A DNA stretch of 64,000 nucleotides from Callorhinus ursinus (lineage: Eukaryota > Chordata > Mammalia > Carnivora > Otariidae): assembly GCF_003265705.1 (NCBI RefSeq), contig NW_020313288.1:934839-998838 (forward strand), in the 5' to 3' direction. Below, one piece after another: positions 1 through 64,000 of the stretch (positions are counted from its first letter, which is position 1; each line of letters opens with the position of its first letter). The notes beneath the pieces were generated by a model. The model did not search any database. It had not been told where the DNA came from and worked only from the letters and a program-made list of their open reading frames with translations. Both the position numbers and the translations under genes were made by a program.

Positions 1-1000
1 CCTCAGGGGAGGCCATGTCCGCAGCGATGAAGAAGACCTTGGGAGCGCCCAGCTTCCGGCAGTTCCCTACCACCTGGGGGGGCCAGAGCTGCCCGTGGGC
101 CCGTCCACCCCGGCTGGGCCCCCTCCACCTGCTAGACCATTGGGGCCCCAGCCTCAAGCCCCCTCCCCGACTCGGAGCTTCAGGTGACATTCAACATTAT
201 TCCCAAAGCTCTGCCACTGGGGTCACAAACCGGCAGCCTGCAGGCCCAAATGGGGCACGTTTTATTTGCTCAATACCAACATTTAAAACTCAGGGGATTT
301 CATATAAATCTCGATATTTCTGGCCTCTCTAGAAGTTTTGCAAAGTCCGTCCCCAAGAACCGTACATCTCCTTAGAGCCACAATGGGCTGCTGCTGAGCA
401 GTGTCCACCACCCCTTGTCTGAGGTTGAGAACCCTGGCTGCCGGCACAGGCTTTGGACACCACCAACAACCCCAGTTTTGAGGAACACTCCCTGTCTTAC
501 ACTCACTGCCTTAATGGATCAACCCAACACCATAACCCAGGAGAAGGTACTTTAACTGTCTCTGGTTTGCAAAAGAGAAAACTAAGGCTCAGACGTTAAG
601 CTACTTGCCTAAGGTCACCCCGGAAGCCTGGATCTTTGCAAGGAAGGATTTACACCCAGGCCCCGTTTTCCAGCCACTCCCGCCCCACGAAATGGGCTGC
701 CTCACCTTTTGCAGGAGGGCCTCGGTGTGGGCCGTGAGCACCAGGTGGGCGCCCAGGCGCGCGTAGAGATAAGCCAGCTCCTCCCCAATGCCTGCGCTGG
801 CCCCGGTCAGCAGCACTCGGGCTCCCTGCAGGCCAGCTAGCAGGGTGCAGGGGTGATCAATCCTGGGGTGGGGGGCGGCACCGGACAGCTGGCCCGATTC
901 CTCCCTCCCCCACCTCCAGGCACTCACCAGGGTCAAAGTTGTCATCCCAATAGTAGGAGAAGAACAGGGCCCCCAGCCCGGTGAGGAGCAGAACCTTCAT
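1..1000 (-). CDS. HSD11B1L: HSD11B1L, first three coding exons (3' part outside window)
   Basis: Short-chain dehydrogenase/reductase related to 11-beta-hydroxysteroid dehydrogenase type 1. Coding exons on the minus strand are 1000-928, 836-706 and 73-1 (truncated by the window edge). The start codon is at 1000-998, and the first exon reaches back to an acceptor at about 1023, so upstream exons are non-coding. The protein opens with a hydrophobic signal-anchor ([14 protein letters not shown]), then YYWDDNFDP. Exon 2 carries the Rossmann nucleotide-binding motif [10 protein letters not shown]. Exon 3 gives [20 protein letters not shown], as in the human protein. All four visible junctions are GT-AG and the phases agree. 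About 92 residues are visible; the catalytic Ser-Tyr-Lys region is outside the window. It is head-to-head with MICOS13, as in human. Substrate specificity cannot be judged from this part. Confidence 0.93.
515..665 (+). repeat. MIR SINE fragment in HSD11B1L intron
   Basis: Degraded match to the MIR core: AAGAGAAAACTAAGGCTCAG followed by CTTGCCTAAGGTCACCC resembles the conserved 'gaggaaactgaggcacagag ... cttgcccaaggtcac' segment. Boundaries are approximate. Confidence 0.6.
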
Positions 1001-1211
1001 GGCCAGCCCTGGGTCTGCAGGTTCTGCAGTGGGAGAGAGGACAGGCACAGGGCTGGCCCACAGCCACCCCCATTTCCCCAGCTGCGCCTTTGTTTGATGA
1101 AGATGCTCCAGGCCCTGCCCTCTCTCCTCCATCTCGGCAGGTGCTGCCTGGTTCAGGTCACTACATAGCTTCCCCTGGCCATTTCAACAGCTTTCTCCCT
1201 CCTCGAAGCAG

Positions 1212-1775
1212 CTAAATGACATCTTGCCTCCCCCTGCTGAACATCTTCCCTATTTCATTTAGGACAAAAGCCAGCCTCCTTGATGGTCAAAAAGGCCCTG
1301 CAGGGACCAGCCCCTCTGGCTCACTCGGCTGTGTGCCACACCCATCTCTTCACTGTTCCCCAGAATCGGCCAGTCTCCAACCTGCCGCAGGGCCTTTGCA
1401 TTGGCTATTGCCTCTGCCCGGAATGCTCTTCCCAAATAGAACCCAAGGAGTTGCTCTCTCACTTCTTTGAAGTCAGCACAAAACTGACCTCCAAGGGACA
1501 TTCCCTGGCCTCCTTTTCTAGAGCGCCTCCTGGTCCCTCTCCTTCCCTTGCCTCCCTCTACAACTGCCAGCCTCTCAGCACTTGCCAGGACCTGAAATTG
1601 TCCTGATGATTTGTTACATGTTCACTGGCCCTCTCTCCTCCTAGACTATCAGCTCCATGAGGCAGGAAGGAAATGGAAACCTGCTGCTGCTTTGTTCACT
1701 GTTGGGACCTCAGGGCCCCAAACGGTGCCAGACATGCAGTAGGACGCTCAACAGATACCAGACTGACCCTGAGTG
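1212..1775 (+). repeat. L2 LINE 3' end
   Basis: This stretch reads like the 3' end of LINE-2: GCCTTTGCATTGGCTATTGC, a 'ctctgcccggaatgctcttccc' type segment, then TAGACTATCAGCTCCATGAG and a trailing 'cagtaggacgctcaaca'. It explains the open frames here; no gene is supported. Confidence 0.75.
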
Positions 1776-2879
1776 ATACGAAGAACATTGGAGAGAAGAG
1801 CTGGGGGCGGGGGGCAGAAAGACAGCTCTGTCTGGAGACACCCAGAAGGAATCTTAGGGCTCGGTAGGGGACACAGGGGCCTGTGTCATTAGAGTTAAGA
1901 TGTGACTTCAGCTGTGGGAGTGGATTTACTTGTTCCAGGGAGAGGGTGAAAGAGAGAAACAGGCCAAATGCTTAACGTTTGGGGGGGGAGCGGGTCATGA
2001 ATCTTCCCTGAGAAAGGCGCAGGACCATCACATCTTGGGCTTTCTGTCCTCTGAACTCAGTAGGACAAAGAGGAGAGGGGGGCTTCCAGAGCTGAGAGAT
2101 GGTGGGGTTGGGGTGCCTTCAGATCTCTAGATCCAGGCCTCAGTTCTTCGCCCCCCACTGCAAAGTTCCAGCTGCCTCCCCCATCCTCCTACTCCCTCCC
2201 TCACCCTATGCTTTTCCGGCAGCCAAAGGGATCTTCCAAAGAAATCTGACGTTCCCCTTCCTGCTCCAAACCCTCCTAGGGTTCGCCGCTGCCCCCCATG
2301 GAGACCAAGCTCCTCACCTCAGCCCACAATGCCCCGCGCGGGTCTGGCCCACCTGTCCATCCTCATCTTCCACCATTACTGTCTATGAATCTTTCTCAGC
2401 TCTCAGAAAGGGGCACTCGCCCTTCCCCAATCACGGCAGCCATCCCACCTCTCCCCACGTTCCGGGGGAAGCCCGCGGAGCCCCGCAACTTGACTCTCTT
2501 CCCACCTTGACCCCAGCAGCTATGCAGGGGGAGGTGGGGACGGGCGGATGAACGGCTAGCTGGCTGGCCGTCTGGGTGGATGGATGGATGGATAGATGGA
2601 CGGATGGATGGGTGGATGGATGGATGAAGCAGCCGCCTGCGATGGGGGAGGAATTGGGAGAACCAGACCCTCGTAGAACGTACTGGTCCCCTGACCTCGC
2701 CAGGCCTCAGTTTCCCCTCTGGACAAAAAAGGCGTGCGACGTGCTGCGCGCTCCCAACCTCGCACTCACCCACTCGGGCCTCAGTTTCTCCCACCGTCCA
2801 GCGGGGCTGGGGTCCGGGCCTGGGAATCCGGCGCGCGCCCCTCGGACCTCCCTAAGCGGCAGCGTCCAGCCGGACCCCC
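1776..2879. other. Non-coding upstream flank of HSD11B1L
   Basis: GC-rich, C/T-tract-rich DNA between the L2 remnant and the CpG-island promoter. Apart from the GGAT tetranucleotide repeat I see no recognisable element. It probably lies in the first intron of HSD11B1L if transcription starts in the CpG island; that is inference. Confidence 0.5.
2573..2627 (+). repeat. (GGAT)n tetranucleotide repeat
   Basis: About 13 imperfect copies of GGAT/GGAC, with single-base variants (GATA, GACG, GGTG) interrupting the run. It produces the spurious IHPSIHPS-type and DGWMDGW-type translations on the two strands. Confidence 0.95.
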
Positions 2880-3582
2880 GACCGCGCCCCCTCCCTTAGG
2901 GGCCGGGTCACGTGACACCGAGCCCACCCCCCCGGGGGCGTGGCCTAGCCACGGGAACGCCGTGCCCGGGCGTTGCCCGGCAACGGCATTCCGCCGGGCT
3001 CGCCCCCTCCGGGCCCTGGTCCTGGTCCCGGTCCCGCCCCCTGGACGAAAGCCCCACCCTGGACCAGATCACGTGACGCAGGGCCCCGCCTCTTTCGCAC
3101 ATTTCCGCCGTCGCATTGCCATGACAACCATGCTATTGGCCCACTCTTCGTGGTCCTGGGCCCTCAGTTCCCTGCGTCGGCGCGGGTGGATCTCCCGGGC
3201 CCCGACATCTTCTTGGGTCACTTTCAGGCCTCACTCTAGACGCCTGACTCCTCTTTTCCCCCCCACGCTACCCGGGGCCGTGCCAGGCCGGTCTACATTT
3301 CCCAGGAGTCTTGGCGGCTAGGCGAGGCGTCCGGCGCCTCACGGGGCGTCCATTTCCCAGGCAGCTTTGCGGCGGACGGGCTCGGAAGATTACACTTCTC
3401 AGAATCCTTTCGCGCGGTAGGGCTGCGGTCCCTCTCCCGGCGTCTCTGAGCCGTCGCGCGACTTCGACTCCCGCAGGCCTTTGCGACTAACCAGGGCGAC
3501 TACGCTTCCCAGAGGCCTCTGCGGCGCTGTCACCGGAAGCGGCGGGCGAGTGGAGTGTCCTTGCGCGCGGAGCCGAGCGACC
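2880..3582. promoter_or_regulatory. CpG-island divergent promoter of HSD11B1L and MICOS13
   Basis: CpG-dense sequence directly 5' of the MICOS13 start and on the 5' side of HSD11B1L. It contains two CACGTG E-boxes, GTCACGTGAC at 2907-2916 and ATCACGTGAC at 3068-3077, of the USF/TFEB (CLEAR) type. Between 3292 and 3523 there is an array of ZNF143-type motifs. There is no obvious TATA box. Transcription start sites cannot be fixed from sequence alone. Confidence 0.8.
3292..3523 (+). promoter_or_regulatory. Four-copy ZNF143 (SBS)-like motif array
   Basis: Four degenerate same-strand copies of the pattern ACTACA-TTCCCAG-n-CTTTGCGG start at about 3292 (TCTACATTTCCCAGGAGTC), 3348 (GTCCATTTCCCAGGCAGC), 3389 (ATTACACTTCTCAGAATCC) and 3499 (ACTACGCTTCCCAGAGGCC). 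Each is followed by a GCGG-like end (the third by TTTCGCG). The family consensus is ACTACAATTCCCAGAATGC, the ZNF143/STAF submotif common at housekeeping promoters. Occupancy is inference. Confidence 0.7.
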
Positions 3583-5219
3583 ATGGTGCCCCGAGTGTGG
3601 TCGCTGATGAGGTGCGTCGGGCTGCCGGGTGTGCCCCGAGCCCCCGAGAAAGTCCCCTCCTGTGGGCACTACCTCTCGTTTGCTTCCAGCTGGATCTCCG
3701 AATTCCGTGTCCCCATCGCCCCGATGGGGAAACTGAGGTTCAGGCGGGGAGGGCCTTCCCGAGATGTTCTGTCGCCTCCTTCCCGCTTCCCAGCAAGCCC
3801 TTGCCTCCTGATTGTGTCGGAGTCCCCGTGGCCTCCTCTGTAAGGTGGGAATGCCGCAGGCGCTGTACCAGGAAGTTCATGCGTGCCCAGAGCGACGTAT
3901 GACACACGGGAAGCGACCAGGGCCACTTGGAAACCCCTCGAGGGTGGCGCGCAGGTCGTGCCTCCCGGGGCTGGAAGGCAGAAAGTCAAGGGTCTTAAGT
4001 GTTCACGGTTCCCTGCTCTGTGTGCGGGATCACGAGTGACCCGTCTTCCTCTCCGGGCCTCAGTTTACCAGTTCAGTGGGGCCGAGTCGCTGTGCTTTGC
4101 GCAGTGTAGATTGAGTGTTGTGCACGGTAGGCGCCAGGCACGCCTCTGGGCCCCCGGGGTGCCTTGTTCTTCTGTACTGGCTGCCTGGCTTCAGGTGTGT
4201 CACTCCTAGGACTGTGGCACCCGGGAGTCGGACTCCTCTCCCCGCGTGCGCCTAGAGCGAGGAGTGCCCGAGGAGCTGCTGAGCGGCTGTCCTTCCCTGA
4301 CTGCAGGTTCCTCATCAAGGGCAGTGTGGCCGGGGGTGCAGTCTACCTGGTGTATGACCAGGAGTTGCTGGGGCCAAGCGACAAGAGCCAGGCTGTCCTT
4401 CAGAAGGCTGAGGAGGTAGTCCCCCCAGCCATGTACCAGTTCGGCCAGTACGTGTGTGAGCAGACCGGTCTGAAGATGCCCCAGGTACCCTGGGGCTGGG
4501 AGTGAGGCTAAGGCTTGGTGGGAGGAGGGTGTCAGTTCTGGGGTGGCTCTTGGTCCCTGGTCCCTCCAGCCCTGCCTGGTGTCCTTGGCCCTGGGCTTTG
4601 TGCTGCACTTCCCTGCCTCGGAAAGGGGCTGGGGCTGCTGGCCGGGCCCTTCCCTTTTCACCTGCCCCTTCTCCCCTCTCTTCCCAGCTCCCAGCCCCTC
4701 CAAAGTTTAACTTTCACATCCGTGACACCTGGAATTCAGGTAGGCCCTGGTCCCTGTGCTTGGGGGGTGGCCCCTGATACCCCCCAGCCTAGCACCCCCT
4801 ACCACCGCTTCCTGGTCATTCCTTTCCGTTGCTCCCCTTGCTGCTCCGTGCAGCTCCCACGGACCTAAAAGAGGAGAAGGGGTGGAGATTTCAGGGAGGT
4901 GTGAGCAAGGTGGAGCCTCCTGTGAGGATGGGTCACATTGGAGCTCATCGTGTGATCTCAGACAAGAGTAAGCCCTGCCCCGTCTCTGCCTCAGTTTCCC
5001 CATGTGGGAACCGATGGACCTGGAACGGTGCCTCTAAAAGCCTCGCAGAGCTAGGGTTTCCGGGGGGCTGATGTTGGACTAAAGCGGGGGGCTGAAGGCG
5101 CTGGGCCCTCCCTCTCCACAGGCATCATTATGGTGATGTCGGCCCTGTCGGTGGCCCCTTCCAAGGCCCACGAGTACTCCAGGGACGGCTGGGCGTACCT
5201 GAAGGAGCGAACCAAGTAG
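3583..5219 (+). CDS. MICOS13: MICOS13 (QIL1), MICOS complex subunit, complete
   Basis: Small mitochondrial inner-membrane protein that bridges the MIC60 and MIC10 subcomplexes at cristae junctions. Exons are 3583-3611, 4307-4484, 4688-4739 and 5122-5219, with GT-AG junctions throughout. The total is 357 nt, giving 118 residues, the same length as human. The start lies in a good context (CGACCATGG). The protein begins MVPRVWSLMRFLIKGSVAGG and has one membrane segment at about residues 11-28 (FLIKGSVAGGAVYLVYD). Then come YDQELLGPSDKSQ, a VVPPAMYQF segment and a C-terminal KEYS-like helix ending LKERTK; the stop TAG is at 5217-5219. HSD11B1L is divergent on its left, and SAFB converges on it across about 4 kb. 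No frame damage. Confidence 0.96.
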
Positions 5220-5337
5220 CCTGTCAGAAGAGGCCACCTGCCCCGGTCAGGAACAGGGGCAGGGGCACCATAGACCTGGAGACTCCAGACTGGGACTGGG
5301 ACCCCACACCAAGGGCAGCTCCTGGCCTTGCCGGCCC

Positions 5338-5343
5338 AATAAA
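5338..5343 (+). terminator. MICOS13: MICOS13 polyadenylation signal
   Basis: Canonical AATAAA 119 nt after the MICOS13 stop codon, within CCCAATAAAAGACTTTGG. A short 3' UTR fits this small gene. Confidence 0.9.
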
Positions 5344-7559
5344 AGACTTTGGAAGTGCTCCCCGACCCGTGTGCTGGCCCTGGGGACTTGGGGTGGCCTG
5401 GCTGGTGCCCAGAGTGCAGGGGCCCGGGCTTCTGGCACCGAGCCGCTCTACAGGGCCTGACCTTGCCCCCAGGCCTGGGCTCACCCCTTTGCTGTCCGGG
5501 GCCCTGCCTGCTGGGCCCCCAACCTGGTTATGGGGATGGGGAGTAGACGCTTGGCCCTGGTGCTCCACTGACCATGCTCAGGGCCTGGGAATGGGTTGAG
5601 GAAGTACTGAGGGCCAGCCCAGGTTAGGGATCTCTGCTCGTGGAGGGGTGAGCCAGGGTGGGGCATTCTGGAGGTTGGGACTCGGTAGAGTGGGCACAAT
5701 TCATCAGTTCATCTCTCCACATGGCCAGGAGTTCCTGTGGCCACGGAGCCTACGTCTGGCTCAGCTCACTGATCACCTGTGTCTCGTCTGGTCCTGGCCC
5801 TCCCTTGCCTGCTCCCTACCCACATTCTACCCTCTCCCCACAATCTGGGGATTCCTGGGACCACAGGCTTCTTGTCATTACAGTGGGGGGGGGGCTTCCG
5901 TACCCAGAGAGGTTCTGCCCTCCCTGCATCCCCTGCTCCCCTGGGAAGGCTTTCCCGCCCCACACTGGGTCAGCTGCCTGGTGACCTGAATGTTCCCCCC
6001 CAACCCCACTGGGAGAGTGGGCCCTGGGAATACTCCCAGCCCGGAGGGCATCCCACCATGACGGCAGTGGGAGGACATCTGTGTCACAGACAATGGCGGG
6101 TAGAAGGTGGGCTTGGCTGGGAGCCCGAGACTTGCCCAGGTTGCCGCTCCAGGAGCACGGAGCAGGCCTGGCCAATGGTGCCCTGAGCTGACACGGGACC
6201 CCCCTGTTTCTAAGAGTTCTAGGGGTTATGTTGCTTGGTCTGGGGGACAGAGCTCACCGAGGCGCAGGAACTAGGAGAGGACTGTGGTTACCGGTGAGGA
6301 AAGCAGAGACTGGAAGCCAAGACGTTGCCCAGGCTCTCCAGGGATGAGAAGATCGTGTGTCCACGGGAGCTGTGGGGAGGAGTGTGTGTGGGGGTGATGG
6401 GTGGCCTGGCCTGGGGTGTTTGGGGAGGCAGAGCCCCGAGTGTGCCACTCTGCTCTCCAGGAAGAGTCTCTGGCTGGGTCTCCCATGTCCAGCGTGGCGC
6501 CTGCCCGCTCGTGCTGGGCCACAGGAAGGAGACGAGCAGGTCCAGGGCAAGGGCAGCGTGGGACCATCCCTGATCCCGGGGGCTGCCTGGGGGGGAAGCC
6601 AGCCCAGGTTTAGGGCTGAGCCCTGTGACCCACCCCAGCCTGGCACCTTCCACCAAGCCCTTCCCGCAGCCCAGGGAAGGGGGCCGACCGTGGGCTCCGT
6701 TTACAGGTGGAGAAGGTTGTGCGCAGCCTGGAGCCCGGGGAGTTAGCTTCAACCCTCCCCGGGGCGCTGGATTTCCAGGTGCCTCACCCCAATGGACCCA
6801 GTCCTGGGCCCTCGGAGACAGGAGGGTTTGCGCTCAGGGCACACAGGGCTGTGGCTGTGGCATGTGCTCCACAAGGTCCCTGAGGCCTCGGGACCCCGTC
6901 ATCATCACTACCACCATTTTACAAAGACAGGCCGACATGGGGGAGGGGGAGACCTGCCAGGGCCGCCCTGCCACGCTCTGCACTCCAGGCAATGCCCACA
7001 GGAAGGGAATCCAGCCCTTGTAGGTCAGGAGGGAGCCACGCCAGGAACAAGCTCACACCCACGTGGGCGGCCGAGCCTGCAGCCCCAGCCACACTGCTCA
7101 CAAGAGCGACTGCAGCCCCCGCAGGACCCCCATGCCAGGGGTGGAGGGGGCCGCGAGGTGGGGCTCCGGAGAAGCAGAGATGGCTGGGGGCGGGTCCAGG
7201 GGCGGCCGGGCAGACAGGCAGGGCTTCGGGAAGGCACAGGAGTGCACAGTGAGGGCCGGGAGAGGGGCATGCGGTTTACGGGTTGAGGGGACGGGCTGAG
7301 CCGGGTGCACCTGTTTGAGAGCACAGAGCGGGCAGGGCTGGGTCATCTCACAGAGGCGACACACGTACCCACCCCACCCCCCTCCAGGCCCCACTCCTGG
7401 GACCTGCTGGGGCCTCAGGCGGCTCCGAGCCCTCAGGGGCCCTCAGCAGCTCTGCGGAGCCGGCTCCAAGCCAGCCCCTGAAACAACATAAGCTCCGGTG
7501 TGTAGCCACTGACCACATGGCCCCAGCCCACATCAGCCCAGACTATGGTGCCATTCTTG

Positions 7560-7965
7560 ACCCCTCCATCCCCTTGTGCAGTCAGATCCCAATTCCTCTG
7601 TCCACTGGAATCCATCACCAGTGCCAAGACCACCTCCCTGGTCTTCCCGACTGCCCCTTTCCATCCATTTCCCCAGGTCCAAGTCGGATCATGTCACTGC
7701 CCTAGTCAGAAACCTCCTAGGCCTCCCCGCTGCCCTCTCCTTGAGCAGGAGCCCAGACTCCGCCAAGGGACTCTCCGCTCCCAGAACACAGCTGGTTTTC
7801 ACCACGGCCTTGGCACACCGCTCCTGCACCCTTTCACTGGGCCAACCTGCCTCCTCCGGAAAGCCTCCCCTGACCCCTTCCTCCCGCCCCCAGGCTGAGT
7901 TAGGCACCCCCTCTGGGCCTCCTGACCGCCTGCAGGTGTCCCATCATGGCACTTAGCACTTCAGG
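7560..7965 (+). repeat. L2 LINE 3' end
   Basis: Resembles L2: GGATCATGTCACTGCCCTAG, AGAAACCTCCTAGGCC, then TCCGGAAAGCCTCCCCTGAC and GGCTGAGTTAGGCACCCC ending in GGCACTTAGCAC. Boundaries are approximate. Confidence 0.7.
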
Positions 7966-8129
7966 GCAGGATCTCCCCACCTCAGCAACACACAGGCTTG
8001 GCACCAACCCCGGGCACCTCCACCCTGCAACACCAGTAGCAGCCTGTGCCCCTAGTCGGGACAGCTAAATGTCCCCAGGTGCTGCCGGGTGTCTGTGCTC
8101 TGGGGACAGTCATCCCAACTGAGCACCAC

Positions 8130-8610
8130 TGCCCTGGGAGGTTGTATTGGTCCCCTGGGACAAAGGACCACAGACTCGGGGGCTTGAAACCACACACACT
8201 GATTATACCACAGATCTGGAAGCCATTAGTCCAACATGGGCCTCACTGGGTCAAATGCAGGTGTGGGCAGGGCTGGCTCTTTCTGGAAGCTCCGGGAGGA
8301 GCTACCCATTTTGGCCTTTTCCAGCTTTGAGAGGCCACTGCACTCCTTGGCAAGAGAGCCCCTTCATCTTCAGAGCCAGCCAAGTAGTCTTCCTGTCCGC
8401 AGCCCCTCCGGCTCCCCCGCCTCCCTGTTCCCCTTAGAAGGACCCTGGTGAGGACCCTGGGCCCACCTGGATAATTCTCCAACACCAGGTCCTTAACTGA
8501 ATCCTGGCTGCAAAGCCCCTTTTATCACGTTAGGTGCCATGCATACGGGTTTCAGGGATTAGGGTGGGGACACCTTGGGCCCCTTCCAGAGGGGGCTTAT
8601 TTGGCCCACC
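8130..8610 (+). repeat. Ancient interspersed repeat, subfamily not identified
   Basis: The text 'gggcttgaaaccacacacac', 'agatctggaagccattagtcc', 'tgggcctcactgggtcaaat' and 'gaggccactgcactccttggc' follows a familiar mammalian interspersed-repeat pattern (variants of 'ggcttaaaacaaca ... gttctggaggc ... ccttggc'). I cannot name the subfamily safely. Confidence 0.5.
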
Positions 8611-9358
8611 GCAGAGTCTGAAGGCTGGGTCACGTGTCTGTCTTCCCCCAGACAGGGCTGGACTCCACCAGATCGCTTCCACAGACCAAGAGGCAGCAGG
8701 CCTCCCTGTCACCACGGCTCCCCTGGATGGGTGGACCCAACCTCCCTCCCCAGCACTACGACCACAGACACCGGGCCCCAGGAGACGGCAGTCTGTGGCT
8801 GACCTGGGGAGGCAGCACACTGCTGTCAGATCTTAGCCCGCTGGGATGCAGTTCCACTTAGCAGATCCTAGGAGTCAAAGCCACAGATGAGGGGAGTTGA
8901 TGGGGGGGCATGGGGCCAGGGAGTGTGAGCACCGGGGATAGTTGGGTTGGGGAAGGTGAAAGGTTCTGCAGACAGAGGTCAGTAATGGCTGCAGAGCAGC
9001 GTGCAAATACAAATGCCTCTGAGCTGTACACTTAAAAGTGGTTAGAATGGAAATTTCATGTTCTGTGTATTTTACCCACATTTAAAAAAAGCACAGCGGC
9101 CTGTTCAGCAAGGGCTGGGCGCGTCCTGGACATGGAGGCAGAGCGTGGGGGCCAGAATCATCTGAGGTACATCAAAGGGCCCAGGAGGGTGCGCTGTCAG
9201 CAAAGGGCTTCTGGAAACCCTAACAGCCCCTTAAAGCTGCCCCTTCGTCTTTCCCTGAAGGAAGAGCCGTGGCTCAGCAATGCCAAGTATAATTTACAGG
9301 AAGAGGCGAAATAAAAAGAGAAAACGCTCTAAATAAAGGGTATGTGAACAGAAACACA

Positions 9359-9364
9359 TTTATT
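9359..9364 (-). terminator. SAFB: SAFB polyadenylation signal
   Basis: TTTATT on the plus strand, i.e. AATAAA on the minus strand, 175 nt beyond the SAFB stop codon. The intervening 3' UTR is T-rich on the minus strand (9365-9420). The mRNA end is expected about 15-25 nt further, near 9339. Confidence 0.85.
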
Positions 9365-9538
9365 ACAAAAAACAAAAAAAAAATCAAAAAAACAAAACAA
9401 AAAACAACACAAAAACATTCACATTGTATTGAGCTACAATATGGCAGCAGATAAAAAAAATTATTGTACACAGTTTAAGATAACTCCTAACAGAACATAC
9501 TCTTGTAGCCACGTGACAGAACACGGGGATCCAAGCAC

Positions 9539-10772
9539 TTAGTAGCGGCGAGTGAAGCGGGTGTCGTTGGGTCGGCTCCCCCGGTTCTGTCCTCCAAAGC
9601 CCCCCTGCATTCCACCGCGGGGGATCACGTGGCCCCGCGAGGCCCCACCAGGGGCAAAGCTGCCGCGCCTACGACCAACACGGATCCCGGGTTACAGAAG
9701 CCCGAGCCCCGTGCCCCTGCCGGCACACTTTCTAAACCTTCTCCCAGGTGAGCCAACATGCAGAGGAGACAGTAGGAGGACAAGCAGCATGGAACACTTA
9801 CCCTGACATCCCTCCCCGGTTCATCATGTGACCCGGCCCAGAGTGACCAGACATACTTCTTTCGCCACCTACAAAACAAAACACACGGTTCAAGCAGCGC
9901 CTCCGAGCAAAGCACATGGAGATGAGGACACCGACACAGGGCTCGTGTGATTCCAGTCCCTTTCCCGAGCCACCCAGTCAACCCAGAACCCGAAGATCCC
10001 GGCCGAGGCATCAGCACACGAACCACACACACCCGCTGTCCTAAGTCGAGGCAGAGAGGAGTGAGCATCCTCCGTTCCACCGCCCCCCCCGAACGTCCAG
10101 TAAGGGATGAGCAAGACCCTGTGGTCTTGGGGAGAGCAGAGAAAGCTCTTCCTGCCCTCAAGAAGCAGCCGGAGCTTTCCAGATGCTTCTCCACAAAGAC
10201 AGACACACCCCGGCCGAGAGCCAGGCCTTACCTTGCCACCTCTTGTGGTCCCTGTCTATCATGCCTCCATCAGCAGCACCCTGCCACGCACGGTCATCCT
10301 CTATTCTTCGGCCATGGTCCCCCCAGTCACGTCTGCCCCTTGGAAAAAGAGATCTCTGATTTGGATTGCCCCCTTCTCTGCCTTTCACAGTGGGAGGGGT
10401 GGTGGGTTCTGGAAGGTGGGTTTAGCATTGTGTGTCCAGTCCCCATCGCTTTCAGGGGTGGGGGTCCGTGGGAAGTGGAACCTGGCTCTCCAGGCTGCTC
10501 AGGGCTCTGAGGCAGCCCAAGCAGAGGCCAGTACGCTGGGTCAGGGGGCCGGCCCTCATCTTTCCCTGAGACCGAGGGTCCTCAGTTGGACACATCAATC
10601 CTGCCAGAGGCACGTGAGGCCCGCGCAAGCACGGTGGGGTGCAGGACACAAACCTGGGTGGAGGAGGCAGTCCCCGGCCCTCGCTCATCCTCTTGTCAGA
10701 GCCGTATCCGCCCCACCCGTCGCGAGAGTCCCGCCCATGGCGCTCGGGTCCTCCGTGACGTTCGGGGTAATG
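9539..10772 (-). CDS. SAFB: SAFB exons 18-21: Gly/Arg-rich C-terminus
   Basis: Four exons encode the C-terminal low-complexity part: [20 protein letters not shown] (exon 18), the [19 protein letters not shown] segment (exon 19), the [18 protein letters not shown] segment (exon 20) and [12 protein letters not shown] through RFTRRY-stop (exon 21). This region mediates protein interaction and repression in the family. Exon 19 begins so as to give [13 protein letters not shown] at the junction, one or two residues longer than my memory of human SAFB; a downstream acceptor is possible. Confidence 0.9.
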
Positions 10773-13700
10773 CTGGATGTTAAAGAACCAGAAGAAAAAG
10801 CAAGCTTCGGTATCGAGCCTGGATCCCAAGGCCGTTGGGGCAACAAGCTAATAATCACAATGACGAGAGTTCAGAAGTGCTGCTAAGCACTCGACATGTG
10901 GTCTTGTGCCACACAGGCCTTTAGCCTGCACGACAGCCACGTCCCCGAAGTCCGCCCAGGCACTAGTGAGGACAGTCGAAGAACAGAGTCACAGAATGGA
11001 GAAAGAAACTGAGGGCTGAGATCCACCCTAATCCAAGTGGAGAGAATTCAGGCACTAAGGAGAGAAGGGCACTTGGGCTTACTAACTGCCCTGCGCCAAG
11101 AACAGACAATCGTATGCCGGGTGCATGTGCTCCGGCCCCGCAGAACCACCAGAACAAAAGGGCCACTAGGGATCCTTTACCACGACTCATCCTAGGCCTG
11201 ACGCCCCTGGCCAGCCCACCGCCAGCCACCCTGGGGCCCCGCTTGTGGAAAAGGCTTGCCTGGCACAGGATACACGAATGCCTGACCCCGTTCCAGGCGC
11301 CATCTGAAAGAAGAATGGAAGAGAAAGCCTCCCATTCTAGGAAAAGCTTTATTTGTTTTAAATATTTATTTGAAAGAGCAAGCGAGCATGTGGGGGCTGG
11401 GAAGGGCAGAGGGAGAGAGAAGCCCAAGCAGACTCCCCGCTAAGCATGGAGCCCGACACGGGGCTCCATCCCGTGACCCTGAGACCACCACCTGAGCCCA
11501 AACCAAAAGTCGGACACTTAACTGACTGCGCCGCCCCCCAGGTGCCCCTAGGAAAAGTGGTTTGAAATAAATGCCCACTCATCCTCCCCCTGAATCCTGC
11601 CCCTGCTCTTAGGGAGCCAGTGAGGTGGCTTTGGTTCCACTGTTACTCTCACCGTCCCACGAATCCAACCTGTGGCCCTGGCCCTCTCTTGGGCCAGGAT
11701 CACACTGAGTGAGAAGACCGAGGAAGGAGTCCTGGTCATGAAGCCCTTGGATGGATGCGCCAACCGCCCTGTGGCTGCTCCCCGTCCAGGCTTATCTTAC
11801 CCATTAAACCAGAAAGTCTCCGAGGCCAGAGTGGGCTCGTGCTCACACCAAGAGCCCTAACCACTGTGCTCCACCCCTTGCTTCCCCCCTGGCCTCTCGT
11901 TCCCAAATGTGTGCAGACATCTCCCTCAATAGAAGGGGGGAGGCAACTGTACACGATGGACAAAATACAGCATTGTTCCTTCCAGGAGCAAAATTAAAAG
12001 CCAAAGCATCCAAGAAAGTCAGTGCTGCCACATGGAGCAAGAGCTGAGCAAATGAGACCCCAAAATAACACTTCCATAAAGAACCTTCAAAACACACCAG
12101 CTTTTTAAAAAAAATCAGTCTGTGATTTACCACTTCCTTTACTTTTAGACAAACAAAAATATTTAATATAGAATAATCGGGGCGCCTGGGTGGCTCAGTG
12201 ACTTAAACATCTGCCTTTAGCTCAGGTCATGGTCCCAGGGTCCTGGGATCAAGCCCCGAGTCGGGCTCCCTGGGGGAGCCTGCTTCTCCCTCTGCTCCTC
12301 CCACTGGCTTGTGCGCGCTCTCTCTAATGAATAAATAAAATCTTAAAAAAAAAAAAATCTTTTATCAATAGCCTTCTAAAAACACAAAGCTGACAGAGAA
12401 CACTTTTCAGATGAAGCCCACTTCTACTCTCCCTAGAATTTCACGACGTAGCCATGCTCTTCCATTCAACTGACCAACCCGTGCAAGGGTTCAGTAAGAC
12501 CAGAAAGCTTGTGCCAGGGTTCCCCTTCTGTGTCCCCTGTCCCCACCTGCCATCCAGGGCAGTACTGGGGTCTTATTTAGGACAGTGTGCGAGAGGAAAA
12601 GCAGCCTTTTGGTATCAGCAGTGCTTTAGTTACTAACAATGATGGGCAAGGGGGGGGCCGCAGGGACCAGGAGCTCCACATGAGGGACTACGCTAGCATG
12701 GCTATCGGCCCATTTGGTCCCACTCCCCTGTGCAGGAGAGGAAGCACCCTCCATTTCCAGCTGGAGACACACGCTCAGCACAAGCGCTGGCACCAGGATG
12801 CGACTCTGGTTCTGGTTCTAGAGCCTGGACATTTAACCACCGCGTTCAACTTTACCAAAGAGAAACAGAAGACCACGTGTACATTTAGCTGCGTCTCAGG
12901 TTTACCTCCAGGAGTAGAGAAAAAGGAATCATGTGAGGATTCCTCCGGAGGTGGGAGAGGAACCCCCTCCAGCTGGCCGAGGAAGGCAGCCACCCCCAGC
13001 CGTGCCCTCAGGAAGAGGGAGGAGGGAGCCGAATGGAGCGGTCTGTGCTAGAGGCAGGGAAAGGAAACTCCCAGGGCGGCAATTCTGCCCAACGATGCCC
13101 TGACCACACCCTTCCCTCAGTCCGCCTGATCTTCCAAGTAAACCCACGAAAGTCAATGCTCTTTGGGGAAGTTCTCAAGCTAAATCTAAAACAGGAAAAA
13201 GAAGCCAATCAAGCCTATTTTCTGATGGGATCATCCTGCAGAGCGCGGGTGTGGCCAAGACTAAGCTGCTTTCCGAGGCTCCGTGGGCAAGGGGACCCAG
13301 TCAGCACAGCGCTGCTCGGCCCCTGCGGCCCTGGACTTGCACGTGCTCAGCTGTGCAGCACGATCATCCAGCAGAGCCCGTCCAACACGCCCAAAGCTCT
13401 TTGGCCGTTAGTACAGGGCATTATTATTCTTACTTAGAGGTGAACAGAACCTCAGGGTCAAGGCCTAAAGAGGCTCCAGGATAAACGACTCCTCCTCCTC
13501 AGCTGAGGAGGGAGAATCGATGCCACGGCAAAAATGGGATACAAATGGAGTTTCGGACTCACCTGTCCTTCCCTTTCTCCCATCATGGATCTTGAACCTT
13601 CTCTCCTGAAAAAGGCAATTTACGTAAAAACATTAGGGAAAGAAAAATAGGTCGGTTAGGCCCCCCGCAAAAAAGCATTTCCCAATGGGCGCCTGAGTGG

Positions 13701-16700
13701 CTCAGTTGGTTAAGCGACTGCCTTTGGCTCAGGTCATGATCCTGGAGTCCCTGGATCGAGTCCCGCATCGGGCTCCCTGCTCGGCGGGGAGTCTGCTTCT
13801 CCCTCTGACCCTGCCCCCCTCTCGTGTACTTTCTCTCTCTCTCATTCTCTCTCAAATAAATAAAATCTTTAAAAAACAAAAAACAAAAAACATTTCCCAA
13901 ATGGAAGCTAGGTAATTCACGCTCTAATGGTTCAAGTGGGCCCGCAAAACCTAGAAGGGCCAACCCTAGTTCTTCAGCATTCAGAAAAAAAGGAGAGAAG
14001 GGGCACCTGGGTGGCTCAGCCGTTAAGTGTCTGCCTTTGGCTCAGGTCACGGTCTCAGAGTCCTGGGATCGAGCCCGCATTGGGCTCCCTGCGCAGTGGG
14101 AAGCCTGCTTCTCCCTCTCCCACTGCCCACTCCCACTCAAGGTCTCTCTCCAATAAATAAATAAAATTTTTCTTTTTTTTTCAAGATTTTATTTATTTAT
14201 TTGACAGAGAGATACACAGCGAGAGAGGAACACAAGCAGGGGGAGCGGGAGAGGGAGAAGCAGGCTTCCTGCCGAGCAGAGAGCCCGATGAGGGGCTCGA
14301 TCCCAGGACCCTGAGACCATGACCTGAGCCGAAGGCAGATATCCAACGACTGAGCCACCCAGGCGCCCTGAATAAATAAAATCTTAAAAAAAAGAAAGAG
14401 GAGAGAAGAGCAGACAGCGAGGGGGCAGGGAGGGCCAGGGGGGCCTGGCTGACCTGTCGACAGAGTGGTCAGGGTAGCGGCCCCGGTCCCTGTGGTCAAA
14501 GTCGTGGAAGCGGTCCTGGCGGTTGAAGTCAGAGTGGTAGCGCTCATCCAGGGCGGCCCGCTTTGCTTCTGGCCAATAGGCGTCGTCTCTCCTGGAAGAG
14601 GAAGAAAGGAGTAAGTGCAATTTCTCCTCCACTTTCATGACCTTTGGGGAAGTAGGTGAACCGGACCCTCAACTGGTCCTTGGCTCCTATTACTTCATGA
14701 GCTGAGAGGGGCTGGCAGGGGGATGTGGAATCCAACTGTAAGACTCCATTCTATTTCGTCTAACGTGCCCCGCTTCCCCTACACAGAACTTTGGTTTCCC
14801 TGATAGGAGGGCAGGTGGGCACACATGCACCTCTACAGGTCGTCTCTGGGAGTAGCACACGGCCTCGATCTATCAGGACAGCAAGCGAGAGCGGGGACCC
14901 CGAGCTCTCCTCAGCACATGGTCTGTCCTCCAACGTGGACTTGACCCAGCAGACACAAGTGCCAGGGCTTTGAGAAGCACTGGAAACATACGGTTTCAAA
15001 ACACTTAGGACCGTAATGAACTCCCAGCATCAGCATTTTGCACAAAGGCCAGAAGTCCTAAAATAACTTGAAGGCCCTCAAAAGCAGTCTTGCTGAATAT
15101 TACACGGGGACCTCTCTAACCCATGCAGTTGAGAAAAGATGAATACAAACTGTGTTTTTTCCCAAGTGGGGAGGCAGGTGGAAAAGCTTTGATCAGATCA
15201 ATGCTGGGACTACCACCCCCGACTCCCACCAGCACGTTTGAAATCAGGCCTGTTTTTCACTGGGGCTAACATTTTAGTATTCACGTCACAAGAGCATGTC
15301 CGGGAAATAAAAGAATGTTCTTCGAATAAACCGGGTCACTAGAGTGACGACAAAGCCTAGAAAGGGGGCCCGAAGGATGGGTTTCTTGGTCTCTGGCCAC
15401 CTGCTTAGTACTCGGATGTCATGTGTGGCTCTGGGAGTCTGCACTCCTTCCTCGGGGGTTTGCACTAGGACTTGAACATGAGGCTTTACTAGACACTGCT
15501 TTGCGCAACCATTTCTCCACCGACCCCTAACCATGACTCATGTTCCTGACGACGTAAAGGACATCAAATTGGGTGGTAGCATGCGCTTGTGCTGCCTTTG
15601 AAACAAAACTCTCCCATTAACATGCTCTTGGGGCCCATACCCTAGTTCTAAACGCCCCAGGCCACCACTAGGGTGGGCTGAGAGCCGCTCCACTTTGCTC
15701 CACTTACCGGCCATCCACGTCGTAGGGCCTCCGCACTGCAGGCCGCCGCTCCTGCTCGTAGCGCAGCTCCTGCTGGCGCCGCAGCTCCTCGCGCTCGCGG
15801 TGGATGCGCTCCTGCTCCCGCCGCCGCTCGTGCTCCACGTGCATGCGCTCTCGCTCCAGCCGCTCCCGCTCCATGCGCTCGCGCTCCAGCCGGTGCCGGT
15901 GGAAGGCCAGCCGTTCGCGGGCAATCTCCAGCCGCTCGCGCTCCTCCCGCTCCCACTGCGCCTGCATGCGCTGCTCCCACTCACTGCGCTCACGCACCCT
16001 GTGAGAGAGCAGCAGCTGGAGGGGCCACGGACCACCCAGCGGCTCCCAAGCCGGGAATGCAGGCCCGCCCTGGGGCTCGGCAGAAACTCGAACTCGGGGC
16101 CGTGCCTCCCCCTACGGGACTCCAGCTCTCTCAGGCCCACTGAGGAGAGGGCAAGGGCGGTAGCAGGCCTGGAATGCCAGCGCGGGCCCCGCTCCAGCCA
16201 CGTTCCTGCCCGGCGGGTCATTGGGGCAAAGAGGCGTGTGCACATAGAGGGGCAGCTAGAATAGGAGCTCAGCCTCACTCTCTGAAATTTTTTCTGGAGC
16301 TCAACATCTCATTCCATGAAACAGCCCATTAAAACTAAGCAACAGAACATCCTTTTCATAGTGAACTAAGTCTCGATGAAAACCTCTGCTTCCTAACCCG
16401 TGCGCTTCAATGAGTCACCAGGGAATGGGGCGAATCTTTGGATGCGGTTTTAGAAGTTCAGATGAGCTGACTGACCAGCGGGGGCCTGCAGCGGCAGCGA
16501 GAGGGGTCGGCAAGGCTGTGCGGGACCCCTGGCTGCTACTCTGTCGCTAGCGATAGCAACCGCACCCCAGCGCGTTTCTTCCTGGCGCCCCGTGCAGGTG
16601 ACGGCGAGCAGCCAGGGGACAGGGCTGCCGGGCTGTCTCCCCCCAGCCCTGGCCACGCACTTCCAGATACGTGTTTGTACCCGCAGAAGTGCATACTCCG

Positions 16701-19700
16701 GCCTCACTGTGCCCGTGGTCTGGACCAAAACAGCTACTCTTCTCCCGTGTACCCCAATGCCCAGTGAAGCTGAGCCACGCTGCATGGCTGATGGCATCTG
16801 ACCTGTCCCTTTGGGCCACTCTCCTTCTGTCCGCTTTTCCTGTCAGGTTGCTTTCGCCTTTGTTACAGTGATTTCAAATCGCGTTTATTCCCATCTCTGT
16901 GTCTTTCACGAAACGAACAGAAGTCATATTCTTATTCAGTCGACTTCTCCTTCCAACCCTAAACTCCTGAATATACTTACTTCCAACTTTATACAAATGT
17001 AGACTTCGTGTTTACATTCAGTCACCAGTTTATGGTGGCTGTTTTATCACTGACGTGAGCTGGAGACCCAAAGTGCTGTCTAAAGAACAGCTAAGTGACC
17101 TGAAGCTATTTGGGGGAGTCCAACCCTTTGTCACTAGTGAGAAATGTCCCTTTTGACATCTTACAGTTCCACACGCACATGGGTCAGGTCCGCAGCTCCA
17201 TTTGCCAGTTACTTCAACAAAAGTGCCTTTTGCCTTGCCCTTGGAAGCAGGAAGCTTACCTCCCCCCCCACTCATTCTCACTCTGCCAATATTACTAATG
17301 ATTTTTTTAAAACTCCTAAGTTGAGGGGCACCTGGGGGGGCTCAGTCAGTGGAGCATCTGAGTCTTGGTTTCAGCTCAGGTCATGATTTCTGGGTCATGA
17401 ATTCGAGCCCCGTGTCGGGCTCTGCACTCAGTGGGGAGTCGGTTTGGTACTCTCTCTTCTCTGCCTCTGCTGCCCACCCACCCCCTAAAATAAATAAATC
17501 TTTAAAAAAAAAAATTTTTTTTTTTTCCTATCAAGAAACAATTCAACTGTCATGACTCTCTCCCTGCATATGTTCCACTGTTTCTCGTTTTCCCTTTCTG
17601 CATCTTCTGGAGCACGTGTGGTATGTTTGTTAACGAGCACTACTGCACCAAGAAGGCATTCCAACTCCCTGCCGTTCCCTTCCGTAACCTTCAAAAAGAG
17701 ATGGGCCTATCTGCATGAGAAGATCATTGGAAAAAAACCACAGCATAAAAGTCAAAGGAGCCAAGAGGTTTAAAGCAATATTCCACAGACAGGGGACTTT
17801 GGAACTATCCCCCTAGGATACGATTATAACCAGTCCAGAGATACAAGCAAACCAGTAACACTCCTGGACACGGACTCACCTACGGGACTCGGAGTCTCTC
17901 GACTTCCGAGGCTCTTTGACTTTATCAAAGGACACAACGGACCGCTTCTCTCTGCTGGCTGATTTGCGATCCTGGCTCTTAGAAACCTAGTTCACCAAGA
18001 AACATCCAGAAGTTAAAGCAGAAATGACAACAGAAGAATCAGGTGGGTCCAGGTCCAAGCATCCAAAATGAAGGCTGGAAATGAACACTAATGTTTAATG
18101 GAACAAGAAGGTAACAAGGTGTTCCCCTCCTAAGAAATGTCATGTTTTCCTTATCGTAATTCAAAGTCAGAGCCTCATCACCATGCTAAACTATCCACTG
18201 AGTATTTTCAATAGGGTCAAAATGGAAGCCCTTCCCCCACTAAACTTTTTAATAATCATAACCAATTTTTTAATACTTTGTCTTCTGCGTCCAAAATAGA
18301 TTCCTTACTCTTCTTGTTCTTTCCCTTCCTAATTAAGTAAGTGCCCAACCATGGCTACTTATGTATATCGGAGGATTCCTGATTTGTGTAGTCACGTTAT
18401 TTTTATGAGATCTTCCCATCTTAGCCCTGGAGCTCGTACATCAGTTGTGGCCATTTTCCAATCATTTTATGTAAAATAAATGTAAAAGAGATCACGTGTA
18501 TTATAATATTAACAGAGATCATTTGCACAAACACAAACAGACTGAAACGTTCCATAACAAGCTTGCAGGAACTTCAATGGTTTGTCACCTTGCAGCACAG
18601 GGTAACATGGCAGGCCTTAGGCTGGAGCCTGGGAACCGAGCGCCTAGACCACGCAAATGTTTTGTGCTGACCACCTGCTTTCCTTCTGGGAGTCAGGAAG
18701 TTTGTATGTGGCAGAACGCCTATGTAACCATTCCCTGATAAAACCCTGGGGTGCTGAGCCTCTAACAGGCTGATGGGCTTCCCTGGGCAGGAACAGTGCC
18801 CACGTGCTGGTACACTTTCAAGGCTGCGTGAGCTCACAGGCAGGAGCGAGCACAAGGGAGTCTGCACGGGTCTCCTGCACATGCTGCCTATGTCTTTTCC
18901 CCACGATCTGGATGCGGTCCTTACTGTACCACTGGAGCCAATCTTAGCTGGGAGTGCCCACCACAGGCTAAGCCCACTGGTCCTTAAGAGTGAATCACTG
19001 AATGTGGGTGGCCTTGGGGACCCTGGCCCTGTATCTACCCAAGTTGCAAGACTGTCAAAAATTCCATTTATGGATATCAACAGCTGCCCAAGACCCTAAT
19101 AGCAGGCAGAGTGAAGTGGTAAGAACCTAAGATGGGTCCTCTGTGACTTCTGTGCTCTATGGAGCACCCGCAAGGAGCAAGAGCGTGGGACTGAGCCAAA
19201 GTGGAGACCGGACTTAGAAAAGCAGGAAAGGCTGGCTGGGTTGTACAGGAGTTTAGGAATGCACAATGGAGAGCTACTGAAACTTTCAGGGGAGGCAATG
19301 AAAAACAGCCACATACAGGCTGATTCAGAAAAAAAAAGCCAACCAGGGCACCTGGGTGGCTCAGATGGATAAGCGTCTGCCTTCAGCTCAAGGTCATGAT
19401 TCCAGGGTCCTGGGATCAAGTCCCACATCAGGCTCCCTGCTCAGTGCAGAGCCTGCTTCTCCCTCTCCCTCTGCCATTCCCTCTGCTTGTGCTCTTCTAT
19501 CTGTCAAATAAATAAATAAAATCTTAAAAAAAAAAAGAAAAAAAAGCCAACCAGTCCCATATTTGAATTTTATAAGACCATTGCTCTAACCCTTGAGCTA
19601 TTATGGAACCTTCTCCACCACATCTCAATTTTAAAATTAGCTTTAGAAAATTAAAAAAAAAACAAAAAAACAAAAAAAAACAAAAAACAGGGGTGCCTGG

Positions 19701-22700
19701 GTGGCTCAGATGGTTAGGCATCTGCCTTTGGCTCAGGTCATGATCCCAGGGTCCTGGGATCGAGCCCCGCATCGGGCTCCCTGCTCAGCGGGAAGCCTGC
19801 TTCTCCCTCTCCCACTCCCCCTGCTTGCGTTCCTGTTTTCATTAACTCTCTGTCAAATAAATAAATAAAATCTTAAAAAAAAAATTTCCTCATCAGAATT
19901 AGTAATGAAAGCTTTTCAAACTGTTTCTTGGAATGTCAAGATGTCTACAGTTTGAAAAGATACACCACCTTTCTTAAATTAAGCTCAAGAATCCCCTAAA
20001 CTATATAGAAATATAAATGAAAGAAATGTGAAATGAAAAAAATAGTATACCCTAATTAGAAAATTAATACTCACTCTCTCTTTGGATCCTGATGTTTTGA
20101 CACTAATAACAGGCACACCTTTAGATTTATCCATCACCACAGTCCGCTCTGTTCCTCGACTTCCTACAGGAAGAAAGGAGTTGTGTAACATAAGAAACAG
20201 GAAACACCCAAATTAGAAAAAAGTACTCAACTCTATGGAAAAGAAATCTAATTTGTGCTGCTGACTGACTACAGTAAACAATGAAGCACACCAACCAGAA
20301 AAAGAACAAACACCAAGTGGCATCTCTGGTGACAATACCTGATTTTGTAGTTCGAGATCGCTCTGAGGGGCCAGGTTTCTGATCATCTTGATCTTTACTC
20401 TTTTCTCCACTTCCGTCTTCACCTTTCTTAACGTCCTCTTTTCTATCAGCTTTATCTTCCCTCTTAAGGTTTGCAGACCTAAAAATAACGTCCCAGGACA
20501 CACAGGCACGTTGGATCCCCTATTTAGAGCAAAGCAGGCACGACCTGACTCTTGCCCTGAGCACCACAGGACCAGGAGGCTGCCTGGGTTGGCATCGACA
20601 GGACGATGAACAACAGGGAGTCCCACCTGCTCTCCCCAAGCACCCCCGGAAGAGTGACTGCAGGAAGGAATCATCTCAGCTACTGGAGGTGAAACCCTTC
20701 CACCAAACGTAAAGAAACGAAGGGATGAGGGGCCTTGCAGTCTCCCCCAGCTGTACGGAAAACGTGCAGAATGGGAACTACAGAAAAGGACCATCTTGGC
20801 CACAGCTCCCTCACAGAAGAGCAGTACCTGTCGCTGGTGCTGGACTTCTCCTTTTTCCCCTCACCCTCTCTCTTTTCAGAGGTTTTCTTCCCAGTAGGCT
20901 CATTTTTTGCCTGAAAAAGAGAACGAAATGCAAGTATTACCTTATTTCCTAAAAGGGTCACATCCCTGGAAGAAAACAGCCACTTACTTTTTCCACTGAG
21001 ATCATCTTCCCATGGAGCTCTGTTTTGTGCAGGTGGTTAATGCATTTTGTGGCCTCTTCTGCTGTGGACATCGTAACAAAGCCATAGCAGCGAGCTCCAG
21101 GACTCCGGGCATTTGTCACCACCTTGGCACCCACCACCTCAAAGGAAAGCACACAAATATGGCTCAGACAGGAGCCCCACTACTGCCCCAACCCCAGATG
21201 AAATGAGCAGGGCATCACAGTTCACACTGCTTTCCTCGGATCCACGAGTCCTGGCGCCCTCCCTGGGGTGAGGACTGTGGGAGAGGCCCTGTTACCTGGT
21301 GCCTGACAAGTGGCACCTGACCACTAAGGAGGATAATGCTATTGCCTCACTGCGACTCCTCTGAGGCTCTGCCTCACTTCCGGCTGCTTCTCCTGGGCAC
21401 CAGGATGGCAGTACAGAGAAGCATCGAGGAAGTGAAACACAAGGCAGGCCACTGCCGGCATTCCGTTAGCCATGTGGGCAGTGAAGCAGGAAGACATATC
21501 TGGAGATGGAGCCTGAGAGACGACACTCGGAGCAATAACAAAATTCAGTGAGAGGTTTCTGGTGCTACAGGCACATCTTCACATGCTACTTACTTTTCCT
21601 GATGACCTCACAAGCTGAAGTTAGGCACCCGGGCTCAGGGGAGGTCCCCCATAAGCCAGTATTCATCCTCATTACGCCACACAGAGACTCAGACCCAAGG
21701 GAGTTTCCAAATGGGCTGGTTCCCTGACTCAAACACCTGAAGCCTGCAATGCACCAGAGACACTGGAGGCTCCAAGGTGACATGTCCCTGCTGAGAGCAC
21801 CCTTCTGCTCTGAGGGCCACAGTGGAATCATCAAAGGGGCCGACCTTGTATTACTGAGCCTCAGGGAATCGCTATTCTTTCTACAACCATGTCATATTTA
21901 ATTCCGTTCATTAGTTCTCGAACATCGATAATCAAGGTAAATACTATTGGTTTCCTCTGTTGTGATTGGTTGAACCCTTACTACAAAGGTCCGTGCCTTT
22001 GGCTTGCCCCAAAAGCTACCTCTGAGACGAGGAGCCCAGGATAGTGAAGAAGAGTACGAACAGACCCAACACAGGTGCTCTGAAACACCCAGGGAACTGC
22101 AGCAGGCCTTGGGGGCGGGGGGAGGCGGGTGCATCTATCCATCACTGCCATAGTTCACAGGCTGAGCAGGGAGGGAGGACAGGCAGGTGCTGCAGAGGAC
22201 AAGTGGCCAGAGCTGCCCCAGCTGTGGGTGAGAGCAGGTGAGCTGAGAGTCATGAGGTGGAGGCACCAACAGCTCTGCTATAGCTACACACACCATCTCA
22301 GGGAGGCAGCAACTTTCAGGGCCCCCAAGTGTAGAAACAAGGTTCACATGGGGGAAGTGACATGCTCCCGGCCACACAACTGAGCAGCAGAGCTGTGGCC
22401 TCTAGCTACCCAGACCAATCGGACTCCACGGGCCCTGTTCACAACCCCTTTCCACAGCGTCACTGGAGTTCTGTACTCTCCCCACCCCGCCCTCTGCTAC
22501 GACCCCCAAAACCCTCCCCGAGTTGGAGTTTAAGGCTCAAAACCATTAGAAATGGATTCAGGAAATCCTCTAAAATTGAAGTGGTGGCTTTTGGGCCAGG
22601 GAAAAGGAAGAAAAAATACTAAGTTGATGTGGGCTCTGGGAGCTTCCACCTCTCTCACCTCTAGCCATGGACAGACAGATCCTTCACAAGCCATAAGCAA

Positions 22701-25700
22701 ATGTGAGCCTCAAGAATGGCAAGGTGTTGTTCAGAGCAGTCACCAAGAGGGGACAATCATCTGCATGTAGAGGCCATACTACACTGGCTTCAAAACATTT
22801 TCTTCTCCAGAAAACCCCTGGTCTTACCTTCCCATATTTGCTGAAAAGATTCTTCAAATCTGTAGCTCTGGTGGTAGAAGAAAGTCCACTAACCCAGAAA
22901 TTTCTACCACAACTGCTACGACCTATTTCAAAAGAAAAGCCTGGTCAGAAACACCATACTCACAGGATCCTGAATCTTAAAGACGGAAGTCAGTCATTCC
23001 AAACCAGACACTTTCCAGTTGCCAGCACAACCCAAGTCAGCTTAGGTAGGAGGGCCTGCCCCCGTCCTCACACAACCCTTGCAAATGCACACTAGGCCCA
23101 CCAGGGCTGCGAGCAATGCCACTTACGATATAGTGAGTCAGGGGCTATTAGGACCATGGGAAGTTTGCTCCCTTAGAAAGTCACCAAATGGCATTAGGCA
23201 GCCCAGTGGGGTGGCTTCTGAACATAAAACAGCTGCTATCAGGATGAACCCAATTCAGAAGCTTCTCTTTCTTGTCACAAATACCTTCCCACCTATCCCC
23301 TGTTTGTATTCTAGGCTGCTAAGAAGGAATGTGAACCGACAAAATGTCTTGTCCATTAGCGATTTTAGTAACAGATAGTGGTGTTGATAAATCTGAAGTA
23401 TCAGGTAACCCCAAGATATCTGAAATCAGAAAAAATTTTTCCATTTACAAGTGTCACTGAGGCTAAGGAATCAGTAAATCGGAGGGTCAATCAGGATTAA
23501 GGAGCTCAAAGTGTCAAAGTGCTCTAGCCGAAGCAGGAGTCTGCTTCAGATCGATACCTTAACTCTGAGGACCTGGCTTGCTCCCTATAACCCAGAACCT
23601 GCAGAGTGAATAGCAGAGGAGTAGAGAAAGGCTTCATGAAAGGCTGAGGCAAATCTGGGTAAGAAACGCAGCACGCAATGAACTAGAACCAGAAACCCCA
23701 CTGCTGCCAAGGCCAAACATGCTCCAAGAGACCAGTGTCGCCCCAGTGACCTACCCTTTTCCTCTTTGGAAAGCCTTTTTGTATCCGAGTCATCTTCGAC
23801 AGAACTAGAGACAAAAGATAATGTCACTCCAGAAGGAAAAAGCAGAGACGAAACAAACTCAAAATTATAAAACACGTGCTGAGGTTGCATACCTACCCGA
23901 AATTTAGTTCTGAAAAAATGATACCCCGACAAACTTGTATTGGAAATCTGACCTAACCATAAGATTTCAGACCCATAGGAGTTAATTAATTCTGCTGGGC
24001 TAAAGATAATTAGGAAGATTTAAAGAAAACAACCGTGATAGGTTGAGAAAAGAAAAAAGATTATGTAATCAGTTTAAAATAAACAAAGAGAAATAAAACA
24101 TTGCTTAGAAGTAAACTACAATTGCATCAGTCTGGCTGGCCAATTGCAGAAAAAACAGCTTATGTGTGTCATTAAATGACCAATGAAAAGGAGATAGCGT
24201 CTGGTCTAAAACTGAGAAAAAACAAACCTCATTTTCTGATCAGCGCCCTCACTGGCTGAGGACTCTTTAGGAGCCGGAGGGACTTCATTACAAGCTTCAA
24301 AAGCAAACTTCTTCACGTCTTCTTTGCTATCTCTGGGGTCTGGGCTTGAGGCTTCCGGGGGCGCTTCCGCGGCCTCCTCGCTAGAGGCTTCCGTGTGCTC
24401 TGAGGCTTTACTACTCTGCTCAACTGGCTTCTCTAGCCCTACAGGCTCACAGTCCGTCCGCGCGCCATCGCCTGGCTGCTCCACGGGCTCCCTTTTCACT
24501 ACCGCTAACAGGGTGTCTGCCCTGCTCGACTGAGCTTGTGCTGTTGACTCGCTGGCCAAATCTAAATCACCCTCCTCCGGATGGGCGCTGCCAAAAAGGT
24601 CCTCTTCCTCCGCAAGCTTTCTGTCTGGCCCCACGCTACTTGTATCCTGTGCAAAGGGCTGCTCCAGCTCGGAACCTTCTTCTTTTACTGGCTCAGATTT
24701 ACAAGTTTCCCCCAAAATGTCGAGTATTTTCTCATTTTCTACGGATTTAACAGGAATAGAATGGCACAAGGTTTAATTACCAGGGAAATAAAGCAATCAC
24801 AAATGCGGAACTGGCACGGCTGCCACACTAACACGAAGAGAACTGCTAGCTACACAGAGATTGGAAAACCCGCGGGTACACAAAGTTACACCGGTTACAC
24901 TACCTGCACTCCAACCGACTGCTACAGTAAGCCGCTACGCTACATGGAAGAGAAAAGCATCCCAGAGATTTAACCCCCAAAACCTTCTGGCTGATTCTTG
25001 ACAGTCTTCATTCTGTCGTCGTTTACATAGGACTCTTCCGAATTTAGCTTCCAAAGTCCAAGGTGCTTAACTGAATGTATCACCATTCACTGAACAGCTC
25101 AATTTCCAAATTTCTTTGAATTTCTTTTAACAGAACAGTCCAACATGAAAACCAGAATCTCTTCCATCGGTGCTCTGAGATATTTGCAGTCCAGAAAGTG
25201 AATAGCATTTGTTTGGAATTCTCATGAAGAAACTCTTTCCTCTTCTGGAATCCAGTTATGTCTCAATGTTTTAAAATGCATCTCCCTACAGCTACCTGCA
25301 CTGCCTGAATTAAAAACCACAAAGTTAAGACACTGCCCAATATCACAAGATCTGTTTTGTGGGGAGCACAGGTATTAGCGCGTGAGAGGCATCATGCAAA
25401 CTCTTTCTACGTTCGTTTAAGTGCCGTTTATGTTTAAAAAGGCATGAGATCGTTTCATCTCATCAATACATTCTGTAACATGAGAAGTGAGCCACTTTCA
25501 CAGATCTGGTGATATGGCTGGGTTTCCAATCTCTATGATCCTGGTATGTTCTGGATCGTAAACCTTTAGAACAATGTATACTACGGTAAGGCAACTTTTT
25601 AAAATTAAAGAATTTAAATTAGAGAAGGTGGAAAGCTAGAATGGTTCCAAACCCCCGCTGGTAAGTTTTTCATTTAACAGTACCTGGCTCCAAGGATGGC

Positions 25701-28700
25701 TCTTCAATTTCCTGCAACAAAAAACATAAATAAGATTGTGCCAGATGAATGAAACCTACAGCTTCTTTACACCAAAAACTGTAACTAAAAAGGGAATTTC
25801 TAAAACACGTACTAAGAAACTCGCAAACACAACAGGTGGAGAACCTACTCACATTCAGGACAGAGCCCACACACAACACTGCACCTCACTCGCCTCTGCC
25901 CCAAACCCCACCCCACCCCCTCCGCCTGGGCTACTCTTAAGGGGCCTGGGATCTGGCTTTTGCTCCTGTTTGTGCTGCCTCATTTCTCCAGCGCCTGGCA
26001 ACATTATCACTTTCCATGGGAATGACTGCATCACATGCCCGTCTGTCCCCCTAGACCGAACTCTTAAAAAAAGCCGAGAGAGCAGTGTTTTTGTCTACAT
26101 GCGGTATGTAACAGAATGCCTGACATTTATCATTTTTTTTCACTTAACGTAGATTAACTTCTGAAAATTTGAGTGAGGGAATAACGGCACAGGTGGTTTG
26201 ACCCCTGTTCTCAGTTCTCATGGTCCTACCATGTCTGCATCTGGTCACCTGAGCGCTCTCCAGGATTACACACTACTCCTCCCTTATCTCTCCCACCGGT
26301 GTTTCTACTGCGCCACCTCTAATTCCTAAACATCCCCAAATCTTTCCCAGGAAGCCCTGGCAATCCAGACCACTGCTGTTCCTCGCCTCCAATGGCATCC
26401 AGTTTTACCATCCCTTCCCTGTCTATCTGCCACCATGGTGAGCACACGGTTCCTCCGTGGCCTATGGCCATCGGCAATGGCCCCCTCATACCATCTCTCT
26501 CCTGACAGGTCCATCTATACCCCTCCTCACCCCCAGCTGAGTCCCACACATCCCCCAGCACTTAGCTCAGGGGCCATCTCCTCATAGAAAGGTTTCTCCT
26601 AATGGCTTCAGAGGCTTCCCCACTAAGGAAGAGCCTTTCCCTCACTATGCAGTCCTCAGCGCCTACAGCCCCTCTGCATGAGGCACTTCATCCTGGAATT
26701 CCAGCCAATACTGACGAGCGCTGACTAGGTTCCAGGCACATATTTAAGCCCTTTACACACACACGTTCATCATCAGACAGCCCTGACAGGTTGGTACTCT
26801 TAGTATCATCCTTCCTTTCAAATTGAGAGACTGGCACAGAGTGGCTGACAAACTGCCTCAAAGACACACTGCAGAGCCACGTTCTGCACAATGGCTGTGT
26901 GAGGAGTCCGTGTCAGCCCAAGTCTCTTCCCACCATGTCTGGTGTGTACTTCACACAGGGAGGAAGGGCCCTATGAGGATGGCAATGTTCATCTTTGCAT
27001 GCACGCCTGACACACCACAGGCACGAACACACGCCTGGGACGTGGGGGCGGGAGGTCTACACCTTCATTGGGAGCTGGCCTGCCATTCTGAAAAGCCCCA
27101 GAAAACTGTTCACTTTCGTCATACCTTCATTCTATGTATTTTGTTTTTCATGCAACATACCCCACTCTGAGATTTAACCCTACTACTAAAGCCAAAGATC
27201 ATTCTAGGCAGAAGAATTTTTCCTTTAACTTTCTCCAGAGAAAAACAAATCTATCCCTGTTTGTCTGTGGAAGAGTTTATGTATTTTCTACTTTAACAAA
27301 GGAGTCCTGGACCTAGAAAGACTCGAGAAAATGACATCCAGCTCCCCCTTTCCTTTTGGAGCCAGGAATGGATGGTGTGTCACTTTGCAGCTGGAGAGAG
27401 ACATCAGCCCTAAAGGTAGGCTGGGTTCCACCATGCTTTCTTGAGGTTTGTACACTCCTTGAAGCTGGGTTTCTGACTTGCCAATAACTAACCTTGCCCC
27501 TGCCTGGCTGAAGCAAATGCAGATTGCATCTGAAAGAGGATTTCTAATTAAGCGTACAAGTGAATGAAATATGACAACAAAAAAACCCCCCAAAACAAAA
27601 ATAAAGACTGGCAAAAGCTGACTGTATTTTCATTTCCTTGCAAAACTTTCCAATCCAACAAAAATCTGATAGCTACCCAGCTAAGTTTATTCCAATGGTT
27701 TATATATCTAGGCAGGCTGGCAGAAAAATTAAAAGGAAACTCAAGACCCACATTTATGTAAATCCTACCTGAAAGTTAGTCCACATCTCATTTGTTCTCA
27801 TCTAAGATTTAATATTTACACAGATGATAGAGTCAAGACGATAAAGTCATCAAAGGAAATCTGTGCATTTTCTATGAGAAAAATTCCCAAAGGCAGAACC
27901 GAACCCCCCAAGATTCCACCTTGCCCAGCTGTGATGTCTGTGTTCTCGCCGCCCCACCCTCCTGCGTCCTCATCTGGATCCCATGAGTATCTCCTAGGGA
28001 GGGAGTGCTCCCCCAACCCTGCCACCATCTCCCCTTAGTCTTTCTGCAGAGGATGCCACCCAGAACAGATGAGACAGGCAGTCCTTCCCCAAGCAGTCAA
28101 AATCAACAAGAACGTCCCCAGACAGGCCCTCCTCTCCGCTATAGATAAGCCACAGTGCTGGTAGGGGAAGCCACAACGAGTCCTTTGTAATAAGCATGTT
28201 GTATTTGGGGAAATTGGAAAACGAAGCCCTCTGAAAATGCCAATAGGTCAAACAAACCTTGTAATGACTTTTACTTGGGAATGCCATACGACGTCTGAAG
28301 TGGTCTCCAGAAATGGTAGTCTAACCTCTGATTCTAAAATTATTGAGACATACAATTTACCTGTAATATAGTGAAGTCAGATGATGAAGTATCTAAATTG
28401 TTTAGGGTTTCTTTGTCCTCGATCTGTAAAATAAACAAAAATACAGTTTACAATGTCAATATTAGGTAACACGACAGTACATCTGTAAAATGAAAACTAA
28501 CAGCCATGAAAATCACTTATGACAAAATTCTAAACATGATGCAGGAATCCAAATAGCATTATAGCTTGACTTCACCTCGATTTAAAAAAATGTTATACAT
28601 GTATATAGTATTTGCAAACAAACTGGGAAACCCACTCTGGTAGCACTGAGGGTTTTAAGATAAACGCCAAGGGAAGAAAGAAAAACAAAGTTTAAGTTAA

Positions 28701-31700
28701 GCAGAAAAGAGATTAAAATTAGACAGTACACAGACTCTCCCAAGTCAGTGGGAACACTAGGTTTAGGGGCTGCTCTTCTGTGAACGATGTCCAGAATCAG
28801 ACGGCAGAATGGATTCTTGGATTTCTCGGGCCACCACCACTTCTCCAAGCCCAAATGCTACTGCTACTGAGCCCGCTGCCCCAAGGTGATTCTGGCCAAG
28901 ACCGAGATGGCATGTCTGAGTACCGGCCTCCTAGCCTCATCAATTTCCAAACTGGAGTGAGGGGAGAGGAACACAGGGCTGCCAAGGCAGGTGGCCCACG
29001 GAGGCCCGTCTGTTGGGGAAAAATGACTGGTATGCTGACCTTCTATGCCACAAGATGAGCTCTCCCCAGTAAGGTGGGGATTCCCCACACACATAAGGGA
29101 GGTTCATAATGTTACTGTTGTGAGAACCAAAATAATTTAAACTGCTTGCAGTGAAGCCCCAAGGTTGTTATATTTTAGGGAGGAGGAATAATTTAAGTAT
29201 TTTAGCAACAACATGTATGGCTATATTACGTTTATCCGACGAGGAAACCACCCTTGCACCACTCCTTCCTTCCCCTGATGCAAGCGTCTTCGGAGAGTCA
29301 ATGCGTGCTCACAAAGAGTGCCGCACACATGCATGCAAGACCACCTCTTTCTCTATCCACACTGAGCGGCAGCACATCCTGTCCCCTGCCATATTCTCAC
29401 CTCCCTCGTGAAAATTGTTTTAGTTCATATGAATCTACTTATCTCATTTACATGGTTATATAACAGCAATAATTGTATTACTGGAAATAGTAATACAATT
29501 TTACAGTTAATGACAACAGCCCTATGGTGTTGCTATATGCCAGGCACAGTTCTAAACCAGGGTCGGCAAACTTTTCCTACCAAGGGCCAGACAGTGAATA
29601 TTTGAGACTTTGCAGGCCAGATGGTCTCTGTCATGACTACTCTATTGTTTGAGAAATCAGATGTCACGGATGACTGCCACAAACAGGTATGGCTATGTTC
29701 CAACATCTTGTTGGCCAGTTTGATGACTTTAGATCTAAGCTACTAATAAATGTTCATCTATTCAATCCTCCCAAAACCTATTATTTTTACAAGTGAGGTC
29801 CAGAGAGGTTAAGTAATTTGCCCAAGGTCACTCAGCAAATTAAGTGTCAGACCTCTAGTGAATGGTCTTTATTCTTAACTTACCCTACACACCTCCACTA
29901 ATTTTAATTAACCATCACTGGCAAACATGTAGTATGTTTCCAGGCTTTTATGACTGAAGGTATTATTTTCTAATCAGAGGGGGGAAAAACAGCCTTCAGA
30001 AAGAGCAGCTAATAAGGAAGGGTATGTACTTTGTGTCACTGCTCTAGTGTTTTGGGTACTTTCTACGAAGCCAGCGAATGAGACTTATACCAAAAAATAA
30101 AATTACACAACCTGTTTGTATCAAAATGACAGTCAATTCTCAAAATCAAACTCACCATTCAAAGATGACAAACTACTAACTCTCAGGATACTCAGAATCA
30201 GTTCTAAGAGGAAATGCAAAAATATTCTAACGAATGGCAGAAGCGGATCCACTAGCAAAAAACAGGGCTTCTTTCCCTTGCGGCGACTCAGTATACTTAC
30301 TGCAAGAGATCTGAGAGCCACTAAGAAATCAAGGTACCTCCCAGGAACCAACACATAAGGATTGCTACTGAGATGCCTAACAGCTGCTAATTTTCACTGC
30401 CTTTTCGGTCTACCCGACAAACACTCATCCTCACAGAAATAATCTAATAAATTATCTGCACCAAGTCAACACGATGTAGGAGCTAAGCACACCGACTCTG
30501 GACTTAGCCTGGTCTTAATTCTTATTCTCTTCGGAGCTGTGGGCTGCCTGGAGAGACATCTTTACCTCTTTACTCCCAGATTTCCTCAAGTGGAAAATCG
30601 CAAAATATCATCTGCATATGCCCTGTTCTTGTTAAAGTATTGAAGGACATCTGCCTAATTCCTGGCAAACTGAATTCAATAAATAGTACCCATTATAATT
30701 GTAGTATAATTAGATTTATTTCTAAAATGAAAAAAACTAAAGCTCTGAAGACCATGTGAACGCTTATTTTATGAAAGGCTGACTAGGAGGAAGGCATGGA
30801 TCAGCTCTATCAGGAAAAGGTCAACTTTCAACCTCTATTTCGCTATTTTCAAGGCATGCGAACCATACCACCACAGACAAGCTCCTGTAATAGGAAGGTC
30901 TCTGAGAGCGTCCCTGAAATGTTTAATGATGCATTACGCAAACAGATAGCACATACTCCTGGATCTCATTGAGACACCTCTCAACAAAGTGTTTTCAGAT
31001 TGTCTGGATTTTACACATGAACAGATTAAGCACAATCCCACTGAACTAGCAATAAAAGAGCTCAGTTCCAAATATAAATCTTATCATCTCTCAGGACATT
31101 TGAGGAACGGATACATTCACGGGGCATCCTAGAGAGAGACACTGCCGAGTTACCTACAGCATGTTCTTGAAGCTGCTCAGGAAGCTCCTTCATTTCTCCC
31201 TCGACTAGCTCTCTACTATCGGACATGGACTCTGGGAGGTTATCTGCATCATCGTCTTCTACACAGTCTGCAACACTTCCATTATCGATTTCTGCTTCAT
31301 CCAATACACTGATATCCATCATGTCAATGTCTTGCAAGTTCTCCAAACTGGTTTCAACATCCTCCTGTGGCAAAACAAAACACAACCATCACATGACTGC
31401 CATAGGTCGATCCACCAAGTTGATTCACTGACAAGGCTGCACATACCTGTCCATCCCCAGAGTTTTCCTCCAGTCCGTTGTCTTCCACACCCTCTTCTTC
31501 TGGTTTACGCCCTGAAGAGAGAATAGTTTACAGCACCAGATCAATGATCTGTATCTTCCAGAAGCAGTAACTTTTACAGGCCCTAAGCATCACAGAAGCA
31601 GACACCAACACCTGTAGCACTTCCCAATTTAGGAATGGTAATCCTGGAGGGTAAGGCCTTTCAGGACAGAGCAGCCCACGCCCCCCCCCCCGCCCCCCTC

Positions 31701-34700
31701 AAGCAGGAGAGGTTGTTCTCATCAAGTGGCTGTGCAAGTATAAGGAGCTGGAAATGAGTACTTAGTAAGGTCAAGGCAGATCAGACCTGTTTTAAAGCCT
31801 GGCCTTCACGTCAAGTAGCTTTGGCTATGGGGAAGACAGTATTTCATACAGTGTGCTGTTTTTTAGTTAAGAAACATGGGGCACAGGGGCGCCTGGGTGG
31901 CTCAGTCATTAAGCGTCTGCCTTCGGCTCAGGTCATGATCCCAGGGTCCTGGGATCGAGCCCCACATCAGGCTCCCTACTCAGCAGGAAGCCTGCTTCTC
32001 CCTCTGCCCCTCCCCCTCCTCGTGTTCCCACTCTGTCTCTGTCAAATATCTTATAAAAACAAACAAAGGGGCATATTTTCCCATAGAAACTGACACAACA
32101 AAATATAAATAAGCAATAAGAAAAATCCATAATTTTACCACCTAGAGTTAACCCCCATGTTACACTGACATACAGGGACATCCTCCTCTATTCTATATAT
32201 ATATATATATATATATACATGCACTATACTTACTGTATAAAATGACACTGCACCACCATTCTGTGACCTTGTCACTTACTATGTTATGAACTTATTTCCA
32301 TATTCTTTAACAGCATTATACAGAGATACCACCATTGATCTAATTAATACGTATGCGTGGAAATTCAAGAAAATGCTTATAAAGATGAACATCCTGGCAG
32401 TTCTTTTCGTACATATGCAATTACCATTTTAGAGCATATTTCTAGAAATGGCATTCCTAAGGCAAAGGGTGTGTATATTTTTAAGACTTTTATTAAAAAC
32501 AAAGAACCCACATATTATCAAGATGCCCCAGAGGAAGGTTGTTCCAATTCATACAGCTCCATCAACAATGAATAAAAGTGCCAATCTTTCTGAATCTGTT
32601 AAAACCAGCTTTATTTCTTACCCTTGCCAATGTTCTAGGCAAAAAGGAATACCTTTTTAACCTGAATTTGTCCTTAGGTTGAGTATTTTTGTTCAGGAGG
32701 CTGGACTCATTTTCTGGCTCACATTTCAGTTTTTAGACAGATTTGACTCCGTTGCTTTGAAAAATGAGGAAATCATTTCCCCTTAACTTCCCTCACTCAA
32801 CCTTTTAGTATTTCTTACAGATAGGTTAATTTTAGAACATTCACAATCTGTTCTGAAGACAACAGTTCACAGTGGGCAGGCACATTCATCTAAATAGCAT
32901 TTTATGTGGCGATTTGCCTTTATTTTTTGTATTAATTATAAGGATGAATAAAAAAATAAATAGAAAAATGTAAAGGATAATAGAAATGCCAGGGCTGAAG
33001 AGAAAATGGAAATCACTAGCCATGATAATAATGAAAAATGTAGGGGAAAAGTGAAAATTTTGGTCTAAGAACAGGCCTGCTAAAATTAAACTGATGACTC
33101 TTTTCATTGTGAAGAATAAAATCTCATGAAATACGAGACCAAGTCTCAAAAGCAGAGTGTAGTACACAGTAAGGGTATGTGCTTTGGAGCTATAGCTCCT
33201 TATCACAAAGGCAGTCCTCAACTTCTTTTGTGACTTAGTCACAAAACAAAAAAACCTCACTTCCCTCAAGACCTTTTTCCCAACATGAAGATGAATTTCT
33301 TAAGGCCATTAAGTGTTTTCTCAAGAAATGTAAGAGAAATAGACATTAACTTGCTTTTATATTTAAGGATTAAGCTTGTAAGGATATGAAATGTGTAAAA
33401 TTCAGGGCAAAAAAGGGGGGGGGAAGGAGGACAAAAAACCCAAACCTAATCATTTATACCATAATTGAGGTTTTTTAAAAAACCTCTCTCAGGGATAAGA
33501 ACTTCCTTATTACACGTGTTACCTGATTTTTCCATAGCTCTTTTTTTTTTTACAGACTCTTTTTTTTTTTTTTTTAAAGATTTTATTTATTTATTTGAGA
33601 GGGAGAGAATGAGAGACAGAGAGCACAAGAGGGAAGAGGGTCAGAGGGAGAAGCAGACTTCCTGCTGAGCAGGGAGCCCGATGTGGGACTCGATCCCGGG
33701 ACTCCAGGATCATGACCTGAGCCGAAGGCAGTCGCTTAACCAACTGAGCCACCCAGGCGCCCCGCCATAGCTCTTTTTTTTTTAAAGCTTTTATTTATTT
33801 ATTTGCAAGAGAAAGAGAGAGCACAAGCAGGGGCAGGGCAGAGGGAGAAGCAGGCTCTGATGCAAGGCTCGATCCCAGGACCCTGGAATCGTGACCTGAG
33901 CTGAAGGCAGACACCCAACCAACTGAGCCACCCAGGAACCCCTGATATTTCCATATTCTAATTTCATTCAGAAATATCTTTCAGGAAATCTGAAAGGTTT
34001 TTCAGGAATACATTATTTAAAAACATAGATCATGACACTAATAGAATTCAATACATTATGTGCAAATAACCTTAGTGGATGGCTGGGAACACCATTGCCA
34101 CTTAATAATATCTATGACAAAATATGCCTTGAGCTTTAAAAAATGTCTGGAACTGAACTCAATGATCTCTATGTAAATATACAAGGAAGTTGCACTAGCA
34201 GCATTTCCATAGATTTATATTTGATAAGGCTGGTATCATTCTAGAATATATACATTGGTTTTTATCCAGTTCTATCCCAGTTACTAGGAAAAATCTAAGT
34301 AGGTCACCACAAACTTGCAACCTTTCTTTCTCTCTCCCTTTCACAAGAGAGGCAGCAGGTTTCCAACAAGCAAAATCAGTTTTCAACTTTCACAACCACC
34401 TTTGCTCCAGAGCAGTAGCACAGATTACTGCAGCCGAAACCTCTTGGGGGAGGGGGAAATGCTCTCAAGTAAGAAAGGACCAGAAATGTCAAGGGAATTC
34501 ATGGTCTTAAGAACATTTAGTCTTGGGGCGCCTGGGTGGCTCAGATGGTTAAGCATCTGCCTTCAGCTCAGGTCATGATCCCAGGGTCCTGGGATGGAGC
34601 CCTGCATCAGGCTCCTAGCTCAGCAGGGAGGTCTGCTTCTTCCTCTGCAGCTACCCCGTGCTTGTGTTCCCTCTTTCACTATCTCTGTCAATTAAATAAA

Positions 34701-37700
34701 TAAAATATTTAAAAACAAAACAAAACAAAAAACAACCCCTTACTTTAAAAAAAAAAAAAATTTAGTCTTCAGTATATATAGAAAACATAACCCTGGCTGG
34801 GAAGCTTATCAAGAAGCACTATTTGGGAAAAGGCACCCGACTTTCTAAAAAAGAAGGAAAAAAATGCGCTTAAACCAATGCAGAATTGATTTGAATGAAA
34901 AATACAGCTGTCTGGAATAAACCAGAATGATGTCTTTAGTACCAAGGGAAAAGGTGCCCCTCAAATCCTTTCTCCAGAGGAAAGGTCCTCTTCGTTCACA
35001 GCCTCCAAACTCTAAGACATGGCTCTACTTGCCCTGCTCTGGCATCCCTAACCTGTTTCTAGCTTCCATACCTGGGGTTCCAGCTCCTCCTCCTGGCTGC
35101 ACTTCTGCCTCAGGGATCATCTCCAAACTCACCCGGTTAGACCGCCTCCTCTGACTTCTGCTCGGATTGCCCCACAGCACCCTGAGCTCGGATTGCCCCA
35201 CAGCACCCCGAGTGGCCTAATGCGTGTGGGCAGGTTGTTACATTTAAAACGTATTTGATTATACAAATACATTTATGTAATTATACGCTCAAAGAGTCAC
35301 TTATTTCACTGTCAATTTTACTTCACTAATAAAAGATTCATGCTCATAAATATTTTCTTGCACTACATATTAATCCATCTCCATCTTTTATTTCATACTG
35401 TGAATGTTCCTTAGTTTAGTGACCCCAGCACAAAGAGGCTTTATTAATTTACCATATCCAACAACTGCCCATTTCCTCACATCCTTGTTAATATGGGATA
35501 TTAGGAACGGTATAAATTTTTACAAGTGTGAGAGATAAAAATGATAATTCTATTTTTATATGCTATCCTTCAATTACTAGCAAGAGAACTTCTGTATACA
35601 GGTCATGTTTGTTTTTTATCTGTGAACTGCTTATTCCTAGTCTCTACTTGCCAACCGGACTGCATGTCTTCTTTACTGAGATATAAGAATACTTAATGTT
35701 TTCTAAATATTCATATCCTATAATACTTTTTTCTAAGTCTGTTGCATCTGAATTATTTGTCTTTTGCTGAGAGGTTTAAACCTTTTATGCAGCTGAGTTT
35801 ATCTGCCTTTTTGTCTTGCTTTTAGTGTCATTTCAGGTCTCCCTGACCACGGTGACTATGAAAGTGCTATCCTAGCCAGAATTTCTATTTGCCATGGAAG
35901 GAGGAAGAACAGACCTTTCCCCACCATCAGATAGACAGCCAACTGTTCCAGCATCATCTACTGAAAAATCCTTAGAGCCACCTTAAAAAAAAATATTTTA
36001 GGGGTGCCTGCGTGGCTCAGGCATTAAGCATCTGCCTTCGGCTCAGGTCATGATCCCAGGGTCCTGGGATCAAATAAATAAATAAAATCTTAAAAAATAC
36101 ATATTTTTTAAGTAGGCTCCACACCCAACGTGGGGCTTGCACTCACAACCCTGAGATGAAGAGTTGCTCGCTCTAACGACTGAGCCAGCCAGGCAACCCC
36201 AATGCCATCTTTAAGATGAACAAATCTTCAAACTTCCCAGTGTTTGGTATCCTACTATTAAAATTAGAGGAACTCTACATCACTGATTTTTCACAATTTT
36301 GGTTATTCTTTTTTTTTTTTTTTTTAAGATTTTATTTGACAGAGAGACACAGAGAGAGAGGGAACATAAACAGGGGGAGCAGGGGAGGGAGAAGCCGGCT
36401 TCCCATCGAGCAGGGAGCCTGATGTGGGGAGCCCAATGTGGGGCTTGATCCCAGGACTCTGGGATCATGACCGGAGCTGAAGGCAGACGCTTAACGACTG
36501 AGCCACCGAGGGGCCCCAATTTTGGTTATTCTTACACACTTTCTTTTTAGATAAGCTTGGGGCCAATCAACAACTTTCTAATACGAGACCATCACATCTA
36601 CGAAAGAAAACTTTCTCAAAATTAGTCATGTCACAGGTCTTAAATATTTCCTTTTATTTTGCCATTTAAGAACACTAAAACATAGATTTTTTTTATATCT
36701 TGCTTAACTCTTTGACTCACAAGTATCACTTCCACCTGCAAAATCCAAGAGAATCAATTAATAAACAATTTTAACTAGCTAGCAAATTTAGTTGGTGCAC
36801 TGCTCATATTAGCCAGAGCTTTATTTTTTTCAGATTTCGGAAGCTGTCACTAGCTAATTTGATTGTTTCACCAGGATTTAATTTCATGAGGCATATTCAG
36901 TCCAAAAGACCTTACAAACCCAGCACTTGCCTACAAGGTACCACTCTCCACAAAAAAGAACAAGGGTGCCTAGAAGAAATGGCTGATTCCTAAGGTGCGG
37001 CAGGAAAGTACAAGAGACTGGAATACTCTATTCTGTCAGAAAGTAAGGAAGTGCTCAAAGAGTGATATGGATATGTCAAAAAGACACACAAGTCAGCTTG
37101 AAGGGCTCTCACTGGAACAATCTGAACATCAAAATAATCATCACAAAGGTTTATAACTTACTGAACAAAGTAAGGACCTCTAAGTTCACACTGATAAATA
37201 AGGAAGAAGGGCAAGCCATCCCTTATGGCAGAAAACCAACTAATAAATGTAGATAGGATAAATTTAGAAAATCACCAGTGGATGGGGTGCCTGGGTGGCT
37301 CAGTTGGTTAAGCGACTGCCTTTGGCTCAAGGTCATGATCCTGGAGTCCCAGGATCTTGTCCCGCATTGGGCTCCCTGCTCGGCAGGGAGTCAGCTTCTC
37401 CCTCTGACCCTCCCCCCGTCTCTCTCTCTCTCTCTCTCAAATAAATAAATAAAATCTAAAAAAGAAAAAGAAAATCACCAGTGGATAAGAATCAGTGGGT
37501 GCTAAAACTAGTGGAGAATGAACAAGATATTTACAGAAGTCTCAAGGTATCTTCCCCACAGATACAATTACAAAGGGTAAGATAGTAACTTTCCAACGGA
37601 GAAACCTGACCAACAGCACTTTAAGTTAGTTACTCAAATGCACAGCATGTGCCTCCAGAGAATATGCTGAGGAAGAGAATATGGAGGATGACTAGTTTCT

Positions 37701-40700
37701 AGTTCTGCTGACAAAAGTATATAATTTGAACTTAATGAGAGGAAAAAAAAAATGAATGAATGAACAAATAAACCCCAATTCAAAAAAACCTTCAAAGCCT
37801 TCAAAACAAATGGTCTGTACGCTTCAAAAATGGTAATACAGGAACACAGTAAGTCTTAGAAACTGCCCCAGATAAAAGGAAACCAGAGAGACACGACAAC
37901 TGAATGCAATGCATGACCCTGGATTATTTTTCCTTTTGAGCTATAAAAAACCTAATATTTAAAGATGTCAGCTCTGGCAACTGTATCCATGTTAATGTCT
38001 TGATTTTGACAACTAGGGCTCTGTAATACCCTTGCTGTCAGGCAATACCATAGTATGCGGGGCAAAGGGGCCCATCCCAACCATTCGTTCTGAAGTAGTT
38101 CGGAAATGAAAAAAAAAAACACACATACATACATAAGGAGGTGGGGGAGGATAAAGAAATTTAGTAAAATGATAACATCTGAGGAGGCTGAAGGACACAT
38201 GAACATTTTTTCTGATTCTTGCATCTTTTCCCTAATATTAACCTGTGTCAAAACAGACAAACAGCCCAGCAGCACAGGATCAGAGGAGAGCTAGAAAGCA
38301 AACATAAACTTCGCTTTTCCAGTTAAGTTTACTTTTCTGATAATTACTTCAAAAGATTCTGCTTAAGAGATTACTGGTATGAAACTACTCTGGAGAAGTG
38401 CTGAGATTGCCTGACATACACTCCAGGATTGTGATTAAAATAGTGAGTGTGATTTCAAAGCATTTTCAGTTTCTTCAAACTGGGTCAGAAGAACGAACCT
38501 TATTTTCATTAAACTCTTGCTAATATGTAAAAGGTTGTCGAAAATAATTCAATAGAACATAGATACTTGCCGTACCAAATATCAAAATATACTGTAAAGC
38601 TCAGGAATAGAACAAATTATGCCAAGCAAAGAACCAGACACAAAAGAATTTGTATTGAATGGTTTCATTTTACACGAAGTTCTATGACAAACAAAAATAA
38701 CCCATCAAAAAGTAATAACAAACTTTTTTTTGGGGGGGTGTTAGGGGGCTTAAGGGAGTGTGACCGGGGAAGGGCACAAAGAATCAGTTAGAAATGGTCC
38801 ATACTTTGATCCCTACCTACCTCACACCATACGCAAAAGTAAATTACAAATGAATTAAACAACCAAATTAAAAAAACAAAACCATAAATATTACTCTACA
38901 AAGTAGAACGTAGAATATTTTTTATAATTTTTTTTTTTTGGATTTTATTTATTCATCTGAGACGCAGAGAGAGAGAGGAGAGAGCCTGAGCAGGGAGAGA
39001 AGCAGAGGGAGAAGGAGAAGCAGGCTCCTTGATGAGCCAGGAGCCCGATGTGGGGCTTGATCCCACGATCCTGGGATCATGACCTGAGCCGAAGGCAGAC
39101 ACTTAACCATCTGAGCCACCCAGGTGCCCCATACTTTTTATAATTTTAAAGCAAAGGAGGACATTTTATTTTTTTACCTTTTTAAAATAACACTTCAAAA
39201 AAAGATTATCTATTTAGAGAAAGAGTGTGCAAATGTGCAGGAGCGGAGGGGAGGGGCAGAGGGGGAGGGAGAGAATCTCAAGCCAACTCTGCACTGAGCC
39301 TGACGCGGAACTCCATCTCACAATCACCCACAAGATCATAACAGGAGCTGAAATTAAGAGGTGGATGCTTAACCGACTGAGCCACCCAGGCACCCCAAGG
39401 AGGGCCTTTTAAAACACAACATAAACTCTAGAAACCATATAGAATAGGTTGACAGCGCAGCCTGTATTAAAGATTAAAACTTGAAGGACCAAAACATCAC
39501 AAAGAAGTTGAATGACAAACTAGGAAAAAACAATTGCAACATTTTAGAGAGCAAGCCCTCAGAAGTCATCAGTAAGACAAACTCAGCAGAAAAGTGGGCA
39601 AAGGGCATTAATGGCAGTTCAGAAAATACAGATGGCCAATTACGAGAAGCAGTTTAACCTGTAAAGAGATGTAAATTAAAATTTTACCGGTGGAAAAATG
39701 CAGATAAATGTAATACTTTTCTCCTACATAAGAAGCAACATGTAACAAGATAAATAATCCTCAACGTTCAGTGAGAATTTAAACAGGCATCCCTCTCCCT
39801 GTTGTTGGTGGAGATATTAGCAGTACAGCTGGCTGGAAGAACTACTTGTCAGTAGCTATTTCAAAATAAAATGCACATATCCTTGAGCCCATAATTCTGC
39901 TTCTAATTAAGTTATCACAAAATAGGGCACCTGGGTGGCTCAGTCAGTTGAGCGTCTGCTTTGGACTCAGGTCATGATCCAAGGTCCTGGGGATCAAGTC
40001 CCGCATAAGGCTCCCTGCTCAGCTAGGAGTCTGCTTTTCCCTGTGCCTCTGCCCCCCTCCCCCCAACTGCTTGTGCTCTCTTGCTCACTCTCTCTCAAAT
40101 AAAATATTAAAAAAAAGTTATCAAAAAATGTGTTTCTTTACAAAGAGACATTTCTGGTTCGTGGCAGCACTGAAAACTGGAAATGCCAAGTCAAAACTGG
40201 AAAAAATCTCAACAGTTTAATAACAAAGGAGACTGATGAACCAAACTGTGGTACACTGATAAGAAACGTTACAATAAGCTCTTTAAAAAAAGGAGACCTT
40301 TTTATACTTGCAGGCACTATGAAAATACGTCCTTAACGTGGTAAGTGAAAGAAACAATCTAAAAAATATTTTGTAAAAAAAAAAAAAAAAATTTGTAAAC
40401 TAAAACCTTTTCCTTTAAAAAAAAAAATACGTGCATAGTTTTTTTTTTTTTTTTTTTTGACAGAGGGAGAGACAGCAAGGTAGGGAACACAAGCAGGTGG
40501 AGTGGGAGAGAAACAGGCTTCCTGGGGAGCAGGGAGCCGGATGCAGGGCTTGATCTCCAGACCCTGGGATCATGACCTGAGCCGAAAGTAGACGCTTAAC
40601 CAACTGTTACCCAGGTGCCCCTTTATATATTTATTTCTAAAAGACCACATACGCACATAAAAGTCTGGGAAAGTATGCCCAACCTTCTAATAATGGGTTA

Positions 40701-43700
40701 CCTCCTTACTAGAAAAAAGAAGCTTCTACATTTGTATTTAAAAAACAAAAACACTTAAAACAAGTACTTTTTTTTTATCAAAAAGAAAACACAAAAAGAG
40801 GTCCAACAGGCTCTATTTTCCACCAGTATGACTGTCTTTCTGTGATTTTCCAGTACTCTTTACCCTGGCAAAGACATTTACTTGGGCAAAGCCAAAAATG
40901 CACAATGTACTATGGACCACAGAAGTGACTTCATTCCAAAGTGAGGTCACCTGATTGCTGTTGTCCAAGAGCTTACACCGCACAGTGTGGCTGACATTGG
41001 TCCCTGCTTCTTAGACATTTCAAACCCAATTCTTCACCACTGGCCAGGTAATAAGAATATTTCATTTTGTTTGGGGGCCTGAGCAACAAAGCCACCAATT
41101 ACCAAGAGAACTTTTAGAATAGTTCAAATGCCCAGTTTTAGCTGATTCTTTCTTAAAACAGTAATTGAGGGCGCCTGGGTGGCGCAGTTGGTTGAGCGAC
41201 TGCCTTAGGCTCAGGTCATGATCCCGGAGTCCTGGGATCGAGTCCCGCATCGGGCTCCCTGCTCAGCGGGGAGTCTGCTTCTCCCTCTAACCCTCTTCCC
41301 TCTCGTGCTTTCTCATTTTCTCTCTCTCAAATAAATAAAAAAAAACAGTAGTTGAATGTTACTGAATGAAATTACTGAGCAAATATTAAAGAAGAAAGAC
41401 AAGGAAGATAGAGCCCCTCCCCTCAATAATCTCATTAACATGGGGCAGAGTGACATTAACATTAAAGCAAGGTCTAAGGGGTACCGCCTGGGTGGCCCAG
41501 TCGGTTAAGCATCTGCCTTTGGCTCAGGTCATAATGGACCCTGGGACTGAGTCCCACACTGGGCTCCTTGCTCGGCGGGGAACCTGCTTCTCCCTCTGTC
41601 TGCCACTCCCCCTGCTTGTGCACTTGCTGGCGCGTGCATATGCGGGCGCTCTGAAAAATAAAATCTTGATAAATAAATAAAGCAAGGTCTAAGGAACCAG
41701 GTCATCACTGTGCAGAGGGCTGAAGGTGGGAGGACTTGCTACTGGTGGGATCACAAGTCATCTGTTGATGAACAAGGACCTGAATGTAGACACATGGGGA
41801 GAGGGGTAGCCAAGGAACATAAGCTTAGGCAAAAGAGGACCAAGAGAGGGAAGCACATGCTCGGGGCCTGACTAAAGCCCAGGATGTAGTAGAGGAAAGG
41901 CTGAAGGGGAGAAGAGGGAAACGGAGATTTGGGTCAGATGATAAAGATCGCTAATGCCACGTGGAATGAATGCATCATTTATGCACTAGGCAATTTTGAA
42001 AGCAATGTCTGTGAAAGTGACAACTGTTTTGGCCAGGTAGTATTTAAAAGAGAAATCAGAGTAATAGGAAACCCAAGCAGTCATAAATACTCTCTATGTA
42101 AAGAAGGTTAAGAGTCTGGATAAACAAGGGCTGCTGAGAGGCCTAATGAACCAATATGTAAATATCCCTTCCATTCGTCTGAATTCCTAAGTACCAGAAA
42201 AACAAAATACACTAGAAGAATCTTAAAGGAAATGCAAAGTTTCATTCCAGGCCCTTTAGATGTACAGGGTAGTTCACAGACCCCAAACACAGCCAACTAA
42301 ACAGGCTCATTAGCAAAGGAAAGAATTGTGAAGAAAGTTCTTAACATTAGTAGTGTTTATAAAATCCTTCCTACCTTTGCTGGATCTCTTTGATGTCTTC
42401 TTGTTTCCTTCGGAGGTAATTTCAATTTCATCAGGATTACCCCCCTCATCTTCAATTGCCTAAAGGGAAGGTTAAAAAAAATAGTTTACCAAAAAAGGCA
42501 GCACGCAGACTCGACTTTCACAGAAACTTCAGGTTGCTGATCTGGAAAGGGCTTCCCCCCACCCATCTGTTGTCTTGCTCTACCTTGGAACAAAGACTCT
42601 GGAGTCAACTTATTTCTTAGTACTAACATCACCACAATCTAGTCCATCCTGGACTAGGGACCCAAGGGAACTCAAAAAGGAAAAAGCACACTCTTCCCTT
42701 TCCTATGACTTCACCCAGCAACGTGTTGTTTGACCCTCTGTGACTCCCTCTCCATGCCATGCCTACACTTGGCACTGTCTGGACAGAATACTTAACTAAC
42801 ACTCACTCGGCTGAGATCGCACCGTGTGTGGCATGAGACTGGACATGACCCATACTACCTCAGCAGATCACTCACATCTATGACTGACTTCAAAGGTCTT
42901 GCTCTTAACCAGTAGCAGACCTACCTGAAAGGGTACAGAATTATAATGATCTCTTGGCAAGCCCCACCTCCCACCCAAGAGCTCATCATTCCTTTGAACA
43001 GCCCGCACCCACACTCAGCACAGCACATAGCACCAAGGAGGCCTGCAGCAAATGGTTACTAAGCATGTCATCAGTGTTATCCTTGGATACTGGGTTTCGC
43101 TTTTAGGTTTTACTGATAACCTTTTCTCTCTTTACTGTACTATCCTGTGAACACAAGTTCTGTTTAAACCCACTTCAAATAGCATGTTTTATTTGTAGAC
43201 GGTTTCAGAAATTCAGATCTTCAGGAGTTTCTCAGCATCGAAGTCTGAATTTGCAATGGGGCTTAGGGACTCCACATCTGAACTGTACCAGGAACAAAGA
43301 AAATCTCTCTTCTCTCCAAAGCCAGGGTGAGGAGAAGGAATTGGGGAGTTCTGCTCTGGGATCAAGGAAAACACAACCAGAAAGTCCCTCCCATTCTTCC
43401 CGGCAAAAGAGGATTCTGGGATACTGCTAGAACAGAAAACTGCCCCAGACCGGAGGTGCATCATTTTGCCCCTCAGTATGTCTCCTCTGGGTGCAGTGTT
43501 TACAGGATCATCCCCAGGGACACTGTGGGCTATGAGTCATCCTTACAGAGCTCGGGATGCTACTCTTTGTGCTCCTTCCGCCTTTTCCTCATTTGCCCTT
43601 TCTGGAAAAATGGCAAAAAAGAGGGGGACACTAAACTAGATGGTAGAAATAAAAAAATCAGTAATTCTAGACTCACTTGGATAAGGTAACGTATCAACAT

Positions 43701-45599
43701 ACAGACTGATGATATTTATGTCCTATGACCACACCCCTAAGAAAATGAAAACAGGGAGAAGAAATGAAGAATGGCTCTGAGAAAATAGTGATGGAGGATC
43801 CTTGAAGTCACATACCAGTTTCAGCCACCAATCTGACAGGAAGGTTCAATGCCATCCTATCAGCTTTGCAGTCTTGCAGACTGTGAGTAAAAAGGATAAA
43901 GGTCCCAATTTGGCTTTGCTGACGGGAGGCCCTGGTGGCAACCCTCAACCTTCCAGCATTTTTTCTAGAACGTCTTGGTTGATGAACTACCTGCCCCAAC
44001 TTGAGTAAAAGAAGTTAGTATCCATAGTGAAACAAACACAAGTTCAAGTTAGAAAAGCCCAACTGACTCTGGACTAATCAACCCACCATTTTCGAGCCCC
44101 AGCTTCCTCATTCAGAAAATGGGAAACAATCCCTACTTCCCCTTAATAGCAATGCGTAATAACTGATGCCCTGGTCTTCAGTTGTTTGGGAGCCAGGAGG
44201 GTGCAAAGAGTCACAGATCACACCAGTTTGCAGGGGTCGCGGGCAGCGATGCTGAGATTACACAGGAGAGGTCCCAAGACGAGAACAGGTCAATGGGAGA
44301 AAAACAAAAAAGCCAAAAAGAATATGAAAAAAGGGAAGGACCCAAACGTTTAATTAACTGCTCATGCTTTTCACACCCATCCCTCAGAACCCCTCAAGGT
44401 AGGGATAAGAGTCCTGGTTTTGCAAATAAATGGTGGCACAGAGAAGAAAAATGGATTGTGACCACGACCGTATCTTCACGTACCAGGCGGACCGCCAAGC
44501 CCGTTTCAGGCAATCTCGTTTAATCCTAACACGAAAACACGGTCTTTCCTTCTCTTTACAGGATAAACAGGCCGAGAGAGCGTGAAACGTCTTCCGTGCC
44601 CAAGATCAGGCCTCTGAGACCCGGAAGAGGCCCAAGACCAGACACAGGGACGAGAGCCCCACTGCGCCTGCCTCCTGGCGAAGTCCTGAAGCTGTCTTCC
44701 CCTTCTCCCCACCAACGTCTCACGTTTCTGCTCGCTAGCGCAACAGTACTTCCTTTTCCGTGCTATTTCCCCGATCGAGAGCTGGCAAATTCACAAACCG
44801 CTTTTTTTTTTTTTTTTAACCTCTGAACGTGCTCTTGGCACATCTGCCCAACAAACTAGACCCCTCTGCAAAGTGCGTCGACCCTAACGGGCCATGGAGC
44901 ATCGGAATCTCCAGGGTGAGCCCCGCGGACAGCGCGGGCTCAGAAAATCGGCCGGCCTGGGCCCCAGTCCCTGCACCTCGTCTCCACGGCCGTGTGACCT
45001 TGGCCGAGTCCCCCCACCTCACCCAGGAAATGAGGGCTTCCGGGTCTCCCGTCATTTTTGGAGGCTAGGGTGGGCCGCTAGGAGGAAGGCCCTCCGCGCA
45101 GTGGCTGGTGAGGAAAACGGGAGCCCTCGGCCAGGGTGCCGCGCCGCCGCAAGGCCGCGGCGCCTTCGCCGGTTCGCGCCCAGATAGATGTTCCTCCCTT
45201 CCCAGGCCGGCGCTGAGGTTCGCACCCGGGCCCAGCTGGGCTGGGAGCTCCCGCTAGGACCTGGGAAGAGTCGGGAAAAGCCCAGAGCTTCAGGCCAGAG
45301 ACAGGCCCCACAAGGGACCGGGGGCGGACCCCGAGGTCAGGGGACCGCAGTCGCGGCCGCCAGGACCCCCTTCTCATCTCCTGCCCGTCCCCGCAGGGCC
45401 CCGGCTCCACCTTTTTGAGACGCTCCATCAAAACGCTCTTGTTGCCGCTCGAGTCCAGATTCCGTTTCCTCAGCTCCGCCCGCAGATCGATCACCCGCAG
45501 GTCGCTGAGCCGCCGCGTCCCAGTCTCCGACGAGGCAGAGCTCAAAGCCGCTGCGCCCGCCGCACCCGAATCGCCTAGTCCTGAGAGAGTCTCCGCCAT
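9539..45599 (-). CDS. SAFB: SAFB, scaffold attachment factor B, complete
   Basis: Nuclear protein that binds scaffold/matrix-attachment DNA and RNA, represses transcription and couples it to splicing. Exons (minus strand, low-high coordinates): 45411-45599, 42375-42459, 31447-31511, 31158-31364, 28361-28423, 25684-25711, 24228-24738, 23755-23804, 22828-22922, 20988-21137, 20828-20910, 20339-20478, 20075-20163, 17880-17986, 15708-15998, 14454-14591, 13563-13605, 10654-10772, 10232-10338, 9802-9868, 9539-9668. Their sum is 2757 nt, giving 918 residues plus TAA (human 915). Every junction is GT-AG with matching phase. Domains: SAP (about 30-64), acidic region (about 80-380), RRM (about 405-481), K/S-rich NLS region (about 540-620), R/E-rich coiled region (about 621-718), Gly-rich tail ending RFTRRY. 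N-terminal [19 protein letters not shown] identifies SAFB rather than SAFB2. Exon 7 shows gene conversion with SAFB2. Confidence 0.96.
11348..11547 (-). repeat. Carnivore tRNA-Lys SINE (SINEC)
   Basis: Minus-orientation SINE in SAFB intron 17, ending GCGCCGCCCCCCAGGTGCCC. It is flanked by a 10-bp target-site duplication CTAGGAAAAG at 11338-11347 and 11548-11557. Confidence 0.93.
12179..12355 (+). repeat. Carnivore tRNA-Lys SINE
   Basis: Plus-orientation head GGGGCGCCTGGGTGGCTCAG and tail AATAAATAAAATCTTAAAA, in SAFB intron 17. Confidence 0.95.
13563..13605 (-). CDS. SAFB: SAFB exon 17, 43-bp microexon
   Basis: Acceptor CTTTTTTCAG and donor GTGAGT on the minus strand bracket 43 nt. They complete [16 protein letters not shown], which bridges exon 16 (ending VDR) and exon 18 (HYPER), exactly as in human SAFB. 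Without it the downstream frame is lost, so it is required for the full-length product. Confidence 0.93.
13686..13890 (+). repeat. Carnivore tRNA-Lys SINE
   Basis: Full-length plus-orientation copy with perfect 10-bp duplications CATTTCCCAA at 13676-13685 and 13891-13900. It sits 80 bp from SAFB microexon 17. Confidence 0.95.
14001..14398 (+). repeat. Carnivore SINE split by a second SINE in its tail
   Basis: Outer plus-orientation SINE (GGGCACCTGGGTGGCTCAGC), flanked by 10-bp duplications AGGAGAGAAG at 13991-14000 and 14399-14408. Its A-rich tail resumes after the nested element as AATAAATAAAATCTTAAAAA. Confidence 0.9.
14172..14368 (-). repeat. Nested carnivore SINE, opposite orientation
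   Basis: Minus-orientation SINE inserted in the AATAAAT-rich tail of the outer element, reading GATTTTATTTATTTATTTGA through GCCACCCAGGCGCCC. The repeated AATAAATAAAAT on both sides is the likely duplication. The pair forms a long tail-to-tail inverted repeat within SAFB intron 16, 85 bp from exon 16. Confidence 0.9.
14454..15998 (-). CDS. SAFB: SAFB exons 15-16: R/E-rich region
   Basis: Exon 15 (15708-15998) encodes an almost uninterrupted Arg/Glu helix with repeated RERER/ERERM units (about residues 621-718). Exon 16 (14454-14591) encodes [18 protein letters not shown] through PDHSVDR. This region carries nuclear-matrix and protein-interaction functions in the family. The junction reads YDVDG|RRDD, one residue longer than the human YDLDRRDD as I recall it. 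Confidence 0.93.
17325..17515 (+). repeat. Carnivore tRNA-Lys SINE
   Basis: Plus-orientation copy with head GGGGCACCTGGGGGGGCTCA (a G-run variant) and tail AAATAAATAAATCTTTAAAA, in SAFB intron 14. Confidence 0.93.
17880..17986 (-). CDS. SAFB: SAFB exon 14: basic/NLS region
   Basis: Encodes [20 protein letters not shown], then [15 protein letters not shown], a basic serine-rich stretch matching the nuclear-localisation region of SAFB. Phase 0 acceptor (CTAG) and GTGAGT donor. Confidence 0.93.
19346..19540 (+). repeat. Carnivore tRNA-Lys SINE
   Basis: Plus-orientation copy in SAFB intron 13. The flanking text AAAAGCCAACCAG occurs on both sides (19335-19347 and 19543-19554), giving a clear target-site duplication. 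Confidence 0.93.
19690..19888 (+). repeat. Carnivore tRNA-Lys SINE
   Basis: Plus-orientation copy (GGGGTGCCTGGGTGGCTCAG ... AAATAAATAAAATCTTAAAA) following an A-rich run at 19650-19688. Confidence 0.94.
20075..20910 (-). CDS. SAFB: SAFB exons 11-13: K/E/S-rich linker after the RRM
   Basis: Exon 11 (20828-20910) encodes [20 protein letters not shown], exon 12 (20339-20478) [20 protein letters not shown] through [10 protein letters not shown], and exon 13 (20075-20163) [20 protein letters not shown] through SGSKER. These charged, low-complexity segments connect the RRM to the R/E-rich region. The human paralogue carries the same blocks with scattered substitutions. Confidence 0.93.
20988..22922 (-). 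CDS. SAFB: SAFB exons 9-10: RNA-recognition motif
   Basis: Exon 9 (22828-22922) gives [20 protein letters not shown] and continues through SKYGK; exon 10 (20988-21137) gives [20 protein letters not shown] through MISVEK. RNP2-like NFWVSGL and RNP1-like ARCYGFVTM are both present, with the RRM split between them by an intron as in SAFB2. Exon 10 differs from the SAFB2 exon at many third-codon positions, a useful contrast to the identical exon 7. Confidence 0.95.
23755..23804 (-). CDS. SAFB: SAFB exon 8
   Basis: Fifty-nucleotide exon encoding [18 protein letters not shown] between the converted exon 7 and the RRM. The SAFB2 counterpart has the same length but a wholly different sequence ([18 protein letters not shown]), so the conversion tract stops before it. 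Confidence 0.93.
24105..24957 (-). repeat. SAFB: 853-bp inverted repeat, left copy (SAFB exon 7)
   Basis: Reverse complement matches 54968-55820 at every position compared row by row (coordinates sum to 79925). It covers the whole of exon 7 (24228-24738), 219 bp of upstream intron and 123 bp of downstream intron. At 24104 the match turns into GCAATG versus ACCATG, and at 24958 into CATCCC versus GCCCCC; beyond that only diverged paralogous similarity remains. Interpretation as gene conversion is inference. Confidence 0.95.
24228..24738 (-). CDS. SAFB: SAFB exon 7: acidic region with SUMO motifs
   Basis: A 511-nt exon encoding residues 213-383, starting [20 protein letters not shown]. Two sumoylation consensus sites fall inside: VKEE with Lys 231 and VKRE with Lys 294 in this reading frame, the positions reported for human SAFB. 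Otherwise it is acidic and Ser/Ala/Pro-rich. The nucleotide sequence is identical to SAFB2 exon 7. Confidence 0.96.
24958..25683 (-). other. SAFB: SAFB intron 6 part with retained similarity to SAFB2 intron 6
   Basis: Beyond the perfect tract the intron still aligns with 54275-54967 of SAFB2 at moderate identity by eye. It includes a perfect 50-bp block at 25094-25143 / 54781-54830. Both introns are short (about 950 and 910 bp in all) and free of SINEs. Other paralogous introns in the window show no comparable similarity. Confidence 0.75.
25684..25711 (-). CDS. SAFB: SAFB exon 6, 28-bp microexon
   Basis: Encodes EIEEPSLEP between a GTTGCAG acceptor and a GTACTG donor. SAFB2 has the matching 28-bp microexon (DIEEPLLEP) at 54247-54274, so this architecture predates the duplication. 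Confidence 0.92.
26700..26890 (+). repeat. MIR SINE
   Basis: MIR-like core: GAGCGCTGACTAGGTTCCAG, then ATTTAAGCCCTTTACACACA, TTGGTACTCTTAGTATCATC and GGCACAGAGTGGCTGACAAA. It lies in SAFB intron 5. Confidence 0.8.
28361..31511 (-). CDS. SAFB: SAFB exons 3-5: acidic N-terminal linker
   Basis: Exon 3 (31447-31511) encodes [20 protein letters not shown], exon 4 (31158-31364) [20 protein letters not shown] through LQEHA, and exon 5 (28361-28423) [20 protein letters not shown]. The donor of exon 4 is GCT|GTAGGT rather than the tempting GTAG|GTAACT four bases later. Using the first gives the human-like EHA-IEDKET junction and keeps the frame. Confidence 0.92.
29530..29880 (+). repeat. MIR interrupted by a hAT-type DNA transposon
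   Basis: MIR text (TGCCAGGCACAGTTCTAAAC ... GTCCAGAGAGGTTAAGTAAT, CCCAAGGTCACTCAGC) is broken at about 29557-29702 by an insertion. The insert begins AGGGTCGGCAAACTTTTCCT and contains TTTGCAGGCCAGATGGTCTC, the pattern of a hAT/Charlie-group non-autonomous element. Subfamily not assigned. Confidence 0.75.
31886..32067 (+). repeat. Carnivore tRNA-Lys SINE
   Basis: Plus-orientation copy in SAFB intron 2, with a short tail (CAAATATCTTATAAAAACAA) and similar flanks AACATGGGGCA / AACAAAGGGGCA. Confidence 0.93.
32195..32217 (+). repeat. (TA)n microsatellite
   Basis: About eleven uninterrupted TA units in SAFB intron 2. Confidence 0.97.
33575..33763 (-). repeat. Carnivore tRNA-Lys SINE
   Basis: Minus-orientation copy ending GCCACCCAGGCGCCCC. 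The text CCATAGCTCTTTTTTTT lies on both sides (from 33532 and from 33765), a long target-site duplication. Confidence 0.94.
33782..33942 (-). repeat. Carnivore tRNA-Lys SINE
   Basis: A second minus-orientation copy directly behind the previous one, with a small internal deletion around GCAGGCTCTGATGCAAGGCT. Confidence 0.92.
34525..34760 (+). repeat. Carnivore tRNA-Lys SINE
   Basis: Plus-orientation copy with a long A-rich tail. TTTAGTCTT is duplicated at 34516-34524 and 34761-34769. Confidence 0.94.
35220..35970 (-). repeat. Degraded LINE-1 fragment
   Basis: AT-rich text with L1-like phrases such as CAACTGTTCCAGCATCATCT followed by ACTGAAAAATCC. The orientation (antisense to L1 coding) and the limits are approximate. 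Confidence 0.45.
36001..36098 (+). repeat. Internally deleted carnivore SINE
   Basis: Has the SINE head through GGGTCCTGGGATC, then jumps straight to AAATAAATAAATAAAATCTT. The middle body of about 80 bp is missing. Confidence 0.88.
36099..36200 (-). repeat. Older tRNA-like SINE (truncated)
   Basis: Minus orientation. The reverse complement starts with a tRNA-like segment (GGCTGGCTCAGTCGTTAGAG) and a B-box-like AGGGTTGTGAGTGCAAGCCC. Same subfamily as the element at 48280-48382. Confidence 0.8.
36311..36516 (-). repeat. Carnivore tRNA-Lys SINE, intact duplication
   Basis: Minus-orientation copy with a perfect 17-bp target-site duplication CAATTTTGGTTATTCTT at 36294-36310 and 36517-36533, suggesting a young insertion. 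Confidence 0.96.
37284..37468 (+). repeat. Carnivore tRNA-Lys SINE, intact duplication
   Basis: Plus-orientation copy with a perfect 18-bp duplication AGAAAATCACCAGTGGAT at 37266-37283 and 37469-37486, a (TC)n run at 37410-37438 and an AAATAAATAAATAAAATCTA tail. Confidence 0.96.
37500..38260 (+). repeat. LINE-like interspersed repeat, degraded
   Basis: The phrases 'gagaaacctgaccaacagca', 'gagagacacgacaactgaat', 'gcatgaccctggattatttt' and 'gtctgttaatgtcttgattt'-like text resemble an old LINE-derived sequence. Family not firmly identified. Confidence 0.5.
38932..39130 (-). repeat. Carnivore tRNA-Lys SINE
   Basis: Minus-orientation copy inside the LINE-1 remnant. TTTTTATAATTTT occurs on both sides. 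Confidence 0.93.
39190..39397 (-). repeat. Carnivore tRNA-Lys SINE, diverged
   Basis: Minus-orientation, more diverged copy (AGATTATCTATTTAGAGAAA ... GCCACCCAGGCACCCC) in the same LINE-1 remnant. Confidence 0.88.
39925..40115 (+). repeat. Carnivore tRNA-Lys SINE
   Basis: Plus-orientation copy. AGTTATCACAAAAT before it and AGTTATCAAAAAAT after it form an imperfect target-site duplication within LINE-1. Confidence 0.94.
40441..40621 (-). repeat. Carnivore tRNA-Lys SINE
   Basis: Minus-orientation copy with a pure T-run of about 20 at its 3' tail end and GTTACCCAGGTGCCCC at its head, lacking the usual GAGCC. Confidence 0.92.
41169..41341 (+). repeat. Carnivore tRNA-Lys SINE
   Basis: Plus-orientation copy with the head variant GGGCGCCTGGGTGGCGCAGT. 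The 14-bp duplication AAAACAGTAATTGA / AAAACAGTAGTTGA carries one mismatch (41155-41168, 41342-41355). Confidence 0.95.
41480..41677 (+). repeat. Carnivore tRNA-Lys SINE, intact duplication
   Basis: Plus-orientation copy with a perfect 17-bp duplication TAAAGCAAGGTCTAAGG at 41463-41479 and 41678-41694. Confidence 0.95.
44350..44465 (+). repeat. MIR SINE fragment
   Basis: 'cagaacccctcaaggtaggg', 'ataagagtcctggttttgca' and 'gtggcacagagaag' follow the MIR core order. It lies in SAFB intron 1. Confidence 0.65.
45411..45599 (-). CDS. SAFB: SAFB exon 1: SAP domain
   Basis: Sixty-three codons from ATG (45599-45597). A Gly/Ala/Ser-rich N-terminus is followed by the SAP DNA-binding helix-turn-helix [20 protein letters not shown] and [12 protein letters not shown]. 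The donor is AAG|GTGGAG at 45410. The SAP motif binds AT-rich scaffold-attachment DNA. Confidence 0.96.
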
Positions 45600-46080
45600 T
45601 CCAGGGACCCTGGCTCCGCCGCCCACTTCGCACAGAACCGGGCCGGTTTTATCTGGGCACCTAGCACAAAATGGCGCCGCCTGCGAGGGAACCGCTCCAG
45701 CCGCCCTGGCGCGCCTCCCTTCTGCGCAGGCGCACCCGGCGCGGAGCCGACGCTGCCGGTCGCGTGTGCACATGCGTGGTGAGAGCTCACAGGGATGTGC
45801 GCAGGCGCATTGCATCTCGCCGGCCTCCCGCCGCGAACGGCCGTGACACATGCGTGCTGCAATTACGGCGCCTGCGCGTTGTGGTGGGGAACGTGCGGTT
45901 GGTCGACGCGCGAGCGCGCGTGCTGTTAAGAAAGTTGGCATGTGCGGCACGCATGCGCTGCCGGAAAGCGGGGCGGGAGGAAGCGAGTGCGTTTTCCTCT
46001 TAGGCGGCGCCATTTTGTGCTCAGAGCCGCTACAGCCGCCGGGGGTGTGGGAAGTGGGTGGCGGGGACGCGAGACCTGGG
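45600..46080. promoter_or_regulatory. SAFB/SAFB2 bidirectional CpG-island promoter, mirror-symmetric
   Basis: 481 bp separate the two divergent start codons. The sequence is CpG-dense and TATA-less, with NRF1-type TGCGCAGGCGCA at 45723-45734 and 45798-45809, GCGCCTGCGC at 45868-45877 and GCATGCGC at 45951-45958. A 17-bp perfect inverted repeat, CACAAAATGGCGCCGCC at 45666-45682 and its reverse complement at 46003-46019, holds YY1-like AAAATGGCG cores on both sides. The symmetry axis near 45841 is also the midpoint of the two ATGs, as expected if the promoter arose with the inverted gene duplication. Human SAFB and SAFB2 also share a short GC-rich bidirectional promoter. Confidence 0.9.
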
Positions 46081-49000
46081 ATGGCGGAGACTCTGGCAGG
46101 GTCCGGCGAGTCGGGTTCTGGCACAGCCGCTGTCGGGTCGGGTACCTCGGAGGCCGGGACGCGACGGCTGAGCGACTTGCGGGTGATAGACTTGCGGGCG
46201 GAGCTGAAGAAGCGGAACCTGGACACGGGCGGCAACAAGAGCGTCTTGATGGAGCGGCTCAAAAAGGTGAGGCGGCTCGACGTCCCGGGGTGGAGCAGGA
46301 GGCCGGGGCACGCCCCCGCGCCGACCTGTCACCGCGATGCCCGGACGCGGGCGCTCCTCCACCATCGCCCCTTGTGACCGACCCCGGCCCGAGCTCGCGG
46401 GGACCAAGGGGCCCGGCTGTGTGACCTTGGCCGTCCCCGCCCCTCTCTGTGCTTCGCCTTTGATCCTCCTTCCAGCTGGTCGCCTCAAGAGTGCTGAAAG
46501 CGCGTCCTTTTAGCCGCCGGGTGGCCGCCTGGACTTTTTTTCCGGGCTCCAGTTGGGAGACTCGGTTCCGTGACCTTGGATAGGTGCCTTCTCCCTGCGC
46601 CTCAGTTTCCTCTCCTGGGCAACGGATGAGTGAAGAGTCTTCGCGGTCTTGCAGGAGAGGGGGTTGGGCTTGTTAATACTCCAGGACTTTTGCTCTTGTC
46701 GCGCCCTCTCCTCCACCGCCGTTCTTCCATGGCTTCTGGTTGGTGCCTCGTAGTTGTCCTCGCTCTACCTGAGATGTCTCCCCAACGTGCTTTCTAGAGT
46801 GTTGCTCCATCTCTTTGCTCTCCTGCACCGTTTTGTGTTTATGCCCCAGCTGGCCGCACTCAACCCCACGTTGAGTGTGGAGGAGTAGCTGTCGCCCCGA
46901 CCAGAGCAAGCTCGTTGCAGAGCTGGGGTTTACCATTGAGTGCCTAGTCCTGTGCCAGTCCGGAGGAAGGTGCTGAGCAACCCTACACACACACCCCCAC
47001 ACCCNNNNNNNNNNCACACACCCCCACACCCACCCCCACACCCCAGTCTGTCTGGTGGGTTTTCTCCCCAGAAGTCAAGCACCCACGGCTTGTGGAACAC
47101 CGCTCAGCCCTTTACAGATGGTGGACCTCGTGCGGCATCTCTCTTACTGTTACCGTTATTAAAGTGGAGGGTTGGGCAATTTCTAGTTCAAGGGCCATTT
47201 TGGAACGGGTCATTGACCTGCACCCTGGAGCCCCAGTTCGCACATCCCTTTGTTTTTTGTGCTTAGGGCCCAGAGAGAACCAAGTTGTGCTAGGTTCGTC
47301 CTGTGCCTTTTGGGCTGGCAGCCCAGATAGCAGAACCAGAGTTGTTGCTCTTTGCAAGGAAGTGTTTGACTTTGTTTGCTGGGAAGTTGTTACTTAACAA
47401 AGAACAATGTGTGCCCTGCAGGTCTCCACAGTGTTGTAAAGTTTCATCTCTTCTTAATAGGCGGTTAAGGAAGAAGGGCAGGATCCTGATGAAATTGGTG
47501 TTGCGTTGGAAGCCACAAGCAAGAGGACAACAAAGAGGTGTATTAAAGGTATCTGCTTGTACTTATTGCTGCTGGAGGCCTGAGCATGTAGAGAACTTAG
47601 TTACAGATCAGGTTTTTTAACACCATTTCTGCCTTGTGGGCCCAGAGAATGTCTTTGGTCTTCATTGTTCCCATCTAACAAGTGAGCTCGGTTTTCGCCA
47701 CGTTACTAGTAGTTCTGTCAGGAGTGCTGGGAGGAGTAGAGAGATGTGCAAATGTTACGTAAATTAAAACTGAAACGTGTGTTAAAGACATTTTAGCTCT
47801 TGTCATTGGGATTCAAAAACAACCAGAGTAAGGCATGCTCTTAAAGCTGCTCTGAGCATCCAAATACACTACATGACTTTCTTCCTGAGAAGTTGAAAAA
47901 CGGGGTTTTAAACCAAAGAAAATGACACCATTCTGAGACAGAGTAGAACCCCCTATCTCTAAGGATACAAAACAGATCTTTGGGGGCGCCTGGGTGGCTC
48001 AGTCGTTGAGCGTCTGCCTTCAGCTCAGATCATGATCCCGGGGTCCTGGGATCGAGCCCCACATCGGGCTCCCTGCTCGGCGGGAGGCCTGCTTCCTTCT
48101 CTCCCACTCCCCCTGCTTGTGTTCTCTCTCTCGCTCTCTCTCTGTCAAATAAATAAATAAAATCTTTAAAAAATAAATAAACAAATAAAAAAGAATTAAA
48201 AAAACAGATCGTTGGAGTATTTTCATGCAGCCTATTTTTTTTAACCAGTGAGGTTTTGTTTTGTTCTGTTTTGTTTTTTTAAGATATTATTTTGAAGCAA
48301 TCTCTGCATCCAACGTGGGGCTCGAACTTACAACCCTAAGATCAAAAGTCATGCTCTACCAACTGAGCCAGCCAGGTGCCCCACAGTGAGATTTTTTTTT
48401 TTTAATTGAGATATACTTCACATCTATAGAATTCACCCATTTACCAGTGTACACTTCATTACATTTTAGTATATTCACAAAGCTATGCAACTGTCAACAC
48501 TATTTAATTCTGAAACGTTTTCATCGTCACAAAAAGAAGCCCCCATGCCTATTAGCACTTGCTCCCCATTTCCCCCTCCTGCAGACTCTGGCAGTATGTA
48601 ATTGACCGTTCTATTTCGTGTAAATAGGATCATGCAATATGTGGTCTTCTGTGCCTGCTTATTCTGTTGAGCATGTTTTCAAGGTTCATTCACTTTGTGA
48701 CGTAGATTAGTGCCTCATTTCTTTTTGTGGATGGTACTAGCTAATTTTGGAAGCATTTAATTCCATAAAACTTTGAAACCTTGTTACCCTCCCTGGCTTT
48801 CATCCTCATTTTTATATGGGTGAGGACAATATAATTAGGACCTTCCCCGTGATGGGGATTATTTTCTTGAAAGGTGCCAACATAAAAATTGTCATGGCTG
48901 GACATACCCTGTTCATCTGAAGAAGAGTTAAGCTTAGGCCATGGAGGACATGCTTAGAAAGGGAAAAGAAACCAGCTTGTAGCCTTTTCAGTAACTCTAA

Positions 49001-52000
49001 TTTACTTTTTATAAGGGCTTTCCTAGAAGGACTTTTGCATGACTCATCTGTTTAGAACTTTATGTGTGTTTTACTTATTTATTTTTTAGAATTTTATTTA
49101 TTTGACAGAGAGAGAACGAGAGGAGGAACACAAGCAGGGGGAGTGGGAGAGGGAGAAGCAGGCTTCCCGCCGAGCAGGGAGGCTGACATGGAACTCAATT
49201 CCAGGACCCTGGGATCATGACCCGAGCTGAAGGCTGCCAAACAACTGAGCCACCCAGGCACCCCTTTATGTGTGTTTTAAAAGTTTAAACTTTTTAGTTA
49301 GGTTGTATAAAGGAGTTACATTTAAGGTGGATTTTAACACCTTGATGTGTTTTTGCTGCTCTTGTAGTGGTCAGGTATAAATGCTGACTAGTCAAGTGAG
49401 TGCAGACTGAGAGGTGTGTGTCAATTTAAAAGTTCTTAGTGGAAGTTTTTAAGGTAGGTGCTCCTTTAAAACTTGAGAGGTTCAATGCTTACTAATCAAA
49501 GTGTTCTTGGCTCTTAACAGCGATCTTTGCATCATTAGACAAACCAAACCTTAGCCGAGTGCTTCCAGTGTGTGTCTGAATGTCTGGATTATAGTTTAGG
49601 TCACGGTAAAACTGCCTGGAGTTACCATTTTGTCAAAAAAGCTTTGATAGTACTTACTTTTGTTTTTATAAAGGGATGTTGTTGCCAGTATAGATGTAGC
49701 TGGGATTAGAAGGGCACTGGTCCTTTCCCTTTCCGTTTTTACTGAGAAGTCACCAAAGGCCCAGACAGGAAACAGGTGGCCAGGGCCCTGGGGCAAAGGA
49801 CAGCTCCTACAGGTGGTTGAGCTACCATGTTCTTTGTAGGTGTCTGCACACATAGTTACATGAAACACTGGACCCTCATGGTGTCCTGTTCGAAATTAGG
49901 TCTTTAAGATTACATAAAAGTAAAAAGGGTGCTTGGGTGGCTCAGTCATTAAGCATCTGCCTTCAGCTCGGGTCATGATCCCAGGGTCCTAGGATCGAGT
50001 TCCTCATCGGGCTCCCTGCTCAGCAGCAGGGAGCCTGCTTCTCCCTCTCCTGCTCTCCTAGCTTGTGCTCTCTCTCTCTTTTAAATAAATGATCTTAAAA
50101 AAAAAAAAAAAAGTAAGTTAAATTTTCTGAGAAAAAAACTTCATTATGAATTAGAACAAGAGAACCTCTTCTTGTCTAACTCATTTAAACAGGCAAAATT
50201 TTTGAAGCTTGTTGGGTATGTTTTGGAAGATTACAATTTTGAGTTAGGTTTTCTAGCATCTTTGTCCCCCACCCCTTCAGCTTTTAGGTAGCTGAAACCA
50301 GGTCCTTGGAATTGGGTTCTGGCCTCTCTGCCCAGCATTTGTCATCCCCCCTCTCCTTTAGGGCACTTTTCAGTCTGCATCTGCATGTCTGTTGACATCG
50401 TTGTGAGTACTGCCTGCTATTTAAAGGCCCTGAAAGTGGGTGCTGCTACCACACATTTTTAGGACCTCTTTTAAGAGCTGAACCAAATTCTCATGTGTTA
50501 AATGCAGCTAATAAACCAACACCTAGTGGTGTTGTGGGGAGTATTAACATAGAGAGCACAGTGCCTCACACTTGGTAAAGCCCCACATCTTGCATGAGTA
50601 TTCATAATGATGGTGCAGAAGGCGCTTCAGGGGTACACGCTGCAGTTTGGGTCTTTACTCAAAGATTGATGTCTCCTGTTTAGTTTTCTCATTTCAAAAA
50701 ATTATAAAAAGGGTATTTCTAGACACTTTAGAAGTATGCATGTGAAAATGAAATTATCTCTAATGTTATCACCCTGTATTTTAACCCCTGTTGGTGACTG
50801 TCTGAGTTGTTCCTGTGTGTGTTTTATAAATGCATCTTCACACTTGATCGCATACATGCCGTTTAATAAAAGGAGAACTACTCTATACGGCTTTTTTGAT
50901 TTTGTGGGCATTTTCCTGTGTCATTCAATATTCTTTGGAAGCATAATTTTTTTTGAAGTTGTAAGACACTGTATGGTGGGCCATGGTGTTTTGCAAACTT
51001 GGCACTGTTGACAGTTTGGGATAAGTAATCCTTTCCGGCCGGGCACTATCCTGTGCAGTATCTTATGTTGAACAGCATTCCTGGTCACTACTGTAGCGGT
51101 TGGTAGCATCCCCGAGTTCTGACACCAGAAATGTTTCTAGTCATTGCCAAATTCCGCCCCACTTCCCCTTTTGAGGACAACTGGTATCCCACATACAAAC
51201 AGACTGTCGTGATTTGTTTCCCTTTTGAATGTTCGGGCTGGCTACAGTTTCTAGATAGATAACTTAAGTTTTTAATTCCTCATCAAACATTTAAGTGCAC
51301 GCCCTTATTGGGAGGATTTCTAGAATAAAAAGTATGCACGTTTTTGAGGCCAGAACCTGAGTATTACCTGACTGAAAAATTATTTTGTCATTAGGACAAA
51401 AGATGGAGGAAGAAGGTACAGAAGACAATGGCCTGGAAGAAGATTCCAGAGATGGGCAGGTATGTGGCATCCACAGCAGAGACACTAGCAGGAGCTCCTT
51501 GACCAGCCACCTGGCCATTGACCCCTTTCATTCTCTCGACAGGAGGATATGGATGCAGGTTTAGAGAGCTTGCAGAACCTCGACATGATGGATGTGGGTG
51601 TGTTGGAAGAAAGCGAAGTTGAGAATAGCAGTGCTCCCGACTTTGGGGAGGACGGCGCTGACAGCATTCTCGGTTCCCTTTGTGATAGCAAAGAATACGT
51701 GGCGGCCCAACTGCGAGAGCTCCCGGCGCAGCTCACAGAACATGCTGTAGGTAACTTGAAGACATGGTGGAATGTGCCAGTGGCCCGGGGCTCCTCAGGG
51801 CTCCCCGGCGCTTGTGGGCTGCCGCTGGGAGTCAGAGCACGCTGGCGGTTGATTAAGTAGTGCACCACCGCGTCAGCAATCACCAAAAACATGGAGTTCC
51901 GTGTCTCAAGCCTCGTGGTAAATTATATCCGTTTAAACCGCACGTAAGTCAGATTAACGAACAGCTAACTTCTCTATGACCCTGGGGAGTATTTTGATAA

Positions 52001-55000
52001 AAGGGTGGGAGGCCCTTCTGCAGCATGAGTCGTAAAAGGCTGACACTGTTGGTGAAAGTATTTTCCTTTGGAAAACAGGAAACAGAAAACAGTTGATAAT
52101 CTCAGCATTCGGTCATCCTTTTGGGTTTTTTTTAAGATGTGCTCTAGGCACGAGATTAGATGGTTCTATTAAAAGACGGGAAAGAGTGAAGGAAAGTATT
52201 CGTGCCCTCAGAAACACCCCTCCCATGAAAAGAAAACCACTCTTAATGTCCTCGTATATAAAGAAGAGCTTGAATTCTGTTTCCGATACTGCTTTCTCAA
52301 GCTTTCGCTTCTAGTATTTGGCAGAGAACTCTGGTGGCCATCTAAAACTGATTGCCATTTTAATCCTACTACCTTGGCATACGCAGTCTCTTGGTTTCCT
52401 TGGTATTTTTTGTGTTTTGGTTTGGTTTTCTGTTCTCTCTTTCTCTCTCTTTTTTTTTAAAGGCACTAAACTGGGCAGGGGGAAGGGGGGCCCTTGTAGG
52501 ACTGGACCTTAAACATTAAAGTTCAAAAGTCACAAACTCCAAACGTCACTGCCCCTCAGCCTAGGGTGCCATTGAGCAACTGACTTGCTGGTCTTGGCCT
52601 CTCTCAGTGTGATCCTGCTGTGTGTTAATTATTTCCAGAGCATGGACTTGGCTTCTTACCTTTTGGTTAATCCAAGCATCCCGGTCATAAGCTTCAAACC
52701 TGGGAAAGGGAAAAAAAAAATACACTTGGGAAGGCATGTCTTTGTATTTCACTTAAGAAGGTAAAAAGCTTTCAAATCGAGTGACATTTAAGATAGTAGT
52801 TCAGTTAAATGTTTTAAATAAAGCACCTTAGATAAAAGTGTCCAGTTATTGTTATTTTTCAAAGTATCGTTGCCAAGTAAAATCGGAGAAGTGTTAAGTT
52901 TTTCCTTTTGCTTTTGAGCTCTGCTCTGGAAATAGTGTCTGGGCCACGTATGTGGACCACCAGGAAATAGACGCTGCCTGGGAACTGAAAGTGTACCTCC
53001 CGGGCCAGTGCTGACCGAGCACCTGCTATCTGTGAGACCCTCTCAGAGGTGCAATACCGCCCAGTCGTGGAGCAGGCAGGGAGGCCGGCGAGAAACCGAA
53101 TAATCCAACATTGGACTTGCAGATGGTGGTGGGCAGCTTGAGGGAAGTAGACACATGGGTCCCTTAGAAACTGGTGAGGTGCAGGCCTTGGAATTCACAG
53201 CTCTGTCTCCACTGAGTGGTTCTCTGTTTTGTCTTTCAGGTGGATGGGGAGGGCTTCGAGAACACTTTGGATGCTTCATCATTGGACTTCAAAGTACCTC
53301 CGGTAAGATACCATTCTGGTGCTGCCTGGCTGGAAATGTTATGTGCGTGGTTGATTTTCCGTAGTGAAAAAGGATGTGTGTCTGTGTAGAAATGATTCTG
53401 TGTAAAAATGATTCGTAAAATGAGCTGAGTGCCTGGGGTAAGAGGTTGAGCCAAACAAGTACAGTACTACTGTTTGCATTCGGTGGGGACGGTGTTCATA
53501 GCCAGCAAGAAAATGACTAGAAAAGTTTGTTGAGGGAGAAGTTGAGGTGATTGGGCCGTAAGGCTCTTAGAGGAAACCCCACCCAAATTGAGGTCTGTCC
53601 CATGGGTCTGGAGTTTGCCCAGTGAAGGGGAAAAGAAGACCTTGGGCAAGGAGGGAGAGTGGCTGAATGTAGGGACGGAGGACGCAGGGTGGGGGCAGAG
53701 GGGCAGGGGTGAGGTTGCAGACATGGATGGGCCTGACTACCCGCGTCTGTGGATTAGGGATAGGGTTTGGCCCATTGTCTTAAGTACAGTGGGAGGTCAT
53801 GGGAAGGTTTTGGGAGGAGTGCACAGATGGTTTTGTTGACAGGTTCCAGTTATAAATAACAGTTTATTTGGGGAGAAGTCGATCTTAAATCTGGTATGAG
53901 ATATAAAACGTTCGCCGTCTGTGCGACCTTTTGCTGTGGCTGTCTTTGCCCTCTCCAGAGGCCACTAGGTCAGCTCAGACTTGGGGTGGGGTGGCCAGAC
54001 CCTCCGGGGAGAATTGAACAGGCCGAGCGTCACTGCCGCCTGCCTGGCTTTGCTGGGGAGAGGCCAACAAAATGGGCTTGTCCTCACCGAACCATCCCAG
54101 AATGGAATACCGTCGTTTTGAGTGGAGAGAGTTGTTTGAAACAAGTGTTTATTCACGTGTGATTGAAGCTGCGTCTGCCAGGGAAGTGTGTTGGCCCAGT
54201 TTTTAAGTGCTTTGTGGAATTTTTTCTCTTTCCTTTTTTAAAACAGGATATTGAAGAACCTCTATTGGAGCCAGGTACTGATAAGAGAAACACGACAGTT
54301 AATGGTTTGAAAGTTTTCCCACTCTTTTTTTCAATCTGTCTATATATTCTAAGCTGTGTATGGTCGTGTAAATGATTTTAATGGTGGACAATCCAGATCG
54401 TACAAGGATCAGAGATTGGAAACCCACTCGTATCACCAGATCTGTGGAAGTGCCGTTCTGGTTTCTGGAGGTCAAATGTATTTGGTGAGATGTAGTGATT
54501 ATTTTCATCTCTCTAACCACGTAGAGGGGCATTTAAGTAATTCCCCCGGTGATTCTTCCATGTGTTTCTACACATGAAACAGATCTTGTGATATTTTGCT
54601 GCAGTCTTTTTAATTACTACAGTTAAGGCAGGATAAAGCGGTTGTCAGGGCACTTATAACCCGAGAAGTGACTGGATTCCAGAAGAGGAAACAGAGTCTC
54701 TTCAGGAAAATTTCCCAACGCATTACTCCCCTTGTGGACTGCGTTTATCTCCCACCTCGGAAGAGTTTCTGGTTTGCGTATTGGACTGTTCTGTTAAAAG
54801 AAATTCAAAGAAATTTGGAAATTGAGCTGTCATCAAATGGCGATCGCATTCGGTTCGGCACCATGGACATTGGAAAACTAAGTCTGAAGACCCACACTTG
54901 AACAAAAACATGAAGAAGACTGTCGAGAAGCAGCCACGTGGTTGTAGGTGTTTGAATCTGTGGGGGCCTTTTCTCTTCCATGTAGCGTAGCGGCTTACTG

Positions 55001-58000
55001 TAGCAGTCGGTTGGAGTGCAGGTAGTGTAACCGGTGTAACTTTGTGTACCCGCGGGTTTTCCAATCTCTGTGTAGCTAGCAGTTCTCTTCGTGTTAGTGT
55101 GGCAGCCGTGCCAGTTCCGCATTTGTGATTGCTTTATTTCCCTGGTAATTAAACCTTGTGCCATTCTATTCCTGTTAAATCCGTAGAAAATGAGAAAATA
55201 CTCGACATTTTGGGGGAAACTTGTAAATCTGAGCCAGTAAAAGAAGAAGGTTCCGAGCTGGAGCAGCCCTTTGCACAGGATACAAGTAGCGTGGGGCCAG
55301 ACAGAAAGCTTGCGGAGGAAGAGGACCTTTTTGGCAGCGCCCATCCGGAGGAGGGTGATTTAGATTTGGCCAGCGAGTCAACAGCACAAGCTCAGTCGAG
55401 CAGGGCAGACACCCTGTTAGCGGTAGTGAAAAGGGAGCCCGTGGAGCAGCCAGGCGATGGCGCGCGGACGGACTGTGAGCCTGTAGGGCTAGAGAAGCCA
55501 GTTGAGCAGAGTAGTAAAGCCTCAGAGCACACGGAAGCCTCTAGCGAGGAGGCCGCGGAAGCGCCCCCGGAAGCCTCAAGCCCAGACCCCAGAGATAGCA
55601 AAGAAGACGTGAAGAAGTTTGCTTTTGAAGCTTGTAATGAAGTCCCTCCGGCTCCTAAAGAGTCCTCAGCCAGTGAGGGCGCTGATCAGAAAATGAGGTT
55701 TGTTTTTTCTCAGTTTTAGACCAGACGCTATCTCCTTTTCATTGGTCATTTAATGACACACATAAGCTGTTTTTTCTGCAATTGGCCAGCCAGACTGATG
55801 CAATTGTAGTTTACTTCTAAACCATGTTTTATTTCTCGTTGTGTATTTCTAATGGGTGAATCTATTTCTTTTCTTTTTCTCAACCTACTATGGTTGTGTT
55901 CTTAAATTGTTAACGGCTATCTTCAGCTAAATCCAGTTGACTTTTAAGAATCTGACATTGTATTTTGGGGGTCACATTTCCTAGAGAAGCTTGCAAAGGT
56001 GTCTTAAAATTTTATTTCAGACTAATTTTCTGGTAGGTATTCAGTTTTTAGCACATACCATACTTTTAATTTAGTTCTCTTTCGTTTTGTTCCCATCTGA
56101 GTAACATTCGCTTTTGTCTCTAGCTCTTTTAAGGAAGAAAAAGATATAAAGCCAATCATTAAAGATGAAAAAGGTATGATTTAACTTATGTGGCAGGGAC
56201 CCACCTACGGATCCCTTACTTGGGGAGGGAGGGACTTTCAGGTACCCACACTGGGGATCCGGTGGTTGGTTTCATGGAGGATTAGTGGAAGTAATCATCT
56301 AACAGTATTTTGAGAGACTAGATTGAAATGTTGGTGAGCTTTTGTGGTTTATGTCTCTGTTGTGGTTTTCGTTTATGGGATAGTGAAAATCCCAGTGCAC
56401 CACGTCACATTACAGTCCCATTCTGCCCGTTAGAATAACAACAAGATTGCAGAAACTGCCATCCCGGTTGAGAATTGGTCATCAAAATTCATTTTCGTTT
56501 GTAACTGACGAGGACCTGATGATTCCTTGAGTAAGGGAACGGTTTCTGCAACCCGTATTTTTTGCCTTCTGTCCTCTAAATGCTTAGACCAGGAGAGTTG
56601 AAGTGGGAGGTAGCTGGGGTCTAAGAGCGGGCTGTGTCCTGAGGCAGGTCGTGCTCCCATCCGGCCTGGAGGCCAAGCCTGACCCTCTCCCTCCTGCAGC
56701 AGGTCGCACCAGCAGCAGCTCTGGACGGAACCTGTGGGTCAGTGGACTGTCCTCCACAACTCGAGCAACGGATCTGAAGAACCTCTTCAACAAGTATGGA
56801 AAGGTGTGTGCCCCACCCCCCCAACTTCTCGCCACCCAGCCTCTGGCGTTAAATAATGAACTCAAGACTATGGAGAGTTCTTTCTTCTATTGTTAGTTTT
56901 GTTGGTGGTCTTTTTTGTGTGTGTGTGTGCGTGTGTGTCTGTGTTTTTCCCTTTAAAAAAACAAAACCACAAGGGAGAAAAGGCTCACCTGGTTTTGGGT
57001 AGTGTGCCTTGTTTTCCTCACTGAGAGTGGGTAATAGGCAGCAGATAGTTCATCGTGTCACAGAAAATGTATATAAATAGTTACAGTCTGAACATTCTTA
57101 TCATTCTAATTTCTCTTAACCTCATTGTTTGGCTCATACAAAACTTAAAGCCTGCATGCTGAATTTTTTTCCCAAACAATAAGTGAAGAGTTGGCTTTTA
57201 ATATTCCTGCATTTTTAGGGGTGCCTGGGTGGCTCAGTCGTTGAGCATCTGCCTTCGGCTCGGGTTGTGATCCCAGGGTCCTGGGATCGAGCCCCGCATC
57301 GGGCTCCCTGCTCAGTGGGGAGCCTGCTTCTCCCTCTCCCACTCCCCCTGCTTGTGTTTCCTCTCTCACTGTCTCTCTCTCTCTCAAAAAATAAATTTAA
57401 AAAATCTTAAAAAAAAAATTCTTTCATTTTTAAATATACCGTTCGAGAACAGGAACATACTGGTTTAAGAATAAATCAACAAATACTCGGTCCACAGGGG
57501 CAGAAAGAAAATAATACCATTCAGAAGCCTTGCAGGGACTCGAGGACATTTAAAACCCGATTTTTGTTGTCTTGGAATTAGATAATGAAACAGTCTCACC
57601 TTCAGCCAGGAGGACCACCCTGGTCCTATGGGTGCCTCTGGGGGCGTGGCACCCCTTGGCAGGGATTTGCTGCAGGGAGTCCAGGCAGAGCTTTGCTGGA
57701 TGTCCTGGCTGCCGTGGGCATTTCTCTGCCCAGGTCTGTGTCCCCAAGTAGGAGTTGGCGAATGTGTTCGTGACTTAAATGGACAGGACCCAGAAGAAGC
57801 ATTCATGAGGTGAATTTTTCTTCACGGCGAACACCTTTCAGAAGGGCTTAAAACTGGGAAGCTGCAACCCATCTTCAGTAATCTTGACTTCCTTCTTGAT
57901 TGAGGCGCCAGTTGTGAAGCGCAGCAGCTGTGAGGGCGCTGGTCTAGATCTTACAGGCTGCTGGAGAGATCATTTAAGTAAATACAGCACGTTACAAGGG

Positions 58001-61000
58001 ATTCATTTAGGGATGTTACAGCCTGCCATCAGTGTGTGGGACGGAGACCGAGTTTAGATGGGGGTCGTGGGTTCAGCGCACCTTGCTGAGTAAGTGCTCT
58101 TTAAGCCAAGGCCTGAGTAATGATAGAGTTGGCCCTGCCCACAGAGCTCGGCCTTGAACTAAAGCCACGGGACTTAGGCAGGTGGTGGGACGAGTCTGTA
58201 ATTTGGGTGAACTAATCAGGGACGCCTGAGTGGCTCAGTTGGTTGGGCTTCTGCCTTTGGCTTGGGTCATAATCCCAGGGTGCTGGGGTCAAGTCCCATA
58301 TCGGGCTCCCTGCTCAGCGGGGAGTCTCCTTCTCCCTCTGCCTGCCTCTCCCCCTGCTTGTGCTTGTGCACTCTTTCTTTCTCTCTTACAAATAAACAAA
58401 CTCTTAAAAAAAAAAAAAAGATGAACTTATCAAAGGCTGCTGTGAAGGTGGAGGGCAAGGCCAGGGACAGGTGAGGTGGTCTTGGATTCTGCTTTCAGGG
58501 CTGTTGGAAGTGATGTCCTTGCAAGGATAATTAGTTTGATGGGAAGGTCACGTGATCCCATCATTGGCTCAGCCCCCTGACCTTGAAGAGAAGGAAGAAG
58601 GGGAAGCTCCCTCTCTGAAAGAAGTGACTCTCTCAGAATAGTCTGTCCGCTTTGGCCCTGTATGGGGTGCTCTGGACAGGGGGGGCTTTCCTTTGCAGGG
58701 AGAGCAGTCTCCTCCATATCTGCAAGTGGAAACATGGACACCAGGGTCTGCTGGGAACGTGAAGATGATGGACGCCCCCCCCCCACCCCACCCGCATCGT
58801 CTCACAGCTGGGGACCCTGAGGTCCAGAGAGAGGAGAGGTCTTGCTCACGTTGACCTACTGAATCACAGCTGGTCAGAGCCAGACCCACTAGGGCTCTTG
58901 TGTCCTGATCAGGGGCTCTGCGCTTGCATAGGTGCTGGCTCTACTTTCATTTCTCTAGAATGTCCTGCAGGAACGTTTACGTTTAACGCGAGCATCGTAT
59001 AGTGGGGTTTAAATCTGCCATCTGGCTCCCTGTCTGCTCTCTGTTCTGTTTCTTGGATCACTTGCTTCTCTGTATTTCCTGCCTTTTGAATTGAGGTGTT
59101 TTTTTGTTTGTTTGTTTTTTGTTTTAAGATTTCATTTATTTGACAGAGAGCAACAGCCAGAGAGGAAACACCAGCAGGGGGAGTGGGAGAGGAAGAGAAG
59201 CAGGCTTCCCGCGGGACAGGGAGCCCAGTGTGGGGCTCGATCCCAGGACCCTGGAATCATGACCTGAGCCGAAGGCAGACGCTTAACGACTGAGCCACAC
59301 AGGCGCCCCGAGTATTTTTTATTTTAAGATTTCATTTATTTATTTGATAGATAGCAAGAGCAGGAACACAAGCAGGAGAAGTGGGAGAGGGAGAAGCAGG
59401 CTTCCTGCCAAGCAGGGAGCCCGATGTGGGGCTCCATCCCAGGACTCTGGGATCATGACCTGAGCTGAAGGCAGACGCCTAACTACTGAGCCACCCAGGC
59501 GCCCCTGTGTTGAGTATTTTTTATGGTTTGTCGCTTATTAGCTGGAACTAGTATATGTCACTAGTGTTGCTGTATCCTGGTTTGTTGAGGGATAAAGTCC
59601 CCTTGCTTATTTGAGTTTTTTGTGTTTCTTGATGGGGGCATCTATCCCTGTGCACTTCGCGCTTAACTGCTGTTGCTGCGCCCTGTAGGTTTTGCTATGT
59701 TACCGTTCCTTTTCATCTGTCTCAAGGTATTTGTTTGTCTTTTGGTTTCTTCCTTGAGCTGTTGGTTGAACTCTAACATTTTTCTTTGATAGCTGCGCAT
59801 AGGAGTTCTATCAAAAGGCTTAATGCAGTCTGTCCTTCAGTGATATTCCAGTTCCCGGGGGGCGTTCGAACCTGGAGACGGTGCGCCGCCATCCTTCCCT
59901 CCCAGCCTTTGTGGTGGTGTCGTCACGGCTTTAATAAACAGCATAGTACATTCTTGGTTCATTGATATGTTGGTTAGTTGTTTGGATTTTGGTGTGTTTG
60001 TGGGTTTTGTGGGGGGGTTTTTTTGTTTTTTTGTTTTTGTTTTTGTTTTAAACATTTATCTTTTAAAGAGATACGTAAATAAGGAAAAGCACGGGCTGTT
60101 AGTTAACTCCGTGTTTATCTTTTGGGGTGCTCTTTACTCCCTTATACCCAAGTTCCCATTGGGTATTGTTTTCCTCCCTCTAAACTTTTCTTAATAGTGC
60201 AGTGTTGCCAAGGATGAATTTCTGCATTTTTTGTAGATCTGAAAATCATTCTTTTGCCTTCACTTTGAAAGCTGTTTTTGCTGGATGCAGAATTCTGGGG
60301 TTGGTTATTTATTTATTTATTTTTGGTCTAGACAGCAGTGCTGCTCCTTTCTTCTGGCTCATGTTGGCTCACCAGTTGGCTGTGGGTTTCACCTTTGCTC
60401 CTTAGGGCACAGGTGTCTTTCTCATCTGGCTTACCTGGAAGGTTCTCTTTATCACTGGTTTGGAGCAGTTCATGCCACAGATGTGCTATGGTTTCATCCG
60501 CTAAGGTTTTCTGTGCTTCTTGCTTTTGACGACGCCACAGGTGGTCCTACAGCCCACTGATGTTCTGGTTCTGTTTTGGTTTGTTTCCGTCTTTTTTCCT
60601 CTGTTTCATTTTGAGTAGCTTCTGTTGCTATGTCTTCAAGTTCCCTCATCCTTTTCTTTCTTTTTTTTTTTTTTTTTTTTTTGCAGTATCTGCTGTCCGT
60701 CCCATCTCATGTATTTTCCATCTCCAGAATTTGGGGTCGGGTGTTTTTAAATATCTTCTCTTTGTTTACCTAACATGCTCAGTGGTTTCTCCCAACTTGT
60801 TGAACATCTAGGATATAGCTAAAATAACTTTTAATATCGTCATGCATTCTGGATCTCAGTTGGTTGGTTTGTTTTCTTCGTTAGAGTCATTTTCTCATTA
60901 CTTGGTTTACCTCGTCATTTTTGATCGGACACCAGACGTTGTGACTTTCGTGTTGTATTCTAGTTATTCGTGTGTCCATGTCAGTGTTCTTGAGCTTTTG

Positions 61001-61453
61001 CTGGGACATAGTTCAGTTACTTGTTCCTCCCCAGGTTTGCTGTTACGGTTCAGGTCAGCAGAGCAGCCTTAGTTCAGAGCTAGCTTTGTCCACTCCCCAG
61101 GCAGCACCCTTCTGAGGTCTCAGCCTGATGCCCCATGAATTGCAAGCTTCTCCATTCTGGCTGTCGGGTTCACTCTGTAAAAAGTGAATTATTTGAGAAC
61201 CCTGAGCCTGGGGATTGTTTGCTCTTAACAGGTGGTTTTCTCCTTTGCCTCTCACATGGGTGTTGCTAAGAGGCCCTTTGCAGCTCTCTGGGGCTGTCTT
61301 TATGCAGCACTTCCTCTCCGGTACTATGATTTCTTGCCGCCTTGATTTCTTCAGACACTGAGCTGTGCTCAGCTCTCGGGTACCACCTCCCACCCTTACC
61401 TCAGGTCCTCCCTGCCCTTGGCCGGGAACCTCTAGGAAGTAAGCCAGGGTGAC

Positions 61454-61492
<39 letters not shown>

Positions 61493-62488
61493 GTCCCTTG
61501 GAGGGGTCACCATCCTGTGTGGCCTGGTGTACAGTGTCTGAAAACCCTGGTCGCCTACGTTTCCTCTAATTTGTGAGGTTTTTTTTTTAGGCAGCGGGAG
61601 GGGTAATGCTTGGTGCGCCAACCTGTCTGGAAATTGAAATCCAACTGGAGAAAATGATCCAAGTGGGCAGTACTTTTGATTAATCAGTTGTGGTTTGTGG
61701 AGTTTTAAATGTCTTTAGCTGGGATGCCTGGGCGGCTCAGTCGGTTAAGCGTCTGCCTTTGGCTCAGGTCATGATCCCAGGGTCCTGGGATCGAGTCCCG
61801 CATTGGGCTCCCTGCTCCGCGGGGAGCCTGCTTCTCCCTCTGCCTCTACCTCTCTCTTTCTCCATCTCTCATGAATAAATCTTTAGGGGGAAAAAAAAGT
61901 CTTTAGTTTTTCCTGTTCATATTTTGTCACTCTGAGGGCTGATCTTGTATTGAAAGCAATTGTATTTTGATAGGATGAGGTAGAACCACTTTAATAACTG
62001 ATTGTGGCAAACCAACAATTTGTGGAGAAGTAAAAACTAGTGGAAAGAATTCTGATGATCAGGTAACTGCTAGTCATTTTTGACAAATTGTGTGGTGATT
62101 TATATGGGAAGGTAAGCGTGTCCTTTCTCATGAAGGTTGTCGGGGCCAAAGTGGTGACCAACGCCCGCAGTCCCGGAGCTCGGTGCTATGGATTTGTTAC
62201 CATGTCGACATCTGATGAAGCTACAAAGTGCATCAGCCATCTCCACAGAACTGAGCTGCATGGAAGAATGATCTCCGTAGAGAAGGTGAGGCGGCTCTTG
62301 CCTGTTACAACTTACCGAGTTCATGAGCGAGGAGACCTGGATCGTGGGCCATTTCTAATCTGTGTTGTATTTTAGGCCAAAAACGAACCTGCTGGGAAAA
62401 AGCTGTCTGACAGGAAAGAATGTGAAGTGAAGAAAGAAAAATTATCTAGTGTTGACAGACATCATCCTGTGGAGATCAAAATTGAAAA
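46081..62488 (+). CDS. SAFB2: SAFB2, scaffold attachment factor B2, exons 1-11 (3' part outside window)
   Basis: Paralogue of SAFB; a nuclear and partly cytoplasmic DNA/RNA-binding corepressor. Exons: 46081-46266, 47461-47548, 51395-51459, 51543-51746, 53240-53302, 54247-54274, 55187-55697, 56124-56173, 56703-56803, 62136-62285, 62376-62488. All have GT-AG junctions and matching phases. Exon sizes parallel SAFB (65, 63, 28, 511, 50 and 150 nt are shared exactly). The visible 1559 nt encode about 519 residues: SAP domain ([20 protein letters not shown]), acidic region, RRM, and the start of the K/E-rich linker ([20 protein letters not shown]). DIEEPLLEP and [17 protein letters not shown] mark it as SAFB2. 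The K/E-rich, R/E-rich and Gly-rich regions must lie to the right of 64000; 62489-64000 is intron. A 10-N gap sits in intron 1 and does not touch an exon. Confidence 0.95.
46985..47044 (+). repeat. (CACACCCC)n-like minisatellite around the gap
   Basis: CA/C-rich units (CACACCCCCACACCC) on both sides of the N run in SAFB2 intron 1; the true length is unknown. Confidence 0.92.
47005..47014. other. Assembly gap (10 N)
   Basis: Ten Ns within the CA/C-rich repeat. The fixed short length suggests a gap of unknown size rather than ten ambiguous bases. Confidence 0.98.
47983..48200 (+). repeat. Carnivore tRNA-Lys SINE
   Basis: Plus-orientation copy in SAFB2 intron 2 with 10-bp duplications AAAACAGATC at 47969-47978 and 48201-48210 and a long AAATAAAT tail. 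Confidence 0.95.
48275..48382 (-). repeat. tRNA-Lys-like SINE head, older subfamily
   Basis: The reverse complement reads GGGGCACCTGGCTGGCTCAG, TTGGTAGAGCATGACTTTTG, then GGGTTGTAAGTTCGAGCCCC, closely following tRNA-Lys. A-box- and B-box-like Pol III elements are both present. Only a short tail follows (AAAATAATATCTT). Confidence 0.85.
48405..48725 (+). repeat. Old LINE-1 3' fragment
   Basis: 'ttaattgagatatacttcacat', 'agaattcacccatttaccagtg', 'agtatattcacaaagctatgca' and 'aagaagcccccatgcctattag' match the widespread L1M-type 3' sequence. Confidence 0.75.
49074..49263 (-). repeat. Carnivore tRNA-Lys SINE, intact duplication
   Basis: Minus-orientation copy with a perfect 16-bp duplication CTTTATGTGTGTTTTA at 49058-49073 and 49264-49279. 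Confidence 0.95.
49927..50112 (+). repeat. Carnivore tRNA-Lys SINE
   Basis: Plus-orientation copy (GGGTGCTTGGGTGGCTCAGT) with a CAGCAG duplication in its body and an A-run tail. Confidence 0.94.
50990..51180 (-). repeat. MER5A-type hAT DNA transposon
   Basis: 'ttggcactgttgacagtttggg', 'tcctgtgcagtatcttatgttg', 'cattcctggtcactac', 'ccagaaatgtttctagtcattg' and 'ttttgaggacaactgg' follow the MER5A sequence (in reverse orientation) in order. Confidence 0.8.
54968..55820 (+). repeat. SAFB2: 853-bp inverted repeat, right copy (SAFB2 exon 7)
   Basis: Reverse complement of 24105-24957 with no mismatch found. It includes exon 7 (55187-55697), 219 bp of intron 6 and 123 bp of intron 7. Confidence 0.95.
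55187..55697 (+). CDS. SAFB2: SAFB2 exon 7: acidic region with SUMO motifs
   Basis: 511 nt identical to SAFB exon 7, so the encoded 170 residues are the same in both proteins, including VKEE and VKRE sumoylation motifs (Lys 230 and Lys 293 here, one less than SAFB because exons 1-6 total 3 nt fewer). Acceptor CCGTAG, donor ATGAG|GTTTGT. Confidence 0.96.
56703..62285 (+). CDS. SAFB2: SAFB2 exons 9-10: RNA-recognition motif
   Basis: Exon 9 (56703-56803) gives [20 protein letters not shown] through NKYGK; exon 10 (62136-62285) gives [20 protein letters not shown] through MISVEK. Exon 9 is 6 nt longer than in SAFB (two extra serines before the RRM); an AG three bases upstream (CTGCAG|CAG) is an alternative acceptor. 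The RRM-splitting intron is 5.3 kb here against 1.7 kb in SAFB. Confidence 0.94.
57218..57418 (+). repeat. Carnivore tRNA-Lys SINE
   Basis: Plus-orientation full-length copy in SAFB2 intron 9 with tail ATAAATTTAAAAAATCTTAA. Confidence 0.94.
58219..58419 (+). repeat. Carnivore tRNA-Lys SINE
   Basis: Plus-orientation copy. GGTGAACTAATCA before and GATGAACTTATCA after are an aged duplication. Confidence 0.93.
59118..59309 (-). repeat. Carnivore tRNA-Lys SINE
   Basis: Minus-orientation copy with head GCCACACAGGCGCCCC, in SAFB2 intron 9. Confidence 0.94.
59323..59505 (-). repeat. Carnivore tRNA-Lys SINE
   Basis: Minus-orientation copy directly after the previous one. GAGTATTTTTTAT is repeated at 59310-59322 and 59512-59524. 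Confidence 0.94.
59560..61060 (-). repeat. Degraded LINE-1 (antisense)
   Basis: T-rich text with L1-antisense phrases: 'ctggatgcagaattctgggg', 'ggttcatgccacagatgtgc'-like segments, 'atcggacaccagacgttgtg' and 'cttgagcttttgctgggaca'. The T-run at 60661-60682 is part of it. No intact frame. Confidence 0.6.
61458..61488 (+). repeat. (TG)n microsatellite
   Basis: About fifteen uninterrupted TG units in SAFB2 intron 9. Confidence 0.97.
61719..61898 (+). repeat. Carnivore tRNA-Lys SINE
   Basis: Plus-orientation copy (GGGATGCCTGGGCGGCTCAG) with duplication GTCTTTAG at 61711-61718 and 61899-61906, about 240 bp upstream of RRM exon 10. Confidence 0.94.
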
Positions 62489-64000
62489 GTAAACTGATTA
62501 TTTAACCCTTAAACTTCTCTCAGGGTCGGGGGGAGGGGTGGGCTGCTCGGGAAGAGGGCAGGTGGCAGCCGCAGGGTCGCTCAGGCAAACTCTTGTCGTC
62601 CTTGCCGCAGGCAGCCTCACCAGCTTCTCGCTTACATATCACATTTGTGCATCTTGCTACCACTTGCGCATTCGGGTTTCAGTAAGGGTCCCTGCGATGT
62701 AACCCGTAACTCTCAAAAGTGTATTCACAGGAGCCTTAGTAAGTATTTACGTCCAAACGACTTAGTGGGCTGTTGAAAGGAAATAACACACCTGAAAGGA
62801 AAGAATAATAATTTTACTTCACTCGGGTTCTGGGTCCTTGCATAGCCACTCACACCATGGAATTGTTCCCTAACCCAGACTGGTCTTCATGCAGTCCTTG
62901 TTTTTTATCACAGGAACGCAACCTGAGCTAATATCGAAAAGAATGACTTCAAGCTAGTAGTTTGTGCAGTGTCAGGCAGTTGTCAAATACTGCTGTGTTT
63001 CTCTCAAAAATGTAAGGTATCCCAGGGTACCTGTGAGTTTCCTATGGCACCCCGGGGGGGTAGCTTGGCACAGAACTTTGGGATCTCTGGGTCTGAGATA
63101 CCATCTGTAAAGGATGGAAATTGGGACAGGTCTTTCAGAGCAGGTATTGCTAATTTTCTCAGAATCGTCGGTGTATCCTCTGGAGAAGGTAGGTTTCGGT
63201 CATGTTCCTGACGGTGGTGCAATTCTCAGTGCTGAGTACATTAAGTTTATATTGTCAGTACCATTTACTTGCCCTTCTAGGGCCACTTTCACTCTAAAGA
63301 TTGAACCTTTTGCTGACAATCTGTCAGTCTCAGTGATTCCATTTTGCCTTTTTTTTTTTTTTAAGATTTTATTTATTTGAGAGAGAGCATGAGGGGGGGA
63401 GGGTCTGAGGGAGAAGCAGGCTCCCTGCCGAGCAGTCCCAATCCTGGGACTCCAGGTTCATGACCTGAGCCGAAGGCAGTCACTTAACCAACTCAGCCAC
63501 CTAGGAGCCCTGCCATTGTTTCTTATGTTAAAACATACAGTCGAGCAAATGTGTGGACTTCCTTGATATGCCTAAGTTTACAACTCCCATTCTGAAAGGT
63601 ATAGTTGCCAGTCTTCATTCCAAATTGGAATCTGTTTGCCTGTGAGCAATGGGTGTCAGATTGTGTATTTACAGGCGAGACCTGTAATTTTATCAGCAGC
63701 TTCTCCAAAGACGTGTTTTATCAGCAGTGCTAAAAAAAACAAAACAAACAAAAACAACCAAAAAAACTCCTGTATTTGTAGAATATTGGTAGCTGTTCAG
63801 AGTTGTTCAGGGTTCTTGGTGTTTTGGAATGCATTTCCTTTATTGATTTTCTGACCACACGGTGAGACGTGTTTGCGGGAGAAAGGAAGGGGGTAATAAC
63901 TAGCTCACCCGCATCAGGTGGTTCGATTGATCCCTGGAAGAGTCCTAGGTCACAGAGGGAACAGGCTTCAGAAAGAGAAGTGCCCGGCTAAAGAGGACCC
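62489..64000 (+). other. SAFB2: SAFB2 intron 11, partial
   Basis: Begins at the GTAAAC donor after exon 11 and runs out of the window. I see one SINE and A/T-rich runs, and no exon matching the expected next SAFB2 segment. Confidence 0.8.
63350..63511 (-). repeat. Carnivore tRNA-Lys SINE with internal deletion
   Basis: Minus-orientation copy from the T-run through GCCACCTAGGAGCCC. About 25 bp around the 'cccgatgcgggactcgat' segment are missing (GAGCAGTCCCAATCCTGGGA). Confidence 0.9.

Follow-up and report, generated by a model that had tools for sequence, protein, structure and literature searches.

Evidence for recurrent gene conversion of exon 7 between the head-to-head genes SAFB1 and SAFB2 in mammals

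The window analysed here, i.e., the whole stretch of 64,000 nucleotides from Callorhinus ursinus, carries SAFB1 and the first part of SAFB2 in head-to-head orientation (Table 1), and all modelled introns of the two genes were of the GT-AG type. When the two genes were compared exon by exon, the identity was 0.59 to 0.81 for exons 1-6, 0.56 to 0.79 for exons 8-11, and 0.69 to 0.83 for the aligned part of exons 12-21, so that the 20 exon pairs other than exon 7 ranged from 0.56 to 0.83. Exon 7 was also the only SAFB1 exon longer than 300 bp, the next longest being exon 15 with 291 bp. At the end of SAFB1 exon 15 (15708-15720) the window reads PYDVDGRRDD in comparison to PYDLDRRDD in human SAFB1, and is thus longer by one residue where exons 15 and 16 join. 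The protein encoded by SAFB2 exons 1-6 was 100% identical over the scored region to records from Callorhinus ursinus and Zalophus californianus, and 99.5% identical to those from walrus and elephant seal. In human, the region between the two genes is reported to be capable of bidirectional promoter activity (PMC4582101).

Table 1. Coordinates of the gene models and of the matching stretches in the window
Feature	Position	Strand	Basis or remark
SAFB1 gene, 21 coding exons, 916 aa	9539..45599	-	ATG at 45599, TAA ending at 9539; complete open frame, GT-AG introns; named by scaffold attachment factor B1 matches
SAFB2 gene, coding exons 1-11 in window	46081..62488	+	GT-AG gene model; protein matches named scaffold attachment factor B2
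SAFB2 exons 12-21	67194-79021 (window-relative)		Beyond window end, same contig
SAFB1 exon 7, 511 bp, 170 whole codons plus split ends	24228..24738	-	GT-AG boundaries, open frame in 21-exon model
SAFB2 exon 7, 511 bp	55187..55697	+	GT-AG gene model
Inter-ATG segment, 481 bp	45600..46080	.	Predicted from its position to be a shared promoter
Conversion tract, SAFB1 arm, 853 bp	24105..24957	-	853/853 match to reverse complement of other arm; adjoining base differs each side
Conversion tract, SAFB2 arm, 853 bp	54968..55820	+	853/853 match to SAFB1 arm
50-bp exact intron 6 match outside tract, SAFB1 side	25094..25143	-	Exact-run comparison
50-bp exact intron 6 match outside tract, SAFB2 side	54781..54830	+	Exact-run comparison

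The two arms of the tract are 30,010 bp apart in inverted orientation, and in both genes the tract is composed of the whole of exon 7 with 219 bp of intron 6 and 123 bp of intron 7 on its two sides, so that 342 bp of identical DNA is intronic (introns and silent sites were compared in the seal alone). Of the 1682 alignable positions from exon 6 through exon 9 that are not part of the tract, 1021 matched between the paralogues, i.e., 0.607, and at this identity the chance of a run of 853 matches is about 10^-185. The flanking introns varied from about 0.4 to 0.9 identity per 50 columns, and homology at this lower level extended past both edges of the tract. The sequence-only reading had described two mismatch-free copies of intron and exon with sharp ends, about 30 kb apart and inverted, between neighbouring exons that had diverged; all of this was reproduced, with the exon identities being 0.79, 0.56, 0.75, and 0.79 for exons 6, 8, 9, and 10, respectively.

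The longest exact run between the two genes outside the tract was only 50 bp, in intron 6 (Table 1). It is found amid lower identity and may be what remains of a longer conversion in the past, or a conserved element of the intron. Runs of 40 to 37 bp ranked next; these fall in sequence that is matched at many other places of the window and were read here as repeats. A 35-bp run in exon 15 came after them. No third place for the tract DNA or the exon-7 protein was found in the unmasked parts of the 2.67-Gb genome (1504 contigs), some parts of which read N. A search of Rfam gave no match at gathering thresholds. Further along the window, positions 59115-59505 hold two head-to-tail copies of a 196-bp repeat with 84% matches, SINE-like in this reading.

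The absence of differences over 853 bp bounds the divergence of the two arms at under 0.35% (95%). With rates of 1.0-2.2 x 10^-9 per site per year, the last round of conversion would be less than about 0.8-1.8 million years old, and with the introns alone (0 differences in 342 bp) less than 2 to 4.4 million years old. GC enrichment is a usual, supporting but non-decisive, mark of conversion. The GC content of the tract introns was 0.470 and 0.366 in comparison to 0.39-0.42 and 0.33 elsewhere in the same introns, a small rise, and the GC3 of exon 7 was 0.53. A CpG or GC hotspot as the cause was dropped, as 9.7% of 632 equally sized windows had an observed/expected CpG ratio at least as high as that of the tract (0.66), which was thus unremarkable.

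The comparison was extended to other mammals by means of proteins from named records. An initial set of 32 hand-picked SAFB1/SAFB2 pairs was reduced by three and enlarged by five to give the final 34, which include the seal of the window, one marsupial (wombat), and one monotreme (platypus); the pairs were chosen among the best 120 of 1957, 594, and 530 matches, which makes the set non-exhaustive, with no mouse or rat among them. The pairs removed were Homininae/human, Pan, and Bos grunniens, each with a broken or cut exon 7 in one model; outside the broken stretches their letters agree by eye, and the exon-7 block of human SAFB1 matches that of gorilla SAFB2 at 170/170 residues. The pairs added were Ursus maritimus, Myotis myotis, Tupaia, Vombatus, and platypus, and three of the 34 (Mustela, Equus, and Ochotona) combine two species of one genus.

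The results showed that the protein block encoded by exon 7 was letter-identical between SAFB1 and SAFB2 in 24 of the 34 pairs. Three of the other 10 (Macaca nemestrina, Ursus maritimus, and Ochotona) were cut models or a two-species pair in which all aligned residues agree, and the remaining seven showed 1 to 11 residue differences plus small indels: one residue each in Condylura, Elephantulus, and Vombatus, one residue and an indel in Marmota, three residues in Pipistrellus (167/170), four in Nycticebus (166/170), and 11 in Jaculus (174/185), together with a length difference of six residues. Additional checks outside the 34 pairs gave 162/170 for Colobus, 79/80 for a partial Myotis davidii block, and 170/170 for Papio. 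The 130-residue flanks, calculated for the 32-pair set, had a paralogue identity of 0.41 to 0.67 on the N side and of 0.71 to 0.81 on the C side, with one outlier each, a cut bear model (0.31) and a macaque model (0.49), respectively; over N flanks of up to 212 residues the values were 0.67 for platypus and 0.77 for wombat. For the 22 pairs with long models, the median paralogue identity was 1.00 for exon 7, 0.94 for the next exon, and 0.74 for exon 15. Between species, the mean identity of the exon-7 block was 0.80-0.81 (22 pairs), with a range of 0.47 to 0.98 for SAFB1, and its length, cut models aside, ran from 169 to 191 residues; in beaver, tenrec, and elephant, the poly-E inserts of the two genes were equally long.

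To show how these similarities are distributed among genes and species, trees were built from exon 7 and from its flanks. In the exon-7 tree, the two copies grouped exclusively with each other in 26 of the 34 pairs, and for the other eight the distance between the two copies was 0.0 and their spot was common to a close relative (seal with walrus, the two bears, porpoise with narwhal, and the two macaques); no pair among the 34 was split by gene. The flank tree separated 34 SAFB1 from 34 SAFB2 rows by one label change with a support of 97, and the N-only and C-only flank trees separated 33 SAFB1 from 34 SAFB2 rows by one change each with a support of 93 each; the American black bear SAFB1 model, which has no proper N part, was kept in the exon-7 and flank trees and omitted from the latter two. 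Paralogues within a species are thus more alike than orthologues in exon 7 only, while the flanks group by gene. In a turtle-rooted tree of 20 rows (2 turtle and 18 mammal), SAFB1 (support 93/89) and SAFB2 (87/86) were sister groups, and platypus and wombat fell inside both, while in the same set exon 7 required nine label changes for nine species. Both the flank and the turtle-rooted trees place the duplication before the species compared, with moderate support in the case of platypus, and the SAFB1/SAFB2 duplication therefore most likely predates the platypus split as judged from these sequences. That split dates to about 180 million years ago or more. The exon-7 branch at the base of the placental mammals in the turtle-rooted tree was 0.63 changes per column in comparison to 0.11 and 0.23 for the flanks.

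Some records departed from this pattern of labels. Among 229 proteins, 15 carried mixed labels, and 11 of these, all of them macaque, chimpanzee, or marmoset proteins, combine an N part from one gene with a C part from the other (P0075, P0078, P0081, P0087, P0098, P0102, P0104, P0105, P0109, P0175, and P0183). Among the hybrids, of which P0087, P0102, and P0109 were examined, those of macaque run in both directions, i.e., SAFB2 N part with SAFB1 C part and the reverse. The accession style suggests that the 11 are likely transcript-assembly chimeras that jump within the common exon, although rare inversions would look the same. The other four were the bear model that lacks an N part, two marsupial SAFB2 records in which the N part is slightly closer in score to SAFB1, and P0200 from Prolemur simus, a species for which a normal SAFB2 (P0173) is also recorded. 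P0200 has a SAFB2-type N part and a SAFB1-type C part and is either a misassembly or a real hybrid. P0200 and the 11 hybrid-looking proteins stand outside the 34-pair set. In ruminants, P0001 (Ovis aries) and P0002 (Muntiacus) each contain two SAFB1-type copies per protein that agree fully in exon 7, and the block of the sheep is the same as that of goat SAFB1 and SAFB2; a third SAFB copy may take part in homogenisation there. Extra SAFB2 copies have been reported on gorilla acrocentric chromosomes (PMC12767296).

Taken together, we consider it very probable that exon 7 has undergone long-term concerted evolution, in which gene conversion kept copying it between SAFB1 and SAFB2 through mammalian history, and the seal tract is the newest round of this process. 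The conversion is regarded as recurrent because SAFB1 and SAFB2 agree fully or almost fully in exon 7 in each of the 34 pairs, and as judged from the sequences this exon was most likely homogenised in placental mammals, wombat, and platypus since the duplication. Points that speak against this reading are the pairs with residue differences, the weakness of the GC enrichment, the hybrid-looking records, and the moderate support for the placement of platypus. The sequence-only reading had proposed a very recent gene conversion; conversion and the youth of the tract are retained, but a single event is not, since the same exon is affected in every pair. Copying by way of mRNA was ruled out because introns are part of the tract.

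As for the mechanism, breaks in one arm would be repaired with the other arm, inverted and 30 kb distant, as the template. The repair would mostly proceed without crossover, because a crossover that became fixed would exchange the N-terminal halves of the two proteins, and no such exchange is seen in any of the 33 pairs that could be judged on both sides. A fixed inversion between the arms was ruled out for these 33 pairs, for which the N-only and C-only trees both separate the genes by one change. The process could be self-sustaining, as each event would restore a long uninterrupted match. In yeast, the minimal efficient homology length is reported as about 200 bp, with far higher rates for paralogues with more than 250 bp of identity (PMC3924818). 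Judging from this one locus and the yeast figure, exon 7 alone may have stayed above the length needed for conversion, because no other SAFB1 exon exceeds 300 bp, while conversion would have died out elsewhere. A more far-reaching version is offered tentatively and is on balance doubtful: that this is the longest-lasting single-exon concerted evolution known in mammals, begun before the platypus split, as a self-sustaining island where the exon exceeds the needed homology length, and that the inverted arms sometimes cross over and flip the 30-kb promoter segment, giving SAFB1/SAFB2 hybrids which are purged by selection.

Selection for a common exon 7, for example as a SUMO/co-repressor module, is the main alternative to the length threshold as the cause of recurrent conversion, and we regard it as rather unlikely. 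Lysines 231 and 294 of the window SAFB1 lie in exon 7 within putative motifs of the SUMO-acceptor type, and K231 and K294 are the reported SUMO acceptors of SAFB1, important for HDAC3 recruitment and repression (PMC4402547); the tract spans the exon with both acceptors, and selection of this kind was proposed for similar pairs (PMC2720389; for TLR1/TLR6, PMC2077338). Both motifs were present in 30 of the 34 pairs. However, the two genes have a common block also in the four pairs with one motif missing (elephant, rabbit, pika, and platypus, one of these being a two-species pair), and exon 7 changes fast as a unit. Whether selected or not, the process would keep the same regulatory linker with K231 and K294 in both proteins. 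SAFB1 and SAFB2 null mice are reported to differ (PMC4582101), and since the linker is common to both proteins, such differences must originate elsewhere in the proteins or in their expression.

It is quite improbable that an assembly which placed one consensus at both sites produced the 853-bp identity, in full or in part. The tract is longer than a short read, the arms are 30 kb apart on one molecule, and the region has gaps, namely 10 N at 47005-47014, the only N run in the window and near neither arm, and 400 N past the window end. Yet a collapse requires prior near-identity while the surroundings are about 61% identical, other records (SAFB1 and SAFB2 of walrus, and SAFB2 of Zalophus and Callorhinus) encode the same 170 exon-7 residues as the window, and the same pattern is found where both proteins come from equally long contigs, e.g., 125 Mb in platypus. 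The sequence-only reading had named an assembly from one read set as its alternative; this does not fit a pattern repeated in many separate records, although a minor contribution from assembly could have erased a few true differences in the seal.

Purifying selection alone holding exon 7 alike in both proteins is scarcely credible in spite of the SUMO acceptors inside the block, as the intronic 342 bp are identical as well, and as the block varies between species in sequence and in length and therefore no particular sequence is being held; the earlier statement that protein selection does not explain the identity thus stands. Equally little credence is given to a recent segmental duplication or shuttling of exon 7 into one gene in the seal lineage, which would produce a single sharp block of identity, but exon 7 lies between corresponding flanks in the two genes of all 34 pairs, homology continues on both sides in the seal, and the high identity of the whole unit expected of a recent segmental duplication was not seen around the tract.

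Similar to SAFB, the pairs BMP8A/B, DDX19A/B, and TUBG1/2, reported to be under concerted evolution for more than 100 million years (Carson and Scherer 2009, PMC2720389), are described as old duplicates less than 250 kb apart which are partly homogenised, introns included and in a mosaic manner, in every mammal examined, and BMP8A/B is also inverted. One difference is that those duplications were dated before the eutherian radiation, while the SAFB set has a marsupial and a monotreme. That screen is reported to have required more than 97% identity over two consecutive exons plus the intervening intron (PMC2720389), which a single-exon tract fails, as seal exons 6 and 8 illustrate with 0.79 and 0.56, and SAFB is absent from the main text of Carson and Scherer 2009. 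TLR1/TLR6 likewise have a 300-residue region in which paralogues are more alike than orthologues in all nine mammals, with nearly identical converted regions per species (PMC2077338), but these are tandem genes with conserved functional domains in comparison to a fast-changing linker in a head-to-head pair. HSPA1A/HSPA1B are duplicates in conserved synteny kept alike within species by gene conversion, although they are reported to have duplicated in the lineage to placental mammals and to be under purifying selection over the whole gene (PMC5865164). No prior report of gene conversion or concerted evolution of SAFB1/SAFB2 was found in the literature searched.

In practice, short reads, peptides, antibodies, guides, and siRNAs directed against exon 7 would not discriminate SAFB1 from SAFB2; SAFB2 was not found in the mappability literature among the matches listed, and SAFB is unnamed in the main text of PMC10611741. 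According to Carson and Scherer, it remains unclear why conversion lasted for more than 100 million years in a few pairs (PMC2720389). With one exon homogenised and 20 others diverged in placental mammals, a marsupial, and a monotreme, SAFB1/SAFB2 offers a direct test of the length threshold versus selection: a diverged exon 7 introduced in one copy would end conversion if the length threshold holds, and would cost fitness if selection does.
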